From the NCBI GenBank assembly GCA_035541935.1, contig DATKMJ010000067.1:124001-188000 (forward strand): a stretch of DNA of 64,000 bases. Reading direction: 5' to 3'. The position numbers were made by a program, and so were the translations under genes. The notes beneath the pieces were generated by a model that saw nothing but the letters and a program-made list of their open reading frames with translations, was not told where the DNA came from and searched no databases. Positions 1-64,000 of this stretch are shown piece after piece. The first letter of the stretch is position 1. Every line of letters begins with the position of its first letter. Source of the stretch: Candidatus Binatia bacterium (lineage in GTDB: Bacteria > Vulcanimicrobiota > Vulcanimicrobiia > Vulcanimicrobiales > Vulcanimicrobiaceae).

Positions 1-706
1 CCGTCTTGTGCGCGATCGCGACGTCGTCGGGAAGCGGCTCGGGCAGCAGCGTGTTGTACTGGTCGGCCTCGAGAATCCCGATCATCTCGTTCGACGACCA
101 TTGATCCACCAGCTCGCGCCGCGCCATCAGCGTGAGAAGGCGCACGAGATCGGCCGGTGACGTCCGCAGCGTCTCGCGAATCGCCCAACCCTCGGTGCGC
201 ACGTCTCCCGCGAGGTGCGTGTGCGCCAGGCCGAGCGAGTACATCTGACGGTTGATGTTGCGCCGCCCGACGAGCCGAATGAGCATGTTCGTCGCGGTAT
301 TGTCGCTGACGTCAATCATCTTCTCGAGCAGCAGCGAGACCGGATACGACGTTCCGGCGGGCGCGTCGCAGAGGTCCCCCGAGCCGTAATCCTTATCCGA
401 CGCGAGCAGCGTCACGCGGCGGCGCAGGTCGAAGCGCCCGGCTTCGAGCTGGGTGAAGACCTCGACCATCACGGGAAGCTTGATCGTCGATGCCGCCGGC
501 ATGCTTTTGCTCGCGTTGAAGCCCGCGTGATAGCCGGTGCTGAGATCGACGACGTCGAGCGCGCTTGCGGCCGGCAGCCGGTGCGCCATCACGCGAACGT
601 CGGAATCGAGCCGGGCGAGGGGCGGCGGGAGATACGCACGCGCCGGCAGGGCCGGGAAGAGCGCAACCGAGAGGATGAATGCAGCAAAGGCCGCGCGCCG
701 CAGCAT
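1..706 (-). CDS. Class A beta-lactamase-like serine hydrolase (3' end outside window)
   Basis: The reading frame opens at an ATG at 706 and runs off the window start, so 235 codons are visible. The N-terminus (about residues 1-24) is a signal peptide ending in Ala-rich sequence, so the product is exported. Class A hallmarks appear in order: the SxxK nucleophile motif (STIK, 73-76), SDN (134-136), and HKT at the very edge (233-235), where the next base begins a Gly codon, giving the KTG box. These fit an active-site-serine beta-lactamase or a related penicillin-recognising hydrolase. The family includes true lactamases and enzymes with other substrates, and the missing C-terminus prevents a choice. 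It is divergent from the arginase gene, with about 60 bp between the starts. Confidence 0.85.
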   Translation of the reverse strand, partial: MLRRAAFAAFILSVALFPALPARAYLPPPLARLDSDVRVMAHRLPAASALDVVDLSTGYHAGFNASKSMPAASTIKLPVMVEVFTQLEAGRFDLRRRVTLLASDKDYGSGDLCDAPAGTSYPVSLLLEKMIDVSDNTATNMLIRLVGRRNINRQMYSLGLAHTHLAGDVRTEGWAIRETLRTSPADLVRLLTLMARRELVDQWSSNEMIGILEADQYNTLLPEPLPDDVAIAHKT

Positions 707-768
707 TTGCCTTGCTACTCCCGGGGGCGCGGCAAGACCTGCGGGCGGCCGAAACGAAGGCTGCGCGC

Positions 769-1656
769 GTGAGCACGACGTTTTCACCGGTGCGGCGCGT
801 CGACATCGTCGGCGTTCCGATGGATCTGGGCGCGAGCCGTCGCGGCGTGGACATGGGCCCGTCGGCGGTGCGCTACGCGAAACTGAACGACGCGGTACGG
901 CGGCTCGGCATCGTCACGATCATCGACCGCGGAAACCTCTACGTCCCGATCCGCGAGTCGGCCGAGGCAACCGACTCCTCGGCGAAATTCCTCGACGTCA
1001 TCACCGAGATCTGCGACGACCTCGCGAAGATCGTCGAAGATGCCATACGCTCCGGGGGCCTGCCGATCGTCCTCGGCGGCGATCACTCGATCGCAATGGG
1101 AACGCTCGCGGGTCTCACCGCTGCGTACGGAGCGCCGCCGGGACTCGTCTGGATCGACGCGCACGCCGACATCAATAACCCCGAGAGCTCCAGCAGCGGC
1201 AACGTCCACGGCATGCCGCTCTACTTTGCGCTACGCAACGGCTTCGCCGTGCCCTCGAGAACGGTGCAGATCGGCCTGCGCGACGTAGATCCGAACGAGA
1301 AGCGGCTGTTGCACGAGTTCGGCGTCAAGGCGTTTACGATGACCGACGTGGACAAGCTCGGAATGATGCGCGTGATGGAAGAGGCTCGAGATATCGCCGG
1401 TGCGGATAAGCGCCCGATCCACGTCTCGTTCGATATGGACGCGATAGACCCGAGCGAGGCGCCCGGCACGGGCACGCCCGTGAAGGGCGGCCTGAGTTAC
1501 CGCGAAGCGCACCTCGTGATGGAGATGCTCCACGACAGCGGACAGCTCGGCTCGATCGAAATGGTCGAGATCAATCCGATCCTCGATAACCGCAATCAGA
1601 CCGCGACGCTCGCGGTCGGCTTGATCTGCTCCGGCCTCGGAAAATCTATCCTCTAG
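769..1656 (+). CDS. rocF: Arginase
   Basis: This is a 295-residue ureohydrolase that should convert L-arginine to ornithine and urea in the cytoplasm with a binuclear Mn centre. Metal-ligand motifs are intact: GGDHS (103-107), DAHAD (130-134), NVHGMP (145-150) and SFDMDAIDP (Asp222 and Asp224). The C-terminal half (GTPVKGGLSYRE, EMVEINPILD) resembles Bacillus-type arginase more than agmatinase. I chose GTG at 769 because an AAGG-type ribosome site lies 9 bases upstream. A longer in-frame start exists, but its extra 30 residues are not arginase-like and overlap the upstream divergent gene. No urease or ornithine genes are adjacent. The family call is firm; arginase over a related ureohydrolase is likely. 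Confidence 0.9.
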   Translation: MSTTFSPVRRVDIVGVPMDLGASRRGVDMGPSAVRYAKLNDAVRRLGIVTIIDRGNLYVPIRESAEATDSSAKFLDVITEICDDLAKIVEDAIRSGGLPIVLGGDHSIAMGTLAGLTAAYGAPPGLVWIDAHADINNPESSSSGNVHGMPLYFALRNGFAVPSRTVQIGLRDVDPNEKRLLHEFGVKAFTMTDVDKLGMMRVMEEARDIAGADKRPIHVSFDMDAIDPSEAPGTGTPVKGGLSYREAHLVMEMLHDSGQLGSIEMVEINPILDNRNQTATLAVGLICSGLGKSIL

Positions 1657-1661
1657 CCCCC

Positions 1662-1834
1662 GTGTCACCGTTGTCACCCTGAGCGTCGTCGTGTCACCCT
1701 GAGCGCAGTCGAAGGGCTGAGCGTGTGTCACCCTGAGCGTAGTCGAAGGGCGAAGGGCGAAGGGCCCGTGTCACCGTGTCACCGTTGTCATCCTGAGCGG
1801 AGTCGAAGGGCGAAGGGCGAAGGGCGAAGGGCGA
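1662..1834. repeat. Intergenic repeat array (TGTCAYCCTGAGCG family) with CGAAGGG heptamers
   Basis: At least three copies of a roughly 25-bp unit are present (from about 1692, 1727 and 1786). Each begins TGTCAYCCTGAGCG and ends AGTCGAAGGG, with partial copies between. Two copies run into tandem CGAAGGG heptamers, about two after 1750 and four after 1810. The same core recurs at 21.5 kb. Units of this sequence are common between genes in many unrelated bacterial genomes. Here the array sits between two convergent genes and is partly translated as the tail of the TonB-like gene. Confidence 0.85.
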
Positions 1835-2536
1835 AAGCTTGATCGTCGCTACGCCCTGACACGCAACGCCGCCGCCGCAAACCGCGGGGTCCCAACTTGC
1901 GTCGGCGAGCAGCGACCGAATGCGGCTCTCGGTCTGCGCATCGATCGGCGGGTCGAACGTGATGCTCTGCGTGCGTCCGTCGTCGCCGACGGTGACGACG
2001 AGCGTGACGTGCGCGCCCATCGAATCGAGCTGCTTACGAACGCCGGGATCGAGCACCGGGTCGGGCTGTTCCGCGCCGAACGGCAGGTAGCCGCCGGCCT
2101 GATGCGTGCCGACGCTCGAGACGGCGCGCGTTGCCGGCGAGGCCTGCGCGTTCGGCGGGTCGTCGCTCTTTGCGTTCCCCGCTCCGGGGCGCGCTACCGC
2201 GCCGATCGCGGGAGCGGCGGGCGCGTTCGTCGCGACGCTCGTCTGCGCGGCCGAACGGGGATGCGGCCTTGCGTTGACGAGACGCAGTTCGCTTGCGAGA
2301 TTGACCGCGGCCTTGACGTCACGATGCGGCGCGAGCGCGCGCGGCGGCGGATGCGGTGCCCGCGGCGGCGTGATCTGCACGTGGAGGATGCGGGTGAAGC
2401 TTACGGTCTCGATCGGCGTCGCGGTCGAAGCCGTCCAGGCCAACGCCGGAATCGAGAGCGCGACGAGCGCGTGAATTCCCACGGAAGCGAGCGTCGCTCG
2501 TTCCATTCGCGTTCGTGCGCCCAGCGCGGCAGCCAT
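1694..2536 (-). CDS. TonB-like protein (single TM, C-terminal TonB-type domain)
   Basis: The protein has 280 residues. ATG at 2536 follows a strong ribosome site (GGGAGGT). One N-terminal membrane segment (about 16-34) is followed by a Pro/Ala-rich linker and a C-terminal TonB-like or energy-transducer-like domain (VTLVVTVGDDGR, then a WDPA and VATIKL region with two Cys). It should sit in the inner membrane with its C-terminus in the periplasm. The last 40 or so residues are unusual: they are translated intergenic repeat (SPFALRPSPFD, then a second SPFDYAQGD), so the ancestral end was probably near ATIKLSPFA. It follows the MT-A70 gene by 20 bp and is the last gene of the heme operon. No ExbB or ExbD genes are nearby, so the function is inferred from architecture only. 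Confidence 0.65.
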   Translation of the reverse strand: MAAALGARTRMERATLASVGIHALVALSIPALAWTASTATPIETVSFTRILHVQITPPRAPHPPPRALAPHRDVKAAVNLASELRLVNARPHPRSAAQTSVATNAPAAPAIGAVARPGAGNAKSDDPPNAQASPATRAVSSVGTHQAGGYLPFGAEQPDPVLDPGVRKQLDSMGAHVTLVVTVGDDGRTQSITFDPPIDAQTESRIRSLLADASWDPAVCGGGVACQGVATIKLSPFALRPSPFDSAQDDNGDTVTRALRPSPFDYAQGDTRSALRLRSG

Positions 2537-2556
2537 GAGGTGACCTCCCTTCGAGT

Positions 2557-3213
2557 TCAACGTGCGGCCGCCCCCGCGCGTGACCCCGCGGGAGCGGCGC
2601 CGGCCTCGGCTCCCCAGACGTCCCAGCCGCGCGCTCGCGAGCGCGCGAAGAGTTCGATGCGCGGCCGCCGCCCGCAGAGACGCTCGATCATCGAGCGGAA
2701 GATCGCCGGCTTCTCGCTGTGGGCGCCGCGTTGCGCCAAGACGACCTGCGGCTGCGCGAGGTCGAGAATCGGAAACGGCCTGCCGGTCGGATGCGTCGTC
2801 GCGACGAGCACGAGCTCCGAGGTCGGCTTCGTAAACGTCGGCATCACGCCTTGGCCCGCGATGATCTCGCCGCGCTTGTTCACCTTCACCCAGACGTACG
2901 CGACACCGCGATAGTGTAAGCCCCACGCGTCGATCAACTCCATCGCGAAGTCGAGCCGCGGGCAGGTCGCCCAGAGAAAGACCGCGGCGCGCGAGTTCAA
3001 CATCCTACGTACGTCGATTGCGGCCAGCTCCTCGAGCGACATGAGAGGATAGTGCTTGGCGGCGGCGGCGTCTTTGATCGGGCTGCCGTAGTAATACCAC
3101 GGCGGATCCACGTAGGCAATGTCGTAGCGCTTTGCCGGAAGCGGCGGCAAGACGAGATGCTGCGCTGCGGGAGTGCGCCGCTGCAACCGCCGCGCGTGTG
3201 CCTCGGCCTTCAT
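2557..3213 (-). CDS. MT-A70 family N6-adenine methyltransferase
   Basis: The product has 218 residues. MT-A70 enzymes transfer methyl from S-adenosylmethionine to adenine N6 in RNA or DNA. The catalytic DPPW tetrad is at 36-39 (YVDPPWYYYG), followed by the family blocks LWATCPRLDFAMELIDAWG, WVKVNK and the SEKPAIFRSMIERL region. The start ATG overlaps the stop of the upstream DUF92 gene (ATGA, 3210-3213), so translation is probably coupled. No restriction endonuclease or specificity subunit is nearby, so it looks like an orphan methyltransferase. Prokaryotic members often modify DNA, but the substrate cannot be read from sequence. Its place in a tetrapyrrole operon is odd. Confidence 0.85.
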   Translation of the reverse strand: MKAEAHARRLQRRTPAAQHLVLPPLPAKRYDIAYVDPPWYYYGSPIKDAAAAKHYPLMSLEELAAIDVRRMLNSRAAVFLWATCPRLDFAMELIDAWGLHYRGVAYVWVKVNKRGEIIAGQGVMPTFTKPTSELVLVATTHPTGRPFPILDLAQPQVVLAQRGAHSEKPAIFRSMIERLCGRRPRIELFARSRARGWDVWGAEAGAAPAGSRAGAAAR

Positions 3214-3986
3214 CCCGCGAATTGCGCCGAGGCGAAGGCCGCGACGATCGCGCCGCAGAGCGTCGCGCCGAAGTTGACCGCGTCGTTCTCGATCCAGCCC
3301 ACGCCGCGCCGCAACTCGGTCGGCGCGCCGCAGCCGTGACGCCGAAACTCGGAATGACGGCCGCACCGCGGACACCACCGCAGCGCCTGCACCGTCGCTC
3401 CCGCGAGCGAGTCGAGCAGCGTGCCGGCGACGCCGCCGAGCGCGACGCACCAGAACGGCGCGAGATGCACCGCCGCCGCGACGGCGCCGATCCAGAGCGC
3501 GCCCGCAACCGTTGCCGCGATGCCGAGCGGCGTCACTCCGCCCGAGAAGCCCGGCGCTACGCTCTCGAAGGTGACGATCGAGACCGGCGCGCTCCGCGAG
3601 AGCATGCCGATCTCCGTCGCCCACGTATCCGCCGACGCCGCCGCGAACGCGCCCGCGAACGCCGCGGCGAAGAGCGCGCCGCCGTGCGTGCCCGCCAGCG
3701 CGCAGAAGGCGGCGACGCCGCCGTTCGCAGCGACCTGCCATCCGTTGCGCGCTCCATGCTGCGCGTCGCTCTCGATCGAGCGCTTGCGCGCGCGCCCTAC
3801 GCGCGAGAGCAACGTCGACGGAATGAAGAACGCGAAGAGCACCGCCGACCCGGGCCATCCGCCGGCGCTGAAGACGATCGCGCCGACGACGAATGCGGCG
3901 ACCGCCCCGCCGCGCGTGAGACTCCCGGCGGCATGCGCGATCGCCGCGACGATCGCGGCGAGCACGACGCCGGCGACGATCTGCAC
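3210..3986 (-). CDS. DUF92 (TMEM19-like) integral membrane protein
   Basis: The product has 258 residues, mostly hydrophobic, with about six or seven membrane segments and the DUF92 pattern: SADTWATEIG, a GGVTPLG loop, a Cys-rich segment (WCPRCGRH, HGCG) and WIENDAVN near the end. Some family members are annotated as phytyl or farnesyl-phosphate kinases of prenol salvage, but this one has no specific evidence for that. I chose GTG at 3986, one base after the CobA-HemD stop. Longer frames upstream only shadow the CobA-HemD gene. The stop overlaps the MT-A70 ATG by 4 bp. Confidence 0.8.
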   Translation of the reverse strand: MQIVAGVVLAAIVAAIAHAAGSLTRGGAVAAFVVGAIVFSAGGWPGSAVLFAFFIPSTLLSRVGRARKRSIESDAQHGARNGWQVAANGGVAAFCALAGTHGGALFAAAFAGAFAAASADTWATEIGMLSRSAPVSIVTFESVAPGFSGGVTPLGIAATVAGALWIGAVAAAVHLAPFWCVALGGVAGTLLDSLAGATVQALRWCPRCGRHSEFRRHGCGAPTELRRGVGWIENDAVNFGATLCGAIVAAFASAQFAG

Positions 3987-3987
3987 G

Positions 3988-5511
3988 CTACACCGGCCGC
4001 GCCGCGTGTGCTTCGAGCGCCTCGAGCAGACCGGCCGTCGTGTATCGCTCCGCGACGACGTCGACGCGCAGCCCGGCCTCTTCCGCCGCGCGCGCCGTGA
4101 TCGGCCCGATGCAAGCGACGAGTTTGCCGCGCGCCGCGCTCGCCGCGCGATCCTCGCCTCCGAGCAACTCGGCAAAGCCGCGCACGGTACTCGCGCTCGT
4201 GAACGTCAAGATGTCGGCGCGCTCGACGCTCTCGGCAAAACCCGGCGTGGGTGGGACGACCGTCTTGTATGCGGGCACGACGAGCGCCGCGATCCCCGCC
4301 TCTTCGAGCATTGCGGGAAGCACGTCGCGCGCCTCTTGCGCGCGATAGATAAGCGCGCGATCTCCGCGGCGCGCGCTCGCGACGATCGCGCGCGCCATCT
4401 CTTCGGCGACGAAGACCTCGGGAACGAGATCGGCGCGAACGCCGTAGGCTCGAAGACGATCGGCGGTGCGCTCGCCGATCGCGGCGACCTTCGCGCGTCC
4501 GATCGCGCGCGCGTCGGCGCCGCGCGACTCCAGCCGCGCAAAGAATGCATCGACGCCGTTTTGCGAGGTGAAGACGAGCCACGCGAACGAGTCGAGTTCG
4601 TCGAGCGCGCGTTCGGCGGCACCGGCGTCGTCGGCGGGTTCGATCGCGATCGCCGGCGCGGCGATCGGCTGCGCGCCGCGCTCGAGGAGCGCGTGCGCGA
4701 ACGCCTCGGATTGCTCGCCCGCGCGCGTAATTAACACGCGTTTGCCGAAGAGCGGCGTCTCGTCGAACCAGCGCAGACGCTCGCGCAGCCGCGCGACGCT
4801 GCCGATGACGACGACCGCGGGCGCGCCGATCTTGGCCGCCGCGACGTCGTCGGCGATCGTCGCGAGCGTGCCGAGCACGGTGCGCTGGCTCGGGCGCGTG
4901 CCTTCTTGCACCACCGCGGCCGGCGTATCTTCGGAGAGGCCGTTCTCGACGAGGCGCCGCGCGATTTCGCGCAGATTCGCCGTCGCCATCAATCCGACGA
5001 GCGTACGCTGCGGGTCGGCGAGCTTCGCCCAGTCGAGCGTCGAGGCGGGCTTGCTGGGATCTTCGTGTCCGGTGAAGACGGTAAACGACGCGGCGTGCTC
5101 GCGATGCGTCACCGGAATCCCCGCATAGGCCGGCGCCGCGAGCGCCGAGCTCACGCCCGGGACAATTTCGAACGCTATGCCCGCGGCGCGCAGGGCCTCG
5201 GCCTCTTCGCCGCCGCGCCCGAAGACGAACGGATCGCCGCCCTTGAGACGAACGACGTGACGCCCTTCGCGCGCCTTCGCGATCGCGAGCCGCTCGATCT
5301 CCTCTTGTTCCATCGCGTGGTCGCCCGCGCGCTTTCCGACGTAGATGCGCTCGCACGAAGGCGGCGCGAGCGCGACGATCGCATCGCTAGCGAGCGCGTC
5401 GTAGAGCAGCACGTCCGCGGAGCGCAGGAGTTGCGCGCCCCGTAACGTCAGCAGGCCCGGGTCGCCCGGGCCTGCGCCGACGAGGGAGACGCGTCCGCGC
5501 TCGCTACTCAC
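3988..5511 (-). CDS. cobA-hemD: Uroporphyrinogen-III C-methyltransferase / uroporphyrinogen-III synthase fusion
   Basis: The protein has 507 residues in two domains. Residues 1 to about 245 are a SUMT (CobA) methyltransferase with the SAM-binding VGAGPGDPG loop (11-19), the RLKGGDPFVFGRGGEE signature and the PGVSSALA loop. It makes precorrin-2. Residues from about 255 on are a HemD-type synthase (VLITRA, LVFTSQNGV, FTSASTVRGF, ACIGPITA) that closes hydroxymethylbilane to uroporphyrinogen III. One chain therefore carries the branch point to heme and siroheme. It overlaps hemA by 8 bp. CobA-HemD fusions are known in several phyla. Confidence 0.93.
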   Translation of the reverse strand: MSSERGRVSLVGAGPGDPGLLTLRGAQLLRSADVLLYDALASDAIVALAPPSCERIYVGKRAGDHAMEQEEIERLAIAKAREGRHVVRLKGGDPFVFGRGGEEAEALRAAGIAFEIVPGVSSALAAPAYAGIPVTHREHAASFTVFTGHEDPSKPASTLDWAKLADPQRTLVGLMATANLREIARRLVENGLSEDTPAAVVQEGTRPSQRTVLGTLATIADDVAAAKIGAPAVVVIGSVARLRERLRWFDETPLFGKRVLITRAGEQSEAFAHALLERGAQPIAAPAIAIEPADDAGAAERALDELDSFAWLVFTSQNGVDAFFARLESRGADARAIGRAKVAAIGERTADRLRAYGVRADLVPEVFVAEEMARAIVASARRGDRALIYRAQEARDVLPAMLEEAGIAALVVPAYKTVVPPTPGFAESVERADILTFTSASTVRGFAELLGGEDRAASAARGKLVACIGPITARAAEEAGLRVDVVAERYTTAGLLEALEAHAARPV

Positions 5512-6796
5512 CGCCGTCGACCAGATCGAGTTCGAAGAGATCCCCCAAGACGCGCGCGCTCGACAGCGCTTCGGCGCCGTCGGTCGTCGCCTGCTCGCGC
5601 ATCCGCAGGATCGCCGAGTGGAGCAGCTTCGAGACGATCGTCATCGTCATGCCGGTGACGAGCATGCGTTCGCGTTCGCCGAGGTCGGGGACTCGTGCCA
5701 GTAGCCGCTCCAGTTCGGCGACGCGAATCGCCTCCGCTTTCTGCGTCAGCCGCGCGATGACGGGAACCGCGACGCGCGAGCGATACCAGTCCTCGAACCG
5801 CGCCGCGTACTCCGCAATGATCTCCTCGACGGCGGGAATCGCCTCGCGCCGCGCTTCGAGCCGCGCGTTGACGAGCGATTTCAGGCCGTCGATGTCGACG
5901 AGCGAGACGTTGGCGACGTTGGCGACCTCGGGATCGACGTCGCGCGGCACGGCAATATCCACGATAAAGAGCGGGCGGTTCGGGCGCTGCGCCATCGCGG
6001 CGGCGACGCGCTCTTCGTCGAGCACGAAGTTCGAAGAACCGGTGGATGCGACGACGACGTCGGCGGCCGCCAGCGCGTCGACGAGTTCGGGCATCTCGAC
6101 GGCCTCGCCGAGACCCGCTTCCGCGACGACGTCGCGCGAACGCGAAATCGTGCGATTCGCGACGATCACGCGCGCGGCGCCCTCTTGGCGCAGGCGCTTC
6201 ACGGCGGTGCGGCCCATCTTGCCGGCTCCGACGACGAGGATCGAGCTGCCGTCGAGCGTTCCCAGGCGCGCGCGGGCCACTTCTACCGCGGCGGTCGCGA
6301 TCGAGACCGACTCGCCGCCGATGCCGGTCTGCGCGCGCGCCGCCTTGCCGGCTGCCAGCGCTTCGCGGAAGAGCCGGTGCAGCGTGCGGCCGAGCGATTT
6401 CGCGCGCGTCGCGGCGACGTACGCGTCTTTGACCTGTCCGAGGATCTCCGCCTCGCCGATCAGCATCGAGTCGAGCCCCGTGCAGACGCGGAAGAGATGC
6501 TCGACCGCCTGATGCCCGAGATGCGTGTAGAGATACGACTCGAGGTCGTAGCTCGTCGTGCTGTGGCGGAAGTTCGAGAGGAACGATTTGATCTGCGAAG
6601 CGCCGCTCTCGTAATCGTCGAGCTCCGCGTAGATCTCGAGGCGGCCGCACGTCTGCAGCATCGCCGCCTCGCGCACCGCTTCGTAGTCGCGCAGCGCGAC
6701 GAGCGCCTCGGCCATCCGCGCTGCCGGAAACGCGTGACGTTCGCGGACCTCGACGGGCGCGGTGTGGTGCGAGAGGCCGATGCAGGTGATCGGCAT
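5504..6796 (-). CDS. hemA: Glutamyl-tRNA reductase
   Basis: The product has 430 residues. It reduces glutamyl-tRNA(Glu) with NADPH to glutamate-1-semialdehyde, the first committed step of C5-pathway tetrapyrrole synthesis. GLSHHTAPVEVRE lies at 7-19 and the nucleophile Cys50 sits in LQTCGRLEIY. Most homologues read TCNR at that point, so Gly51 is a mild oddity. The family blocks GLDSMLIGEAEILGQVK and the Rossmann motif VVGAGKMGR are present, followed by the C-terminal dimerisation helix region. ATG at 6796 lies 2 bp from the rex stop. The next enzyme, HemL, is in the same operon. Confidence 0.96.
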   Translation of the reverse strand: MPITCIGLSHHTAPVEVRERHAFPAARMAEALVALRDYEAVREAAMLQTCGRLEIYAELDDYESGASQIKSFLSNFRHSTTSYDLESYLYTHLGHQAVEHLFRVCTGLDSMLIGEAEILGQVKDAYVAATRAKSLGRTLHRLFREALAAGKAARAQTGIGGESVSIATAAVEVARARLGTLDGSSILVVGAGKMGRTAVKRLRQEGAARVIVANRTISRSRDVVAEAGLGEAVEMPELVDALAAADVVVASTGSSNFVLDEERVAAAMAQRPNRPLFIVDIAVPRDVDPEVANVANVSLVDIDGLKSLVNARLEARREAIPAVEEIIAEYAARFEDWYRSRVAVPVIARLTQKAEAIRVAELERLLARVPDLGERERMLVTGMTMTIVSKLLHSAILRMREQATTDGAEALSSARVLGDLFELDLVDGGE

Positions 6797-6798
6797 CG

Positions 6799-7464
6799 CT
6801 ACTCCACGCTCAAGCGATGCGTGAGGATCGCCATCTCGCCGGCGAGATCGATGTTGCGCACGATGACGCCGGCGTCGAGTTGCAGCGGCATCGGCGCGAA
6901 GTTGAGGATCGCGCGAATGCCGAGATCGGCGACGCGCCGCGCGATCTCTTGCGCGGCTTCGGCGGGCACGGAGATCACGGCGATGTTCGCTCCGCAGCGC
7001 GGCAGCACGCGCTCCATCTCGGCGACGTCCTCGACGACGATTCCCTGCCAGCTCTGGCCGACGACGGCCGGGGAGCGATCGAAGATCGCCGCGACGTTGA
7101 AGCGCTGCTCGCGCGCCGTGATGAACGCGGCGAAGGCGCGCCCGAGATATCCGAAACCGACGATCGCGATCCGCCAGTCATGCTCCAATCCTAAGACCCA
7201 GGCGAGCTGTTCGACTAGCGGATCGATCGCATAGCCCTGCCCGCGCCGGCCCAGCGTGCCGAGCGAGCAGAGATCCTTGCGGATCTGCGTGCTCGCGATC
7301 GTGTGCCCGAGGAGCGCGGCGAGCCCGTGCGAGGTGATCGTGCGCTTGCCGGCGGCGCGAGCCTGGCGCAGCGCCCGGTGGTAGGCGTAGAGGCGCGGCA
7401 CCGAGACCTCTCCGAGCGGTTCGGCGATGTCGAGGCGGCGCGCCTCGAGCTTGGGATCGATCAC
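6799..7464 (-). CDS. rex: Redox-sensing transcriptional repressor Rex
   Basis: The product has 221 residues. Rex senses the NADH/NAD+ ratio and represses respiratory and fermentative genes when NADH is low. It has an N-terminal winged helix (about 1-85, with VPRLYAYHRAL and IRKDLCSLGTLGRRGQGY) and a C-terminal NAD(H)-binding Rossmann domain (VGFGYLGRA near 103, FDRSP). It overlaps hemL by 4 bp and lies 2 bp before hemA. That placement suggests tetrapyrrole supply is tied to the cell's redox state, and Rex may regulate its own operon. I found no clear Rex palindrome in the 62-bp gap upstream of the operon. Confidence 0.93.
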   Translation of the reverse strand: MIDPKLEARRLDIAEPLGEVSVPRLYAYHRALRQARAAGKRTITSHGLAALLGHTIASTQIRKDLCSLGTLGRRGQGYAIDPLVEQLAWVLGLEHDWRIAIVGFGYLGRAFAAFITAREQRFNVAAIFDRSPAVVGQSWQGIVVEDVAEMERVLPRCGANIAVISVPAEAAQEIARRVADLGIRAILNFAPMPLQLDAGVIVRNIDLAGEMAILTHRLSVE

Positions 7465-8759
7465 GCCGGGGCCCGCATCTGGGAGAGCGCGGCGTCGGCG
7501 GCCGCGATCGTCCGTTCGAGGTCGGTGCGGGTGTGAGCGGCCGAGAGAAAATTCGTTTCAAACGGAGACGGGGCGAGATAGACGCCTCGGTCGAGCATGG
7601 CGCCGAAGTACTTCGCGAAGAGCTCGCGATCCGACTCTCGCGCGCCGTCGAGATCGGCGACTGGCCGGGGCGCGAAGAAGATCGAGAACATCGAACCGGC
7701 GCGGGCCGCGTGGTGCGGCACGCCGTGCTTGCGCAGCACGCCGGATAGACCGTCGACGAGCCGCTCCGTCATCTCCTCGAGCCGCTCGAAGAGCGTCGCG
7801 TCGTCGGCGATCGCGGCCATCGTTGCGAGACCCGCGGCCATCGCGATCGGATTGCCGGCGAGCGTTCCCGCTTGATAGACGGGACCGTCGGGCGAGAGGC
7901 GCGCCATCACGTCGGCGCGTCCGCCGAACGCGCCGACCGGAAGCCCGCCGCCGATGACTTTTCCGAGCGTCGTGAGGTCGGGCGCGATCTGCTCGCGTTC
8001 CTGCGCGCCGCCGCGCGCGGCGCGAAAGCCGCTCATCACCTCGTCGAATATTAGCAGCGCGCCGTTGCGCGTGCAGAGCTCGCGCACGCGCGCCAGATAG
8101 CCGGGATGCGGCAGCACGAGCCCCATGTTGCCGGGATACGGCTCGACGATCGCGGCCGCGATCGACTCTGCGTGGCGTTCGAACGCCTCCTCCACCGCTG
8201 CGACGTCGTTGAACGGCAGCACGACCGTGTCGCGCGCCGTCCCTTCGGTGACGCCGGGCGAATCGGGAACGCCGTGCGTGAGCGCGCCCGAACCGGCGGC
8301 GATGAGGAACGAGTCGCCGTGACCGTGGTAGCAGCCCGCGAACTTTAGAATCTTCGGACGGCGAGTGAACCCGCGCGCGAGCCGGATCGCCGCCATCGTC
8401 GCCTCGGTGCCGCTCGAGACGAAGCGCAGCCGCTCGATCGACGGCATCATCGAGATGACGATCTCGGCCAGTTCGCTCTCCTGCTCGGTCGGCGTTCCGA
8501 ACGACGTGCCGCGCGTCGCCGCGTTGGCGATCGCTCGGGTGACGGCTGGATGCGCGTGGCCGAGGAGCAGCGCGCCCCACGACATGACGTAATCGATATA
8601 TTCGTGACCGTCGAGGTCGTAGAGCATCGCGCCGGCGCCGCTCTTCATGAAGACCGGCGAGAGGCCGACCGCGCCGAGCGCGCGCACCGGCGAGTTCACG
8701 CCGCCGGCGATGACGCCGCGGGCCCGCGCGAAGGCGCCGATCGAGCGTTCGAGCTTCAC
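7461..8759 (-). CDS. hemL: Glutamate-1-semialdehyde 2,1-aminomutase
   Basis: The product has 432 residues, normal for the family. It is a PLP enzyme converting glutamate-1-semialdehyde to 5-aminolevulinate. The signatures GVNSPVRA, SSGTEA, CYHGHGD and DEVMSGFR are present, with the PLP Schiff-base Lys267 in TLGKVIGGGLPVGAFGG. GTG at 8759 is chosen because it overlaps the upstream stop as GTGA and begins at the usual HemL N-terminus. A longer frame upstream reads through the MobA-like gene and is a shadow. It partners with HemA and HemB in the same operon. Confidence 0.95.
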   Translation of the reverse strand: MKLERSIGAFARARGVIAGGVNSPVRALGAVGLSPVFMKSGAGAMLYDLDGHEYIDYVMSWGALLLGHAHPAVTRAIANAATRGTSFGTPTEQESELAEIVISMMPSIERLRFVSSGTEATMAAIRLARGFTRRPKILKFAGCYHGHGDSFLIAAGSGALTHGVPDSPGVTEGTARDTVVLPFNDVAAVEEAFERHAESIAAAIVEPYPGNMGLVLPHPGYLARVRELCTRNGALLIFDEVMSGFRAARGGAQEREQIAPDLTTLGKVIGGGLPVGAFGGRADVMARLSPDGPVYQAGTLAGNPIAMAAGLATMAAIADDATLFERLEEMTERLVDGLSGVLRKHGVPHHAARAGSMFSIFFAPRPVADLDGARESDRELFAKYFGAMLDRGVYLAPSPFETNFLSAAHTRTDLERTIAAADAALSQMRAPA

Positions 8760-9313
8760 GGCAGGTCGCTCGAGCGGTTGACGTTGTGGAAGAAGCGGCC
8801 CTCGAACGCAACGAAGCGCGCCGCGACGCGCGCGACGAGCGCGCGCATCGAGCGGTCGCCGCCGCGAAGCAGTTCGAAGCCCTCGCGAAGGAGCGCGCGG
8901 CGATCGTAGAGCGCCGCGAGCGGCTCGATCCTGCCGTCGTGCTCCGGCACGACCGCTTCGTCGCCGGATTGCCACGACGCGCGGAGGCGTTCGAGCACGC
9001 CGGCGTCGAGATTCGGCTGATCCGCCGCGAGCGCGAAGATGCGATCGGCGCGGACGAGCGCGCAGGCGGAGAGCAGCGCCTCCGCCGGCCCGCGGCGCGG
9101 CTTGCGGTCGACGATCAGCGGAGCGTCGAGCATCGCGTCGGTCTCGCGCGAGAACGATCCGTTGCCCGCGATGTAGACCGCGGTCCCGAGCGCGCGAACG
9201 CGTTCGTAGAGGTGCGCGACCATCGGGCGTCCCTCGAGGCGATGCTCGAGCTTTCCGGGGAAGCGAGTCGCCTCGCCGCCGGCGAGCAGCACGACCGCAG
9301 GCGCGCTATCCAC
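8756..9313 (-). CDS. MobA-like nucleotidyltransferase
   Basis: The product has 185 residues with a nucleotidyl-transferase fold. LLAGGEATRFPGKLE (about 9-23) matches the LAGGxSxRxGxxK nucleotide-binding loop of MobA/CTP-transferase proteins. LAADQPNLD is the metal-binding region and NVNRSSDL resembles the family's C-terminal NINTPEDL. MobA joins GMP to molybdopterin, and relatives act on other cofactors or sugars. The setting between hemB and hemL (8-bp and 4-bp overlaps) gives no molybdenum link, so the substrate is open. A role in cofactor synthesis coordinated with tetrapyrroles is an inference. Confidence 0.7.
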   Translation of the reverse strand: MDSAPAVVLLAGGEATRFPGKLEHRLEGRPMVAHLYERVRALGTAVYIAGNGSFSRETDAMLDAPLIVDRKPRRGPAEALLSACALVRADRIFALAADQPNLDAGVLERLRASWQSGDEAVVPEHDGRIEPLAALYDRRALLREGFELLRGGDRSMRALVARVAARFVAFEGRFFHNVNRSSDLP

Positions 9314-10274
9314 GGCGGAGCGCGTACTCTTTGGCGAAGTACGTGATCACGACGTCGGCGCCGGCGCGCACGAACGACGTGAGGAGTTCGTCGACCGCGC
9401 GCTCTCCGTCGAGCCATCCGCGCGCGGCCGCCGCTTTGAGCATCGCGTACTCGCCGCTGACGTTAAAGACCGCGAGCGGCACGTCGAACCGATCGCGTGC
9501 CGCGCGCAAGACGTCGAGGTAGGGAAGGCCCGGCTTGATCATCACGATATCGGCGCCTTCGGCGACGTCGAGCGCGATCTCTCGCAGCGCTTCGCGGGCG
9601 TTCGGAGGATCCATCTGGTAGCCGCGCCGGTCGCCGAATTGCGGCGTCGATCCGGCCGCTTCGCGGAACGGCCCATAGAACGCCGACGCGTATTTCGCGC
9701 TGTACGCCATGATCGCGACATCGCGCTCGCCTGCGGCGTCGAGCGCGCCGCGAATCGCGGCGACGCGGCCGTCCATCATATCCGAGGGTGCGACGACGTC
9801 GGCTCCGGCCTCTGCGTAGGTGAGCGCGATGCGCGCGAGCGTCTGGACCGTCGCGTCGTTCTCGACCTCGCCCCGAGAATCGAGAATGCCGCAATGGCCG
9901 TGATCGGTGTACTCGCAGCAGCAGAGATCGGCGATGACGAGCATCTCCGGCGCCGCGACCTTGATCGCGCGGATCGTGCTCTGCACGATGCCGTCGGAAT
10001 CGTAGGCGCTCGACGCGACGGCATCTTTGCGGGCTGGGACGCCGAAGAGCAGCACGCTCTTGATGCCGAGCGAGTAGAGCGCTCGCGCTTCGTCGACGGC
10101 GCCCGCGAGATCGAAGCGCGCGATCCCCGGCATCGCTTCGATCGGACCCGCGTCGGCGGCGCGTTCGACGACGAAGAGCGGCTGCACGAGCTGCTCGAGA
10201 TGGACGCGGTTCTCCCGGACGAGGCCGCGGACGACCTCGCTTCGGCGGAGCCGCCGCGGGCGCAAGACGATCAA
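9306..10274 (-). CDS. hemB: Delta-aminolevulinic acid dehydratase (porphobilinogen synthase)
   Basis: The product has 322 residues. It condenses two 5-aminolevulinates to porphobilinogen. The family blocks are PLFVVE, PGIARF, the metal-site DLCCCEYTDHGHCG and the two Schiff-base lysine regions YSAKYASAFYGPFR and MIKPGLPYLD. The Cys-rich loop indicates a Zn-type enzyme. I chose the TTG at 10274 because it forms a TTGA overlap with the hemC stop and gives a normal length. Longer in-frame starts read through hemC. It overlaps the MobA-like gene by 8 bp. Confidence 0.94.
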   Translation of the reverse strand: MIVLRPRRLRRSEVVRGLVRENRVHLEQLVQPLFVVERAADAGPIEAMPGIARFDLAGAVDEARALYSLGIKSVLLFGVPARKDAVASSAYDSDGIVQSTIRAIKVAAPEMLVIADLCCCEYTDHGHCGILDSRGEVENDATVQTLARIALTYAEAGADVVAPSDMMDGRVAAIRGALDAAGERDVAIMAYSAKYASAFYGPFREAAGSTPQFGDRRGYQMDPPNAREALREIALDVAEGADIVMIKPGLPYLDVLRAARDRFDVPLAVFNVSGEYAMLKAAAARGWLDGERAVDELLTSFVRAGADVVITYFAKEYALRRG

Positions 10275-11758
10275 CCGATCGCCCCCGACCCAGCGGTGTT
10301 CGATGCTTTCAACGCAGCGGCTAGTTCGGTGCCCAGCGCTTGCGCCTCTTCCGCCGAGAAGACCGGGCGCTCGATCCGCGCTCGCGTCAGCGCCTCGGGG
10401 TGCGGCGCGTAGGCCGCCTGCACGACCATCGTCTCGCCGGAAAGGTATGCATGAATTCCCAACGGCGCGCTGCAGCCGGCGCGCATCTCGCGCAGGGCCG
10501 CTCGCTCGCAGAGGACGCAGAGTTCGCTGCGCGCATCGTTGACCGCGTCGCGCACGGTCGCGGCCAGCCACGCGTCGTCGGCCCGGACCTCGACCGCGAG
10601 CGCGCCTTGGCCGACGGACGGCACGAGCCGCTCGATCGGAAAGGGGAGCGTGTGCTTCGCGCGCCGGCCGAGGCGAATCAGGCCGGCCATCGCGAGCACG
10701 AGCGCGTCGTACTCGCCGTCGGCGAGCTTGCGCAGCCGCGTGTCCACGTTGCCGCGCACCGGCTCGTATCGAAGGTCGGGGCGCAGCGATTCGAGCTGCG
10801 CGCGCCGTCGCGGGCTCGACGTGCCGACGACCGCACCGCTCGGCAGCGATTCGAACGTCTCGTACCGCTCGCTGCAGAACGCGTCGCGCGCGTCTTCGCG
10901 TGCGGAGATCGCGGCGATCCGGGTCGTCTCGGGCAGAACGCCCGCGAGATCCTTACACGAGTGCACTGCGTAATCGGCGCGCCGCTCCTCGAGCGCGATC
11001 TCGAGCTCCTTCACGAAGACGTTGATCTCGCCGAGACGTTCGAGCGGCGCCGTCGGGTTCTTGTCGCCGGTCGTCATCACGCCGAGCATCGTCGTCACGA
11101 TCCCGCGTCGCGCGAGCAGCGCCGCGACCGCGCGGCTCTGAATCGTCGCGAGCGCGCTGCGCCGCGTCGCGCAGACGAGCGTCGGGCGCGTCGTCGCCAA
11201 CTCGTCGAGCGGGCGCTCCGCGAGCTCGCGGAGGATCGGCGCGCGCTCCTCGGGCGGAAACGATTCCTTGACGTACCGGCGCATGCGCGCGAGCGAGCGC
11301 AGCGCGTCGCCGTACGATGCGTCGAGCCGATCGGCCAGCTCTTCGACGACGCGCCGCGAGAACGCCGGCGCCTGTCCGCCCGAATCGACTCCGATCGTCA
11401 GTTCGCCGACTCGCCGCGTCGCCGGCATCGTGAAGTCGCCGCGTTCGGGAGCGATCGCGTCGCAGACGAGGGCGTGCGCGGCGCGCGCGTCCGCGACGAC
11501 GCGCGCGTTGGTCTCGGACGAGTCCGTCGCGGCGACGACGAGTGCGGCCGAATCGAGATCGCGCGGCTCGTACCCGCGCTGCTCGCAGGTTCCGCCGCTC
11601 GCGCCGACGATCGAACGCACGCGGTCGCCGACGCGCTCGGCGACGACGAAGATTGAAAAACCTGCGTCCGCGAGCGCCTCGGCCTTACGCGCCGCAACGT
11701 TTCCTCCGCCGACGATGACGGCTCGACGGCCGTCCGCCCGGAGCGAAATGGGAAGCAT
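10271..11758 (-). CDS. hemC: Siroheme synthase N-domain (CysG-N/MET8) fused to porphobilinogen deaminase
   Basis: The protein has 495 residues. The first 190 or so match the precorrin-2 dehydrogenase/sirohydrochlorin ferrochelatase domain (GGGNVAARKAEAL near 17-29, then PATRRVGELTIGVDSGG). The rest is HemC, which polymerises porphobilinogen to hydroxymethylbilane: CATRRSALATIQS, VHSCKDL, GTSSPRRRAQL, RGNVDTRLRKL, VGQGALAVE and the dipyrromethane-cofactor Cys in MRAGCSAPLG. The enzyme that oxidises and ferrochelates precorrin-2 is thus fused to a much earlier step. ATG at 11758 is preferred; a TTG at 11770 would add four residues. It is the first gene of the operon. A small stem-loop (GGCGG/CCGCC, 11785-11801) lies upstream. 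Confidence 0.92.
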   Translation of the reverse strand: MLPISLRADGRRAVIVGGGNVAARKAEALADAGFSIFVVAERVGDRVRSIVGASGGTCEQRGYEPRDLDSAALVVAATDSSETNARVVADARAAHALVCDAIAPERGDFTMPATRRVGELTIGVDSGGQAPAFSRRVVEELADRLDASYGDALRSLARMRRYVKESFPPEERAPILRELAERPLDELATTRPTLVCATRRSALATIQSRAVAALLARRGIVTTMLGVMTTGDKNPTAPLERLGEINVFVKELEIALEERRADYAVHSCKDLAGVLPETTRIAAISAREDARDAFCSERYETFESLPSGAVVGTSSPRRRAQLESLRPDLRYEPVRGNVDTRLRKLADGEYDALVLAMAGLIRLGRRAKHTLPFPIERLVPSVGQGALAVEVRADDAWLAATVRDAVNDARSELCVLCERAALREMRAGCSAPLGIHAYLSGETMVVQAAYAPHPEALTRARIERPVFSAEEAQALGTELAAALKASNTAGSGAIG

Positions 11759-11820
11759 ACGAAGGCACAAAGAGTTCCGCGCCCGGCGGCAAAAAACCGC
11801 CTCGTGACGGTCCGCTCTTC

Positions 11821-13491
11821 GTGACGAATCCTCGGCAGGGAGCTGTCCGAGCCGGCTGCATCGGTGCGATCGTCGCGGCGCTGGCCACGGTGCCCGGGCT
11901 CTGGGTCGGCACGTTGTGGGATAACAGCGAGACCGCCTACGGCGAGGTCGCCCGCGAGATTCTGCTTACGCACGATTGGGTCGTGATGCATCTCAACGGC
12001 GTGCCGTACTTCGTGCAGCCGCCGCTCTACTTTTGGCTCGGCGCCGCGTTCTCGCTGATTCTCGGTCCTACCACGTTCGCGCTGCGACTTCCGTCGGCGC
12101 TCGCGACGATCGCGCTCGGCGGCTTCACGGGCTACGCGGTCGCGCGTCAGGTCGGAACGCGCGTTGGGATCTACAGCGCGGTCATCCTCTCGACGTGCCT
12201 GATGCAGACGGTGATCGGGCGGCTTGCGATCATGGACGCGCTGCTCGACCTCACGGTGGCGATGACGATCTTCTGGTGGTTTCGCGGGCTCGAGACCGGG
12301 CGCGACCGCTACGTTGCGTACGGCTGGCTCGCCGCCGCGGCCGGATTCTTGGCGAAGGGTTTGGTCGCGCCGGTCGTCGCGCTTCTCGTCATCGTTCCGT
12401 TCTATCTCTGGAACCGCAGTCGCGAGCCGATGCCGCCGCTCTCCGCGCGCGGATGGCTCCTCGGCTTCGCCGCGTTCGTCGCGGTCGTCTTGCCGTGGCC
12501 GCTCGCGCTCGTCTCGCGGTTTCATCTCTTTCCGCTCCAGAAACTGATCGGCGAATACACGTTCGGTCGCTACACGAACGTCGTCGAGAACCAAGCGGGG
12601 CCGGTGTGGTACTACGTGCCGGTCATCATTCTCGGCTTCTTCCCGTGGATCGCGTTTCTGCCGATGGCGATCGTGGACGGGGTGCGCCAGTTGCGCGCCG
12701 GCGGCGACGACGAGCGGCGGATCACGCGCGTGTTGCGGCTCGCGTTCGTCTGGATCGTGATGCCGCTGCTCTTCTTCAGTTTCGCGCGGACGAAGCTTCC
12801 GAACTACGTGGCGCTCGAGCTGCCGGCGCTCGCGCTGCTCGCGGCGCTCTACTTCGACGGCGTCGTTCGAAGGGGCACGGTTCGCTCGGCGGCGATCTCG
12901 GCGGCGACGGTGCCCGTCACGATCGGCGCGCTCGCCTTCGCCATCTGGCTCTTCACGCGCAACAACCGCCTGACGGTCGAGGTCGCCAACACGGTTCCGG
13001 CGCTCCTCGCGATGGCGGTCGCCATCTTCGCGGGATCGCTGCTGACGGCGCTGCTGCTCGCTCGCGCGCGCAGCGCCCGGCTCGCGCCGTACGCGCTCGC
13101 GCTCGCGGCGACGATCGCCGCCGACGTGCTCGCAGTGGTCGTCTTGCCGCACACCGAGGCGTTCAAGCCGATTCCGCGATTGGCGGCGCTCATCGAGCGC
13201 GAACGCAAGCCCGGCGACGAGGTGGCGATTCAAAACGTCTCGGGCGGCAACGCGCTGCTCTTCTACACGCGCCCCGTCGTTCGCGTTCTCGCCGCGCCGG
13301 GATCGGGCGACGCGCAGGGGGACGGCGTGGATCCGCGCGCCTTCATCTGCGGCGCGCCGCGCGCGTGGGTGATCGTTCCGGCGTCGTACGCCCCGCAGGA
13401 CCCGAGTTACGGACGCCGCCGGCGCATCGTCGCCGTGGACCGCAAGGCCGCGCTCGTACTCTACGACGGCCCGGCCTGCACGCAGACCTAA
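11821..13491 (+). CDS. ArnT-like glycosyltransferase (GT39/GT83 type), integral membrane
   Basis: The product has 556 residues with about 11-12 membrane segments. The first periplasmic loop has the DNSETAYGEVAREI acidic pattern and the HLNGVPYFVQPPLYFW motif typical of polyprenyl-phosphate-sugar-dependent transferases (PMT/ArnT group). The C-terminal 120 residues form a soluble domain. It should move a sugar from a lipid-linked donor to a lipid or protein acceptor on the outer face of the inner membrane. The acceptor is unknown. GTG at 11821 is used. The gene is divergent from the heme operon, and its stop overlaps the cytochrome b-c stop tail to tail by 4 bp. Confidence 0.85.
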   Translation: MTNPRQGAVRAGCIGAIVAALATVPGLWVGTLWDNSETAYGEVAREILLTHDWVVMHLNGVPYFVQPPLYFWLGAAFSLILGPTTFALRLPSALATIALGGFTGYAVARQVGTRVGIYSAVILSTCLMQTVIGRLAIMDALLDLTVAMTIFWWFRGLETGRDRYVAYGWLAAAAGFLAKGLVAPVVALLVIVPFYLWNRSREPMPPLSARGWLLGFAAFVAVVLPWPLALVSRFHLFPLQKLIGEYTFGRYTNVVENQAGPVWYYVPVIILGFFPWIAFLPMAIVDGVRQLRAGGDDERRITRVLRLAFVWIVMPLLFFSFARTKLPNYVALELPALALLAALYFDGVVRRGTVRSAAISAATVPVTIGALAFAIWLFTRNNRLTVEVANTVPALLAMAVAIFAGSLLTALLLARARSARLAPYALALAATIAADVLAVVVLPHTEAFKPIPRLAALIERERKPGDEVAIQNVSGGNALLFYTRPVVRVLAAPGSGDAQGDGVDPRAFICGAPRAWVIVPASYAPQDPSYGRRRRIVAVDRKAALVLYDGPACTQT

Positions 13492-14978
13492 GGTTTGTAG
13501 CCGGCGACCTGCGCCTCGGTGACGGCCGAGGCTTTGTTATTTCCGAGCGAACCGCGAATGTAGGTGATCACGTCGGCGACGTCTTTATTGCTCAACGTGC
13601 CCTTCCACGGCGGCATCTGTCCGTTGTAATTCGAACCGTTCACGACGATCGCGCCGTGCAGCCCGCCGAGCACGATGGCGATGACCTTGTTCGGATCGCC
13701 CGTGACCATCGGATTGTTTGCGAGCGGCGGGAAGGTGCCGGGCACGCCTTCGCCCGTCGCGCCGTGACAGCTCGCGCAGTTGGTCGAAAAGACCGACGCG
13801 CCGTGTCCGTTCGCGGCCGGTGCCGCGCCGCCGGACGCGTTGCCGCTCGGCAACTCGGCGGCTTGCGCGCCGAGCACGACCGATTCGGGCGGCGACGGCG
13901 GCGCTGCGGCCTGCTTCGCCATCGTCGTCAGTTGACCGAAGATCGAGAGTCCGACGATCGACGCGACGACGATCGCCGTCGTCCAAAGCACGCCCGAGCG
14001 CGCGGCGAAGCTGCGCGACTTGCTGCGATCGAGCCACGGCAGCAGCAACACGACGACGAGGAAGAGCGTCGGCACGATGATCGTCGCGATCAACTCCGTG
14101 CCGATCGTAAGCGGCCCGAGATGGATCTCCGGCGGCACGATCCCGAGTAAGCCGAAGAGCGATAAGAAATACCACGCCGGATAGGGCACGAAGAACTTCG
14201 TCGGATCGGCCTTTGCGTCGAGGTACGGCGGGAAGGCGAACGAGAGGAAGCAGATGATGATGAAGACGATCAGCGAGAACGCGCCGTCCATGAAAAACTG
14301 ATCGGGCCAGAAGCGTCCCGGGCGCAGCGTGCGCGGATCTTCCACGACGGGTCCGGCCGGGCCGTTGTGCCGGAAGATTGCGAGGTGCGCGCCGACGAGC
14401 GCGACGAGCGCCGCCGGCATCAGCCAGACGTGGAGCCCGAAGAAGCGGTTGATCGTCGCGGTTCCCATTCCGCCGCCGCCCTGCGCGATGTGCTGGATGA
14501 GCGGCCCGGCGATCGGCGCAAGGCCGGTGATGTTCAGCGAGACCTGCGACGCGAAGTATGCGTCCATATCCCACGGCAGCAGGTAGCCCGTCAACCCGAG
14601 CACGAGGGTGACGAGCAGCAAGAAGACGCCGACGACCCATTGCAGCTCGCGCGGCGACTTGTACGCACCGAAGATCAGCACTTGCAAGAGATGGAGGAAG
14701 ACGAGGGCGATCATCGCCGACGCGCCCCAGTAATGGATCGAGAGCAAGAAGTGCGTGTACGGATTGAGGTAGATCGCGCGCGTCGATTCCCACGCCGTCG
14801 CTGCGGACGGAGCGTAGAAGAACGTGAGGAAGATTCCGGTGACGATCTGCACGATCATCGCGAACATCGTCGCGCTGCCGAAGACGTACCAGTAGCTCGC
14901 TCCTCCCGGAACGTCTTCCGTGAGGAACTCTTGGGCCATCGAGATGAAGCCGGTGCGTTTTTCGATCCAATTCAGCAT
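13488..14978 (-). CDS. Cytochrome b6-type protein fused to a C-terminal cytochrome c domain
   Basis: The product has 496 residues. Residues 1 to about 355 are cytochrome b with b6 and subunit-IV-like parts in one chain, and the rest is a monoheme cytochrome c (CASCH at 401-405). The bis-His heme ligands are His82/His96 and His183/His198; the 15-residue step in the second pair is the b6f-type spacing. The Qo-site motif usually written PEWY reads PAWY (267-270). Together with the Rieske protein 10 bp upstream it forms a quinol:cytochrome c (or plastocyanin-like) oxidoreductase in the inner membrane. The c domain follows a Pro/Ala linker and would take the place of cytochrome c1 or f. Confidence 0.92.
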   Translation of the reverse strand: MLNWIEKRTGFISMAQEFLTEDVPGGASYWYVFGSATMFAMIVQIVTGIFLTFFYAPSAATAWESTRAIYLNPYTHFLLSIHYWGASAMIALVFLHLLQVLIFGAYKSPRELQWVVGVFLLLVTLVLGLTGYLLPWDMDAYFASQVSLNITGLAPIAGPLIQHIAQGGGGMGTATINRFFGLHVWLMPAALVALVGAHLAIFRHNGPAGPVVEDPRTLRPGRFWPDQFFMDGAFSLIVFIIICFLSFAFPPYLDAKADPTKFFVPYPAWYFLSLFGLLGIVPPEIHLGPLTIGTELIATIIVPTLFLVVVLLLPWLDRSKSRSFAARSGVLWTTAIVVASIVGLSIFGQLTTMAKQAAAPPSPPESVVLGAQAAELPSGNASGGAAPAANGHGASVFSTNCASCHGATGEGVPGTFPPLANNPMVTGDPNKVIAIVLGGLHGAIVVNGSNYNGQMPPWKGTLSNKDVADVITYIRGSLGNNKASAVTEAQVAGYKP

Positions 14979-14988
14979 TGCGAAGCCC

Positions 14989-15636
14989 TTACGCCTGATA
15001 CGAGACGACGATGCGCTGGGGGGTGTTCGACTGGTAGACGATCCACGTCACCTCGGCGGTGCCGCTGCGTTCCCGCACCGGCAGCGGATCGAGTCCGCGC
15101 GGCGCCGGTCCGGCGACGTGCGTGCCGTCGAACGTGTACTGCGAGCCGTGGCACGGGCACATGAACCGGTTCTGCGCGTCGTTCCAGTTGTAGTAGCAGC
15201 CCAGATGCGGGCAGATCGGGCTGAAGATGACGAAGCCCATGGTGACGACGTCGTACGGCACGTCGGCCTTGCCGCCGGGCTGATTGAAGATGTCGGGGCG
15301 CGCGGCCGCGAATTTTGCCGGGTCCACCTTGATGCCCCAGACGTACTCCGGCGCGCTCTGCTCGGGGAGGTATCCGTCTTTATACTTGAGCGTGAAGACG
15401 AGTTTGACCGGCTTCGCCGTCGCTTTCTGCAGGTCGTCGAGCTCCTGCGCGGTCAGCGGGGCCCAGCTTCCCGTCGATTCGTTCTTCGCGGGAAGCAGCG
15501 AACCGACGATCGGCACCGCGAGCACGAGGCCGACGATCCCTCCGATCGCGACGGTCGCGTTCGCCATGAACGTTCGCCGGGTGACTTCGTCGTCGGTCTG
15601 GACGCCTTGAGATGCGTCGGCATTCAAATCGGACAA
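14989..15636 (-). CDS. Rieske 2Fe-2S protein of the bc complex
   Basis: The product has 215 residues. The two Rieske boxes are CPHLGC and CPCHGS, whose Cys and His ligands bind the cluster. The N-terminus has a twin-arginine signal-anchor (TRRTFMANATVAIGG followed by a hydrophobic stretch), so it is exported folded by Tat, whose genes lie in the same cluster. TTG at 15636 is chosen because a GGAGA site lies 6 bases upstream; another TTG at 15651 would add five residues. It transfers electrons from quinol at the cytochrome b Qo site to the fused cytochrome c. Confidence 0.92.
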   Translation of the reverse strand: MSDLNADASQGVQTDDEVTRRTFMANATVAIGGIVGLVLAVPIVGSLLPAKNESTGSWAPLTAQELDDLQKATAKPVKLVFTLKYKDGYLPEQSAPEYVWGIKVDPAKFAAARPDIFNQPGGKADVPYDVVTMGFVIFSPICPHLGCYYNWNDAQNRFMCPCHGSQYTFDGTHVAGPAPRGLDPLPVRERSGTAEVTWIVYQSNTPQRIVVSYQA

Positions 15637-15691
15637 GATCGTTCTCCACAAGACGAGCTTCGGAGTGGGCCCTTTTTGCCTCTGCGCTCGG

Positions 15692-16543
15692 TCATACCTT
15701 GTAGCTGTGAAGGCCCGAAATCCAGATGTTCACACCGAGATAGCAGAAGATAATCGAGAGAAAACCGATGACGCCGACCCAGCTCGTTCGCAGGCCTCTC
15801 CACGCGTGGCGCGTGTGCAGATGCATGTACGCGAGGTAGATGATCCACGAGAAGAGCGCGGCGGTTTCCTTGGGGTCCCACTGCCAGTACGCGCCCCACG
15901 CCTCTTTCGCCCACATCGCGCCGGTGATGATGCCGACCGAGATGAGCGGGAGGCCGACGGCGACGGCGCGATAGACGACGACGTCGAGCTGCGGCAGACT
16001 CGGCAGCGCGGCGAGCCAGGCGGAGAACGCGCCGCGGTCTCCCGACTTCTCGACCGCGCGCTCCGCGTAGTACTTGAACAGATAGAGCGCCGAGAAGACG
16101 AACGCGACGAGGAAAGCCGCGTACGACGAGACGACGATCGGCACGTGAATCTTCGCCCAGTACGATTGGAGCGACGGCACCGGCGGCATCGTGCCTTCGT
16201 ACCAGGTGACGCCGTACGCGAGGAAGATCGCCGCCAGCGCGAGCACGAATCCGCCGGCGAACCATAACTTGTAGCGATAGGCGAAGACGAGGTAGATCGC
16301 GACCGACATCGCCGCGAAGAGCGAGAGCGATCCGTAGAGATTGAGCAGCGGCCAGACGTGCGTCGTCTCGAAGCGCACGATCAGCTGCGCGAACTGCGAC
16401 GCGCATCCCGCGATCGCGAGCGCCGCGCCCGCCTTGCGCTGCCGCTCGTCGCGCGAGAAGAAGTAGAGCAGCAGGGCGATCGCGCCGAGCGTGTACGCTG
16501 CCAGAGAGATCGCGATTAGGAGTTCGTCCAACGGCATCCGCAT
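15692..16543 (-). CDS. resC: Cytochrome c biogenesis protein ResC/CcsA (System II)
   Basis: The product has 283 residues with about eight membrane segments. The hallmark WWD region reads YWQWDPKETAALFSW, with flanking His residues (HLHTRHAWRG) that bind heme. CcsA/ResC and ResB carry heme across the membrane and attach it to CxxCH motifs. The ATG overlaps the ResB stop by one base (TGATG). The clients here are the adjacent cytochrome b-c fusion and any other c-type cytochromes. A 55-bp gap separates it from the Rieske gene. Confidence 0.93.
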   Translation of the reverse strand: MRMPLDELLIAISLAAYTLGAIALLLYFFSRDERQRKAGAALAIAGCASQFAQLIVRFETTHVWPLLNLYGSLSLFAAMSVAIYLVFAYRYKLWFAGGFVLALAAIFLAYGVTWYEGTMPPVPSLQSYWAKIHVPIVVSSYAAFLVAFVFSALYLFKYYAERAVEKSGDRGAFSAWLAALPSLPQLDVVVYRAVAVGLPLISVGIITGAMWAKEAWGAYWQWDPKETAALFSWIIYLAYMHLHTRHAWRGLRTSWVGVIGFLSIIFCYLGVNIWISGLHSYKV

Positions 16544-17883
16544 CACGTCACCGGGTTCAAGGCTACCATCAAACCCCGGAACTCGCTCTCGAAAACGTCG
16601 TAACCCTTGACGGTCGTCGCCGCGGCGCCGACCTCGCAGCGGCCCGGGCCGAGCTCGGTGACGCGCAGGTAGAGGCGCGCCGGCAGGAAGTAAAAGGAGA
16701 CGATCAACCCGGCGAGCAGGACGAACGCTCCGATACCGACGAGCGGAACGCCGGGATCGCGCCGGTACTGGAATCCGCTGTAGAGCGCGTAGTTCTGCGC
16801 CGTCAGGCGCCAGCCGTTTCCGAGATCGACCGAGCCGCCGACCGGGACGAGCGCCTCGCCGAGCGAGCTGCCGCCCTGCGTCAGGCTCAAGACGACCGCC
16901 GGATTGTTGACCCGGGGATCGGCCGTCGGCATGCCGCTCTGTTTGTCGATCGTCGGCGCGAAGCGCTCGTAAACGACGCTCTGCGACGTGCCCGGAATTT
17001 CGAACGAATCGCCTTCGAGCAGCGTGCGCCCCGCCAGCGCAGTATCCGGTCGTCCGTAGCGCGAGAGCGCGAAGCGCATGGCGAATCCGTAACTCGACTG
17101 ATAGTAGAGCGTTCCGTCCACGTCGATCGGATGGTTCACGCGCACGGTCATCTGTTTCGGAACGCCGTCGGATCCGGTGACGGTCACGTTCGAGACGTAG
17201 TCGATCGGCTGATAGACCATGCCGCTCTTCGTCATGATCGGTGCGATCTTGTAGGCGAAGTCGTCGAGGCGAACCAACGCGCCGGTGCGCTCGACCTGCG
17301 CGGTCGTTCCCTTGACGACCGCCATCTCTCCGGAGAATCCGCGCGCCCAATAGAGCGTCGTGCCGGCCGCGATGATGACGAACCCGGCGTGCGCGACGAG
17401 AACGCCGCGGCGCGCCCACTCGTCTTTGTCGGCGAAACTCCACTCGATGCCGCCGAAGACGCGATCGCGCATTCGCCAGCCGCGCGCCGTCAAGAGATCG
17501 GCGAGCCGCCGGCGCACGGTCGCGGCGTCCCCCTGGGTTTCGAAGGTCGCGTGGAGCGGCATCTTCTCGACGCTCACCGGCCGCAGCGGCGGCAGGCGCG
17601 CGGGGATCACGCGTTTGAACGTGCAGACCGCCAGCGAGAGCAAGATCAGCGCGACGATGCCGACGTACCACGGCGAGTGGTAGACGTTGTCGAAGTTCAG
17701 GCGCAGGATCGCGCGGGCGACCGGCGCCGCGTAGCTCTGAAAGTACTGGCTTGGGTCCTGCCCCTGGTCCACGACGACGCCGACGAGCGTCAGCAAACCC
17801 CAGACGACGAAGAGAGAGACCGCGAAGAGCACGTTGCCGAACGTGCGAACGAACTCGGCGTAGGCTTCCCGCAGGAGCGTCAC
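16543..17883 (-). CDS. resB: Cytochrome c biogenesis protein ResB (System II)
   Basis: The product has 446 residues. Membrane segments near the N-terminus (FGNVLFAVSLFVVWGLLTL and following), one in the first third (VLVAHAGFVIIAAGTTLYW) and one at the C-terminal side (VGIGAFVLLAGLIVSFYFL) flank a large extracytoplasmic domain, the usual ResB/Ccs1 layout. His residues next to membrane segments are candidate heme contacts. GTG at 17883 overlaps the TatC stop as GTGA; a longer frame only shadows tatC. It acts with ResC as the heme lyase for periplasmic c-type cytochromes. Confidence 0.9.
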   Translation of the reverse strand: MTLLREAYAEFVRTFGNVLFAVSLFVVWGLLTLVGVVVDQGQDPSQYFQSYAAPVARAILRLNFDNVYHSPWYVGIVALILLSLAVCTFKRVIPARLPPLRPVSVEKMPLHATFETQGDAATVRRRLADLLTARGWRMRDRVFGGIEWSFADKDEWARRGVLVAHAGFVIIAAGTTLYWARGFSGEMAVVKGTTAQVERTGALVRLDDFAYKIAPIMTKSGMVYQPIDYVSNVTVTGSDGVPKQMTVRVNHPIDVDGTLYYQSSYGFAMRFALSRYGRPDTALAGRTLLEGDSFEIPGTSQSVVYERFAPTIDKQSGMPTADPRVNNPAVVLSLTQGGSSLGEALVPVGGSVDLGNGWRLTAQNYALYSGFQYRRDPGVPLVGIGAFVLLAGLIVSFYFLPARLYLRVTELGPGRCEVGAAATTVKGYDVFESEFRGLMVALNPVT

Positions 17884-18620
17884 GACGCGGCCCAGCGGCG
17901 CTCGAGCGGCGCGATGATCCAGATCGAAAGCTCGTAGAGCGCGTACATCGGCAGCGCGAGCAGCGCCATCGTCAGCGGGTTGCCGTCGGGCGCCGCGATG
18001 CCGCCGGCAACGAAGAAGCCGAAGAGCGCGTGGCGCCGATGGCTCTTCAGCGTTGCGGCGCTGACGATGCCCAGGCGCGCGAGTCCGATCAGGACGATCG
18101 GCGTCTGGAAGATCAACGCGAAGAGCGCGAGCAGCACCATAACGAAGCTCAGCGTAGATGCGACGCCGAAGGTCGGCGTCGCGACCGCGTCGGTGATGTG
18201 AATCAGCGCCGAGACGACGCGCGGGATAACGACGAAGTGCGCGAAGGCCAGACCCGCCGCGGCGAGCAGTAGCGACGGAACGATGAAGCCGTAGACCATG
18301 CGGCGCGTACGCGGGTGGATCGCCGGCACGACGAAGAGCCAGAGTTGCTGCAAGAGCACCGGCAGCCCGATGACGACCCCGCCGATGACGGAGAACTTGA
18401 ACTCGGTGAAGATCACGTCGGCCGGACCGAACGCGTGGAGTTCGATCCCTCCGAAATACTCTTGCATCATCCATCGGATGACGTACTGCGAGGGCCAGAA
18501 GAGCAGCACCGCGATCGCGCCGACCGTCGCGAGTGCGATCAAGAGACGGTTACGGAGCTCCCGCAGGTGCTCCGTAAACGGCATCTCCTTCTGATCCCAC
18601 GGCGCCTCGTCGTCGCGCAC
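17880..18620 (-). CDS. tatC: Sec-independent translocase subunit TatC
   Basis: The product has 246 residues with six membrane segments. Signatures are the N-terminal PFTEHLRELRNRL, the FTEFKFSVIGGVVIGLPVLL region and VPAIHPRTRR. TatC is the receptor for twin-arginine signals. The start is GTG at 18620. With TatA upstream and no TatB in sight, this is a minimal TatAC system. The Rieske protein of the same cluster is a likely substrate. Confidence 0.95.
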   Translation of the reverse strand: MRDDEAPWDQKEMPFTEHLRELRNRLLIALATVGAIAVLLFWPSQYVIRWMMQEYFGGIELHAFGPADVIFTEFKFSVIGGVVIGLPVLLQQLWLFVVPAIHPRTRRMVYGFIVPSLLLAAAGLAFAHFVVIPRVVSALIHITDAVATPTFGVASTLSFVMVLLALFALIFQTPIVLIGLARLGIVSAATLKSHRRHALFGFFVAGGIAAPDGNPLTMALLALPMYALYELSIWIIAPLERRWAAS

Positions 18621-18637
18621 GGCGTCGCTCGAAACGG

Positions 18638-18940
18638 TTAGGACGATGGCGTTCCGTGACCCGGCGTGGGCGGCGGGACCGATTCACCGGCGATCGAGCC
18701 GGCTTCGACGTTGTCCATGACGTCGGCGTGCTGCGCGGCGGCGCGCATCCGCGCCTCTTCGCGGGCGCGGGCGGCCGCCTCGTCGGCCTCGGCCTGTCCC
18801 ACGAGAAATTCTTTCTTCGCTTGACCGGCGCTGCGCGCCAGCTTCGGAAGCTTGTCCGCTCCGAAGAGCAGCGCACCGACGATCAAGATGCCGATGATGA
18901 TCGGCGCGTCGATGAGTGCGAGAAGCGGGTGTACGGTCAT
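18638..18940 (-). CDS. tatA: Twin-arginine translocase subunit TatA
   Basis: The product has 100 residues. One membrane helix is followed by the amphipathic-helix signature GALLFGADKLPKLARSAGQA, then a charged Ala/Glu-rich tail and a Pro-rich end. It forms the translocation pore with TatC. ATG at 18940 overlaps the polyprenyl synthase stop (ATGA) and has a GGAGG site 10 bases upstream. No separate TatB is visible. Confidence 0.93.
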   Translation of the reverse strand: MTVHPLLALIDAPIIIGILIVGALLFGADKLPKLARSAGQAKKEFLVGQAEADEAAARAREEARMRAAAQHADVMDNVEAGSIAGESVPPPTPGHGTPSS

Positions 18941-19899
18941 GATTCCAAAGCCTCCGTGAGCGTTATCAGCTCTTGTTTCGCCGCGCACGGCGCTATCGGC
19001 TCTAAAGCGGCCTTCGCCTGCTCGACGAACCGGCCGATCTGCGCGCGCGTCGCGGCCAGGCCGCCCTCGCGAGCGATGCCGTCAACGATCGTCGGAATCG
19101 CGTCGTCGCCGCCGTCCTCGTAGAAGCGCCGGACTTCGGCGCGAAATCGACCGTCGCCCGACGCGAGGGCGGCGATCAGCGGGATCGTCGTCTTGCGCTC
19201 GGTCAGGTCGTTGACGGCCGGCTTGCCGAGCGAGCGTTCGTCGGCGATCACGTCGAGCAGGTCGTCCTTCATTTGAAATGCGATGCCGAAGGCCTCGCCG
19301 TACGCGTCGAGCGCCGCGATCTCGACGGAGCCGCCGCCGCCCATGATCGCGCCGCACCGCGCCGACGCCGCAAAGAGCGAGGCCGTCTTCTTGCGCGCGA
19401 TCTCGACGTAGGTCTCGAGCGGGAGATCGAGGTTGCCGAGCGCCTGGAGCTGCAGCACCTCGCCGTCGCAGATGTCGGCCAGCGTGGCGGAGAGCACGTT
19501 GGGAACCGGGTGCGGATAGTTGGTCGTGACGTTTTTGAAGATCCAGGCGAAGAGGTAGTCGCCGGCGAGCACGCTGACGCGGTTTCCAAAGTCCACGGCG
19601 GTCGCGTTGACGCCGCGCCGGATCCGCGCGTTATCGACGACGTCGTCGTGAATCAAGGTCGCGACGTGGATCAGTTCCATGTACGCGGCGAGGTGGAGGT
19701 GTTCGAGCGCGTTGCCGCCGCACGCGTCGGCCGCGAGCAGCGTGATGCGCGGGCGCAGCCGCTTGCCGCCGGCTGCGAGCATCCGTTTGACGGCCTCGGT
19801 GATGATCGGGTTGTCGGTCGAGAACTCCGCGCGGAAGAATTCTTCCACGAGCGCGTGGAGATCCTCGGAGGTGCCGCGCGCGGAATCTACGAGGCTCAC
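18937..19899 (-). CDS. Polyprenyl (all-trans) diphosphate synthase, probably for the menaquinone side chain
   Basis: The product has 320 residues, a trans-prenyltransferase. The first Asp-rich motif is in LIHDDVVDNARIRRG, the second reads MKDDLLD, and GGKRLRP binds the diphosphate. It lengthens isoprenoid chains in the cytoplasm. GTG at 19899 overlaps the methyltransferase stop as GTGA. Co-location with a UbiE/MenG methyltransferase and a bc complex points to quinone side-chain synthesis (heptaprenyl to nonaprenyl). Chain length cannot be fixed by eye. Confidence 0.9.
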   Translation of the reverse strand: MSLVDSARGTSEDLHALVEEFFRAEFSTDNPIITEAVKRMLAAGGKRLRPRITLLAADACGGNALEHLHLAAYMELIHVATLIHDDVVDNARIRRGVNATAVDFGNRVSVLAGDYLFAWIFKNVTTNYPHPVPNVLSATLADICDGEVLQLQALGNLDLPLETYVEIARKKTASLFAASARCGAIMGGGGSVEIAALDAYGEAFGIAFQMKDDLLDVIADERSLGKPAVNDLTERKTTIPLIAALASGDGRFRAEVRRFYEDGGDDAIPTIVDGIAREGGLAATRAQIGRFVEQAKAALEPIAPCAAKQELITLTEALES

Positions 19900-20624
19900 G
19901 CTTTCGTTCCGTAATGGATCGCGATCGATCCGCCCATGAGCGGCACGAAGCCCGCGTCCGCGAAGCCCGCGCGCGCGAAGCGCTCGCGCAGCTCCGACGC
20001 GTTCGGATGGTGCGTCAGCGAGTTCGGGAGATACGTGTAGGCGCTGCGCGATCCGCCGACGACGCCGCCGACGAGCGGGACGACGCCGTAGAAGTAGAGG
20101 TCGAAGAGGCGCTTGAACGCGCGATTCGGCGCCTTCGTCACGTCGAGGCTGACGAAGCGCGCTCCGGGTCGGAGCACGCGCAGAATTTCGCGCAGCGTCG
20201 CGTCCACGTCGACGACGTTGCGCAGCGAGAAGCCCATCGTCGCGCCGTCGAAGGCGCCGTCCTCGAACGGCATCGCCATCACGTCGCCCTCGACGAAGCG
20301 AGTGCGGCGGCCCGTCTTCGTGCCCGCGCGCCTTTCGGCGCGCTCGAGCATCGGACGGCAGAAATCCAAGCCGGTAACGTCGAGCGTCGGATCGCTGCGC
20401 AAGAGGCCGAAGACGAGGTCGCCCGTGCCGCAGCAACAGTCGAGGACCCGGCCGCCGCTCGGGGGAGCGAGCAATCGAATCGCGCGCCGCCGCCAGCGCT
20501 CGTCGAGCCCGGCGGTCAGGACGCGATTTGCCAGGTCGTAGCGCGGCGCGATGTTTGCAAACATCTCTCGGACAAAGGCGCCCTTCTGGTTCTCCTCCCG
20601 GGCGCGCAGCGGGGTCGCGTTCAT
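19896..20624 (-). CDS. menG: Demethylmenaquinone/ubiquinone methyltransferase
   Basis: The product has 242 residues, a SAM-dependent C-methyltransferase of the UbiE/MenG family. FANIAPRYDLANRVLTAG is the N-terminal family block, LDCCCGTGDL is the SAM loop, and GFSLRNVVD and RVLRPGARFVSLD follow. It catalyses the last step of menaquinone synthesis. It is the first gene of the polyprenyl-Tat-Res-bc operon. UbiE is the equivalent name if ubiquinone is made; no quinone-specific genes in the window decide this. Confidence 0.93.
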   Translation of the reverse strand: MNATPLRAREENQKGAFVREMFANIAPRYDLANRVLTAGLDERWRRRAIRLLAPPSGGRVLDCCCGTGDLVFGLLRSDPTLDVTGLDFCRPMLERAERRAGTKTGRRTRFVEGDVMAMPFEDGAFDGATMGFSLRNVVDVDATLREILRVLRPGARFVSLDVTKAPNRAFKRLFDLYFYGVVPLVGGVVGGSRSAYTYLPNSLTHHPNASELRERFARAGFADAGFVPLMGGSIAIHYGTKA

Positions 20625-20678
20625 CGTTCTCGCCTGCTTCGGCTAGGCGGCTGGGACCTCCGTCGTGATGGCCGCGCG

Positions 20679-21467
20679 ATGCTGCGGCTCAGCTCGACGC
20701 GCGAGGTTTTGACGGCGCTGCACGGCGCCCGGGAGATCGCGGTCGAGGCCTACACCCTGCACGGCTGCGTTTTGCGCGCGGTCGAGGCCGCCGCGCGGCG
20801 CGGCGCCGACGTGGAGGTCGCGCTGGAAGCGTCGCCCGCCGGCGACGCCCGGAGCCGCCTCGCCGGAGAGAACGCCCGCGTGGCCGCGGAACTGCGGGCG
20901 GCCGGCGCGAGCGCGACGCTGCGGCACGGCGCGCACGCAAAGGAGATCCAAGCCGACGGCGCCCTCTTTCTCGACGAGAAGAACTGGCATCTCGGCGATC
21001 TCGTGCTGCGCGCGGACGCCGCGGGCGCGGCCTCGATCGCGACGACGAAAGACGATGCGCTCGATCGCGAGGCGCGCCTCTTGCGCGCGTCGCGCGCCGG
21101 CGACGGCGTGATCGTCGAGAGCGAATCGTTTGGCTGCGGCAATCCCGCCTGGTCGGCGCTCCGCGCGCTCGGCCGCGCGGGCGCGCGCCCGCGGCTGCTC
21201 GTCAGCGAGCGCGATCTGCGCGGAAGCGGCCGCGAGCGAGCCGTGCTTTCGTCGCTCGCGCGCGACGGCGTGCGGGTTCGCGTCTGCAAAGACTCGGAGA
21301 AGCTGGCGGCATGCGGCGATCGCGCGTGGCTCGGCTCGGCGAACGCGACCGTTGCGTTCGGCCGATGGAACATGACCGATTGGGGCCTCTGCACGGACGA
21401 CGCGACGATCGCCCGCGCGGTGCGCGACCGCCTCGAAGACGCCTGGCTCCGCGCCCGCAACCTCTGA
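20679..21467 (+). CDS. Phospholipase D-like protein with one intact HKD motif
   Basis: The product has 262 residues. HAKEIQAD (86-93) is a complete HxKxxxxD motif, followed by FLDEKNW. In the second half the equivalent region reads VRVCKDSEKLA before WLGSANAT, so the second His appears lost while the downstream Gly-Ser-x-Asn segment is kept. Active PLD-family enzymes need two HKD motifs per active site, so this chain may be inactive or may dimerise. No signal peptide is seen. The gene is divergent from menG with about 54 bp between the starts. Its substrate is unknown. Confidence 0.6.
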   Translation: MLRLSSTREVLTALHGAREIAVEAYTLHGCVLRAVEAAARRGADVEVALEASPAGDARSRLAGENARVAAELRAAGASATLRHGAHAKEIQADGALFLDEKNWHLGDLVLRADAAGAASIATTKDDALDREARLLRASRAGDGVIVESESFGCGNPAWSALRALGRAGARPRLLVSERDLRGSGRERAVLSSLARDGVRVRVCKDSEKLAACGDRAWLGSANATVAFGRWNMTDWGLCTDDATIARAVRDRLEDAWLRARNL

Positions 21468-21476
21468 TCACTCATC

Positions 21477-21546
21477 TGTCATTCTGATCACTCACGTGTC
21501 ATCCTGAGCTCTGTCATCCTGAGCGAAGTCGAAGGACGAAGGACTA
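21477..21546. repeat. Second copy of the TCATCCTGAGCG intergenic repeat
   Basis: Two units of TGTCATCCTGAGC plus degenerate ones (TGTCATTCTGATC) lead into AGTCGAAGGACGAAGGA. This is the same family as the array at 1.7 kb, here with CGAAGGA in place of CGAAGGG. It lies between two convergent genes. Confidence 0.8.
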
Positions 21547-21589
21547 CTCTACATCGGCGGCTCCTGCGCGCGACGTCTTTTTCGCATCA

Positions 21590-22351
21590 TCAGAGGCCGA
21601 AGAGCGCGCGGGCGTTCGCGTCGGATTTTGCGACGAGATCGGCGAGCGGCATCCCGAGTTCCGTCGCGAGCCGCGCCGCGGTGTGGGCGACGAATGCGGG
21701 TTCGTTGCGCTTTCCGCGCATCGGCACCGGCGCGAGATAGGGGCAGTCGGTCTCCAAGACGAGCGGCGCGTCGCCGGCCTCGCGGACCGCGTCGCGCAGC
21801 GGCTGCGCGTTCGGAAAGGTCAGCACGCCGCCGATTCCGAGGGAGAGCCCGAATTCGCCGACGTAGACGCGCGCCTCCGCCGGCGTTCCGGTGAAGCAGT
21901 GCACGACGCCGCGCATCTCCGGCGTCCACTCTTCGCGCAAGATCGCGGTGAAGTCGTCGAAGGCGTCGCGCTGGTGGAAGACGACCGGCATCGCTCGCTC
22001 GCGCGCGAGGCGGATCTGCGCGCGGAGCACGGCGGCCTGCACGTCGCGCGGGCTGTGGTCGTAGTAATAATCGAGGCCGGTCTCACCGATCGCCACGACG
22101 CGCTCGTCGTCGAGCAGCGGGCGCAGCGCGCTCGCGACGTCGGCGGGCGCGTTGCGCGCTTCGTGCGGGTGAATGCCGGCCGCCGCGAAGATGCCGTAGC
22201 GGCGCGCGGTCTCGATCGCGATGCGGCTGTCCTCGACGCTTTCGGCGATCGTCACCATCGCGGTGATGCCCGCGTCGCGCGCCCGTTGCACGACGTCGTC
22301 GCGATCGCCGTCGAACTTGCGATCGTGGACGTGGCAGTGCGTGTCGATCAC
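21590..22351 (-). CDS. tatD: TatD-family metal-dependent DNase
   Basis: The product has 253 residues with a TIM-barrel amidohydrolase fold. Metal ligands are in IDTHCHVHD near the start, GETGLDYYYDHS, VFHQRDAF, VHCFTGTPAEA and ETDCPYLAP. TatD proteins act as 3'-5' DNases in repair and RNA/DNA quality control. GTG at 22351 overlaps the metG stop (GTGA). The usual tatD next to metG and rsmI is seen in many bacteria. Confidence 0.92.
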   Translation of the reverse strand: MIDTHCHVHDRKFDGDRDDVVQRARDAGITAMVTIAESVEDSRIAIETARRYGIFAAAGIHPHEARNAPADVASALRPLLDDERVVAIGETGLDYYYDHSPRDVQAAVLRAQIRLARERAMPVVFHQRDAFDDFTAILREEWTPEMRGVVHCFTGTPAEARVYVGEFGLSLGIGGVLTFPNAQPLRDAVREAGDAPLVLETDCPYLAPVPMRGKRNEPAFVAHTAARLATELGMPLADLVAKSDANARALFGL

Positions 22352-23868
22352 GGTTGCGCGATCGGTTCGAGCTTCGGAAAGAGCGGCGCCGCCAACGCGG
22401 TCTGCGCGAGCGGAGCGAGGCCGCCCCACGCGCGCAGCGATACCGACCAGTCTTCGTCGATCCGGCCGGGCTCGCCGAGCTGCCGCCACATCTCGCTCAT
22501 CCGTTCCGGCATCACCGGATGGAGAAGAATCGCGAGCCGGCGCAATCCCTCGCAGAGATCGTAGAGAACGCGATCCAATTCTTGCGCGCGTCCCTCTTTA
22601 TGTAACGCCCACGGCTTGCGGTCGTCGATCTCGCGATTGAGCGCCGTCACCAACTCCCAGACGCCTTCGAGCGCCTCGCGAAACCGGAGGTCGAGGATGC
22701 GTTCGCGGACGACGACGTGGAGCGGCTCGAAACGGCGCGCGAGCTCGCTCTCGGGATCGCGTCCGTCCGGCACGATGCCGTCGCGATAGCGCTGCAGCAT
22801 CGAGAGCGTACGCTGTAGGAGATTGCCGAGGTCGTTCGCGAGGTCGCTGTTGCGGCGCTGCTCGATCTTCTCCTCGGAGTAGGAGAAGTCGCTGCCGAAC
22901 GGCGCCTCGCGAAGAAGAAAATAGCGGACCGTGTCGGCCCCGAAACGCTCCGCGAGCGCGAACGCGTCGGTCGCGTTGTCGAGGCTCTTGCTCATCTTCT
23001 GCCCGTCGATCGTGATCCAGCCGTGCGCGAAGACGAGCTCGGGCGGCTCTTCGCCGAGCGCCCAGAGGATCGCGGGCCAGATGATCGTGTGGAATCGCGC
23101 GATCTCCTTGCCGACGAGTTGCGTCTGCGCGGGCCACCACGTGCGAAAGCGCTTCTCGTCCTCGCTCCAACCGATCGCGGTAATGTAGTTGAGCAGCGCG
23201 TCGAGCCAGACGTAAACGACGCCGCCCGGAATCGGCACGCCCCAATCGAAGCTCGTTCGCGAGATCGAGAGATCCTCGAGCCCTTCGCGCAGGATCGACA
23301 TCATCTCGTTGTAGACGCTGCGCGGCTGCACCCACTCGGGATGGCGCGCGAAGCGCTCGATCAACCGGTCGCGATACGCGGAGAGCCGGAAGAACCAATC
23401 GTCTTCGGAGATCCACTCGACTTCGCGCCCGCACGTGGGACAGCGCCCGTCCACGAGCTTCGACTCCAGCCAGAACGTCTCGTCCGGAACGCAGTACCAG
23501 CCTTCGTACTTTCCGAGATAGACGTCGCCGCTCTCGCGCAGGCGATCGAAGACGCGCACGACCTTCTCGGTGTGGCGCGGTTCGGTCGTCCGGATGAAAT
23601 CGTCGTAGGCTACGTGGTAAGCGGCGAAGAGCGCCTTCCAACGGGGGACGAGCTCGTCGCACCACTCTTGCGGCGACTTGCCCGCCGCGGCGGCGGCGTT
23701 CGCGACCTTCTGTCCGTGCTCGTCGGTTCCGGTGAGGAAGAACGTCGGGCGAAACGTCCGCGCGGTGCGCGACAGCACGTCGGCGACGACCGTCGTATAA
23801 GCGTGGCCGATGTGCGGGTTTCCGCTGATATAGTAGATCGGCGTCGTGACGTAGTAGGGGCGCTCCAT
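22348..23868 (-). CDS. metG: Methionyl-tRNA synthetase
   Basis: The product has 506 residues, a class I synthetase with the HIGH box (NPHIGHAY, near 18-25), the WYCVPDETFW block, a CPTC pair in the zinc/knuckle region and KMSKS (QKMSKSLDN). It lacks the C-terminal tRNA-binding domain found in longer forms. It charges tRNA(Met) for initiation and elongation. It lies 5 bp after rsmI and overlaps tatD by 4 bp. Confidence 0.96.
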   Translation of the reverse strand: MERPYYVTTPIYYISGNPHIGHAYTTVVADVLSRTARTFRPTFFLTGTDEHGQKVANAAAAAGKSPQEWCDELVPRWKALFAAYHVAYDDFIRTTEPRHTEKVVRVFDRLRESGDVYLGKYEGWYCVPDETFWLESKLVDGRCPTCGREVEWISEDDWFFRLSAYRDRLIERFARHPEWVQPRSVYNEMMSILREGLEDLSISRTSFDWGVPIPGGVVYVWLDALLNYITAIGWSEDEKRFRTWWPAQTQLVGKEIARFHTIIWPAILWALGEEPPELVFAHGWITIDGQKMSKSLDNATDAFALAERFGADTVRYFLLREAPFGSDFSYSEEKIEQRRNSDLANDLGNLLQRTLSMLQRYRDGIVPDGRDPESELARRFEPLHVVVRERILDLRFREALEGVWELVTALNREIDDRKPWALHKEGRAQELDRVLYDLCEGLRRLAILLHPVMPERMSEMWRQLGEPGRIDEDWSVSLRAWGGLAPLAQTALAAPLFPKLEPIAQP

Positions 23869-23873
23869 GGTGG

Positions 23874-24725
23874 CTATCGTTCTTTAATCGAGGTTTTCCG
23901 GCGCGCCTTCCGTTCGGCGGCGCGAGCATAGAGTTGCTGCCGATCGCCGTAACCCCGCGCGGCGAGCAGCTTCGCGACGTCCCCGACGCGCCGTCCGTCG
24001 GCGAGCAGCGCGTCGATCGCGGCGACGGTCTCGGCGGCGCCCGGCCGCGCCGGCGGCGGCGCGCTATGGGGCGCGATCGCAAACGCCACTTCGCCGCGCA
24101 CCGGGTCGGAGAGGCGAGCGAGCACTTCCGCCGGCGTTCCCCAAAGCTGCTCCTCGTGCAGCTTCGTGTACTCGCGCACGACGAAGATCGCGGCGTCGGG
24201 AGCGACCTCGGCGAGATCCGCGAGCGCGGCGCGGAGTCGTCGCGGCGATTCGTACCAGATCGTCGTGACGCCGGGTTGCAGCGCCCGCTCGAACTGCGAG
24301 CGCCGCGCGGAACGCGTTCGCGGGGGAAAGCCTTCGAAAGAGAATCGCGCGAGCGGGAAGCCGGAGAGCAGCGCGACGCCGGTCGCCGCGCTCGGGCCGG
24401 GCAAGACCTCCACGCGCACGCCCGCGGCGCGGGCCGCTGCGACGAGAGCGCTTCCGGGATCGGAGATGCCGGGCATCCCCGCGTCGCTCGTCACCGCCAC
24501 CAACCCGTTGCGGGCTCGCTCGACGATCGCGGGCGTCGCGCGCGTCGCGTTCTGCTCGCGGTAACTCCAAATCTCGCGCCCTTCGATGCCGAGCGCGGCG
24601 AGCAGCTTTCGCGCGACGCGCGTGTCTTCGGCGACGATCACCTCCGCGTCGCGCAGCGCGTCGACCGCCCGCAGCGTCACGTCGCGCAGGTTACCGAGCG
24701 GCGTCGGTACGAAGAGAAGCGGCAT
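23874..24725 (-). CDS. rsmI: 16S rRNA (cytidine-1402 2'-O) methyltransferase
   Basis: The product has 283 residues with a tetrapyrrole-methylase-like fold. PTPLGNLRDVTLRA, AEDTRVARKLL, SDAGMPGISDPG, PGPSAATGVALLSGFP and REYTKLHE are diagnostic for RsmI. It methylates the ribose of C1402 in 16S rRNA. The start codon lies inside a CATG shared with the divergent glutaredoxin gene. It is the first gene of rsmI-metG-tatD. Confidence 0.95.
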   Translation of the reverse strand: MPLLFVPTPLGNLRDVTLRAVDALRDAEVIVAEDTRVARKLLAALGIEGREIWSYREQNATRATPAIVERARNGLVAVTSDAGMPGISDPGSALVAAARAAGVRVEVLPGPSAATGVALLSGFPLARFSFEGFPPRTRSARRSQFERALQPGVTTIWYESPRRLRAALADLAEVAPDAAIFVVREYTKLHEEQLWGTPAEVLARLSDPVRGEVAFAIAPHSAPPPARPGAAETVAAIDALLADGRRVGDVAKLLAARGYGDRQQLYARAAERKARRKTSIKER

Positions 24726-24984
24726 GGCGCGAACCTTCGACGTGGAGCACGTACCTCCGGGGGCAAAGCTCGAGCTCTACATCTCGCCGACGTGTCCCTA
24801 CTGCCGCAGCGCGATGGCCTACTACGACGCGGCCGGCACGCCGTACGTCAGTTACGACGCGCAGAACGACCTCGGCGCGCGCGAGAGGATGTTCGCCTAC
24901 AGCGACGGCGACCCGACGGTTCCGGTCATCGTCGTGGACGGCGCCTACGTGCAATCCGGCTGGGGTTCTCCCCCGCGCGGTTGA
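24724..24984 (+). CDS. Small glutaredoxin-like thiol protein
   Basis: The product has 86 residues. SPTCPYCRSA places a CPYC redox pair at Cys24 and Cys27, followed by a short thioredoxin-like fold with PTVPVIVVDG (cis-Pro region). It could reduce disulfides or glutathione-like mixed disulfides in the cytoplasm. The start ATG overlaps the divergent rsmI ATG in CATG. It is shorter than classical glutaredoxins at the C-terminus. Confidence 0.8.
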   Translation: MARTFDVEHVPPGAKLELYISPTCPYCRSAMAYYDAAGTPYVSYDAQNDLGARERMFAYSDGDPTVPVIVVDGAYVQSGWGSPPRG

Positions 24985-25092
24985 ACCGTCCATTAAGCGC
25001 GCCGGTCGGCGCGCCGAAATGGTCCCCAGCCTCAGCAGCGAACACCGCCAAGACTCTCTAGTTGCTACACACAAACGGGAGGTGCTTGGGTT

Positions 25093-25398
25093 ATGGATCA
25101 GAATTCGCAGGCGGCCGCGGCAGGTCTCATAGCGACGCTCGGGCTCGTGTACGTCGTCGTGATCGTTGCGATCGTCGTCTTCACGGTTTGGGTCTATTGG
25201 CGCATCTTCACGAAGGCCGGATATAACGGCGCCCTCTCCCTCCTCAATCTGATTCCCGGGGTCGGACCGCTGATCTGCGTGATCGTGCTCGCGTTCGGCC
25301 GCTGGCCGATCGAGGACCAACTCGCGATGCTGCAGGGTCACGGCGGCTACGGCGGCCCGCCGCCGAGCACTCCAGGCTCGTCGGTCATGCCGACATGA
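25093..25398 (+). CDS. Small two-TM membrane protein (DUF5684-like), copy 1
   Basis: The product has 101 residues. The ATG follows a good GGGAGG site. An Ala-rich start is followed by two membrane helices joined by YWRIFTKAGYNGALSLLNLIPG. That Trp/Lys-Ala-Gly-Gly-Pro pattern is typical of small DUF5684/DUF805-like integral proteins found next to signal peptidase or secretion genes elsewhere. The function is unknown. It is a tandem duplicate of the next gene and overlaps it by 4 bp (ATGA). Confidence 0.75.
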   Translation: MDQNSQAAAAGLIATLGLVYVVVIVAIVVFTVWVYWRIFTKAGYNGALSLLNLIPGVGPLICVIVLAFGRWPIEDQLAMLQGHGGYGGPPPSTPGSSVMPT

Positions 25399-25712
25399 GC
25401 GAGAACGGCGCGGCAACCGCGAGTTTCTTAGCGACGTTCTTCTTCGTGTACGCGATCGTGATCATCGCGATCGTCGCGTTCACGATCTGGCTCTACTGGC
25501 GGATATTCACCAAGGCGGGCTTCAACGGCGCGATCTCGCTCGTCAACCTCTTCCCGGGCATCGGACACCTCGTCTCGCTGCTGATTCTCGCCTTCGCGGA
25601 GTGGCCGAGCCAACAAGCGGGTACCGCGGCGAACCCGCTAGACGTCAGCAGCAGCGAAACCGGCGTCGTGCCGCCGCACCTGGGGCCGGGGGGACCCGGC
25701 GGAACGAATTAG
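25395..25712 (+). CDS. Small two-TM membrane protein (DUF5684-like), copy 2
   Basis: The product has 105 residues and aligns with its upstream neighbour through both membrane helices and the linking YWRIFTKAGFNGAISLVNLFPG-like segment; the Gly/Pro-rich tails diverge. The ATG overlaps the previous stop. The 3' end overlaps the convergent pepP gene by 4 bp. It is a recent-looking tandem duplication with unknown function. Confidence 0.75.
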   Translation: MSENGAATASFLATFFFVYAIVIIAIVAFTIWLYWRIFTKAGFNGAISLVNLFPGIGHLVSLLILAFAEWPSQQAGTAANPLDVSSSETGVVPPHLGPGGPGGTN

Positions 25713-27148
25713 CGCCAGAGGCTGGCGATCCAACGTTCGACGTCGTCGGCCTTCGAGGGCAGGCTTGCTGAGAGATTCTCGGGACCCGCGCTCGTGACGG
25801 CGACGTCGTCTTCAATTCGGACGCCGATGCCGCGGAATCGCTGCGGCACGGTCTCGTCGTCGGGCTGGAAGTAGAGCCCCGGCTCGACGGTGAGCACCAT
25901 CCCCTCGCGCAGTTTCGCGTAGCGATACTCTTGCACGCGCGCGAGCGCGCAGTCGTGCACGTCGAGTCCGAGCATATGGCTGACGCCGTGGAGCGTGTAG
26001 CGGCGATGGAGGAGCTTCTCTGGATCGAGCGCTTCATCGAGCGAGCAGGTGAGGATTCCGAGATCGATGAGCCCTTGGGCGAGGATGCGCGCGGCCGCGC
26101 GGCCCGGCTCGAGAAAGTCGTTGCCGGGAACCGTGGCCTCGATGCCCGCTCGCTGCGCGTTCCAGACGATCTCGTAGATCGTCCGCTGCTCGGGTGAGAA
26201 GCGGCCCGACACCGGAAGCGTGCGCGTGATGTCGGCGGTGTAGAGCGAGTCGCACTCGACGCCCGCATCGAGCAGCAAGAGGTCGCCCTTGCGCATCGCG
26301 CCGTCGTTGCGCGTCCAATGCAGCGTGCACGCGTGGTCGCCGGCCGCCGCGATCGTCAGATACCCGACGTCGTTCGCCTCGATTCGCGCGCGTCCCCAAA
26401 ACGCCGCTTCGATCTCGCGCTCGCTCGTCGCGCTCCGCATCGCACGAATCGCGTCTTCGAAGGCGCGCTTCGAGATCGCGCAGGCTTTGCGCAGCTCGAT
26501 AAGTTCGTACTCGTCCTTGATCAGCCGCGCCTCGGAGAGATGCTCGGCCAACTCGCGATCGCCGTCGCTCTCGTCGAAGCGCCGATCGATCTCTTCGTCG
26601 TGGGTCCGCACGACGCGCAACGGATATTTCGCGTCGCGCAGCTCTTGCAGATAGGCGCCCAACTCCGAGATCGGGCGGCATTCGTCGACGCCGTAGTACG
26701 CGCGGCTCTCCTCGACGCCGCGATGGCGCCCGACCCACAGCTCGCCGTAGACGCGGTCGGTAAAGAACTCGGCCTTGCCGCGGTTGTGCTCGGGAACGAA
26801 GAGCAGGCTGCGATGGCCGGCGCCCTTCGGTTCGAGCACGAGCGCCGATCCGGGTTCCCCGCCGCCGAGCAGGTACGCGACGTCGCTCGACGGCCGGAAG
26901 CGGAAGAACGTGTCGTTGGCGCGGACGCGCTCGCGCCCGGCCGGCACGACGAGGTACGTGCCCGGATAGGCACGCGATAGCTCGTTCCGGCGCTCCGCGA
27001 AGCGGCCCGCCTCGGGGTGGCGCTCCGCGGCGGCGGGGCGGTCGGCCCAGCCCGTCGTCATGAACTCGACGAGCGCGTCGGGCGGGACGAAGTCGTAGCT
27101 GGTCTTCGAAGGATCGAGCGGCTTTTCGGCGTTTCGTTCGGCTGACAT
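25709..27148 (-). CDS. pepP: Xaa-Pro aminopeptidase (peptidase M24B)
   Basis: The product has 479 residues. An N-terminal creatinase-like domain carries VVPAGRERVRANDTFFRFR, a typical AMP_N block. The C-terminal pita-bread domain has the metal ligands of M24 peptidases: LLLDAGVECDSLYTADITRT (two Asp), HGVSHMLGLDVHD (His), VEPGLYF (Glu) and GIGVRIEDDV (Glu). It removes N-terminal residues that precede proline. It is convergent with the small membrane protein pair and divergent from DUF202. Confidence 0.92.
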   Translation of the reverse strand: MSAERNAEKPLDPSKTSYDFVPPDALVEFMTTGWADRPAAAERHPEAGRFAERRNELSRAYPGTYLVVPAGRERVRANDTFFRFRPSSDVAYLLGGGEPGSALVLEPKGAGHRSLLFVPEHNRGKAEFFTDRVYGELWVGRHRGVEESRAYYGVDECRPISELGAYLQELRDAKYPLRVVRTHDEEIDRRFDESDGDRELAEHLSEARLIKDEYELIELRKACAISKRAFEDAIRAMRSATSEREIEAAFWGRARIEANDVGYLTIAAAGDHACTLHWTRNDGAMRKGDLLLLDAGVECDSLYTADITRTLPVSGRFSPEQRTIYEIVWNAQRAGIEATVPGNDFLEPGRAAARILAQGLIDLGILTCSLDEALDPEKLLHRRYTLHGVSHMLGLDVHDCALARVQEYRYAKLREGMVLTVEPGLYFQPDDETVPQRFRGIGVRIEDDVAVTSAGPENLSASLPSKADDVERWIASLWR

Positions 27149-27183
27149 GGTTCGAACAGGTTTCGCCTAACGCTCGATGGGTC

Positions 27184-27552
27184 ATGCCTGAACCCGTTCG
27201 AGCCACCGACACGCTCGCCAACGAGCGCACGTACTTGGCCTACGTGCGGACTGCGCTCGCCTTTATCGCCTTCGGCTTCGTCATCGCGCGCTTCTCGCTC
27301 TTCGCGCGCGAGTTCGCCGCCATGCTGCACAACGGGACGGCCGTGCCCGGCCTCTCAACCGCGTTTGGAACGGCGATGGCGATCTTCGGCGTGATCGTCG
27401 CGCTGCTCGGCGCCTGGCGCTACGCGGCGACCGATCGCGGATTGCGCGAGGGGCGCGTCGTCACGCTCTCGAGCGTGACCGGTTACGCGATCGCGCTCTT
27501 CGTCGTTTTGGTCGGCGCGGTCGTCGCGTTCGCGCTGCTCTCGTATCGCTAA
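27184..27552 (+). CDS. DUF202 membrane protein
   Basis: The product has 122 residues. LANERTYLAYVRTALAFIAFG near the start is the DUF202 signature, followed by three membrane helices. The family's biochemical role in bacteria is not established; in eukaryotes the domain occurs in VTC polyphosphate machinery. It overlaps the convergent nadC gene by 4 bp. Confidence 0.85.
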   Translation: MPEPVRATDTLANERTYLAYVRTALAFIAFGFVIARFSLFAREFAAMLHNGTAVPGLSTAFGTAMAIFGVIVALLGAWRYAATDRGLREGRVVTLSSVTGYAIALFVVLVGAVVAFALLSYR

Positions 27553-28430
27553 CCGGCGACCATATCCAGGCCGAAGTCGAGCGCGGGCGCGCTGTGCGTC
27601 AGCGAACCGACGCTGATCACGTCGACGCCGGTGCGCGCGATCTCGAGCACGTTCTCCTTCGTAACGCCGCCGCTCGCCTCGGTGAGCACGCGCTCGTTGA
27701 CGAGCTCGACGGCCTGCCGCAGCATCGCCGGCGTCATGTTGTCGAGCAGCACCGCGTCGATCGGCAGCTCGAGCGCGTCGCGCAACTGCTCGAGCGTATC
27801 CACTTCGACCTCGATCTTCACCATGTGACCGACGTGCGCGCGCGCCGCCGCGACCGCCGCGCGAACGGTTCCCGCCAAGAGCAGGTGATTGTCTTTGATC
27901 AGGACGGCATCGTCGAGCCCGAAGCGATGGCTGCCGCCGCCGCCGCACTCGACCGCGTACCGCTCGAGCGCCCGCAATCCGGGCGTCGTCTTGCGCGTCG
28001 AGACGATCTTCGCGTGCGTTCCGGCGACGAGATCCACCAGCTCGCGCGTGGCGGTCGCGATTCCCGAGAGCCTGGAGAGCAGGTTGAGGGCGGTGCGCTC
28101 GCCGGTCAGGATCGCGCGCGCGGGGCCGGAGATCTCGGCGACGACCGTGCCGCGTTCCACGTGCCCGCCCTCGCCGATCGCGGCGTTTATCTCGACCCGA
28201 TCGTCGAGCAGCGTGAATGCGAGTGCCGCGACCGGAACGCCCGCGAGCACGCCCGGCTGCCGGGCGACGATCTGCGCGCGCGCGCAGCGGTCGGGATCGA
28301 CGATCGCCTCGGTCGTGAGATCGCCGCCTCGGCCGACGTCCTCGAGCAGCGCCGCTCGGACGACCGGCTCGGCGACGAGCTCAAGCGACGCTGCGTAGTC
28401 GCGTGAACGATCGTTTTGCAAAGGCTTCAT
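27549..28430 (-). CDS. nadC: Nicotinate-nucleotide pyrophosphorylase (carboxylating)
   Basis: The product has 293 residues. It converts quinolinate and PRPP to nicotinate mononucleotide, the third step of de novo NAD synthesis. Family blocks are LLEDVGRGGDLTTEA, STRKTTPGLRALERYAV, GGGGSHRFGLDDAVLIKDNH, VEVDTLEQ and VDVISVGSLTHSA. The only reasonable start (ATG 28430) makes it overlap nadB by 50 bp in another frame, far more than other junctions in the window. Confidence 0.95.
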   Translation of the reverse strand: MKPLQNDRSRDYAASLELVAEPVVRAALLEDVGRGGDLTTEAIVDPDRCARAQIVARQPGVLAGVPVAALAFTLLDDRVEINAAIGEGGHVERGTVVAEISGPARAILTGERTALNLLSRLSGIATATRELVDLVAGTHAKIVSTRKTTPGLRALERYAVECGGGGSHRFGLDDAVLIKDNHLLLAGTVRAAVAAARAHVGHMVKIEVEVDTLEQLRDALELPIDAVLLDNMTPAMLRQAVELVNERVLTEASGGVTKENVLEIARTGVDVISVGSLTHSAPALDFGLDMVAG

Positions 28431-29907
28431 CGGTCTGCGGATAATCCGTGCGGAAATGGCTGCCGCGGCTCTCGCGCCGCGCGAGCGCTGCCTCGACGAT
28501 CAATCGTCCGACGACGAGCAGGTTCGGCAGCTCGCCGGCTCCGTCGCCGAACTGCGCCTCGAGATCTTCGACGCGCGCAAGCGCCTCGCGGAGTCCGGGT
28601 TCGTTGCGAACGAGCCCGACGTTTGAGTACATCACGTTGCGCACGTCGCTGAGCGCCTGCGGCGAGGTCGCACGCGCGACCGGACGGTGCGGCGCGTTCG
28701 CGCGTACGCCGCCGTCCTTGTGCGGTTGCGTGTTCGCGATATCGGCTGCAACGCGCGAGCCGTAGACGAGCGCCTCGAGCAGCGAGTTGCTCGCGAGCCG
28801 GTTCGCGCCGTGCACGCCGGTCGCGCTCGTCTCGCCGCACGCCCAGAGGTTTTCGAGCGAGGTGCGCCCCCACTCGTCAACGGCGACGCCGCCCATATGG
28901 TAGTGTGCGGCGGGCGCGACGGGAATGTTCTGAGCGCGCGGATCGATGCCGGCCGCGATGCAGAAGCCGAAGACCGTCGGAAATTCCTGCGGAAACTTCG
29001 CGCCGATCGCGCTGCGCGCATCGAGACCGACCGTGCGTCCGCGCTGCAGCTGCTCGAAGATCGCGCGCGCGACGACGTCGCGCGGCCCCAGCTCGGCGTC
29101 GGGGTGGATCGCAAGCATGAAGCGCTCGCCGAGGTCGTTGACGAGCGTCGCTCCTTCGCCGCGAACCGCTTCGGTGACGAGCGGCATCGGATCGCGTCCG
29201 ATCGCGAGCGCCGTCGGATGAAACTGAACGAACTCCATGTCGGCGAGCAGCGCGCCCGCGCGCGCCGCCATCGCGATGCCGTCGCCGGTCGCTTCGACCG
29301 GATTGGTCGTGTAGCGGTAGAGCCGCCCCACGCCGCCGGTCGCGAGCACGACGGCGCGCGCGCGAAACTCCGTCGCCGCGCCGGTCGCGTTCTCGCGCGC
29401 GTAAACGCCCGCGACGCGGTCGCCGTCGAGGATCAGATCTTCGGCCGAGACCTCTTCGACGACGTCGATCCCGGGGTGCGTGCGCACCGCTTCGATGAGC
29501 GTCTTGAGAATCTCGTGGCCGGTCGCGTCGCCGCCGGCCTTGACGATGCGCCGCCGTTGGTGTGCGGCCTCGCGTCCCAGCGCGAGCTCGCCCGCCGCGG
29601 TGCGGTCGAATGCGGCGCCGAGCTCGAGCAGCTCTTCGATTCGTGCCGGCGCGTCGCGCGTGAGGATCTCGACGATCTTCCGGTCGCTGATTCCGGCGCC
29701 GGCGCGCTGCGTGTCGATCGCGTGCAGGCTGGGCGAATCGTCCTTGCCGATCGCGGCCGCGATGCCGCCCTGCGCCCAATCGGTCGCGGCACCCTTGCCG
29801 AGCCGCGTCTTGCAGAGGACGGTTACTCTCGCCGGCTGCAACTTCAGCGCGGCGATGAGGCCGGCGATGCCGGCCCCGACGACGAGGGCGTCGCTACGGA
29901 TCGTCAT
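28381..29907 (-). CDS. nadB: L-aspartate oxidase
   Basis: The product has 508 residues, a flavoprotein that oxidises L-aspartate to iminoaspartate for quinolinate synthesis. The FAD dinucleotide motif VVGAGIAGLIAAL is near the N-terminus. Active-site blocks TDWAQGGIAAA, EFVQFHPTAL, TEAVRGEGA and HYHMGGVAVDEWGRT are present. ATG at 29907 is 8 bp after nadA and has an AGAGG site; a longer frame shadows nadA. The chain ends earlier than some homologues but keeps the helical C-terminal domain. Confidence 0.95.
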   Translation of the reverse strand: MTIRSDALVVGAGIAGLIAALKLQPARVTVLCKTRLGKGAATDWAQGGIAAAIGKDDSPSLHAIDTQRAGAGISDRKIVEILTRDAPARIEELLELGAAFDRTAAGELALGREAAHQRRRIVKAGGDATGHEILKTLIEAVRTHPGIDVVEEVSAEDLILDGDRVAGVYARENATGAATEFRARAVVLATGGVGRLYRYTTNPVEATGDGIAMAARAGALLADMEFVQFHPTALAIGRDPMPLVTEAVRGEGATLVNDLGERFMLAIHPDAELGPRDVVARAIFEQLQRGRTVGLDARSAIGAKFPQEFPTVFGFCIAAGIDPRAQNIPVAPAAHYHMGGVAVDEWGRTSLENLWACGETSATGVHGANRLASNSLLEALVYGSRVAADIANTQPHKDGGVRANAPHRPVARATSPQALSDVRNVMYSNVGLVRNEPGLREALARVEDLEAQFGDGAGELPNLLVVGRLIVEAALARRESRGSHFRTDYPQTDEAFAKRSFTRLRSVA

Positions 29908-29915
29908 GACGGCCT

Positions 29916-30941
29916 CTAATCGCGGGGCTGTTGGCTGAACTCGAGCATCCGCTCGACGGATCGCCGCGCGCGCTGCGCGATCTCGGGATCGATCGTCACC
30001 TCGTACTCCATCGCTTCGAGCGAGTGCAACACCTTCGGCAGCGTGTTGCGCTTCATGTGCGGGCAGAGATTGCACGGGCGGACGAACTCGACGCCCGGAT
30101 AGCGTCCGGAGACGTTATCGGCCATCGAGCACTCGGTCATTAGGAGGACGCGCGGGTGCTCTGTGCCCGCGAGCGTGCCGACGTACTCGCTCATCCCCTG
30201 CGTCGAGCCGACGTAATCGGCCTCGGCGAGCACGTCGGGCGGGCACTCGGGATGTGCGAGCACGACGAGCGTGGGGTCGTCGCGGCGGAATCGCCGCACG
30301 TCCTCGCCGGTGAAGCGCTCGTGGACTTCGCAGTGGCCTTTCCACGCGATAATCTCGACCCCGGTCTTCGATGCGACCCACTTCGCGAGATACTCGTCGG
30401 GAAGGAAAATCACGCGCGGCGCTCCGAGCGCCTCGACGATCTGCAGCGCGTTGCCGCTCGTCACGCAGACGTCGGACTCGGCTTTGACCTCCGCGGACGT
30501 GTTGACGTACGTGACGATCGGAACGCCGGGATAGCGTTCGCGCAGCAGCCGCACGTCGGCGGCCGCGATGGATTCCGCGAGCGAGCAGCCCGCTTTAAGA
30601 TCGGGGACGAGAACGGTCTTGCCCGGGTTGACGAGCTTCGCCGTCTCGGCCATGAAGTGAACGCCGCAGAGGACGATGACGTCGGCGTCGGTCTTCGCGG
30701 CCTGCATCGCGAGGGCGAGCGAATCGCCGACGATGTCGGCGACGGTGTAGAATATCTCGGGCACCTGATAGTTGTGGGCGAGGATGACCGCGTTGCGCTC
30801 GCGCTTGAGGCGGTTGATCGCGGCGACGTAGGGGGCGTGCAGCGGCCATTCGACGCGCGGAATGACGTGGGCGACCCGGCTGAAGATCGGTTCGGTCTCG
30901 GCTGCGATGCTTTCGTCGTAGGGTAATTCGATGACGCCCAT
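29916..30941 (-). CDS. nadA: Quinolinate synthase
   Basis: The product has 341 residues. It condenses iminoaspartate with dihydroxyacetone phosphate using a 4Fe-4S cluster. Cluster cysteines are in [24 protein letters not shown] and CNLCPHM. Other blocks are [19 protein letters not shown] and [15 protein letters not shown] at 30941 is the likely start; the longer upstream frame is not NadA-like. It is the first gene of nadABC. Confidence 0.95.
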
Positions 30942-31010
30942 GCCCTGTGGATAAGAGGATTGCGGGCCTCGACGCCGCTTCTCCCCTTTCAGGAGGAGGA
31001 AAGCCGTCAA

Positions 31011-31154
31011 ATGCATCGTTGGTTCGTAGCAGTCACTTTTGCCATAGCGTGCGTCGCGGCCGCGGCGACCGCGGCGGTGCGCGCCCAGCCGGCACCGACG
31101 CCGTCGCCCGCCGTGTCGCCCTCGCCGGCGCCGGTCATAACAATGGAGCCGTAG
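31011..31154 (+). CDS. Small secreted Pro-rich peptide
   Basis: The predicted product has 47 residues: a clear signal peptide ([19 protein letters not shown]) followed by a short Pro/Ser/Ala-rich tail ([13 protein letters not shown]). An AGGAGGAGG ribosome site lies about 10 bases upstream of the ATG, which supports expression. It is divergent from nadA. No domain is recognised. It may be a lipoprotein-like or leader peptide. Confidence 0.5.
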
Positions 31155-31345
31155 CGTGTCGATAAATTGTGGGTAACCGAAATTTCTTGTGGAGCGGTTG
31201 TGGAGCGCGCTCAAACTGCCTTGAAACGCGTACGTGCGTCTGCTAGCATGCAATCACTTCGCCCAATGACGAAGCGCGGATAGTATCGAGCCGCGATCCG
31301 GCGCACTTGCTGCTCCGAATCGAATCCGGATCGACACGTCGGTGG

Positions 31346-31421
31346 GAGGCCCTTGCGGCCTCAAACAGGCGAGAATCTCCGGAGATACAACAAAGCCCGC
31401 AGCTAACGCCGCGGGCTTTGT
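31346..31421 (+). promoter_or_regulatory. Structured 5' leader with intrinsic-terminator-like hairpin before the OPT gene
   Basis: Two hairpins lie in the untranslated leader. The first is GAGGCC/GGCCTC (31346-31351 with 31357-31362). The second is a perfect 11-bp stem, ACAAAGCCCGC (31390-31400) with GCGGGCTTTGT (31411-31421), a 10-base loop and a following CTTT. It ends about 18 bases before the transporter ATG, with AAGGAGAGG between. This could be an attenuator or riboswitch expression platform, but no known aptamer class was recognised. Confidence 0.45.
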
Positions 31422-31438
31422 CTTTAAGGAGAGGTTCG

Positions 31439-33385
31439 ATGGAAAACCGGGCGGAGTTGACGCTGCGCGGGTTCGTCCTCGGCGCGGCGATCACCGTGGT
31501 CTTCACGGCGGCGAACGTCTACCTCGGCCTGAAGGTGGGGCTCACCTTTGCGTCCTCGATTCCGGCGGCCGTGATCTCGATGGCGGCGCTGCGCGTGTTT
31601 CGCAACGCGACGATCTACGAGAACAACATCGTGCAGACGATCGCCTCCGCCGCCGGAACGCTCTCGTCGGTGATCTTCGTTCTGCCCGGTCTCGTGATGA
31701 TCGGGTGGTGGGCCGGCTTTCCGTTCGGGCAAACCTTTGCCATCTGCGCGCTCGGCGGCATTCTCGGCGTGATGTACAGCGTGCCGCTGCGGCGCGCGCT
31801 CGTCACCGGCTCGGATCTTCCCTATCCCGAGGGCGTCGCCGCGGCGGAGGTGCTGAAGGTCGGCAGCGCCGCCGGCTCGTCCGACGAACGCAATCGCACC
31901 GGTCTGCTCGCGCTGCTCGCGGGGACGCTGACGTCGGCCGCGTACGCGGCGATCGTCGCGACGCGCGTCTTTGCTTCCGAACTTGCGGGGTTCTTCCGAA
32001 TCGGAAACGCGACGACCGGCTTCGGGTTTTCGCTCTCGCTCGCGCTCGTCGGCGCCGGGCAACTCATCGGGATCTCCGTCGGGCTCGCGATCTTTGCCGG
32101 CCTGCTGATCGCGTGGGCGATCGCAACGCCGTTGCTCACCGCCATGCATCCGATGCCGGGCGCCGCCGGCGACGTCGCGACGAGCGTCTGGGCGCATCAG
32201 GTGCGCTTCATCGGCGCGGGTGCGATCGGCGTCGCCGCGCTCTGGTCGCTCGGCAGGCTCGCGCGCCCGGTCGCCCTCGGCGTCGCCTCGGCGCTCGCCG
32301 CGTCGCGCCAGCGGCGCGACGAAGGTTCGGGACTGCCGCGCACCGAGCGCGATCTGCCGATCGGCATCGTCGCGCTCGTCGGCGCGCTCTGTTTGCTTCC
32401 GCTCGCGTTCCTGCTGCTCTCGTTCCTCGGCGCCGGATTCTCGCCGTATGCGAACGCGATGACGCTCGCGGCCGTCGTCTACGTCGTGATCGCGGGATTC
32501 TTCGTCGCGGCGGCCTGCGGGTACATGGCGGGCTTGATCGGCTCGTCGAACAGTCCCGTCTCCGGTTTGGCGATCCTCTGCGTGCTCGGCGCGTCGCTGA
32601 CCGTTCTCGCGATCGCAAAGAGCTTCGGCGTCCCCGCGACCGCGCAGTTGATTGCCTACGCGCTCTTCGTCACCGCGGTGCTGCTCTGCGTCGCGACGAT
32701 TTCGAACGACAACCTTCAAGATCTCAAGACCGGCCAGCTCGTCGACGCGACGCCGTGGCGTCAGCAGGTCGCGCTCGTCGGCGGCGTCGTGATCGGCGCG
32801 CTCGTGATCCCGCCGATCCTCAACCTGCTCGACCGCGCGTACGGATTCGCCGGAGCGCCCGGCGCGCACGCGCAGCCGCTCCCCGCGCCGCAGGCGACGC
32901 TGATTTCGGCGCTGGCCAAGGGCGTGATCGGCGGACAGATAGATTGGCACCTCATCGGCGCGGGCGCGCTCGTCGGCGTCGCGATCGTCGCCGTCGACGA
33001 GATTCTGCGCGCGACGAAACGGTTTGCCTTGCCGCCGCTCGCCGTCGGGTTGGGGATCTACCTGCCGGCGTCGACGACCGCGCCGGTCGTGCTCGGCGCC
33101 GTATTGGGCTGGGCCTACAATCGCTGGGCGGCACGGCGGCGAGAGCCCGATCGCCTCAAACAGCTCGGCGTGCTCGTCGCCTCGGGCTTCATCGTCGGCG
33201 AGAGCCTCTTCGGCGTCTTGCTCGCCGGTTTGATCGTCTTTACGGGGAACCCGGCGCCGCTCGGTCTCGTGGGTGATTCTTTCGCTCCGGCAGCGAACGT
33301 CATCGGCCTGATCGCGTTCGCGCTCGCGCTGGGAGGGCTCTTTCGAATATGTTCGTCGCTCGGATCCTCGTCGCGTCAACCGTAA
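31439..33385 (+). CDS. OPT-family oligopeptide transporter
   Basis: The product has 648 residues with about 14-16 membrane segments. The OPT signatures NVYLGLKVGLTFASSIPAAV, the SDLPYPEGVAAAEVLK box and AGLIGSSNSPVSG are clear. Bacterial OPT proteins import oligopeptides or metal-chelate-like substrates by proton symport. ATG at 31439 follows AAGGAGAGG; a longer frame reaches into the leader. The structured leader suggests regulation by transcription attenuation or a ligand. The 3' end overlaps the next gene by 37 bp. Confidence 0.92.
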   Translation: MENRAELTLRGFVLGAAITVVFTAANVYLGLKVGLTFASSIPAAVISMAALRVFRNATIYENNIVQTIASAAGTLSSVIFVLPGLVMIGWWAGFPFGQTFAICALGGILGVMYSVPLRRALVTGSDLPYPEGVAAAEVLKVGSAAGSSDERNRTGLLALLAGTLTSAAYAAIVATRVFASELAGFFRIGNATTGFGFSLSLALVGAGQLIGISVGLAIFAGLLIAWAIATPLLTAMHPMPGAAGDVATSVWAHQVRFIGAGAIGVAALWSLGRLARPVALGVASALAASRQRRDEGSGLPRTERDLPIGIVALVGALCLLPLAFLLLSFLGAGFSPYANAMTLAAVVYVVIAGFFVAAACGYMAGLIGSSNSPVSGLAILCVLGASLTVLAIAKSFGVPATAQLIAYALFVTAVLLCVATISNDNLQDLKTGQLVDATPWRQQVALVGGVVIGALVIPPILNLLDRAYGFAGAPGAHAQPLPAPQATLISALAKGVIGGQIDWHLIGAGALVGVAIVAVDEILRATKRFALPPLAVGLGIYLPASTTAPVVLGAVLGWAYNRWAARRREPDRLKQLGVLVASGFIVGESLFGVLLAGLIVFTGNPAPLGLVGDSFAPAANVIGLIAFALALGGLFRICSSLGSSSRQP

Positions 33386-34071
33386 TCTCCGCCGCCGCGG
33401 TCGTCAACGGCGCGCTGTCGGCCTCGGCCGACGCGCCGCCGCTGCGCCATCTCGTCTACAATTTCACCTACTCGTCGCACCAGGAAGGCAACGTTCCGAA
33501 CGAGGCCGGATCGTCGGGCGCGCAGACGTACGCGGCGACGCTCGACGACAAGGGCACGATCGCGGTCGACGTGCTGCGCGAGGCGCAGGACCGCGGACTC
33601 GTCGTCTCCGTCAGCGAGCAGGGCGAGCACACGCGCAACTCCGCGCCCGCAACCTGCGCCGTCTACGGCACGACCGACGTCGCGTGCGATCCGGACAAGC
33701 AGGTGAATCGCGAGGAGTACACGCTGCTGCGCTTTCTCGGCGTGAACTTCGTCGATCTGAGCCGCATCGACGAGAAGCAGCACTGGTCGGTCGCGGAGAC
33801 GAAGGGCAACGTCGCGATGAGCGCCGACTACGTGATATCGTCGAACGACAGCGGCGTGCTGAAGATCGGCGAGACGCGCCACGTCGAAGACAAGCAGGGC
33901 GGCACGACCTATGATATCGAGACGAAGATCGCGTACGCGCCGGCGCGCGAGATCCCGATCTCGATCGACGAGTACGCGAAAGAGGAACGCCACGGCGGCG
34001 TCAACGGCGTCTACCACACGACGTATCAGACGACGCTGACGCTCGCCTCCGACTCGCTCGCGAAGCCGTAA
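33349..34071 (+). CDS. Hypothetical secreted protein
   Basis: The product has 240 residues with a signal peptide (FVARILVASTVISAAAVVNGALSASADA region, cleavage near 27). The mature part is a soluble, beta-rich-looking domain with two Cys (TCAVYG, ACDPD) that could form a disulfide. No known family recognised. It starts inside the 3' end of the OPT gene and probably shares its transcript, so an envelope role linked to peptide uptake is possible. Confidence 0.65.
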   Translation: MFVARILVASTVISAAAVVNGALSASADAPPLRHLVYNFTYSSHQEGNVPNEAGSSGAQTYAATLDDKGTIAVDVLREAQDRGLVVSVSEQGEHTRNSAPATCAVYGTTDVACDPDKQVNREEYTLLRFLGVNFVDLSRIDEKQHWSVAETKGNVAMSADYVISSNDSGVLKIGETRHVEDKQGGTTYDIETKIAYAPAREIPISIDEYAKEERHGGVNGVYHTTYQTTLTLASDSLAKP

Positions 34072-34222
34072 CGAGCGCTACGCGGAGCGCCTCGGCTTGC
34101 CGGTCGTGCTCGACGACGTCGAACGCGCGAGAGCCGACTTAGTCGCGGCCGCCCGGGCCGTGATGATCGACTTTCGGGATCTCGCCGCTCATCCGGGTCC
34201 GAAGCGACAGCGTTACTCTTAA
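34072..34222 (+). pseudogene. Start-less coding-like remnant at the border of the accessory region
   Basis: From just after the previous stop, a frame reads RYAERLGLPVVLDDVERA and on through ARAVMIDFRDLAAH to a stop at 34220-34222. It has coding-like composition but no credible start. It looks like the 3' end of a lost gene. The next 138 bp to the Fic gene hold nothing recognised. From here GC content and gene style change. Confidence 0.3.
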
Positions 34223-34360
34223 CCCAGTCTACCCGACCTCAGTGCTTCATGGATACGGCCGGATTTGGCGCGGGATACTACATAAGGTCCTGCAAAGTTC
34301 CGGTCCGGTCCAGCCGTCGGGGTTCCGGGGACACCACGCCCGGACGAGCGGTCTAGGTGC

Positions 34361-35761
34361 TTAAAAATGTTTGCTAATAACTTGCTCGATGAAATTCCGA
34401 CCAATGTCTTCCAACTTGCCAGTCGCTATTTGACCGAATCGGAACCGCGCTACAAATACTTCGTCCTTCGGTTCGTACCCTAACTCGACAAGGTCCGGAA
34501 CATTTGGCGCGGTTATCTGTTCGAGTCGCGTGTAGTTGAAGGAACCCGGCGGGTCTTCCCGTGCCACAAACACAGTTACTTGGCAGTTTCGCGCGCGGAG
34601 TTGCCTGCTAGGCGAGCTAAAGAAAAAGAGATAACGAGCGTTGCGAGATTCACCTGTACCGAAATGCTGCACGAAATCGATCCGGAATAGCCAGGTCCTT
34701 TTTGCAGATTCACCCTGCATCAAACTCAGGTATTTCTCAAATTCGAGCATGCCGAAATCGTTGAAGTAAACGTGACCCAACCGAACTGCTTCATTAAGTA
34801 GTGCCGTGGTCTGCCTGAAATAACTACGCAACAGTTCCATAGCGCTCTTCCAGACCTCGTATCCATTCGTTTCGCGAACCAGCGCTTCATTGGAAAATCG
34901 CGCAGCTACCGAACGGGCCCAGTCCTGTCTCTGCTGCTGATTGGCGACTGCCTTTTCGTACTCCTCGATGCTTTCTTGCTCGCATTCAAGAACGAGTTCG
35001 ACGAATGCCGTTAGGCTAGAAGTTTGAGCATCTTCCAGCGCATCGTAATATCGGACCCGATCCTCGCGCGTAATGATCGCGATCGGAAACCCGTATCTCA
35101 TCAGCAATAGATTTAGAAGCAGTCTGGCCACCCTGCCGTTACCGTCGATGAAAGGGTGAATCGTAACGAACCAGGTGTGAGCAACGAGCGCTGAGGTGAG
35201 GCCTTCTAGCGAAGGAAACCGATCACTCGGAACCGATGTCGCGCTCAACCACCTCCCAAAGGATTCCATTTCCTGTGGAACCGCCGTCGGATTCGGGGGC
35301 TTATACTGAGAGCCGGAGATTTCGACCGAAATCGTTCGATATCTTCCAGCGTTCTCATCGTTGATGTCTTTGAGTATGAGCGCGTGCAACTGTCGAATGT
35401 CTGCTTCGGTAATCGGTCGCACCTGAGAACTGGCCAGATCTTCGAGCAGATCTAGCGCCGCCGAAAGGTTTTTAGCTTCAGCCTGATCACGGAGCGGCTT
35501 ACCCGTAAGCGTGAGACCCTGTTCTACTACCATTCGCGTCTCGCCAAGATCGAGGACATTTCCTTCGATGGCGTTGGAATTATAGATGTTGCGAATGCGG
35601 AAAAAGCCGTATATTTCTTTGAGCGCCGCTCGATCAAGCGACCCATTGGCCCGAAGATCGCGAACGCGCTCTACAATCTCTTCAGCTTGTTGTACAAACT
35701 GGGCTGTTAGGCAATAAGGTGTGCCAACAATCTCTATAAGCGTTTCCGTAGTGCTTTCCAT
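34361..35761 (-). CDS. Fic-domain protein (AMPylase-type)
   Basis: The product has 466 residues. The Fic motif HPFIDGNGR (202-210) carries the catalytic His202 and anion-hole residues. An N-terminal helix with SNAIEGN (62-68) matches the (S/T)xxxE(G/N) autoinhibitory motif, whose Glu66 blocks the ATP gamma phosphate (class II Fic). Such proteins transfer AMP, or other phosphate groups, to target hydroxyls. The C-terminal half is unassigned and may bind targets. The region is AT-richer than its upstream neighbours, which suggests transfer. Confidence 0.9.
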   Translation of the reverse strand: MESTTETLIEIVGTPYCLTAQFVQQAEEIVERVRDLRANGSLDRAALKEIYGFFRIRNIYNSNAIEGNVLDLGETRMVVEQGLTLTGKPLRDQAEAKNLSAALDLLEDLASSQVRPITEADIRQLHALILKDINDENAGRYRTISVEISGSQYKPPNPTAVPQEMESFGRWLSATSVPSDRFPSLEGLTSALVAHTWFVTIHPFIDGNGRVARLLLNLLLMRYGFPIAIITREDRVRYYDALEDAQTSSLTAFVELVLECEQESIEEYEKAVANQQQRQDWARSVAARFSNEALVRETNGYEVWKSAMELLRSYFRQTTALLNEAVRLGHVYFNDFGMLEFEKYLSLMQGESAKRTWLFRIDFVQHFGTGESRNARYLFFFSSPSRQLRARNCQVTVFVAREDPPGSFNYTRLEQITAPNVPDLVELGYEPKDEVFVARFRFGQIATGKLEDIGRNFIEQVISKHF

Positions 35762-35799
35762 CGGCGCGAGACTCCTTTACGTGCGCTGCATATTGGCGA

Positions 35800-36393
35800 T
35801 CACAACCGGGACCCCCCGCTGTTGTCAACCCAGCCAGTCAACGGGATCGGCGTAGAGGTACTCCGATCCAGGTCGACGAGCCGCAGATGTTGATCGTCAC
35901 GTGGGCCTCGCCCCTCGATCGAAAAGAGGCGTCCGTTGCCAGCGGCTGCAACCGCCACCGGTGCAAAGCCGGGGTTTTGAGGTTGGGAAAATGTCTCTTG
36001 GCCAGTTGGCAATAGTTGAACGTACTTACCGTTTGAGATAAACCAATAGGCCCCGTCCCTTGCCGGCGTAAAAGCCGTTCCAAAGAGATCTTGGGGGACC
36101 GGCGCGACGGTGAGCAGCTGGCCATTGCGCACCGTCGATATGCTCCAGGCGCACTCTCTTCGGGAAAGTCCCGATCGAAGCGAAAACAACGGCTCTTTAT
36201 TTGAGAGGTCAGTGCGTAGGCTGATCCCAAAGGCATCTTCGCATGGTCCGGACAAGCCTATTTCCTCGTAGGTTCCGACAAGTTGACCGGAAGGGATAGC
36301 CGTTGCAGATACGCATGCGATCGTCGAAATCACGACAGCGATAAGCGAGACTACCCTTAAGACCTGGGCGGCTATCGGCTTGTTGTTGTCCAC
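35800..36393 (-). CDS. Hypothetical lipoprotein
   Basis: The product has 197 residues starting at GTG. An N-terminal hydrophobic segment ends in STIAC, a plausible lipobox (Cys27), so it may be lipid-anchored. The rest has repeated short beta-type strands (DGAYWFISNGKYVQLLPTG, GNGRLFSIEGRG) suggesting a propeller-like fold. No family is recognised. It is separated from Fic by 38 bp and may share its transcript. Confidence 0.55.
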   Translation of the reverse strand: MDNNKPIAAQVLRVVSLIAVVISTIACVSATAIPSGQLVGTYEEIGLSGPCEDAFGISLRTDLSNKEPLFSLRSGLSRRECAWSISTVRNGQLLTVAPVPQDLFGTAFTPARDGAYWFISNGKYVQLLPTGQETFSQPQNPGFAPVAVAAAGNGRLFSIEGRGPRDDQHLRLVDLDRSTSTPIPLTGWVDNSGGSRL

Positions 36394-36748
36394 AGTAGCT
36401 TACCGTGACTCCTTGCTTCGGCGTCTTTATTCGGCTTTGTGGCATCGCGTGAACGCCACGCAGCCCCACGATTGTTTCGGCTTAGCCCGACCGAGCCCCG
36501 CGCCCTAGCGGCATTACACGACCGCTCCCTTTCCTGAAATCGTAAACGTAGATCGAGTAACCGATGCGATCATCGAGGGTCTGGGTACGCAACCACTCCC
36601 CAGTTGGGCCGGCGATTTCCGGGCCGGCGTAAAGCCACGTCGCGCTGGACCGCGACAAGACAGTCTCGCCGGTCGGAGCCGGGAACCAAGGCTCTGCGCC
36701 GAACGTCCTTCGGTGTCGATGCGTTCCCGCATCGGGGGAGCGAGAGAT
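36394..36748. other. 355-bp intergenic region; last 70 bp is a conserved leader (36678-36748, + strand)
   Basis: No convincing gene was found; several short frames on both strands lack family features. The 3' part (36678-36748) is a near match to 40375-40441 on the other strand. It includes a small hairpin GATGCG-TTCCC-GCATC and GGGGGAGCGA just before the lipoprotein start. It is probably the untranslated leader of the lipoprotein gene. Confidence 0.55.
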
Positions 36749-37693
36749 ATGAAGGGTTTGGGGCTGATCCGCTACGCCGTAACGATCGGCGTAGTCGTTG
36801 CATCGCTGGCCGGATGCAGCGGATCGCAGCCAGGAATGGCCGGCGGAATCCCTCGCGCGGCAGATGCGGCACAGCGACCCGCGACGAGCGGCCCTCTGCT
36901 ATATGCGGCAGATATCCTTACGGGGAACGTGAACGTGTTTACCTATCCACAAGCACAATTAGCGTTCACGCTTAGCGGCTTCGTTTTTCCATCGGGGGAG
37001 TGCGTCGACAAACAAGGCGACGTTTTCATCCTCAGCGAGCCTACGGTTCAAAGCGGCATGGTTACGGAATATACACACGGTGGCACCACTCCGATTGGGA
37101 CGTTGAGCGATCCGGGCGTCCCCTTGGGTTGTTCGGTCGATCCGACAACGAATAACCTCGCGGTGACGAATTCCAACGACGTAGTCGCCGTGTACGAAGG
37201 CGCACAAGGCATGCCCACGACCTACGCGCCTGATATACCTTACCTCGGTTATTGCGCGTATGACAACGCCGGCAACCTATACATCGATGGCTGGGACAAC
37301 TACGAGCGTTTCGTGCTGAGCGTGCTCCGGTCTGGAAGCAACGCATTCAGCTCGGTGTCGCTGAGCGTAACAATTTCACGAGACAGCGGCGCTCTTCAGT
37401 TCGACTCAAACAACCTTGTTGTAGCGAGTGACCCTCAGCACAACGGGCCCGGAGCGTTGCTCAGTGTCCGGGTTTCTAACGGCGTCGGTACGATCGTAGG
37501 TACGACGCGGCTGAAGCCCGGTGGACCGCACCGAGATTTCGGCGGCCCGATTTGGATCGAGAATAGGCGCGTCTTACAACCGGTTCATTCATCGGTCGAT
37601 ATCGGCATCTGGGACTATCCACGAGGTGGAAAGACGGTGCAAACGATTGACCAGGCGGGGCACGCTATTGCGGGTCTTGTGATTAGTCGGTAG
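36749..37693 (+). CDS. Surface lipoprotein with beta-propeller-like repeats
   Basis: The product has 314 residues. The N-terminus (MKGLGLIRYAVT..) ends in the lipobox SLAGC near residue 22-26, followed by a Gly/Ser linker. The mature part has repeated LYAADILTGNV and NLYIDGWDNYE-like strands of NHL or six-bladed propeller proteins. It should be anchored in the envelope. ATG at 36749 follows GGGGGAG; a longer frame (MRSRIGGARD...) reads the conserved leader. Two related lipoproteins follow, at 37979 and 39053. Confidence 0.7.
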   Translation: MKGLGLIRYAVTIGVVVASLAGCSGSQPGMAGGIPRAADAAQRPATSGPLLYAADILTGNVNVFTYPQAQLAFTLSGFVFPSGECVDKQGDVFILSEPTVQSGMVTEYTHGGTTPIGTLSDPGVPLGCSVDPTTNNLAVTNSNDVVAVYEGAQGMPTTYAPDIPYLGYCAYDNAGNLYIDGWDNYERFVLSVLRSGSNAFSSVSLSVTISRDSGALQFDSNNLVVASDPQHNGPGALLSVRVSNGVGTIVGTTRLKPGGPHRDFGGPIWIENRRVLQPVHSSVDIGIWDYPRGGKTVQTIDQAGHAIAGLVISR

Positions 37694-37697
37694 CACC

Positions 37698-37910
37698 TTG
37701 TGGGTCGTCGCATCTAAGGAGCAAACGACATATTGGAATATCGACGGCCTGTGCAGCGTCGACCTAGACGGCGACACGCCTGGTGGGATCACAACCAGCG
37801 GGTTTCCCACGAAATCCGGAGCAACGTATGCCTTCTCCCTCCTGTTTTCCGGGAACGCCTACTGCCCGCCGACTACCAAGACCATGAAAATCTTGATCGA
37901 CCTCCAGTAA
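37698..37910 (+). pseudogene. Fragment of a choice-of-anchor C / DUF642-like domain
   Basis: A 70-residue frame (TTG start) reads SVDLDGDTPGGITTSGF and SGATYAFSLLFSGNAYCPP, then KTMKILID. This is the pattern of the C-terminal strands of choice-of-anchor C (DUF642-like) secreted proteins, which read VDLxGxxPGxIxQ and GxTYxLxFxLxGN. No signal peptide or N-terminal part is present. It is probably a truncated gene between two lipoprotein genes. Confidence 0.4.
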
Positions 37911-37978
37911 CACTTACGTGGGATACCCCCGCAGGCAATGTCGCCTCCGCGGAACGTAGCAGGAGTAGCCGCTCTGGC

Positions 37979-38932
37979 TTGGCCGGCGCCTTAGCCATCG
38001 GCGCGGCCGCGGCATTGCTGGCTGCCTGCGGCGGGTCGCAGCCGCCGATCGGCGCGCCGGATGCGACGCCGCAAAGCCAGAAGATGACACTCCCAGAGGC
38101 AAGCACGAGTTCGAAGGTCTACGTCGCCGACAACGCCCACGCTGTCATCGAGTTCGACGCTTCAGGCCGCGAGTTGGCAAAAGCAACCATGAAAGCGATT
38201 CCGCTCGACGTTGTGGTCGACAGCCACGGCCATGTGTACGTGCTCGGAGCGGCGGGCAGCTCTTGGCGGGTGTGGGAGCTGACGTCTGACTTGCAGCACC
38301 GGATCGCCACCTATGAGACGCCAAACATTGCGCTCACGATGACTATTGACGCTAATAACAATCTTTATGTCTCAGATTCGGATTATCAGAGCGGTTACGA
38401 GCACGTGATCGAGTACTCGTATGGGTCAACGAAAATCGCTAAGACGTTCCTCGTCGGTTGGGCGCCAGGTGGTCCCCCGACGCTCGCCGGGATTTCAGTG
38501 AGTGGCAACAATCTCTTCACGATCTTGTACCCTGGCGGAAGACCCGACGACTTCCTAAAGCAGTGTCGGCTTGCGGGCTCCAGTTGCAAGTCGATCGCCG
38601 GTCTCTTAGACGACAGCTGTGGCTTCACGATGACCACGGGATCCATCGGCGAAAAGGCCTTCGGGACTGGCGTGGCGCTGTTAAAGATTATTCCTGGCCG
38701 TGGCTATAAGGACATCGGCGTTATTAAGCTTCCCGCCGGCTATTATATAGGATGGGCCGCGTACGGACTGTGCAATCTGCACGGCCGCGGGAAGTTCTTT
38801 TGGACAACTATGGCAAATTCAACAACCGGCGACGCGGTGGCGGTGGAGTTTAACGCCACAACCGGTAAGATGGTAAAGACTATAGGGAGCGGATATCTCG
38901 AACGTCCAGTCGCCGCATACCAAACCCCTTAA
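37979..38932 (+). CDS. Surface lipoprotein (NHL/propeller-like), paralogue of neighbours
   Basis: About 317 residues from a TTG at 37979. The N-terminus is a hydrophobic signal with ALLAACGGSQPPIGAP, nearly identical to the lipobox region of the GloVer lipoprotein at 39-40 kb. Mature strands include VYVADNAHAVIEFDASGREL and NNLYVSDSDY, as in propeller repeats. The start is uncertain, since no ATG precedes the signal peptide and AGGAG lies 13 bases upstream. The gene may have lost its original 5' end when the fragment upstream was inserted. Confidence 0.6.
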   Translation: MAGALAIGAAAALLAACGGSQPPIGAPDATPQSQKMTLPEASTSSKVYVADNAHAVIEFDASGRELAKATMKAIPLDVVVDSHGHVYVLGAAGSSWRVWELTSDLQHRIATYETPNIALTMTIDANNNLYVSDSDYQSGYEHVIEYSYGSTKIAKTFLVGWAPGGPPTLAGISVSGNNLFTILYPGGRPDDFLKQCRLAGSSCKSIAGLLDDSCGFTMTTGSIGEKAFGTGVALLKIIPGRGYKDIGVIKLPAGYYIGWAAYGLCNLHGRGKFFWTTMANSTTGDAVAVEFNATTGKMVKTIGSGYLERPVAAYQTP

Positions 38933-39052
38933 AGCCTACGCGAACGCTGTACTAAGGTAGCCTAAGGCGCTTTCAAACGCCCCACTTGGCCATGCGACCG
39001 AGGTGATCTTGGAGAGCAATCGGAGTTTTATCCGGCTAATAAAGCGCCTGGC

Positions 39053-40369
39053 TCAGCAGAACGTGTGTAATCTCTTTACCTTCCCGCTCAGGGTGAGGCT
39101 GAAGACCGTGCCGCCGTCACAGCTGCCTCCAAACGTTACGCCGTAGAGGATGCCGTTCATCGCAGTTAGACCCTCTGCGGGGCCATAACCCTGCGAGAAG
39201 CTGCGCAGCACGCTCTCGCTCCCGCTTGTGGTAATACTGAACACGGTTCCCGAAGCATGGGTACCACCTGCGGCCGTTTCGCCGTAGAGCATGCCGTTGA
39301 CATCGAGCAGCCCGCTATCCGGGTATTCGCCATCAGAGCATCTTTTTCGCGGCGGGCAACCCGCTCCGAAGCTGTGCAGCACATTCACGGTGCCGTCCGT
39401 CGTGATGCTGTAGACGGTTCCCTCATTATGATACGGTCCGCCGCCGCTGGTCGTGCCGTAGAGCACGCCGTTTATGTTGATCAAGCCGTTCGAGCCCGCG
39501 CTGCCGCCGCCTGGAGGAGCGTCGAAGCTGTACAGGACCTTCGTGCGGCCGGTCTTGCTCATGCCGTACACTACCCCCGCACCCTGTGCGCCTCCGTAGG
39601 CCGTTGTGCCGTATAGCGTGCCGTCGACGTCGGTCAATGCCTCATTCGGATACGCTCCGCCTTCGGCACCCAATCCTTTGCCCCCGCGACCGAAACTGTG
39701 CAGCACTTTCTCGACCCCGCTCGTCGTGACGCTGAAGACAGTTCCTAGCCCATAAGCACCGCCATACCATGACGTGCCATACAGCGTTCCGCCGATCGCG
39801 GCCAACGCGTTGGGATAGTTAGCGTCGCGGCAACGGCGGGGGTGGCGGCACCCACCGCCGGTGAAACTGTACAGCACGGTCTCTGCGCCGTTCTTGAAGC
39901 TGAATACGGTCCCGCAACCATCGGGACCATGAAAGTTCCCGCAAGGTCCAAGTCCGCCGCGCCCGGTGGTGCCGTAGAGCGTGCCGCTGATGCTGACTAG
40001 GCTCGTAGGATTCAAGCCGTCAGAGCACTTCTTCCGCCTCCGGCAACCCGTTGCGAAGCTGTGCAACACTTCCTCGACGCCGCTGGACGTGATGCGGTAC
40101 ACGGTTCCGTCGTTGCCGGCGCCGCCGGCCCCAGTCGTCCCGTAGAGCTTGCCGCTTAGGGCGACCAATCGTGAGGATGGTCCGAGTCCGTCAGGGACGC
40201 TCGAAGTATTTTGTGACGATCCGCTAGGTTCATCACGCGTGATCATCGCGCGGCTTTGCGGCATAACGCCTGGCGCGCCGATCGGCGGCTGCGATCCGCC
40301 GCACCCTGCGAGCAATGCCGAGGCCGCGCCCAGCGTTATGGCGTAGCGGCTAAGTCGCGATCCCTTCAC
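39053..40369 (-). CDS. GloVer-repeat lipoprotein (choice-of-anchor tandem repeat)
   Basis: The product has 438 residues. A lipoprotein signal (ALLAGCGGSQPPIGAP) is followed by about eight repeats of roughly 45 residues with the pattern LYGTTxxGGxxxxGTVF and xxVLHSF, typical of the GloVer tandem-repeat family and predicted to form a propeller. Several repeats insert a basic Cys segment (GCRRRKKCSDG). It should be anchored in the outer envelope. GTG at 40369 follows GGGGGAG. A more upstream ATG (40399) would translate the conserved leader. Confidence 0.8.
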   Translation of the reverse strand: MKGSRLSRYAITLGAASALLAGCGGSQPPIGAPGVMPQSRAMITRDEPSGSSQNTSSVPDGLGPSSRLVALSGKLYGTTGAGGAGNDGTVYRITSSGVEEVLHSFATGCRRRKKCSDGLNPTSLVSISGTLYGTTGRGGLGPCGNFHGPDGCGTVFSFKNGAETVLYSFTGGGCRHPRRCRDANYPNALAAIGGTLYGTSWYGGAYGLGTVFSVTTSGVEKVLHSFGRGGKGLGAEGGAYPNEALTDVDGTLYGTTAYGGAQGAGVVYGMSKTGRTKVLYSFDAPPGGGSAGSNGLININGVLYGTTSGGGPYHNEGTVYSITTDGTVNVLHSFGAGCPPRKRCSDGEYPDSGLLDVNGMLYGETAAGGTHASGTVFSITTSGSESVLRSFSQGYGPAEGLTAMNGILYGVTFGGSCDGGTVFSLTLSGKVKRLHTFC

Positions 40370-40374
40370 GTGCT

Positions 40375-40441
40375 TCGCTCCCCCGATGCAGGAACGCATC
40401 GGCAGCGAGGAACGTTCGGCGCATAGCCTCAGTTCCCGGGC
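40375..40441 (-). promoter_or_regulatory. Conserved leader, second copy
   Basis: On the minus strand this reads CCGGGAACTGAGGCT, then GCGCCGAACGTT, then GATGCGTTCCTGCATCGGGG and AGCGA just before the GTG start. It matches the leader at 36678-36748 nearly base for base, including the GATGCG/GCATC hairpin. Shared non-coding sequence before paralogous lipoproteins suggests common regulation or gene duplication with the leader. Confidence 0.55.
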
Positions 40442-40520
40442 CAGACGCCGCGAGTCGCCACGGCGCCCTTGCCCACGGACCAGGCGCACACTGCAGCGCG
40501 GCCAAAAAGCGAAGACCAAG

Positions 40521-41144
40521 TTAGGATGGGCTCAGCATCGTCGAGAGCGTAACGGTGCCCGATGCGTCGACCTGGATCGTGACGGCGCCGTCTTCGTCGG
40601 TGCGGTAGATCGTCGCGCCGAATCGGCGCAGCGTCGCGAGCGTCTGCGGCGCGGGATGGCCGAAGAGATTGTGGCGGCCGACCGAGACGATCGCGTAGCG
40701 CGGACGCACCGCCGCGATGAAGGCCGGCGTCGAGGAGTACGCCGAGCCGTGATGGCCGACTTTCAGAATCACGCAGCGCAGGTCGACGCGTTCGGCTAAG
40801 AAGCGCTGTTCGGCCGCGGCGCCGGCGTCGCCGGTGAAGAGCATGCAGAAGCCGCCGTAGCGCAGCGTGAAGGCGACGGAATTTTCGTTGATGTCGTTGC
40901 GCGAGCCGCTGACGAAAGGCAGCGACGGCCCGAGAAAGTGCAGCACGAGTCCGTCGTCGGTGCGCCACTCCGAACCGGCGCGCGGAGTGACGATCGGCAC
41001 GCCGCGCGCACGCGCCGTCTCCATCGCGTCGAGATAAGCGTGGCCAGTATAGTGCTGCCCGCCGTCGGCGAACTCGGCGACCGCAAGCCGTCGCAGCGCG
41101 GGCGCGACGCCGCCCGCATGGTCGCAACGGAAATCTAGGGCAAA
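40521..41144 (-). pseudogene. comEC: comEC (DNA uptake channel) 3' fragment: metallo-beta-lactamase domain only
   Basis: The frame is open from 41144 and reads CDHAGGVAPALRRLAVAEF, SEWRTDDGLVLHFLGPS, NENSVAFTLRYGGFCMLFTGDAG, LKVGHHGSAYSST and VSVGRHNLFGHPAP. This is the second half of the ComEC/Rec2 metallo-beta-lactamase domain, to its C-terminus. Family members read HPHADHAGG at the start; here the sequence departs just before DH (about 41124), and the channel domain is absent. The gene was cut by insertion or deletion at that point, so any protein made from the internal ATG at 41024 lacks the channel. Confidence 0.75.
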
Positions 41145-41324
41145 CTACAAAACGGCCTAGTCAGAGCCATCGGGCTTCGCCCAGTCGGAGGGCCGGGTGC
41201 CGACCGAACCTCTAGAATAGGCTATTAAATACTTGAGTATGAGGCCCCCGGATGAAGAAACATCCGAAGGCCGACCGTGCCCAGGCCTTAGCCCCCGATC
41301 GGGCGGCCGTGCTACCATCGCCGC

Positions 41325-41501
41325 ATGGCGAAGCGACCTCTGAAGCCGCTCATCCCCGTGAAGGACCTCGATCAGGTCCTAGGCAGGCTCCTAGCCGTGC
41401 CTAAGGCCGAGGTGGACGACGCCGTGGCGAAGCCAATAAGGCGCAAGCGAGCGCCGAATCCCAGGAAAACAGGGAAGGCCAAAAAGACCCCAGCGAAATA
41501 G
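41325..41501 (+). CDS. Small basic hypothetical protein
   Basis: 58 residues, with an acidic-amphipathic middle (PLIPVKDLDQVLGRLLAVPKAE) and a Lys/Arg-rich tail (RRKRAPNPRKTGKAKKTPAK). Its length, charge pattern and position about 38 bp upstream of the next gene suggest a small regulator or antitoxin-like protein. No family is assigned. Confidence 0.5.
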   Translation: MAKRPLKPLIPVKDLDQVLGRLLAVPKAEVDDAVAKPIRRKRAPNPRKTGKAKKTPAK

Positions 41502-41539
41502 GAGGAGGTCCCAGCGGCTGCGACCAATGTCGTGCCAGG

Positions 41540-42100
41540 ATGGCCAATAGCACCGAGGCCTTGATAGCTAAACTCGTGGAGGCGCGAGCTGCTTTGGCTG
41601 TCAAAAAACGCTACCACCTTAAAATGTCCGGCGACCACTTCGGCGCGGTGCAGATGCTTGACCGCGACGACAAAGAGCTTCTGGCGATGCTTGCCCGTTA
41701 CGGATATAAAGAGCCGCAAGGGGAGCAAGACACAGCCAGCGGGCAATTGACGAACGACGAGTTAGCGGCGAAGTGGATCATCGAATATGGTTCAATCGCG
41801 ACAGCCCGAATGTGGACCGAGTGGCTTGTTAACAACAAAGTTATCGAAAGCCCTGCGACTGTTGCTGCCGTGCTTGATCGGTTTCCCATGACGTTGCGCC
41901 AGCAATACAACGCCGACCGCAATAAAGCTATCGAAGCGTTGCGGGCACAGCTCGTCAGCTGGATTGAAAAGAACCAAACTAAGTTGCGGTACGCTGACGC
42001 TAAGATATGGGCCGCCAAACCCGAGACCAATACGTTTGAAGCGTTCGCCGCGCTCGCTGAGGCCGTGAAAGAATGGTCCGACAAAAAGGAGACCGCCTAG
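41540..42100 (+). CDS. Hypothetical protein of the integrated element
   Basis: 186 residues, mostly helical, with no signal or membrane segment. A coiled-coil-like N-terminus (TEALIAKLVEARAALAVKKRYHLKMSGDHFGAV) is followed by WIIEYGSIATARMWTEWLV and a Lys/Glu-rich end. No motif is recognised. A GGAGGAGG site lies 34 bases upstream, rather far from the ATG. It is the first substantial gene downstream of the comEC breakpoint. Confidence 0.55.
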   Translation: MANSTEALIAKLVEARAALAVKKRYHLKMSGDHFGAVQMLDRDDKELLAMLARYGYKEPQGEQDTASGQLTNDELAAKWIIEYGSIATARMWTEWLVNNKVIESPATVAAVLDRFPMTLRQQYNADRNKAIEALRAQLVSWIEKNQTKLRYADAKIWAAKPETNTFEAFAALAEAVKEWSDKKETA

Positions 42101-42119
42101 ACGATCTCCTTTGCTTTAT

Positions 42120-42211
42120 CCGCCGCTAGCAGAATCGGTATATGCAACCGCCCTGGAAGCGGTGCCAAGTCTGAAAAGGCTTGGATCCGGGTTCGAGGCC
42201 CGGCCGGCGGA
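42120..42211 (+). tRNA. Class II tRNA-like gene (long variable arm; Ser-like, anticodon ambiguous GGA/UGG)
   Basis: A cloverleaf can be drawn. Acceptor CCGCCGC/CCGGCGG has one C-C mismatch next to the T arm. A 3-bp D stem (GCA/TGC) encloses a loop with GG. The anticodon stem is ACCGC/GCGGT with loop CCTGGAA. The long variable arm is CCAAG/CTTGG, and the T arm is CCGGG/CCCGG with loop TTCGAGG; A73 follows. T8, A14, G18G19 and TTCGA are in place. A C stands where U33 is expected: reading the loop as drawn gives UGG, while a one-base shift gives GGA (Ser). The 3' CCA is not encoded. It may be functional or decayed. Confidence 0.6.
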
Positions 42212-42459
42212 TTTCCTTTATTTTCACGGCTCGGCCACACTGCTTTTACCACTAGGCCGCAGTTTTGTCGAAAGGCGGGCAGTAAGGTAAAATAAAGGTC
42301 CTCGCGAGCGATCTTGTTGCTTCCGCGAGGGGCAAAATCGGGCGAAGCCGGTAGCCCGAGGGTACTCCGAAGCGTTCCAGCGTGTCTGGCGAGTGCCATT
42401 ACCTTGGGCGCGGTCCCCGCGCTTACAAGGTGCCGGGTGCTATATGGAAAGGAGGTGCA

Positions 42460-42738
42460 TTGGAGAAATCTATGTTACGTCTAGAAGCAATCGGCGTTCG
42501 GGTAACTGACGCCGGTATCACCCATGTAGTTTGTCTCCACGCCGGGGGCAAGACCAAGATGCATACCGCTGAGGAATGTATCGCGTTCGTAACCGGCGGC
42601 AACGAGATGTACACGTCGCCTGATGGAATACGTCAGACGCGTGTACGTGTAGTTGGAGGGGAACTTCGCGGACCGTATTTGCGTACGGAACCGAACGACT
42701 CTCTAGAGGATAATCTGCTCAGCCTACCTCGCTACTAG
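42460..42738 (+). CDS. DUF3892-like protein
   Basis: About 92 residues from TTG at 42460, which has a GGAGG site 4 bases away; an in-frame ATG follows at 42472. The C-terminus has YLRTEPNDSLEDNLLSLPRY, the YLRTxxDxxxxDNLLxLP signature of DUF3892, after a short beta domain with THVVCLHAGGKT. Small proteins of this family are common in bacteria and phages with unknown function. The tRNA-like gene lies about 250 bp upstream, with nothing recognised in the gap. Confidence 0.6.
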   Translation: MEKSMLRLEAIGVRVTDAGITHVVCLHAGGKTKMHTAEECIAFVTGGNEMYTSPDGIRQTRVRVVGGELRGPYLRTEPNDSLEDNLLSLPRY

Positions 42739-42761
42739 CTTCGGCTAAGTAGCAGGGACGA

Positions 42762-42959
42762 CTAGTACGCCGGGTCGGGTGAGCGAGCTGTGCCACGCGA
42801 ACTCATCCGCTCGGCGTATTGTCTTATGGAGAGCAACTCTGATCCGGTTTGTGCGCACCAAATCTTCATGCAAATTAGATCGCACAAAGGCTCGGATCGT
42901 GGGTAACCGGGTTCGTCGGCTTCGACCGGCTTCCCGCAAACTAGGCAGCGTCGTTCCAT
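42762..42959 (-). CDS. Small zinc-ribbon-like protein
   Basis: 65 residues. Starting ERRCLVCGKPVEADEPGY, it has CxxC and later Cys residues (LCDLICMKIWC) that could form a zinc ribbon. The ATG at 42959 has GGAGAG just upstream. It is a plausible small regulator of the element. The 3' end overlaps no other gene. Confidence 0.45.
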   Translation of the reverse strand: MERRCLVCGKPVEADEPGYPRSEPLCDLICMKIWCAQTGSELLSIRQYAERMSSRGTARSPDPAY

Positions 42960-43072
42960 GCTCTCCAGGTTTTCAAAAGTGGATTTCTATCCAACCAAAT
43001 TTCGGCTAGCAGGGTCAAGCCACTAAATCTTGTGGTTGAGCTCTCCGTATGACCACTATCATAACCGATTTG

Positions 43073-43113
43073 CTAGCAAACTAGCAAGCTAGCAAAGGGT
43101 AAAAGCTAGCAAA
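43073..43113 (+). repeat. Iteron-like direct repeats CTAGCAA(A/G)
   Basis: Three adjacent 8-bp units start at 43073, 43081 and 43089, and a fourth at 43106 after a 9-bp spacer; each reads CTAGCAAA or CTAGCAAG. The units contain the palindrome CTAG and alternate with AT-rich sequence. Such arrays often bind a replication or partition protein, or a repressor. They lie upstream of a small gene in the integrated element. Confidence 0.5.
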
Positions 43114-43145
43114 TTGTGGCTGGAGGCGCTATATTAGCCCCTCGT

Positions 43146-43346
43146 ATGCAGGGTGACGCTGAGCCGCTTAATCGGCGCCTGGGGCATCGCGTAACCCGGA
43201 CAGCCGAGCGGGCTCTCCGCCGCTTGGTTTTTGACTTGTGTGATCGGGGGCGACCAGCAAAACTAAACGTCGTCCTCGACGTCATCATTAAGCGAACGAG
43301 GGTCGAGGATATTGAGGATGCGTTTCCGCAGGAGGAGGATGGCTAA
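43146..43346 (+). CDS. Small hypothetical basic protein
   Basis: 66 residues from ATG at 43146, rich in Arg and Asp/Glu (LNRRLGHRVTRTAERALRRLV, then RTRVEDIEDAFPQEEDG). No signal or domain. A GTG further upstream (43116) is less likely. The stop abuts the transposase remnant's 3' end. It could be a short DNA-binding or regulatory protein of the element. Confidence 0.4.
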   Translation: MQGDAEPLNRRLGHRVTRTAERALRRLVFDLCDRGRPAKLNVVLDVIIKRTRVEDIEDAFPQEEDG

Positions 43347-44319
43347 CGCTGCTTTGTAAGCGCCTTATACGTCAGCCGCTTCCCATCTGCGCCTGCAAGT
43401 GCCGATGGGAATCGCTCACCGTCCCTGCACTCGCGAGCGTTAAAGCAAAAGGCCTGCTCCTCGACGTATCGCTGCAAGTGCTTCGGGCGCGGCGCGACGT
43501 AGGTGCCCTTAAGGGTCCTCTTCAGGACAGAGAAGAACCCTTCAATGCTATTCGTGTGAACGTGCCCACGTACATATTCGAGCGCGTGGTGATCGACGGA
43601 TTGGTGAGTGTACTCGCGTGAAAGTCCTTTGTACCACGTTGCTCCGTCTGTGTGGAGTTCCGCGCCAGGCTTGACGTACTTACGGATCGCGCCCTTTACC
43701 TCTGGGCTTTCAACGAAGGGGATCACAAAGGCGCGAACGTTGCCTTTGGGCTCGGGAGTGTTCCGTTCCAGGATACCCATAACGGGGGTCTTAGCCACAT
43801 ATCCTCGACCGCTCAACTCCTTGCGCTTCTTTGGATGCATGAATTCGCGCTTGCCGCCGATGTAGGTCTCGTCAGCCTCTACTAGCGCGCCGAAGCCTCT
43901 ACTGGCGCGCCGAACGGCTCATAGTGTGGGTTCGCCATAGCTTCGCGGATGCGATGAAGCATAAACCAAGCCGTTTTCTGTGTAACGTGAAGGGCGCGGG
44001 CAAGCTCACACGACGAGATCCCGTTCCGGTTGGAGGCGATGAGCCAAACCGCTGGCAGCCATTTGTCGAAGCCGATCGGGGAATCCTCAAAGATCGTGCC
44101 GACCTTCGCCGTAAACTGCCCTTGGCAAACACGGCAGTACCACCGGCGATACTTCGGCAGGTACTCGACGTTAATGGAGCCGCAATCGCGGGGGCAAGCG
44201 ACGCCGTTCGGCCAGCGCACCTTGGCGAAGTGATCGTGCGCTACTTGCGGGTCGGAGAACCGCGTCACCGCTTCGAGCGGGGTGTTAGGAAAAGGCGAAG
44301 ACCCTAAAGACTTCTTCAC
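43343..44319 (-). pseudogene. IS1595-type transposase, frameshifted by a 20-bp tandem duplication
   Basis: Two adjacent frames make up one transposase. The N-terminal part has a zinc ribbon (CPRDCG, CRVCQGQF) and an HTH (SSCELARALHVTQKTAW). The C-terminal part has the ISXO2 DDE-type domain: VEADETYIGG, HTDGATWYKG and VHTNSIEGFFSVLKR. Between them a 20-bp unit is repeated (43874-43893 and 43894-43913, one mismatch). The first copy runs to a premature stop (APVEASAR*), the second restores VEADETY in another frame. Twenty is not a multiple of three, so the gene is broken. I did not find terminal inverted repeats. Confidence 0.85.
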
Positions 44320-44367
44320 GCCTCCATTTTAACCTAATACCTAGTTTTCGTCAAGTATATAATAACC

Positions 44368-44949
44368 TTAGAATAGATGGGGTTCTGGCAGCCCGCTTAA
44401 TTTACCATCCGGCCTGACCGTCAGCCGCGCTACCGGGAGGCTGCGAATGCGAAGGTCACTGAGGGATCGCGACAGCCAGGTCTCGGCACGACGTTGCTTG
44501 CTCGGCGGGATAATGCCCTTATTAGCGAGGCCTCGAACCACGAAGCTGGCGAGTGAGCAATCTCCATCGGGAGGAAACCGTTTTAGAACGTCCGCCAGCT
44601 CCCGCTCAATGCGATCCGGTAATAGAGTCTCTAAGATCCGACGCCAGACGTGGACGGGGCGATCCCGCGGCCGGAGGAGGCGACCGTCCGCCGTCACCGT
44701 GCTATACGACCTGCGTCTCCATGCTCTCGCGACACGTGAATTAAGCATAGCATTAATAGTTTTGACCGCTGTTCTGGCGGTGACCGGACGTGCCAGGACG
44801 TGCCCAAGTGCCTTCCTTCGGAAGGCGTTGCGATCGGATAGCTCCGTTAGAGTCGCACCGTAAGTTTTCGCGGCGCTGTCGATAACGCTGCGCACATTAG
44901 CCATCTGCATGCTATTGAGAACTCTAGCCGGTCTCCCAGGCGCTGCCAC
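44368..44949 (-). CDS. Hypothetical protein, Arg-rich
   Basis: 193 residues from GTG (44949); an ATG 13 codons in is possible. The N-terminal half resembles a helical DNA-binding or replication-accessory region (MANVRSVIDSAAKTYGATLTELSD). It also has RRSYSTVTADGRLLRPRDRPVHVW and a Trp/Arg-rich C-terminus. No family was recognised. It is divergent from the excisionase-like gene, the usual layout of regulatory genes in integrated elements. Confidence 0.45.
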   Translation of the reverse strand: MAAPGRPARVLNSMQMANVRSVIDSAAKTYGATLTELSDRNAFRRKALGHVLARPVTARTAVKTINAMLNSRVARAWRRRSYSTVTADGRLLRPRDRPVHVWRRILETLLPDRIERELADVLKRFPPDGDCSLASFVVRGLANKGIIPPSKQRRAETWLSRSLSDLRIRSLPVARLTVRPDGKLSGLPEPHLF

Positions 44950-45023
44950 GGTCGGTTGCGTGCCCCAAAAACGACAGGTTTTTGGGCCTATTTGTGGTCC
45001 GGTCCCTGAGGTACCTTGGAAGT

Positions 45024-45245
45024 GTGCCTAGGAACGTCGCAAAACCCACGGACAAGCCACCTAACCGGCTTCTACGTCCAGATGACGCGCTCGAACTTCT
45101 CGCAATCTCTAGAACGAAGCTCTACGAGCTTATGTCGACAGGCCAACTATCTTTCGTCCTCGTTGGGTCAGATCGAAAAATAGAACAACGCGAAATAGAC
45201 AGGTTCATAGAGCGACATCGCGTGCGAACGAGAGGATCCGACTAG
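45024..45245 (+). CDS. Excisionase-like helix-turn-helix protein
   Basis: 73 residues from GTG at 45024. RPDDALELLAISRTKLYELMSTGQL is the MerR-like winged-helix pattern of HTH_17/excisionase proteins, ending in RKIEQREIDRFIERH. Such proteins direct excision or regulate replication of integrative elements and phages. It precedes the primase gene. Confidence 0.75.
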   Translation: MPRNVAKPTDKPPNRLLRPDDALELLAISRTKLYELMSTGQLSFVLVGSDRKIEQREIDRFIERHRVRTRGSD

Positions 45246-45319
45246 CGATTGGCCGGTCATGGCAGCGGGCGCCTAAGCTTGGTTTTTCGTCGCGGCGGCC
45301 AGCCCGTATAAGAAGACAG

Positions 45320-45415
45320 GTGATACTGCGAGACGGTGAGGCGGTGATCGTGCTCCTTGATCTCCTTGAGGCACTGAACCGCCAACCCCCGGTATATAAG
45401 GTGCCAGAGCATTGA
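45320..45415 (+). CDS. Very short coding-like frame coupled to the next gene
   Basis: 31 residues from GTG at 45320 (VILRDGEAVIVLLDLLEALN, then RQPPVYKVPEH). Its TGA overlaps the TTG start of the next gene as TTGA, the same coupling used elsewhere in the window. Without that context the frame would be too short to support. Confidence 0.3.
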   Translation: MILRDGEAVIVLLDLLEALNRQPPVYKVPEH

Positions 45416-45810
45416 AAGACCATGTGTCTTACGTCGCTACGCAACACTCTGGCGATAGGTTCGCAACTGAAACGTCCACGATGCGTAGCAACAGCTTCAG
45501 CGCACAGGCCCGCGATATCACGGATGTAGATGCTCTCGCGCTAAGCGATCCGGCGCGATACAGAGAACTGCTCGGCGGATACCACCTCCTCATGGGCGAG
45601 AGATGCCTTCGGTGGCAGCGGTGTGCAGAAAGCGACGATGCGCGTTGGAAAGGCTGCGTCCGCGATGCAATCCTCAAAGTGGCGCGTCGTTCCGACTTCA
45701 ATGCGGCGCGGCTTGCTGACATTCTCGACCAAGGGCATTTCCCAAAAACTCAAGCGCGGATCATGCGCCTTGCCCGAGAACTGCTCTATACTGGCCGCGT
45801 GGCGCGCTAG
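45412..45810 (+). CDS. Hypothetical replication-module protein
   Basis: 132 residues from TTG (45412), or about 109 from ATG at 45481. The C-terminal part is helical with Arg/Leu repeats (WKGCVRDAILKVARRSDFNAARLADILDQG). No motif is known. It ends 2 bp before the primase start and is probably part of the replication operon. Confidence 0.5.
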   Translation: MKDHVSYVATQHSGDRFATETSTMRSNSFSAQARDITDVDALALSDPARYRELLGGYHLLMGERCLRWQRCAESDDARWKGCVRDAILKVARRSDFNAARLADILDQGHFPKTQARIMRLARELLYTGRVAR

Positions 45811-45812
45811 AA

Positions 45813-47240
45813 GTGGAAAGCGGGGGCGGCGAAGCCAGTGGCCGGCAGCGCGGACTCAGAAAAAGGAGCGCCACGCTTGCGGGGCCACCCGGCTTCGACT
45901 TGCTTTCCGAGGACGACGCCGCTCGTTTTCTGATTCGCGAGTTTGGTCATCGCGTTCGCTACTGCCTAGCCGGCGGGGGTTGGTTTATCTGGGACGGAAG
46001 CCGCTTCAATCTAGACCGCGACGGCGCAATATTGCGACTGGTTTCCGAGGCTACTGATCGCGTTCTAGCCATGGTGGAGAAGCTCAATGATCTCGAACTG
46101 CGCAAGAAAACCTTGCAGTACGTTATCCGCTTGCGCCGCTACCATGGGCACGAAAATGTGGCTAGGCTTGCGGCATCAAAGCGGCCCGTCGCGATCGGAG
46201 ATCCCGAGGCGTTCGATGCGGATCCATGGCTACTCAATGTCCGCAACGGCACGATCGATCTTCGCACAGGAACTCTGCGCCCACACGATCGTCGTGATCT
46301 GCTTACAAAAAGGCTTGATGTGACATACCGAGCCAATGCACGGGCTACCCGCTGGCATCGATTTCTCTGTGAGATCTTCGACGGCGACTTGGAAATGGTG
46401 GACTTTGCGCAGCGCGCAGCCGGTTACTGCCTCACAGGCGATATGCGCGAGCACGTATTCTTCGTGCTTTATGGGCGCGGCGCCAATGGAAAGAGTACGT
46501 TCGTCGAAACTCTTCAAACGTTACTTGGCGAATACGCGCAATCGTCAGATCCAGAAACTTGGTTGCGGCAATCGAACGGGCACCGAGGCGCTTCGCCCGG
46601 TATCGCGCGCTTGCGGGGAGTACGATTTGTCGCCGGTTGCGAGATCGACGATGGCCGTGCACTCGACGAGGCGCGCGTCAAACAGATTGTCGCGGGCGAT
46701 CGAACAACAGCCAGGCAGCTGTACCAGAACGAGTTCGATTTCTTCCCAGTCTGCAAGCTTTGGATTAGCACCAACCACCCGCCGCAGATCCGAGGGACGG
46801 ACGATGGTATCTGGCGCAGAGTAATCCTCATTCCGTTTCAAGTCCAGTTCACAGGTGGCACCTGCGACCCGCAGCTCGCCGCGAAATTGCGCGCCGAGTT
46901 TTCGGGAATATTAGCTTGGGCTGTAAGGGGGTGTTTGGAATGGCAGAACGGTGGGCTCCGCCCACCGGAGTCGGTTCGACGCGCGACCGCAGCCTACCGG
47001 GCACAGTCCGACGTAGTGGGGCAATTCGTGACGGACGAATGCGTCGCTGACGCGCGGTGCAGCACCGGAGCCACGGCTCTTTTCGATGCATACAGGCGCT
47101 GGTGCGAAGGCACTGGCGAACGTACTCTTACGCAGACTGCCTTTGGTCGCCGTCTTACCGAAGCGGGATATGAGTCGGGTCGAACGGGCACTGGACGCAA
47201 GTGCTGGCGTGGCATCGGGCTGCGCGATGCGAAGGACTAG
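45813..47240 (+). CDS. P4-type primase/helicase (D5-like, SF3 helicase)
   Basis: 475 residues. The N-terminal D5 domain (FLIREFGHRVRYCLAGGGWFIW, then WLLNVRNGTIDLRTGTL) is followed by the SF3 helicase: Walker A GRGANGKST (221-229), Walker B region RFVAGCEIDDG, and the C motif WISTNHPPQIRGTDDGIWRR. The C-terminal winged-helix part follows. Such proteins unwind and prime replication of P4-like satellites, phages and plasmids. GTG start. It marks the element as a replicating mobile element or satellite rather than a simple island. The next gene overlaps it by 14 bp. Confidence 0.93.
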   Translation: MESGGGEASGRQRGLRKRSATLAGPPGFDLLSEDDAARFLIREFGHRVRYCLAGGGWFIWDGSRFNLDRDGAILRLVSEATDRVLAMVEKLNDLELRKKTLQYVIRLRRYHGHENVARLAASKRPVAIGDPEAFDADPWLLNVRNGTIDLRTGTLRPHDRRDLLTKRLDVTYRANARATRWHRFLCEIFDGDLEMVDFAQRAAGYCLTGDMREHVFFVLYGRGANGKSTFVETLQTLLGEYAQSSDPETWLRQSNGHRGASPGIARLRGVRFVAGCEIDDGRALDEARVKQIVAGDRTTARQLYQNEFDFFPVCKLWISTNHPPQIRGTDDGIWRRVILIPFQVQFTGGTCDPQLAAKLRAEFSGILAWAVRGCLEWQNGGLRPPESVRRATAAYRAQSDVVGQFVTDECVADARCSTGATALFDAYRRWCEGTGERTLTQTAFGRRLTEAGYESGRTGTGRKCWRGIGLRDAKD

Positions 47241-47511
47241 CTGGTCCGAACTGTCTGAAACGTTGGCCCGCTTTCCCGGAAAGTCTTTCGTACACGTGCG
47301 CGGTGAAAGTTTATGGGAGCTCAGTCAACTATTCAGACGATTCGAAATGAAAAGTATGGCTTTGAATCACGCACGGCTCCGTGGCGATGTGGATTTAACG
47401 CAGGCGTACCCATTACGCCTAATGGCCGGCCTCATGCGCGCTGCGAGAGGCACCAGCGTCCAAGCTTTCGGCAAGGAAAAGCGCCCAGGGTCCTTGCGGC
47501 CCGGCGCCTAG
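47227..47511 (+). CDS. Hypothetical small protein
   Basis: 94 residues from ATG at 47227, overlapping the primase end by 14 bp. FPGKSFVHVRGESLWELSQLFRRFEMKS and RLMAGLMRAARGTSVQAFGKE give a mixed alpha/beta appearance. No family. Probably co-transcribed with the primase. Confidence 0.45.
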   Translation: MRRTSWSELSETLARFPGKSFVHVRGESLWELSQLFRRFEMKSMALNHARLRGDVDLTQAYPLRLMAGLMRAARGTSVQAFGKEKRPGSLRPGA

Positions 47512-47535
47512 TTCGTATTATTGAGGAGTCTACAC

Positions 47536-47970
47536 ATGCAATGGAGTGTGCCAAATGTATCTCTGTCGAGAGAGCCCACCTGCGTTTCTTGCTCGCCTGT
47601 TCTCGACGAACTAGGTGTGGACCACGTGCCTTGCCCGGCGGATTTCTGCGTGGCTTGTGGCACTGATTTGCGAGTGAAGAGACTCCTCGTCAGCGTGGTC
47701 GGCTTCGCTGACGCTTGGCGCCTGTACGTTTGCGAGGTGGCCGAACGTGATGGCCCATCAGCCTCCGCAGAGCGTGAGCGGCTTCAAATGTCGCGGAGCG
47801 ATCGACTAAGGCTTGTCGACCTCCTTTACGAAGGGTGCACGGTTTACGAATATGGCCTGTGCGGATTAGTAGGCACGACCTTTGTGGGAGTCGGAGAGGA
47901 TGGTGCATTACTTTATGCGAGGCCTTGCGAGTACGATATTGGGCCGATCCTGTGCCTTCGGGACCCTTAA
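47536..47970 (+). CDS. Hypothetical protein with CxxC pairs
   Basis: 144 residues from ATG at 47536 with a GAGGAG site. An N-terminal CVSC and a CVAC pair (about 30 residues apart) suggest a zinc ribbon. The rest (LLVSVVGFADAWRLYVCEVAE, then RSDRLRLVDLLYEG) is unassigned. Small zinc-ribbon proteins are common in mobile-element operons. Confidence 0.5.
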   Translation: MQWSVPNVSLSREPTCVSCSPVLDELGVDHVPCPADFCVACGTDLRVKRLLVSVVGFADAWRLYVCEVAERDGPSASAERERLQMSRSDRLRLVDLLYEGCTVYEYGLCGLVGTTFVGVGEDGALLYARPCEYDIGPILCLRDP

Positions 47971-48007
47971 CCATTCATTGGCGCAACTATCCGGACCTCA
48001 TCGAGGC

Positions 48008-48412
48008 ATGGAGTCACACATAGGCAAACGTGGACGACCCCCCGGTAGCCCGAATAAGCTGACGGCTGAGGTCGCAAAGGCGGTGTGCGGGCTCTTGGAG
48101 GCCTCCGTTCCAGACCGATACGCTGCCGAGGCGAATGGGCTTAGCGAGCGGACGTTCCGACGCTGGATGGAGCTCGGCGCCGCTGGGCGGAAGCCATACG
48201 CTGAATTCTTTGCCGCCGCTACGCGCGCGCGCGCGCGAGCGGTGGTGCGGCTTGTAGTTAAGGCTCTAAGTGGCGGTCCTGGATCGTATCAGGCGCTCCG
48301 GATCCTGGAGCGCCGCTACCCGCGTTATTTTGGCCGATCTGGGGCCAGGGTAGGACCTCTGAGCTTCAGTGCTTTTGAGGGCGCATATCTTTCTCGTTCG
48401 GCTGGTACGTAG
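48008..48412 (+). CDS. Terminase-small-subunit-like / homeodomain-like HTH protein
   Basis: 134 residues from ATG at 48008. GKRGRPPGSPNKLTAEVAK is the usual N-terminal basic tail, followed by a helix-turn-helix (DRYAAEANGLSERTFRRWMELG) and a helical region rich in Arg/Ala. This is typical of phage terminase small subunits and related homeodomain-like regulators. No terminase large subunit is next to it, so the packaging role is uncertain; it may be a satellite protein that uses a helper phage. Confidence 0.6.
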   Translation: MESHIGKRGRPPGSPNKLTAEVAKAVCGLLEASVPDRYAAEANGLSERTFRRWMELGAAGRKPYAEFFAAATRARARAVVRLVVKALSGGPGSYQALRILERRYPRYFGRSGARVGPLSFSAFEGAYLSRSAGT

Positions 48413-48447
48413 CCGGATTTTGCATATTGGGGTACACTTATGCAAGG

Positions 48448-49173
48448 ATGCGCTTCCAGCCGTGGCCTCTGCCTCATCCAACCGGAAATTTGCAAAGCCT
48501 CCTAACGGAGTTGATCCCGGAGCGCCTGGTCGCCAAGGCTGCCACCATAGGCGTCGCGGGCAGCTTGGATGCTCCCCCGGCCGAGCGCCGTCCCAACGGC
48601 GTAAACTACCTGCATGATCTCGCCGGGGGCCGAATCGTCAAACCTCCGCCAGCCGCAGCGTGGTGGGCCGGGTTGGCGGCAAGCGCCGTTACCCGCCAGC
48701 GGTGGTGCAATCCGACGCTGTTCCTGTTCGCCGCCGGGCACTATGCGGAATTCGCCGCGGTGATTCTCGGCGCTGACCACCGAATGCCGGCGACTCGGCG
48801 AAGGGATTTAGTGCTGCACGCTGCGTCGGCGATCGAACCGACCCCTCCAAAGCTTGGGCGCGATGAGACGGTGCGCCGCCATATTGCTCTGGGGCACGAT
48901 GACCTATCTGCTAGGCGTGCGGCTGATTGGGAGTTCGAAATGGAGCCGAGCCCGCGCATTGATCGCGCCGTATGGTCGATGAGCGGGTCCGAGGTGGAGA
49001 CTCTCCGCGCCGCTTGGGTGGCCGCCCAGCAGGCCCCGCTGGACATGACCGACGCGACGATCGCTGCTTGCTATCTCGCTGCCCACGGGCGGATCGGCAA
49101 AGAGGGACCGAACGTTCCGCTTCCGATGCGCGCGCGCATCGCAGCTAACGTGATCGCGGCCTCCTTGCAATGA
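48448..49173 (+). CDS. Hypothetical protein of the integrated element
   Basis: 241 residues from ATG at 48448. It begins RFQPWPLPHPTGNLQSLLTEL and contains WWAGLAASAVTRQRWCNPTLFLFAAGHYAEFAAV, then helical sequence with Arg/Asp (DETVRRHIALGHDDLSARRAADWEFE). No signal or motif. Unknown. Confidence 0.45.
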   Translation: MRFQPWPLPHPTGNLQSLLTELIPERLVAKAATIGVAGSLDAPPAERRPNGVNYLHDLAGGRIVKPPPAAAWWAGLAASAVTRQRWCNPTLFLFAAGHYAEFAAVILGADHRMPATRRRDLVLHAASAIEPTPPKLGRDETVRRHIALGHDDLSARRAADWEFEMEPSPRIDRAVWSMSGSEVETLRAAWVAAQQAPLDMTDATIAACYLAAHGRIGKEGPNVPLPMRARIAANVIAASLQ

Positions 49174-49303
49174 GCAGCAAATCCACGGAATCTTATCCAC
49201 ATACTCGCAGCCGAAGAACCCCCAAGGACGCTACCTGTGCATTGCGATACTTCGGTGTTAGGCGCTTCGTCGGCGCGCGCTTCGCACGGCGAGCACTCGC
49301 GCG

Positions 49304-50038
49304 GTGATCCCGCCAGTCGTCTTCGAAGCGAGGCCCCCTTCCATGATCGAATTTCGTCCTGGGACCCACGTTGCTAATGCCCGGCTCCGCCTGCACGCCC
49401 TCATCGCGTTGCGTTTCCCCCGTGTCGTGCGTTCGCTCGCGGCGTTCTCTTACGGCGTGTCGCCGCAGACCAAGTTGTCGATCGACTCCAAACGGCGTTG
49501 CTTTCGCGTCGGACGGGGCGCGAGTGTCGCTGTCCCACTGTCGCGGTTGATCACACGGCACGTTCCGGAAGTCGTTGGAGCGCATTTAACGCACGCCTTC
49601 GCGGCGCACTCCCTGAATTTTCCATCGGCTTGTAGCCTCACGGATCTGCTCGATGATTCGATCACGGTCTGCAACCTGGCGAGAGTTGGCCGCGCCGTAA
49701 GGTCGGCGATATCGGCCGGTGGTCGCGCGGCGACGCCGGCAGCCGCGAGCGAGGCGGCGGATCGCATCGACGTCCTGCTTATGCTGCTGGCGGGCAATGC
49801 CGTCTCGGCGCGATACGGCGATGCCGCGAGGACGCTTGAGCTCGTTCACGCGACCGGCACCGACGCGCGCGGGAAGGCCGTTTGGGTCGGCGAGATCCTC
49901 GACCGTTTGGGCTGGAACATCGCTCCGGACCTGGCGACGTCCGTGCTCGAATCCGTCTTACCGCGGATTACGGGCGCCAGCGCCCGAGAGCGCTTTGCGG
50001 CACGCAGCCGCGTTGCCGAGGCTCTGGGCGATGCGTAG
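49304..50038 (+). CDS. Unrecognised protein preceding the base-hypermodification-family gene
   Basis: 244 residues from GTG at 49304; an ATG at 49343 gives 231. It is mostly helical with LRLHALIALRFPRVVRSLAAF, VAVPLSRLITRHVPEVVGAHLTHAF and a repeat-like C-terminus (RTLELVHATGTDARGKAVWVGEILDRLGWNI). I could not assign a family. Its 3' end overlaps the next gene by 8 bp (GATGCGTAG), so the two are translated together. Confidence 0.55.
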   Translation: MIPPVVFEARPPSMIEFRPGTHVANARLRLHALIALRFPRVVRSLAAFSYGVSPQTKLSIDSKRRCFRVGRGASVAVPLSRLITRHVPEVVGAHLTHAFAAHSLNFPSACSLTDLLDDSITVCNLARVGRAVRSAISAGGRAATPAAASEAADRIDVLLMLLAGNAVSARYGDAARTLELVHATGTDARGKAVWVGEILDRLGWNIAPDLATSVLESVLPRITGASARERFAARSRVAEALGDA

Positions 50039-51038
50039 TGCGGTACTCACCGTCGGAGGGCGGTTGCGCGCAACCGACGTGTTCGATGAGTATTGGAGGT
50101 TCGCTTACGAGCGGATGCGCACGTTCGTGCGCCGCAAGCGGGGCGATCTTGTCCTGACGGAGGATCCTATTATCGCGCGATTCCGCTTCACGAATGCCTA
50201 CCGCGTGATCGACCGCGTCACGCAGTATCTGATTGCGCATGTTGTGCAGAACTGCTCCGACGCCCGCGAAGTGTTTTTCAGAACGTTGTTCTTTAAGATA
50301 TTTAACAAGATCGAGACGTGGGAGCTGCTCGAATCGGGTCTCGGACGGATATCGCCCAAGAAGTTCGGTTGGGCGGAGGCGGATGCGGTACTTTTGAGGG
50401 CACTCGAAGCCGGGCAGACGATTTACTCGGCGGCCTACATCATGCCATCCCCGAATTTTGGTCTTCGCCGGAAGCACGAAAACCATCTCGCGCTTCTCCG
50501 CTCGCTGGTCGAGAGCGATATGGCTTCGCGCTGGGCCTACACAAAGAGCTTGCGTCAACTGTATGCCGTCCTGCGAACCGTGCCATCGTTTGGGCGTTTT
50601 CTGGCATTCCAATATGCGATCGACCTGAACTACTCCGATTGCGTCGCGTTCGATGAGGATTCGTTCGTCGTAGCCGGCCCGGGCGCCGTCGATGGAATCT
50701 CGAAGTGTTTTGAGAACGGCGGCCAGCTGGAACCCGAAGCCGTGATAGCCGCAGTGACGGAAGGTCAGCAGGCGCAATTTGAACGCCTCGGACTAGATTT
50801 TCCCGGACTCTACGGGCGACCGCTCAAGCTAATCGATTGCCAGAATCTGTTCTGCGAGATTTCGAAGTATTCTCGCGTGTCGCATCCGCACGTCCAAGGC
50901 GCCGCCAAGCGCACGACCATCAAGCAGGCATATCATCGGCGCGGCGCGCCGATCGAGGATCTCGCGTTCCCCCGCTCATGGTCGCTCGAACCACGGAGGG
51001 GCTACGAAGACTGTGTCCCCTCGTTGGTGCCCAGGTAG
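50031..51038 (+). CDS. Putative DNA base hypermodification protein (5-hmdU DNA kinase helical-domain / aGPT-Pplase-like)
   Basis: 335 residues. Characteristic segments are EYWRFAYERMR, FTNAYRVIDRVTQYLI, FFRTLFFKIFNKIETWELLE, TIYSAAYIMPS, KHENHLALL, SFGRFLAFQYAIDLNYS, VVAGPGAVDGISKCF, FERLGLDFPGLYGRPLKLID and CQNLFCEISKYSRV. This is the pattern of the family predicted to act in synthesis of hypermodified thymine bases in phage and mobile DNA. No function has been shown for this protein. It is convergent with, and overlaps by 37 bp, the MazG-like gene. A thymidylate-synthase-like gene lies in the opposing operon. Confidence 0.75.
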   Translation: MRSAVLTVGGRLRATDVFDEYWRFAYERMRTFVRRKRGDLVLTEDPIIARFRFTNAYRVIDRVTQYLIAHVVQNCSDAREVFFRTLFFKIFNKIETWELLESGLGRISPKKFGWAEADAVLLRALEAGQTIYSAAYIMPSPNFGLRRKHENHLALLRSLVESDMASRWAYTKSLRQLYAVLRTVPSFGRFLAFQYAIDLNYSDCVAFDEDSFVVAGPGAVDGISKCFENGGQLEPEAVIAAVTEGQQAQFERLGLDFPGLYGRPLKLIDCQNLFCEISKYSRVSHPHVQGAAKRTTIKQAYHRRGAPIEDLAFPRSWSLEPRRGYEDCVPSLVPR

Positions 51039-51904
51039 GCAATCTCGCGCCGTTCGAGATCGTACCGTACGATGCCGCCGCCGTTTTTGACGAGGTCGCG
51101 CCAAACGTCGAAGCCACGAACAATGGCCTGTTCCCATTCGTTGCGGCTGCGGACTCGGACTTCGAGATGCTCCGTTAGCCGCTTGACCGAGTCGAGCAGG
51201 CCGTAGTCGAGCGTCCGTTTCGTCTCGTAGTAACGGTGATTTCTGGCGTCCTCGAACACAAGGCCGGAGACCGCCTCCTCGTAGATGATCGCGCGCGCAC
51301 CGTCCTCGACCTCGTCGATCTCCTTGCGCGACTTGCGCTTGAGTTTAAGATTGCGCCGCGTCACGGGTGACCATCCGAGAATACAGGCGTATGCAAAGTG
51401 GAATGCGTCGTGAAACCGGTAGCCGTCTGGCGAGTGTGCGTTGTCGGTAAGGAAGTCACCGATCTGCCGGTCGTTCCAAGTAACGACGACCCTCCGCTTG
51501 CCGCGCTCGTCGGCGTGCTCTGAGAACAACGCGTCAAACCATCTAGGCAGGCGTTCCTTCGGCGGGAATTCGTCGTCGAAGAAGCGCGGCGAACGTTGTG
51601 TGCCCGGTTCGCTCCACCGGTCGGCGACCTTAGCAAGATTGCTACGCGCGACCTCGCCGAGATCGATGTCGAACTTTGTCGCAGTGTTCGAGAGGTACCA
51701 AAGGATGTCGCCTAGCTCCTCGGCGATCTTTTCCTTGAAGAGTTCGTGGGCGTCGCCGTCGCGCAGATACTTCTTGTACTGACCGAGCACCGTGCCGACT
51801 TCGCCCGCTAGGCCGAGGAGCGGGATCTCCATCGCGTTGCGATCATTGCCGGGGTGGCGGTCGGTCTTCGCCGCGAGCCGCTGGTACTCGGAGATCTCCA
51901 TCAC
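51002..51904 (-). CDS. MazG-type nucleoside triphosphate pyrophosphohydrolase with MazG_C-like C-terminal domain
   Basis: 300 residues (GTG 51904, or ATG 51901). An N-terminal all-alpha NTP pyrophosphohydrolase region has GLAGEVG (Glu35) and EELGDILWYLS (62-72), the metal ligands of MazG enzymes that cleave (d)NTPs to NMP plus PPi. From about residue 100 a second domain with WNDRQIGDFLTDN and FHDAFHFAYACILGWSPVTRRNLKLKRKS follows, a C-terminal domain known with MazG in base-modification contexts. The start overlaps the thymidylate-synthase-like stop. It may cleave a modified or normal dNTP to control the pool. Confidence 0.75.
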   Translation of the reverse strand: MMEISEYQRLAAKTDRHPGNDRNAMEIPLLGLAGEVGTVLGQYKKYLRDGDAHELFKEKIAEELGDILWYLSNTATKFDIDLGEVARSNLAKVADRWSEPGTQRSPRFFDDEFPPKERLPRWFDALFSEHADERGKRRVVVTWNDRQIGDFLTDNAHSPDGYRFHDAFHFAYACILGWSPVTRRNLKLKRKSRKEIDEVEDGARAIIYEEAVSGLVFEDARNHRYYETKRTLDYGLLDSVKRLTEHLEVRVRSRNEWEQAIVRGFDVWRDLVKNGGGIVRYDLERREIAYLGTNEGTQSS

Positions 51905-52683
51905 GCGGCCGCGCTTCTGATAAGTGGCAGGTGCTTCTTGAGCAGCACCTTGGGCGTGTTTATGTAGGCTCTACCTGCGACCATCACCAATGATCCGCAG
52001 CACAGACCCGCTTGCCCGGCAACGTATTCGCACAGCTGGCCAAGACCAAGGATGTTCCCGTAAGCTTTGCGTCCCACGTCCTGATTGCGATAGAACGCGG
52101 CGATGTGCAGCAGCGCGCCATCTCGCTGGAAAGAGAGATGGCTCATGCAGGGGAATCCCATTTTTCGGGCGTGATTCTTCTCGGTTTCGTAGATGGTCAA
52201 AGACGGCGCGTCCTCCTCGGTCTCAAAGCGGAGATCAATCTCGGTCATTGTGGCGTTGTGGTTCCGCCGCAGCTTTGCGATCGTGTCATTGAGTTGGTCG
52301 TAGTGATCGCCGCTCGTTGACACTTGCGTGTCGATCATTCGCCCGAAGTACGTTCCGTGCCGATTTCCCGGATACATGCGGAGCCGCGGATAGTCTTTCC
52401 GATACGCGTCGGCGAGATCGACCGCGTTGGAAGCGCGCTGCGCGTAGTGCAGCGGGAAGATCGTCGTGCGCACGGTGCGGACAGGATACACGGTTTTGTC
52501 CTTCTCAGCCCATTCGCTCAGCAACGACTCAACCGCGTCCCGGACCGCACTCGATTCGGAGACGGGATTCCTTACTCGGACGATGGCTTGGAACACTCCC
52601 GTCGCGTGAGGTTCGACCAGATCCACATAGCGAAGCCACGCCTCGGAAACGGTCTCCGCCTCGATGATCCCGCTTTGTGTCAT
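51901..52683 (-). CDS. Thymidylate-synthase-like enzyme
   Basis: 260 residues. The C-terminal half carries the ThyA-like active site: FPCMSHLSFQRDG with candidate nucleophile Cys179, AFYRNQDVGRKAYGN (Arg199, Asn200, Asn210) and LGLGQLCEYVAGQAGL, then VMVAGRAYIN. Classical ThyA has PC(H) at the nucleophile, QRS, and a substrate-binding Asn in the following helix; all have counterparts. The N-terminus is longer and different (PVRTVRTTIF, RHGTYFGRMID). It may methylate or hydroxymethylate dUMP, or use another nucleotide. A 4-bp ATGA overlap joins it to the peptidase gene. Confidence 0.75.
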   Translation of the reverse strand: MTQSGIIEAETVSEAWLRYVDLVEPHATGVFQAIVRVRNPVSESSAVRDAVESLLSEWAEKDKTVYPVRTVRTTIFPLHYAQRASNAVDLADAYRKDYPRLRMYPGNRHGTYFGRMIDTQVSTSGDHYDQLNDTIAKLRRNHNATMTEIDLRFETEEDAPSLTIYETEKNHARKMGFPCMSHLSFQRDGALLHIAAFYRNQDVGRKAYGNILGLGQLCEYVAGQAGLCCGSLVMVAGRAYINTPKVLLKKHLPLIRSAAA

Positions 52684-53300
52684 GCAGCCCTCTCCACGAA
52701 ATGAACGGCGAGCAGATGCTGCCGCAGGTAGCCAGTGGTGACATAGCCGTAGCCGCCGTCTCCCCAGTCGGTTCCCCAGCTGTTCTTGATGATGACGACG
52801 TCCTCTCCGTTTCGTACGTCGCAGCCGACCGCGAGAACGGCATGGGCATCTTGGGCCGGCTCGGTGCCCACGTCGACTATGCCGTCATGGCGCTCCCACG
52901 CCGACGGCACGAACGCCAGCGTCATTACGGCGCAATGCGATTCGACCGCGCCCAGCACGTCGCCGACCGATCCGACGCTCCACGTCCCGGCGAGCGGGCG
53001 TCGGTTCGCGTCCTCAAGGCTTTCGGGTGGCGGTGGTCCCGGGTACCCCGGGTTTCCGTACGGCCAGGCGCTCTCAAGAGCATGCCGGTCCTCGGTGATT
53101 CCGCAGACGACGTGATCGACAGACGTGCAGTCTTGCTGGGGCCAAGGATCGCGGCGCTTGCCAGAGTAGAAGGCGTCTTCGACGGACAATGCCTCACGGC
53201 GCGATGCCCACTCGTGCGCCGACGTAACGGCGCAGGCCGCGCACGTACCACGCGGTCCCTGATCGACCACCGCGGTTTGTTCCGCGCGACGGTCGGTCAC
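52680..53300 (-). CDS. Papain-like (C1 family) cysteine peptidase
   Basis: 206 residues. The C1 triad with oxyanion Gln is in place: Gln14 in VVDQGPRGTC, the nucleophile Cys20 (exactly six residues later, as in papain), His153 in DAHAVLAVG and Asn173 in IIKNSWGTDWGDGGYGY. The first disulfide Cys of papain is replaced by Arg17. No signal peptide is seen, so it should act in the cytoplasm, unusual for a papain-like enzyme. It directly follows a gene encoding a chagasin-like inhibitor domain, with a GTGA overlap. No propeptide is visible. Confidence 0.85.
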   Translation of the reverse strand: MTDRRAEQTAVVDQGPRGTCAACAVTSAHEWASRREALSVEDAFYSGKRRDPWPQQDCTSVDHVVCGITEDRHALESAWPYGNPGYPGPPPPESLEDANRRPLAGTWSVGSVGDVLGAVESHCAVMTLAFVPSAWERHDGIVDVGTEPAQDAHAVLAVGCDVRNGEDVVIIKNSWGTDWGDGGYGYVTTGYLRQHLLAVHFVERAA

Positions 53301-54283
53301 GCGGCCAGTTCCTCAAGATAGCGCACCGGAAAACCGAGCCGCGCGGTCGACTCGATCGTCATCGGCGCGAAAAAGCGTCTTACTGACTGAGCCGGTTTCC
53401 ACGAGCGAGCCTGCACGAACGTCAGCGCCGTGTCGACTCGCTGCTCTACGTCACCAACGCAGAGGACGAAGCGTCGCATACGCAGCTTGCCCGTTGGGAC
53501 TGGCCGCTCGCCGGCGTCGTAATCGGAGTCGTAGGAATCGGAAACGATAGCAAAACGCGCATCGTCGTGATGGCGCCAACGATATCCAGACGAGGGAATC
53601 TCAGGCAACCGCACGATAACATGGTCGCCGCTGCGGACCAGACGAGGCATCTGGTCGTCGATCTCATCCAGCATATGGATGTCGCTTCGCCAGGACGCCG
53701 GCGCGAAGCCGACTGCGAGCCGCTCCTTGATATCCTGCGGAGGACGCTTGAGCCAATCGTTCGCGCGATGCGGCGTCGCCCGCTTGGAGTTTCGCAGGTG
53801 CTGCGCCGTGGACTCATACGACGTTCCGAGGAAGAGCGCGAGTTGATACACCTGCTCACGCGTAACGATCCGGTCGATTCCGTGCCGCGCGGCATAACCG
53901 TCGATGAGCCCGGGCGGCATGAGAAACCACGAGGCGAAGCTTTCCGCGAGCTTCTCCTCGTCCGTCTTCGGTGGGGAGCCCGACTCGAAGATGTCGTTGG
54001 AGTCCAGCGTGGTGTAATGCTTGAAGAACAGGTGCCCGAGTTCGTGTGCGACGCTGTACCGCTGACGGGAAAGTGGATGGTTGGAGTTGACGATGATTCC
54101 AGCGGAATCGCTTTCATGGACAATCGCCGCACCGAGCTTGTAGAGGGGACGAAACGCAAGGAAAATCCCGCGCTTGGCCGCAACGTCGAACGCATCGATC
54201 CACCGGTTCGTTTTGACGCCCCAATTACGATGAGCTTTCGCTGAGGCGTTGAGCGCGGCGGTCGACGCGTGTAGCCAGTTCAC
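53297..54283 (-). CDS. ImmA/IrrE metallopeptidase fused to a chagasin-like cysteine-protease-inhibitor domain
   Basis: 328 residues. Residues about 25-190 are an ImmA/IrrE (COG2856) zinc peptidase with HELGH (80-84) and EEKLAESFASWFLMP (the third ligand probably Glu114). Residues about 205-298 match the inhibitor family I42 (chagasin): the NPTTGY loop reads IPSSGYRW (229-236), the GxGG loop region reads VPTGKLRMR, and the RPW loop reads ARSWKP (292-297). Chagasins occlude papain-like active sites. A C-terminal tail (TIESTARLGFPVRYLEEL) follows. Start GTG overlaps the XRE stop. ImmA-type proteases usually cleave an XRE partner. Confidence 0.75.
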   Translation of the reverse strand: MNWLHASTAALNASAKAHRNWGVKTNRWIDAFDVAAKRGIFLAFRPLYKLGAAIVHESDSAGIIVNSNHPLSRQRYSVAHELGHLFFKHYTTLDSNDIFESGSPPKTDEEKLAESFASWFLMPPGLIDGYAARHGIDRIVTREQVYQLALFLGTSYESTAQHLRNSKRATPHRANDWLKRPPQDIKERLAVGFAPASWRSDIHMLDEIDDQMPRLVRSGDHVIVRLPEIPSSGYRWRHHDDARFAIVSDSYDSDYDAGERPVPTGKLRMRRFVLCVGDVEQRVDTALTFVQARSWKPAQSVRRFFAPMTIESTARLGFPVRYLEELAA

Positions 54284-54633
54284 CCGCGCTCCTTACCCCT
54301 ACGTTGGAATCGAAGGAACTCGGCGAAGCGCAGCACTTCCTGTTGATCCTCCGCCGTTAGGTCGCCCGCGGCGCGCGCGAAGGCGCTGAGCAGCGACTGA
54401 TCGGCGACCTTCACTTCGGTCTCGTCGAGAAAGTAGGAAACCGGCCGCAGGTAGACGCGCGCGAGCTTCTTGAGCTCCGTGCTCTCCACGCGCCGCTTGC
54501 CACTCTCGATTTCGGCGATCGCGGTGCGCGGAATGCCCGTCCGCTCCGACACATATTGCTGGGTGAGATTGAGGTATTCGCGCGCCTCGCGCAGTCGGGC
54601 GCGTAGCGCGAGCTGGTCGTCTACGGCGCTCAC
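54280..54633 (-). CDS. XRE-family transcriptional regulator
   Basis: 117 residues with an HTH of Cro/C1 type: LREAREYLNLTQQYVSERTG, IPRTAIAEIESGKRRVES, then LARVYLRPVSYFLDE. The C-terminal half (LTAEDQQEVLRFAEFLRFQRR) is a helical dimerisation or ImmA-interaction region. It probably binds the palindrome at 54926-54940 and represses its own operon. The adjacent ImmA/IrrE peptidase may cleave it to relieve repression. Start GTG overlaps the preceding stop (GTGA). Confidence 0.9.
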   Translation of the reverse strand: MSAVDDQLALRARLREAREYLNLTQQYVSERTGIPRTAIAEIESGKRRVESTELKKLARVYLRPVSYFLDETEVKVADQSLLSAFARAAGDLTAEDQQEVLRFAEFLRFQRRGKERG

Positions 54634-54911
54634 GCTGACTGCACAATCCGCTGGGCGAGCAGGTCCTGGATGAACACTGAAAGGCGAGCGACATCGCGCT
54701 GGACCTCCTCCACCTCCACTGGATCCAAATCAAGCCCGAAGTGCTCTTCGATCTCGAACTGGTAGTGGACGAACTCCTCAGAACTCCACGGGGGATCGTG
54801 CGGGCTGCGTAGTCCCTCCTCGCGGACCGCTTCGAGGGTAATATTGCGATCTCGGGCGACTAGGCCGAGCAGGTAGTCCTCTATTTCGGTGATAGGCGGG
54901 ATTGTCGGCAT
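54630..54911 (-). CDS. Acyl-carrier-protein-like small acidic protein
   Basis: 93 residues. The sequence ITEIEDYLLGLVARDRN, then WSSEEFVHYQFEIEEHFGLDLDP, then ARLSVFIQDLLAQ follows the helix pattern of acyl carrier proteins. The usual DSL phosphopantetheine site reads WSSEE, so Ser43 or Ser44 could be a variant attachment site or the fold may have another use. It is the first gene of the operon; the ATG at 54911 has TGGAG upstream. A role as a sensor or scaffold for the protease switch is possible but not shown. Confidence 0.55.
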   Translation of the reverse strand: MPTIPPITEIEDYLLGLVARDRNITLEAVREEGLRSPHDPPWSSEEFVHYQFEIEEHFGLDLDPVEVEEVQRDVARLSVFIQDLLAQRIVQSA

Positions 54912-54925
54912 ATGGAACTCCAGTT

Positions 54926-54970
54926 GTCGGATTTTCCGACATTATACTGGAGAGCAAAGGTCCGGGTCAA
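54926..54970 (-). promoter_or_regulatory. Sigma70-like promoter with palindromic operator for the six-gene operon
   Basis: On the minus strand: -35 TTGACC (54965-54970), 18-bp spacer, -10 TATAAT (54941-54946). Directly downstream of the -10, covering the likely start site, is a perfect palindrome GTCGGA-AAA-TCCGAC (54926-54940). CCAGT and ACTGG flank it as outer arms. The leader is then about 23 nt. The palindrome is a good candidate operator for the XRE protein of the operon. Confidence 0.7.
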
Positions 54971-54980
54971 GGAGCGGTTG

Positions 54981-55760
54981 CTATGGGTGGCGTGTCAGGG
55001 TCAAAGAAGGCTTTGGCCTTGGCACGCCGGCGCTGGAAGCTCCCGGCCCGCGCGTGGCAGTCGGCGCAGTTTGGGGGCTAGCAGGCAAGGCGGTGCGCCC
55101 GACCGAGATGTCGGTGTGGAGCAGATAGATAACTAGGCCGGCAACGAGCGCAATGCCCAAAGCCATCACCGCGCTCAAAGTGGCCCGGATGCCCACTTGC
55201 TCGTGTTCCAACTTATCAAGGCGAGAATCGAGCATGTCGATCGTCTTCCACTCCCCGGAGATCGGTCCAACGATATCAGAGGTAATGCCGTCGTGGCCCC
55301 CGCCTTGACGCGCCCATTTAGTTGGATGATCGAGCGACAGGAACCAAATGAGAAAGCAGTCTTCTCCGCTGCGCAAATGGATGGTGGACGGTCCGGCGTT
55401 GAAAACCCCAAAGATGAGCTTGCCACTGTAACCTGGATCGACGTGAAAGCCGGAGACGTTAACGAGACCGCGCCACTTGATGCGCGCCTTGATTGAGATC
55501 AGCGCCATGGCGTCGTTTGGGACCATGACTGTTTCGGCTGTAACGAGAAACGCGTATTGGCCAGGCGGAATGACGATATCTTGGCCCGTCTGAAGTTGGC
55601 GGATGACGGCATTGTCGCGCCCTTCTAGACTGCTTGGAGATACGTAGACCTCATTCCCAACCTTGAGCGTGTACGCCGCACCATCAACCGCCGCGGCCGT
55701 AGCGGGGAAGACAACTTCTTCTAAGTGTGATATCAGCGTCTCGGCGCTCCAAACCGGCAT
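54981..55760 (-). CDS. Membrane-anchored dCTP-deaminase/dUTPase-like protein lacking the catalytic Glu
   Basis: 259 residues. Residues about 30-145 have the trimeric dUTPase/dCTP-deaminase fold: VIPPGQYAFLVTAETVMVPND, ISIKARIKWRGLVNVSG and HVDPGYSGKLIFGVFNAG, then HLRSGEDCFLIWF. In bacterial dCTP deaminases the corresponding segment has a catalytic Glu (VLEFYN); here it is Gly118. A coiled-coil-like stretch (about 177-188) leads to one membrane helix (about 195-214) and a Pro-rich C-terminus. It may bind a nucleotide rather than deaminate it. It is on the same strand as the six-gene operon, which starts 70 bp beyond its stop. Confidence 0.75.
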   Translation of the reverse strand: MPVWSAETLISHLEEVVFPATAAAVDGAAYTLKVGNEVYVSPSSLEGRDNAVIRQLQTGQDIVIPPGQYAFLVTAETVMVPNDAMALISIKARIKWRGLVNVSGFHVDPGYSGKLIFGVFNAGPSTIHLRSGEDCFLIWFLSLDHPTKWARQGGGHDGITSDIVGPISGEWKTIDMLDSRLDKLEHEQVGIRATLSAVMALGIALVAGLVIYLLHTDISVGRTALPASPQTAPTATRGPGASSAGVPRPKPSLTLTRHP

Positions 55761-56192
55761 TCGTGACGACTCCGGCGCGCAGCGATCTTATCCTCCCTGC
55801 TTTCTCCTTAGCGGCATCTTGGTGCGCGCGAACGGTGTGCCGGCTTAGCCGAACTCCCTAGTAGAAGCCTCAGAGCAGCTCCGCGCACTGTGGCTCTTGG
55901 GCGCCGCCACCTTCGACCCGCGGGGTTCCCTATAGCGGAGATGTAGTTCACCGCCTCCCTCGGTAGTTAGTGCTGTTGGGCGCCGTTCGTCAGCCCCGGC
56001 CCACCAAAGATCGAGCTTCTGGCTTGCCGGTCGCTGTTCGCGCCGGTCCTGTCGGAATTACTCAGCCAGTGCGCTCGTCGCGCTAAGGCCGAAATCCGCC
56101 GTTTTCGCGCGCGCAGCGACTAATGACGCTGGCCAAGCGGGTCCGGCATGGTATCACACTGTCAACTTCGGAACGGAGGGTGACGGGAGCGG
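55761..56192. other. 432-bp non-coding stretch; nothing recognised
   Basis: No gene or motif was supported. A promoter for the divergent recombinase or an attachment site could lie here; no repeats were found by eye. Confidence 0.4.
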
Positions 56193-56922
56193 ATGCGGAG
56201 TCGGGAGTTTTTAGGGCCACCGAGCCGGCGAGCAATCATCGGCTACGCCAGGGTCAGCACGCAAGAACAGGCGACCGACGGCGTTAGTCTTCAGGCGCAG
56301 TGCGCTCGGATTACTGCTTATTGCGAGGCTATGGATTGGCTGCCTCGCGAGTTAATCACCGATGCCGGAGAAAGCGCCAAGTCCCTAAAGCGCCCAGGCA
56401 TGGCGAAGGTTCTAGACCACGTACGCTGCGGTGCAATCTCGCGAATCGTGATTTCCAAACTTGACAGAATCACGCGGTCAACGCGCGACCTAGCAGACTT
56501 GATAGAGTTGTTTGGTCAGTTCAACGTCTCGCTCGTTTCAAGTGAGTGAATCCCTCGATACGCAAACCGCCGCCGGTCGCCTCGTCGTCAACATGCTCTG
56601 CGTCGTAGCCCAATGGGAACGCGAGGCGATCGGCGAGCGAACGGCCGAAGCCCTTGCGCATAAACGCCGGAGTGGACTTGTCTACGCGCGTACGCCTTTT
56701 GGCTACTGTCGGATCGCTGATAGGCTTGTGCGCGACGAGGTTCAGCAGCAGGCTCTCAGGAAAGCTTGCGCTATGCGTTCGGCAGGTAATAGCCTGCGAC
56801 GGATAGCGGCCGAACTCGAAGCGATGCAAGTGGCCCCGAATAACGGAGCCGCAAGATGGCATCCTCAGACCGTCAAGGCCATTCTTAACTCGCGAATGAC
56901 GTTGAGTGCCGCCGAACCCTAA
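56193..56922 (+). pseudogene. Serine recombinase (resolvase/invertase), one-base frameshift
   Basis: The N-terminal catalytic domain starts at ATG 56193 with GYARVSTQEQ (nucleophile Ser22) and continues through VISKLDRITRSTRDLADLIELF. It then reaches a stop at 56549. The rest (ESLDTQTAAGRLVVNMLCVVAQWERE, PFGYCRI, HPQTVKAILNS) continues in the next frame to 56922. Removing one A at the AA of 56540-56541 joins NVSLVS to VSESLDT. The protein was about 240 residues, a small serine recombinase, not a large integrase. In its present state it should be inactive unless rare frameshifting occurs. Confidence 0.85.
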
Positions 56923-57020
56923 CCCGCAGCGGGCGTGGTGGTTTTTGCCCAAGCCTTGGCTAATGTTTCTCTTACTGGCGCAGATCGCTTGCGCCATTCT
57001 CCAGAGCTCGGCGAAGGGCG

Positions 57021-57452
57021 TCAGCACTCAACCGCCTTGCTGAGAGGTTTCTCCCCAACGCCGATATGACGTCGCTCCTGTGCGTCGCCTCGGTCTTCTA
57101 CCGCTACAGCGGCCAACTCAGTACGAATTCTCGAGTTCAGCCGCCCGTTTACTCCAGGCGCGTCTTCCACGTACATGTCCTCGATTAATGTTCTGGCTTT
57201 GCGCCCGTAATGGCCGCTCCCGTCGGCGGCCTGCGCTATGATCGTAGGCGGCTCGATCGCGACGACGCGCAAGCCCAACGATGCGGCGCATACGGCGTGA
57301 CCCGACTCGTGGGTGACGACGACGTCGAGCGGAATATCGAACGCCGTTATAGGGCGGATATGGGGCCTACAGACTGAGCCCTGAGCCAGTGGCGACTTTC
57401 GGGGACTCAGAATGCAATCGACACCCCTTTGGGGTGGCCAGATCCATGAAAC
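57021..57452 (-). pseudogene. Start-less remnant of an M41-like (HExxH) zinc peptidase
   Basis: The frame is open from after a TGA (57453-57455) to 57021. It reads PITAFDIPLDVVVTHESGHAVCAASLGLRVVAIEPP, whose HESGH (57297-57311) plus following AxxLGL matches FtsH/M41-like peptidase domains (HEAGHAVV-ALGL). There is no ATG, GTG or TTG upstream of the motif in frame, so it is not expressed as such. A shorter frame starts at TTG 57278 but lacks HExxH. It overlaps the neighbouring gene. Confidence 0.5.
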
Positions 57453-57772
57453 TCATGGGTCACCTCGGGCCGAGCTCCCGAAATGGCGATCCAGATTTGC
57501 GCAAGAAGCTCTTTCTTCACGCTCTCTCCGAACTGCACGGTTACGATGCGGCGCACGTCGTCACCCGCGACGATTTCTATTCCAGCAGTTGGATGCGCGG
57601 GGGACCCGTCGATATTGAACTCCTTGCGAGCCTCGCCATAGAGAATCTTCAACCACCGATTTAAGATCTCAGTGAACCGTTTCATTTCTGTAACCGGAAG
57701 GCTAAGTTGGTCGCTGCGATTGATGTCCTCCGTAGCGAGCGCACCGAAGTCTGGGCCGTCTTGAATGTGCAT
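57407..57772 (-). CDS. Hypothetical protein upstream of the M41-like remnant
   Basis: 121 residues from ATG at 57772. MKRFTEILNRWLKILYGEAR and DDVRRIVTVQFGESVKKELLAQIWIAI give a mixed alpha/beta look with no motif. No close relative was recognised. It may be a regulatory or adaptor part of the peptidase gene now lost. Confidence 0.4.
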   Translation of the reverse strand: MHIQDGPDFGALATEDINRSDQLSLPVTEMKRFTEILNRWLKILYGEARKEFNIDGSPAHPTAGIEIVAGDDVRRIVTVQFGESVKKELLAQIWIAISGARPEVTHEFHGSGHPKGVSIAF

Positions 57773-58144
57773 GCGACCATAGGTTCGACGTGCGACTCAG
57801 GCGCGCTGCAGCAGATGCCCCGCGCGGTGAGCGCGTCTTCTTTGTCGGCGCCTGTCGGCGCGCCAACCGCGAGCGTCTTTCGTAGGCGCCGTCGCCACGG
57901 GCATGTCGCGCCATCGCGCTCGGACATCGAAAGCGCGCTGCAAGCCTCGCGTGCTGACGATGCTATCGACTCAGCCCGCAGAATCTTTGGTCGGTACAAT
58001 CCACGATCCGATGTCGTTCAACGCGGGGCGACCCTTTGGGTCGCGATCTGACCGTTCGCCAATTGCCCTCGACACCAAGGTGGCGGTCCCTTTTTTGAAT
58101 CCGACGCGAAAGGCCGCGGGACTGTGCGTTGGCCTCCCACTGGT
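57773..58144. other. 372-bp stretch with no supported gene
   Basis: Short frames on both strands show only Arg/Ser-rich shadow sequence. No promoter or repeat stood out. Confidence 0.4.
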
Positions 58145-58342
58145 TTACTCCAGGTCTTTGGCGAGATTGAGTGCGGCCAGTAGGGCCCTTGCAGCGTTCC
58201 CATATGTAGGGTGGCGAACAAGCCTCTTGGCGGCTACTATAAGGCCGACAAGGCTAACTCCGGCAGATATAACTACTGCGACTAGGGCGAGAGCAGTTTT
58301 TTCGGCGTCTCGCTGCTTTTTATTGGCGCGTCTATGTGCCAT
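58145..58342 (-). CDS. Small single-TM hypothetical protein
   Basis: 65 residues from ATG at 58342. A basic N-terminus (AHRRANKKQRDAEK) is followed by one membrane helix (ALALVAVVISAGVSLVGLIVAA) and a short basic tail. The layout resembles small holin-like or toxin-like membrane proteins, but no family signature is present. Confidence 0.45.
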   Translation of the reverse strand: MAHRRANKKQRDAEKTALALVAVVISAGVSLVGLIVAAKRLVRHPTYGNAARALLAALNLAKDLE

Positions 58343-58909
58343 ATGCGTGTGACACCCACCTCGGCTCGAAAGAGTTGCTAGGCGGCTTCGCTTTCGCCCG
58401 GCACTCCGGCAGGTTGGCGAGATCATGGAGAGACTGCTCAACCGCAGCGAGGCAGCCCCAGCACGCGGAGGACCAACCGAATACCGGGCCGCCGTGCCGC
58501 AACAGTTGCCCATCACGCACGAAGCGATACACCGGCAGTTCGGCAACTGTCTTTCAAGCCGGCATCGGAACGGGCTACTCCCTGGTAAGCTTCCGAAAGT
58601 CGATCGCCGCGCTCATCCTCGCACGCCTCAATACAAACGCAACCCATCGCGACCCGCTCCCACGTCCGGAGAAGTGGCTTGGAGTGTTGCCGCTTGAGAC
58701 GTCAATCATAGCACCCAAGCCAAGTGCGAGCAATAGGATGCGCAAGTGCTAAGTATCTTAAAACGTTGCCCCACTTGAAAACACACGACGATCGCGGTAG
58801 CATGCCTTTTACAGGATCGGCGTTCGTCAACCGAAATGCACGGCTCCGCGAGCGCTACGAGCGCGCTGGTGTGACGAGGCGCCATCGGCTCTTAATAGGG
58901 GTGCACGGC
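58343..58909. other. 567-bp stretch with no supported gene
   Basis: The frames here show no signal, domain or ribosome site of note. The 3' part may hold the promoter of the phage-structural-like gene. Confidence 0.35.
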
Positions 58910-59950
58910 ATGCTTCTTTTCTGCGACAGTTTCGATCACTACCATACCTCCACGCTTGGCCAAAAGTATCTCTCTGTATCCACAGGAGGCGATTCCGTCG
59001 CAACTATTGTGTCTGGCGGCCGAGAAGGTGGGAACTGTTTGCAACTGCCTGGCGGCGGCTATGTATCGCAAGCATGTCAAAATCCGGCACAGCTCATTGT
59101 GGGTTTCGCACTCAATCCGTCGGCTTTCGGCGGAAGCGCCATCGTAAGCTTCTACGACATGGCTACGTTGCAAGGCCAGCTCCGGCTCACCGTTGCTGGT
59201 GGTCTCGAATATTATGATGGAGATAACAATTTGCTCGCATCGTCCGCAAACGCGATTGTGGACCTAAACAGCTTCTCATACATCGAGGTTAACGTTCTTT
59301 TCTCTACGACTGCTACGGGCACGGTGTCGGCGCAGGTCAATGGGGAAAGCGCCTTTAGCGTCACTGCAAAGGTGACATCGCTATCCGGTAATAACCAAGC
59401 CAATATTGTCCAGATAGTCAACGGCGGAACATACAACCCGAACTACTTGTACGACGACCTCTACATTTGTGACGCAACGGGTACGATCAACAACAACTTC
59501 CTAGGCGATGTCGCCGTGATGTGCTTGTTCCCAAACGGCGACGGCCAATACAACGAGTTTAGTCAAGTTGGTGGAACTTCCGGCGATAACTGGACGTCTG
59601 TTGATGATAACCCGGCGACCTTGGATCCCTGTCCCGATGGCGATACGACTTACGTTTACTCATCCACGACCGGAAACCAGGACTTCTACGCGATCCAGCC
59701 GGTTGGCAGCCCGCAAGCGATCGTGGCGGTTCAAATCGTGGCGTCAGCCCGCAAGGATGACTCGTTCTCGCGAGTCCTCGCGCTTGGCTTTGGGAATGGG
59801 ACGACGTCCGTCTTTGATGCTGGCTTTTCTCTCGGCAGCAACTACGTAATGTATACGCAACCCTACGACGAAGACCCCATAACATCGGCGGCGTGGGATA
59901 TTTCACACCTGGATAACGGCCAAATTGGCATTCAGATCCTTTCCTCATAA
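58910..59950 (+). CDS. Phage-structural-like protein (adhesin/tail-associated, beta-rich)
   Basis: 346 residues from ATG at 58910, with AGGGG upstream. It begins MLLFCDSFDHY, a start seen in minor structural proteins of phages, and continues as repeated beta strands of concanavalin-like character (LYICDATGTIN, NSFSYIEVNVLFSTTATGTVSAQVNG) with Asn/Gly-rich loops. Low Lys/Arg content suits a virion surface or fibre. No signal peptide is seen. It is coupled to the small repeat protein downstream. Confidence 0.6.
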   Translation: MLLFCDSFDHYHTSTLGQKYLSVSTGGDSVATIVSGGREGGNCLQLPGGGYVSQACQNPAQLIVGFALNPSAFGGSAIVSFYDMATLQGQLRLTVAGGLEYYDGDNNLLASSANAIVDLNSFSYIEVNVLFSTTATGTVSAQVNGESAFSVTAKVTSLSGNNQANIVQIVNGGTYNPNYLYDDLYICDATGTINNNFLGDVAVMCLFPNGDGQYNEFSQVGGTSGDNWTSVDDNPATLDPCPDGDTTYVYSSTTGNQDFYAIQPVGSPQAIVAVQIVASARKDDSFSRVLALGFGNGTTSVFDAGFSLGSNYVMYTQPYDEDPITSAAWDISHLDNGQIGIQILSS

Positions 59951-60162
59951 TGGCAGAACGCGTCACCCAAGAAACGGCCGAAGCGATCCTGCGCGGGTCG
60001 CCGAACGCCCGCGTCACCCAAGCGGTCGCCGAGGCTGCCGTCAGGGGCAGACCATTCGCGCGTGTTACGCAAGCTGTATTAGAAGCCGCAGTATCCGGAA
60101 ATCCGAACATTCGCATAACCCAGATCGTTTGCGAGGTGATCGTCCCGGCATCGACTTCCTGA
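59950..60162 (+). CDS. Small repeat protein (RVTQ repeats)
   Basis: 70 residues. Its start overlaps the previous stop by one base (TAATG). It is built of about three and a half imperfect 18-residue repeats of the type RVTQAVAEAAVRGRP. Such small repeats occur after phage tail or structural genes. No enzyme motif. It may be a scaffold or a spike tip. Confidence 0.55.
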   Translation: MAERVTQETAEAILRGSPNARVTQAVAEAAVRGRPFARVTQAVLEAAVSGNPNIRITQIVCEVIVPASTS

Positions 60163-60641
60163 AATGCGAGCGGTACACATGTTCTGAACCAGGCCTACCG
60201 CCGCCGCTAGACACCGAAACTCGAAGCGCAAACCAAAGTAAGGTCGCCTCGGCTGATGTTGCGCGGCTGAAGGGCCGACGAACGACGCGGTTGTCGTGTC
60301 GTTAGATGGACGGGTTACCAGAAATTGCTCGACGCTTCGTGGTTCGATACCTCAAACGAAACTTGTCGTGAAACGGGGCGTGGCGAGGGAGCCTTCTGGC
60401 ACGAAAACCGTTTTCAACAGGTGCCCAAAACGTAGGGCGAGCTTGTCTGAAAAAAGACCTACGGTCCCTGAGTCAACCGTGGATCACGCTAGTCGGTGGA
60501 TCAGGTTAGTCAACTGTTGCTAGCCTCAAAAGCCGGTGCTATCATGTAGATCCCGGTGGTCGTGCTGAAATACCAAGCGGCATGACGCAGCACGCCATTG
60601 TGCCTCCAAGTCGAGACTCGCTTTCATTGAGGTGGAGGACT
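60163..60641. other. 479-bp stretch with no supported gene
   Basis: The only frames are short and Arg/Ser-rich without family features. GGTGGAGG at the end is the ribosome site of the RHS gene. Confidence 0.4.
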
Positions 60642-63600
60642 ATGAAAGGTGCTACGCTGCTCCGGCAGGTGATCGCCGGCATCTTGGTCCCGAGCATCCT
60701 GATCGTCCAGGCGCCGCCGTTGGCTGCAAGCGTATCAAGCCGCCCGCCCTCGGTGACGGTCAAAGGCATCCCGGTCACGCGGAGCGGTCCAGATGTGCCG
60801 TGGGTTGGCGGGAAAGGCGGCCTCTCGACGCCTGTCGTTAAGCGGATGCTTAGCGAGTTTAGCCTCGGCGTATCGCTGGCGACGGCGCTGCATACGCTGG
60901 GATCACCGTGGGTGGTGATTCGTCAGGCTGCACGTTCGTATTGGATGTACCGGACTGACGACGGGCATGCGTGGTTCTCCCTTGGCGTTGAGCACGGTCG
61001 GGTCGACTCGATCCAGGTATCGCTCTACGCACACGATCGCAGCAGCATCCGCGGCCCCGACGGCGTCCTTTTGGGTGGCCCGTCCGGGCAGGTCACGGCC
61101 ATAGGGAAGCACCAGGTGACCAACGCAGGAGATGTAGCGGTTGAAGCGTCCGCAGCGGCGCACGGCCACATATTCTACGGGTTTGATCGCGGCGGCCGCA
61201 TCGATCGGCTGGGGCGTTCTCTAGGAAATGACGATCTCGGCTCCTTCGCCCGCTGGTACGAGTTCGACGGGCATGGTCCCGATCGCCCAATCCCCGTGGC
61301 GGCCTACGGGGGCAGCCTCCAGGGGCAGCGTTCGTACGTCGCGCGGCTCAACGAACCGTACATTCCGTGCCTTGGGGGCAATGCTTGGCGCGTCGTCACC
61401 GAATCGCGTGAGACGTTTGCTGGCGTCGCGATTGATGCACTCAAGCTTCGCTGCGGTAATACGTTGCTGACGCGACCGTACTTCTTCGCGGCTACTGCCA
61501 CGCTTCCGCGCCCGTTTGACGTCGACGGGTCGGCCCAACGGCTGATCGGAAGCGCCTTCAGCGCGGGCGTGAGAACCGGGGGCACAACGGGTCAGATCTG
61601 GGTGACGACGCCGAATGGAACTCGTATAGCCGGCACCGGGGTGGACTTCGAATTCGCCTACATCGACGACCCGGATAACCCGCTCACCAGCGTGACGGCG
61701 GTACAGGTTGGGGAGAGTGAAACCGTGGCGACGTCTCGGGCCAAAGGCGCTGCCCGCACCGCGACTCCGCCGATAACAATAATCTGTACATTCGGCTCAG
61801 GCAGTGGAAAGTGCTCGCAGGCATTAGGCGATGGCCAGCCGTGCTTCCAGCTCTCGGCTACCTTCGGCGCGTTCAATGTTCAGTCCGGTACGGCATGCTT
61901 CTCGGTCGCCGGCGACCCGCTGGACTTTTCGAGCTTCGCCGCGTTGGTGGGTAGCCTCGGATGCACAGGTGCGCCCGTGAACGCCGTGAGCGGGAACCTT
62001 TGGTACCAATACCAAGATGCGCAGCTATCTGGACCGTTCGGACTCTCCTTCAGTCACCGATACGATAGCACAAAATCGACACGCCAGGGTGACCTTGGGT
62101 TGGGGTGGCAGGAGACGTACGGGGCATATCTCGACATGACAAATGCCTCAGACGGCATCGTCACGTTCGTCGATGGCAGTTGTAACCGAATCTACCTACA
62201 AACGCTCGGAGCAGGGACGAGCTCCTACGACCAGTATTCCGGCGACACCCTGTATACCCAGTCCGATGGCACGTTTAAGCTCGTTACATGGGATAATCGG
62301 ACGTTCGTTTTCAATACGACGGGCCAGCTCACGTCAATGTCCGATCGCATCGGAAACACGCAGACGATCAACAGGAACACAAGTGGCGACATCACCACCG
62401 TGGTGGACGGCCTCAGCAGAACGCTGACGTTTACATACGACACATCGAATCGGATCACGGGTATCACGAGCACGCCGTCCGGCGTAAGCATAACCTTCAC
62501 ATACACGAGCATCCTCGGGCACTGTTACAGCGGCGACCTCTGTTCGGTGAAAGAATCCGATGGCTCCATCTGGACCTATCAGTACTACAACCCCTCATCC
62601 TACGGTGGCCAGCATTTGCTGCAGTACGTCATCGATCCGCTCGGGCATACCGAGGAAGCGAATACCTACCAGCTCATAAACCTCGGCAACGGCGACAACC
62701 ATTATCGCGTCATCGAGCAGTCCATCGACTCGGGCGTCAACGACAATACGTATTCGTATTCCATCTCAGGCACAACCGGAACGACGTCGATCAGCGACGC
62801 GCTCGGCCACCTGACGACCTATGGCTGGGATCAATATCTCCAGCAGGTCACCTCGGTAAGCGGCTACCTGTGTTTCTGCCGCGGCGATACCTTGGCGTAC
62901 GACTACGACATATTCGGGCGGCCCTTGAGCGTGACTGAGGGCAGCGACTCAACGCTGGCTACGGCGCAGTACGGCCGCGACGTGCAGTTTACGAGCCCCG
63001 ACGGCACGACGAGTTACATCGGGCTGGCGTATCCGAGCGTCACGCAGTTACAGCAGCGCGGTATCCTCACCGATAACGGCATCGCCAACAAGAACACCGA
63101 GATCGCCTACTACCCGCTCGAAAGTGCACAGCAGGATCTGCCGCAGACCGTGACCGAGCCGTCGGTCGACACTGCCGGTGCCGCGGCGGTCACGACGTAC
63201 ACGTTCTCAAGTCAGGGCCTTCCAACGGCAATCTCGCGAAGCGGCTATTCCGGTGGCTCGGCCGCGACCCACGCCGTCTCCGCCACGTATGATTCGCGTG
63301 GCCGCATGCTGACGTTCACCGGCCCACGCACCGACGTTACGCAGACCACGACCTTAGGGTACTATCCCGACACTGATACCGATCTGGCGCGCCGTGGTCA
63401 GCTCGAGTCGATCGAGGATGCCCTGGGCCACACGATCACCTTTGCAAGCGCGGCCTCGCCGAACAACAGTTACAGTATCTACGGCGGTCCGTTAAGCTCC
63501 ATCGACCCCAACGGCGTGGTCAGCGATTTCGCCTACGACCAGCGCGGGCGTCTGGACAAGACGACCCTCAAGGGCGTGACAGGCGATCCGACGGACCTTG

Positions 63601-64000
63601 TCACGACGCTGACGTACAATGCCATCGGTCAGCTCACGTCAACGAGCCGGCCGCTAGGCAACGCATTGACGAACGGCTACGATGCGGCAAGCCGGCCGAC
63701 GGCCATCACGATCGTCGATGCCTCGGGGAACCAGCGCGAGCAGTTTGCGCTGGCCTACAACACCGCGAGCCAGCTCACGACCGAAACCGCGCAGCTGTGT
63801 GCAACGCCGGCTTCCTCATGCTCAACCTGGCAGACAAAGATGAGCCAGACGTTCGGCTACGCCAGCGTCGGCACGCTGTCGTCCATCAGCGATGCGGCCG
63901 GGGGGCAGACCTCGTTGGCCTGGGACAAATACGGAAACAATACGGGAATCGCGTCGGGATCGGGTGCCTACCAATATACGACTACCACCGGCTTCGATGC
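60642..64000 (+). CDS. Large RHS/YD-repeat protein (3' end outside window)
   Basis: More than 1,100 residues are visible, with the frame open to the window end. The N-terminus has a signal-like segment (LLRQVIAGILVPSILIVQAPPLAA). After about 440 residues of an unassigned region, the RHS core begins with GNLWYQYQDAQLSGPFGLSF and RYDSTKSTRQGDLGLGWQ. Many YD-type repeats follow (RIGNTQTI, GLSRTLTFTYDTSNR, DPLGHTEEANTYQL, YDQRGRLDKTTLKG). RHS proteins form a shell around a C-terminal toxin or act as secreted polymorphic proteins. The variable C-terminus, which would show the effector, lies beyond the window. Confidence 0.85.
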   Translation, partial: MKGATLLRQVIAGILVPSILIVQAPPLAASVSSRPPSVTVKGIPVTRSGPDVPWVGGKGGLSTPVVKRMLSEFSLGVSLATALHTLGSPWVVIRQAARSYWMYRTDDGHAWFSLGVEHGRVDSIQVSLYAHDRSSIRGPDGVLLGGPSGQVTAIGKHQVTNAGDVAVEASAAAHGHIFYGFDRGGRIDRLGRSLGNDDLGSFARWYEFDGHGPDRPIPVAAYGGSLQGQRSYVARLNEPYIPCLGGNAWRVVTESRETFAGVAIDALKLRCGNTLLTRPYFFAATATLPRPFDVDGSAQRLIGSAFSAGVRTGGTTGQIWVTTPNGTRIAGTGVDFEFAYIDDPDNPLTSVTAVQVGESETVATSRAKGAARTATPPITIICTFGSGSGKCSQALGDGQPCFQLSATFGAFNVQSGTACFSVAGDPLDFSSFAALVGSLGCTGAPVNAVSGNLWYQYQDAQLSGPFGLSFSHRYDSTKSTRQGDLGLGWQETYGAYLDMTNASDGIVTFVDGSCNRIYLQTLGAGTSSYDQYSGDTLYTQSDGTFKLVTWDNRTFVFNTTGQLTSMSDRIGNTQTINRNTSGDITTVVDGLSRTLTFTYDTSNRITGITSTPSGVSITFTYTSILGHCYSGDLCSVKESDGSIWTYQYYNPSSYGGQHLLQYVIDPLGHTEEANTYQLINLGNGDNHYRVIEQSIDSGVNDNTYSYSISGTTGTTSISDALGHLTTYGWDQYLQQVTSVSGYLCFCRGDTLAYDYDIFGRPLSVTEGSDSTLATAQYGRDVQFTSPDGTTSYIGLAYPSVTQLQQRGILTDNGIANKNTEIAYYPLESAQQDLPQTVTEPSVDTAGAAAVTTYTFSSQGLPTAISRSGYSGGSAATHAVSATYDSRGRMLTFTGPRTDVTQTTTLGYYPDTDTDLARRGQLESIEDALGHTITFASAASPNNSYSIYGGPLSSIDPNGVVSDFAYDQRGRLDKTTLKGVTGDPTDLVTTLTYNAIGQLTSTSRPLGNALTNGYDAASRPTAITIVDASGNQREQFALAYNTASQLTTETAQLCATPASSCSTWQTKMSQTFGYASVGTLSSISDAAGGQTSLAWDKYGNNTGIASGSGAYQYTTTTGFD

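Follow-up and report, generated by a model that had tools for sequence, protein, structure and literature searches.

Members of the papain family (C1) are typically, though not universally, made with a propeptide and a secretion signal. The locus studied here lies in a 64,000-nucleotide stretch of DNA from Candidatus Binatia bacterium (contig DATKMJ010000067.1), referred to in its entirety as the window. It encodes a papain-like protease with neither element, beside a metalloprotease whose C-terminal domain resembles a chagasin-type (I42) inhibitor. The natural targets of bacterial I42 inhibitors are often unclear, and we know of no earlier endogenous pair of a chagasin-type inhibitor and a papain-type protease in prokaryotes. 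We favor, and consider probable, a reading in which the adjacent protease has a dedicated inhibitor encoded in cis, the I42 domain, which keeps it silent as part of a defence-type stress switch.

A papain-like protease beside an ImmA–I42 fusion

The protease gene (52680..53300, minus strand; hereafter C1) encodes 206 residues in the mature form of a papain-like peptidase, as judged by Pfam (Peptidase_C1, E=1.7e-11), a PDB profile match (4e-23) and an AF2 model (pLDDT 90). Gln14, Cys20, His153 and Asn173, the catalytic set that a preliminary description of this DNA had assigned at these same positions, are unchanged in an alignment of 31 relatives. Residues 1–206 of the model align with residues 4–219 of cathepsin S, and C1 is made without a propeptide because the model aligns over its full length with mature papain-type enzymes. 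The missing signal peptide that had been read from the sequence is consistent with this alignment, as the open reading frame spans just the mature enzyme and has no space for one. Compared with C1A peptidases such as xylellain and the cathepsins, C1 has the same predicted fold (Z 24) and the same Gln/Cys/His/Asn residues, but it lacks the signal peptide and propeptide and is found in an operon with an XRE–ImmA regulator. Its start overlaps the stop of the upstream gene by 4 bp (open reading frames 52680–53300 and 53297–54283, both on the minus strand), as first noted.

The upstream gene (53297..54283, minus strand) encodes a 328-aa ImmA/IrrE (M78) metalloprotease with a C-terminal chagasin-like I42 domain (ImmA:I42), an architecture supported by Pfam, a 30-row alignment and an AF2 model (pLDDT 89, pTM 0.87). 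The protease part matches Peptidase_M78 (E=2e-13) and contains a HELGH zinc site (residues 80–84; 54032..54046, minus strand) placed by the family alignment, where His80, Glu81, His84 and a downstream Glu110 are invariant. In a PDB profile search built from nine relatives, this side matched IrrE (7e-10) and CapP (2e-8). Residues 1–189 are predicted to fold like CapP, IrrE and PprI (Z 10.5–11.9), with Z 11.9 for CapP and 10.5–11.4 for IrrE/PprI.

The inhibitor-like part was located to residues 198–311 (53351..53692, minus strand) using VIA-align and PDB profile matches. Pfam Inhibitor_I42 (PF09394) covers residues 216–300 with E=7e-6 in the whole-protein scan, scoring 26.6 bits there and 29.2 bits in the genome scan against a curated cut-off of 27.2; relatives score 46.4, 39.7 and 38.2 bits. 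Profile matches on this side of the protein were to amoebiasin-2 (9e-12), Pseudomonas ICP (3e-6) and chagasin (2e-4). The predicted fold resembles EhICP2 (Z 13.7) and chagasin (Z 12.2–12.9), with a Foldseek value of 6e-8, and the chagasin structures matched include chains from complexes with cysteine proteases. Three loops, all encoded on the minus strand, occupy the positions of the conserved wedge motifs GYxW, GG and RPW in the 30-row alignment: IPSSGYRW (53576..53599), VPTGKLRMR (53474..53500; Gly265 in 28 of 30) and ARSWKP (53393..53410; RPW in most relatives). Gly233 and Trp236 of the first loop and Trp295 of the third are invariant in all 30 ImmA:I42 proteins. The HELGH motif, the three wedge-type loops and the chagasin-like C-terminal region proposed at the outset (there residues 205–298) are all borne out, the last by the Pfam match, the PDB profile matches and the AF2 fold (Z 12–14). 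A chance likeness to I42 was considered and is ruled out by the predicted fold, the profile matches and the conserved motifs.

The window domain has its predicted fold and three wedge motifs in common with the chagasin/ICP inhibitors of MEROPS family I42 (chagasin, EhICP2, PbICP-C and Pseudomonas ICP). Known I42 inhibitors are stand-alone or secreted; unlike them, the window domain forms one protein with an intracellular metalloprotease, and its probable cognate C1 enzyme is encoded alongside.

Co-occurrence of the I42 domain and C1

As bait for related operons we used the downstream thymidylate-synthase-like (TS-like) gene, which is neutral to the claim that I42 and C1 are paired. Among the 45 genome loci found, 32 encode both ImmA:I42 and C1, nine (all Actinomycetota) encode an ImmA protein without I42 and have no C1, four have none of ImmA, I42 and C1, and none is discordant. 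Adding plasmid, further genome and virus-collection loci to the genome loci gave 60 non-redundant ImmA operons, which again sort without exception: 43 with both I42 and C1, 17 with neither and 0 discordant. On plasmids, the same 16 records carry ImmA:I42 and C1, and two Streptomyces plasmids have neither I42 nor C1. A 17th plasmid match to C1, from Deinococcus, proved to be an unrelated 470-aa protein and was rejected as a relative.

The conserved pairing anticipated in the preliminary description is therefore present in the 60-operon set, and the 43/17/0 distribution rejects C1 and I42 as coincidental neighbors. The same counts bear on the alternative that I42 is aimed at foreign cysteine proteases of phages or predators, with the adjacent C1 gene there by coincidence. 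Bacteria do have stand-alone I42 proteins, such as Pseudomonas ICP (2wgn), which speaks for that alternative; yet C1 lies next door in 43 of 43 operons with I42 and is absent from 17 of 17 without it, and we regard the foreign-target explanation as extremely improbable. The tree forces just two I42/C1 switches, and three occur on the best tree; with these 2–3 switches, the perfect co-occurrence does not reach statistical significance on phylogenetically independent pairs.

Operons with I42 and C1 occur in nine bacterial phyla: Pseudomonadota, Acidobacteriota, Chloroflexota, Verrucomicrobiota, Myxococcota, Planctomycetota, Nitrospinota, Candidatus Eremiobacterota and, represented by one genome, a phylum searched around a Streptomyces genome. 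Of these, Candidatus Eremiobacterota is the best-matching phylum for the window. One further case is on an archaeal plasmid (Haloarcula). Operons without the two are found in Actinomycetota and some Pseudomonadota, and they retain XRE–ImmA and the enzymes. I42/C1 is an optional cassette within a larger conserved operon and not a free-standing toxin–antitoxin unit. The effector/inhibitor interpretation originally proposed is partly supported, by the 43/17/0 distribution and the predicted I42 fold.

The wedge loops themselves carry a signal. Conservation averages 2.53 bits over the wedge motifs as compared to 1.85 for the rest of the I42 domain, a value reached by 3 of 114 circular shifts. Pairwise distances of I42 and C1 have a partial correlation of 0.34 (interval 0.17 to 0.47) given M78, TS and XRE, and the corresponding value for I42 and TS is −0.12; we read this as a modest signal from the sequences. 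One sampled Actinomycetota locus (L113) does have C1, and its ImmA protein has SSGITW and RPF motifs; the other Actinomycetota loci sampled have neither a C1 gene nor wedge motifs. When the C-terminal domains of C1-less ImmA proteins were compared with I42 by HHalign, the Streptomyces protein gave a probability of 55% over only 27 columns and the other C1-less set gave less than 2%. Given that both sequence and predicted fold mark the domain as I42-like, and that the co-occurrence is without exception, an endogenous protease/inhibitor pair is well supported.

In one complete genome (locus L064), the ImmA and I42 parts are in different frames and the C1 frame is open, which would be odd if unrestrained C1 kills and weighs against a strongly toxic C1. 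No natural fusion of ImmA:I42 to C1 was found among the loci examined.

A coupled operon with nucleotide-modifying enzymes

The pair sits in a larger, translationally coupled and conserved operon. The minus-strand genes follow the order dCTP-deaminase-like, 93-aa protein, XRE, ImmA:I42, C1, TS-like and MazG–MazG_C, with 4-bp overlaps at each junction from the 93-aa protein gene onward (four besides that of ImmA:I42 and C1). The XRE-type repressor (54280..54633, minus strand; HTH_3 1.6e-12, PADLOC capH-like 1.1e-11) is the predicted substrate of the ImmA protease, and its gene is also immediately upstream of ImmA in related loci.

The 93-aa protein (54630..54911, minus strand) is acyl-carrier-protein-like according to its family profile, which matches acyl carrier proteins in the PDB from 7e-6; a Streptomyces relative matches PP-binding (9e-8). 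Ser44, the predicted phosphopantetheine site, is the sole invariant column in a 26-row alignment. A phosphopantetheinyl transferase (PPTase) gene adjoins the carrier gene in many relatives and is absent from the window. The remaining genes encode predicted nucleotide enzymes. Upstream lies a dCTP deaminase/dUTPase-like protein (DCD) with a C-terminal hydrophobic stretch (54981..55760, minus strand; DCD 9e-13, TIGR02274 5e-18). Downstream of C1 are the TS-like enzyme, with an invariant Cys179 (51901..52683, minus strand; TIGR03283 1e-9, Thymidylat_synt 5e-4), and a MazG pyrophosphohydrolase with a MazG_C domain (51002..51904, minus strand; MazG_C 8e-72, MazG 6e-6). Convergent to the operon is a gene for an HMUDK_hel protein, the helical domain of 5-hmdU DNA kinase (49992..51038, plus strand; PF18723 5e-92), whose start is approximate, the longest open reading frame beginning at 49719. 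At this position relatives have a uracil-DNA glycosylase (UDG) gene.

With a carrier protein, base- and nucleotide-modifying enzymes and, often in relatives, a PPTase in the same operon, C1 might be a biosynthetic component: a C1-fold amidase or transferase acting on an acyl-carrier-borne group or a modified nucleotide, with I42 as its structural partner. Nonetheless, C1 would be dispensable for such chemistry because the carrier, TS-like, MazG and kinase genes occur in loci without it, and it retains the full papain catalytic set and predicted fold. We consider this role improbable.

A second alternative is a regulatory cascade without killing, in which I42 docks C1 on ImmA and the two proteases act successively on XRE or the carrier, tuning the nucleotide-modifying enzymes. 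The pair's place is within the regulatory half, directly behind XRE–ImmA and ahead of the metabolic genes, and operons free of C1/I42 keep XRE–ImmA and the enzymes, as an added layer of control predicts; the open C1 frame next to the frame-broken ImmA of L064 also agrees with it. What the cascade leaves unexplained is why an inhibitor fold of the tight-binding kind, complete with its three wedge motifs, was retained where a plain docking domain would do, and on balance we think it somewhat unlikely.

The operon combines parts of systems described separately. CapH/CapP of CBASS and DdrO/PprI (IrrE) likewise have an XRE repressor followed by an M78 protease, and in PADLOC the window proteins match capP (3e-17) and capH (1e-11). 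CapH/CapP belongs to CBASS, whereas here a papain-like protease gene and then nucleotide enzymes are found downstream. In PprI, the C-terminal GAF-like domain is critical for the ssDNA activation of repressor cleavage, and the CapP protease is also ssDNA-activated (PMC10904395). The 328-aa protein has no such C-terminal GAF-like sensor domain; in the AF2 model, residues 198–311 have the chagasin fold at the same position instead.

On the metabolic side, the window has the enzyme types of nucleotide-modification conflict systems (TS, 5-hmdU kinase, MazG/MazG_C, UDG and dUTPase). In the DefensePredictor report, TS and 5-hmdU kinase domains are validated against phage, MazG, MazG-C and dUTPase are predicted as defence proteins, and UDG is part of a predicted system (PMC13092281). 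Its main text names neither ImmA nor an acyl carrier, and M15 is the sole peptidase mentioned (PMC13092281). To such systems the window apparently adds two features with no earlier description, the carrier protein and the C1/I42 pair. We found no literature description of the ImmA:I42 and C1 combination, although older bioinformatic surveys may mention part of the operon. The inhibitor/protease cassette is apparently undescribed, and the system apparently a variant of IrrE-regulated nucleotide-enzyme systems.

Proposed switch and mobile setting

Returning to I42 as the dedicated inhibitor of C1, we propose the following course of events. At rest, the operon would be repressed by XRE, and any C1 made, already mature, would be bound and capped by the I42 wedge loops. 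The I42 domain would stand in for the missing propeptide and would also take the slot that the C-terminal GAF-like sensor domain occupies in Deinococcus PprI. Once triggered, by ssDNA in the manner of PprI and CapP or by a different sign of infection or damage, the ImmA part would cleave the XRE repressor. The same event would free C1, whether by conformational change, self-cleavage or turnover, and the freed enzyme would then cut a cellular or operon protein. The TS-like, MazG, HMUDK or UDG and DCD proteins, together with the phosphopantetheinylated carrier, would form the metabolic arm. The cassette is dispensable to the extent that related operons occur without it.

If true, this arrangement would show how a protease effector can stay latent without a propeptide. 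It resembles a two-lock safety catch, XRE repression plus the I42 cap, on a mobile, defence-like operon, and it brings together three subjects that have so far been separate: damage sensing by IrrE/CapP, the I42 inhibitors of bacteria, and conflict systems that modify nucleotides and have a carrier protein of their own. A fuller version is put forward more tentatively, as possible and not as probable: an undescribed prokaryotic stress or immune switch in which the inhibitor sits in the IrrE sensor slot and one signal both derepresses the operon and unleashes the papain-like protease. The carrier and nucleotide-modifying enzymes are also aboard, and in this version the monitored signal may be a modified nucleotide or an acyl group that is loaded onto the carrier.

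A defence role of the operon is likely, because the metabolic arm resembles nucleotide-modification defence systems in which TS and 5-hmdU kinase domains have been validated against phage. The strict toxin–antitoxin or abortive-infection function originally suggested is an inference, and the C1 protease could be a regulatory step, not a killing effector. PADLOC matched no validated defence system beyond generic XRE/ImmA regulator hits and returned nothing noteworthy for C1, TS, MazG, HMUDK or UDG.

The operon is flanked by a serine recombinase in two frames (56193..56922, plus strand; Resolvase 1.5e-22 and 4.6e-9, Recombinase 5e-6). Because a tRNA-Pro gene, an IS1595-type transposase and a D5-type primase are also nearby, the setting suggests that the window operon is part of an integrated mobile element. 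Elsewhere the system is found on conjugative plasmids, on a contig that resembles a prophage and in what are probably integrated elements. No full-length relative was found in phage records, and one IMG/VR contig has one. The operon as a whole most likely serves as a mobile system against invaders. At one locus (L119) the system adjoins a phage integrase, and at another (L199, in a relative from the same class as the acidobacterial locus) a truncated TS start and a ThsB TIR gene come after the module; both neighborhoods fit a defence hot spot.

Mobile surroundings of the system

The region at window positions 42119-57000 is probably an integrated mobile element, in which a tRNA-Pro gene, an IS1595-type transposase, a D5/Pox_D5 primase, the system (the operon carrying ImmA:I42 and the papain-like peptidase C1) and a serine recombinase follow in that order. 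The recombinase gene is split over two frames. Further along, a long YD/RHS-repeat-like open reading frame (window 60582-63998) continues past the window end. On an IMG/VR contig (L119, 1-11805), the complete system adjoins a tyrosine integrase, and a second thymidylate synthase (TS), of phage type (phrog_5131, 1.8e-58), lies downstream.

A joint with a Thoeris component

In genome G688, from the class of the acidobacterial locus, roughly 30 codons of the TS gene separate the PPTase-ACP-XRE-ImmA:I42-C1 block from a downstream TIR gene (L199, 5752-6540). The TIR gene is of the ThsB type (PF08937, 3.5e-23; PADLOC ThsB, 1.9e-60), and the locus is a recombination joint between the ImmA:I42/C1 system and a Thoeris component.

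Variant and broken loci

The operon also exists in a second form that has diverged from the first; it reads XRE-ImmA-TS-HMUDK and occurs at L110, L111, L114, L115 and L116, most of which also have ACP and MazG. At these five loci the ImmA protein carries a C-terminal domain of another kind and no wedge motifs (the conserved I42 loops), and the operon has no C1 gene. Frame breaks were seen at two other loci, with the ImmA and I42 parts in separate frames in a complete genome (L064, 6177-7354) and C1 spread over two frames in a MAG (L037, 758-1452); these may reflect gene decay or sequencing errors.

Large proteins distantly matching the TS-like family (L097-L103; open frames of 503-786 aa) are encoded outside the XRE-ImmA-TS operon. 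A DUF4031 protein recurs in the beta/gamma loci L009, L041, L045, L052-L055, L057, L058, L060, L061 and L063, as identified by annotation for L009 and by domain test for L057 (PF13223, 1.3e-26).
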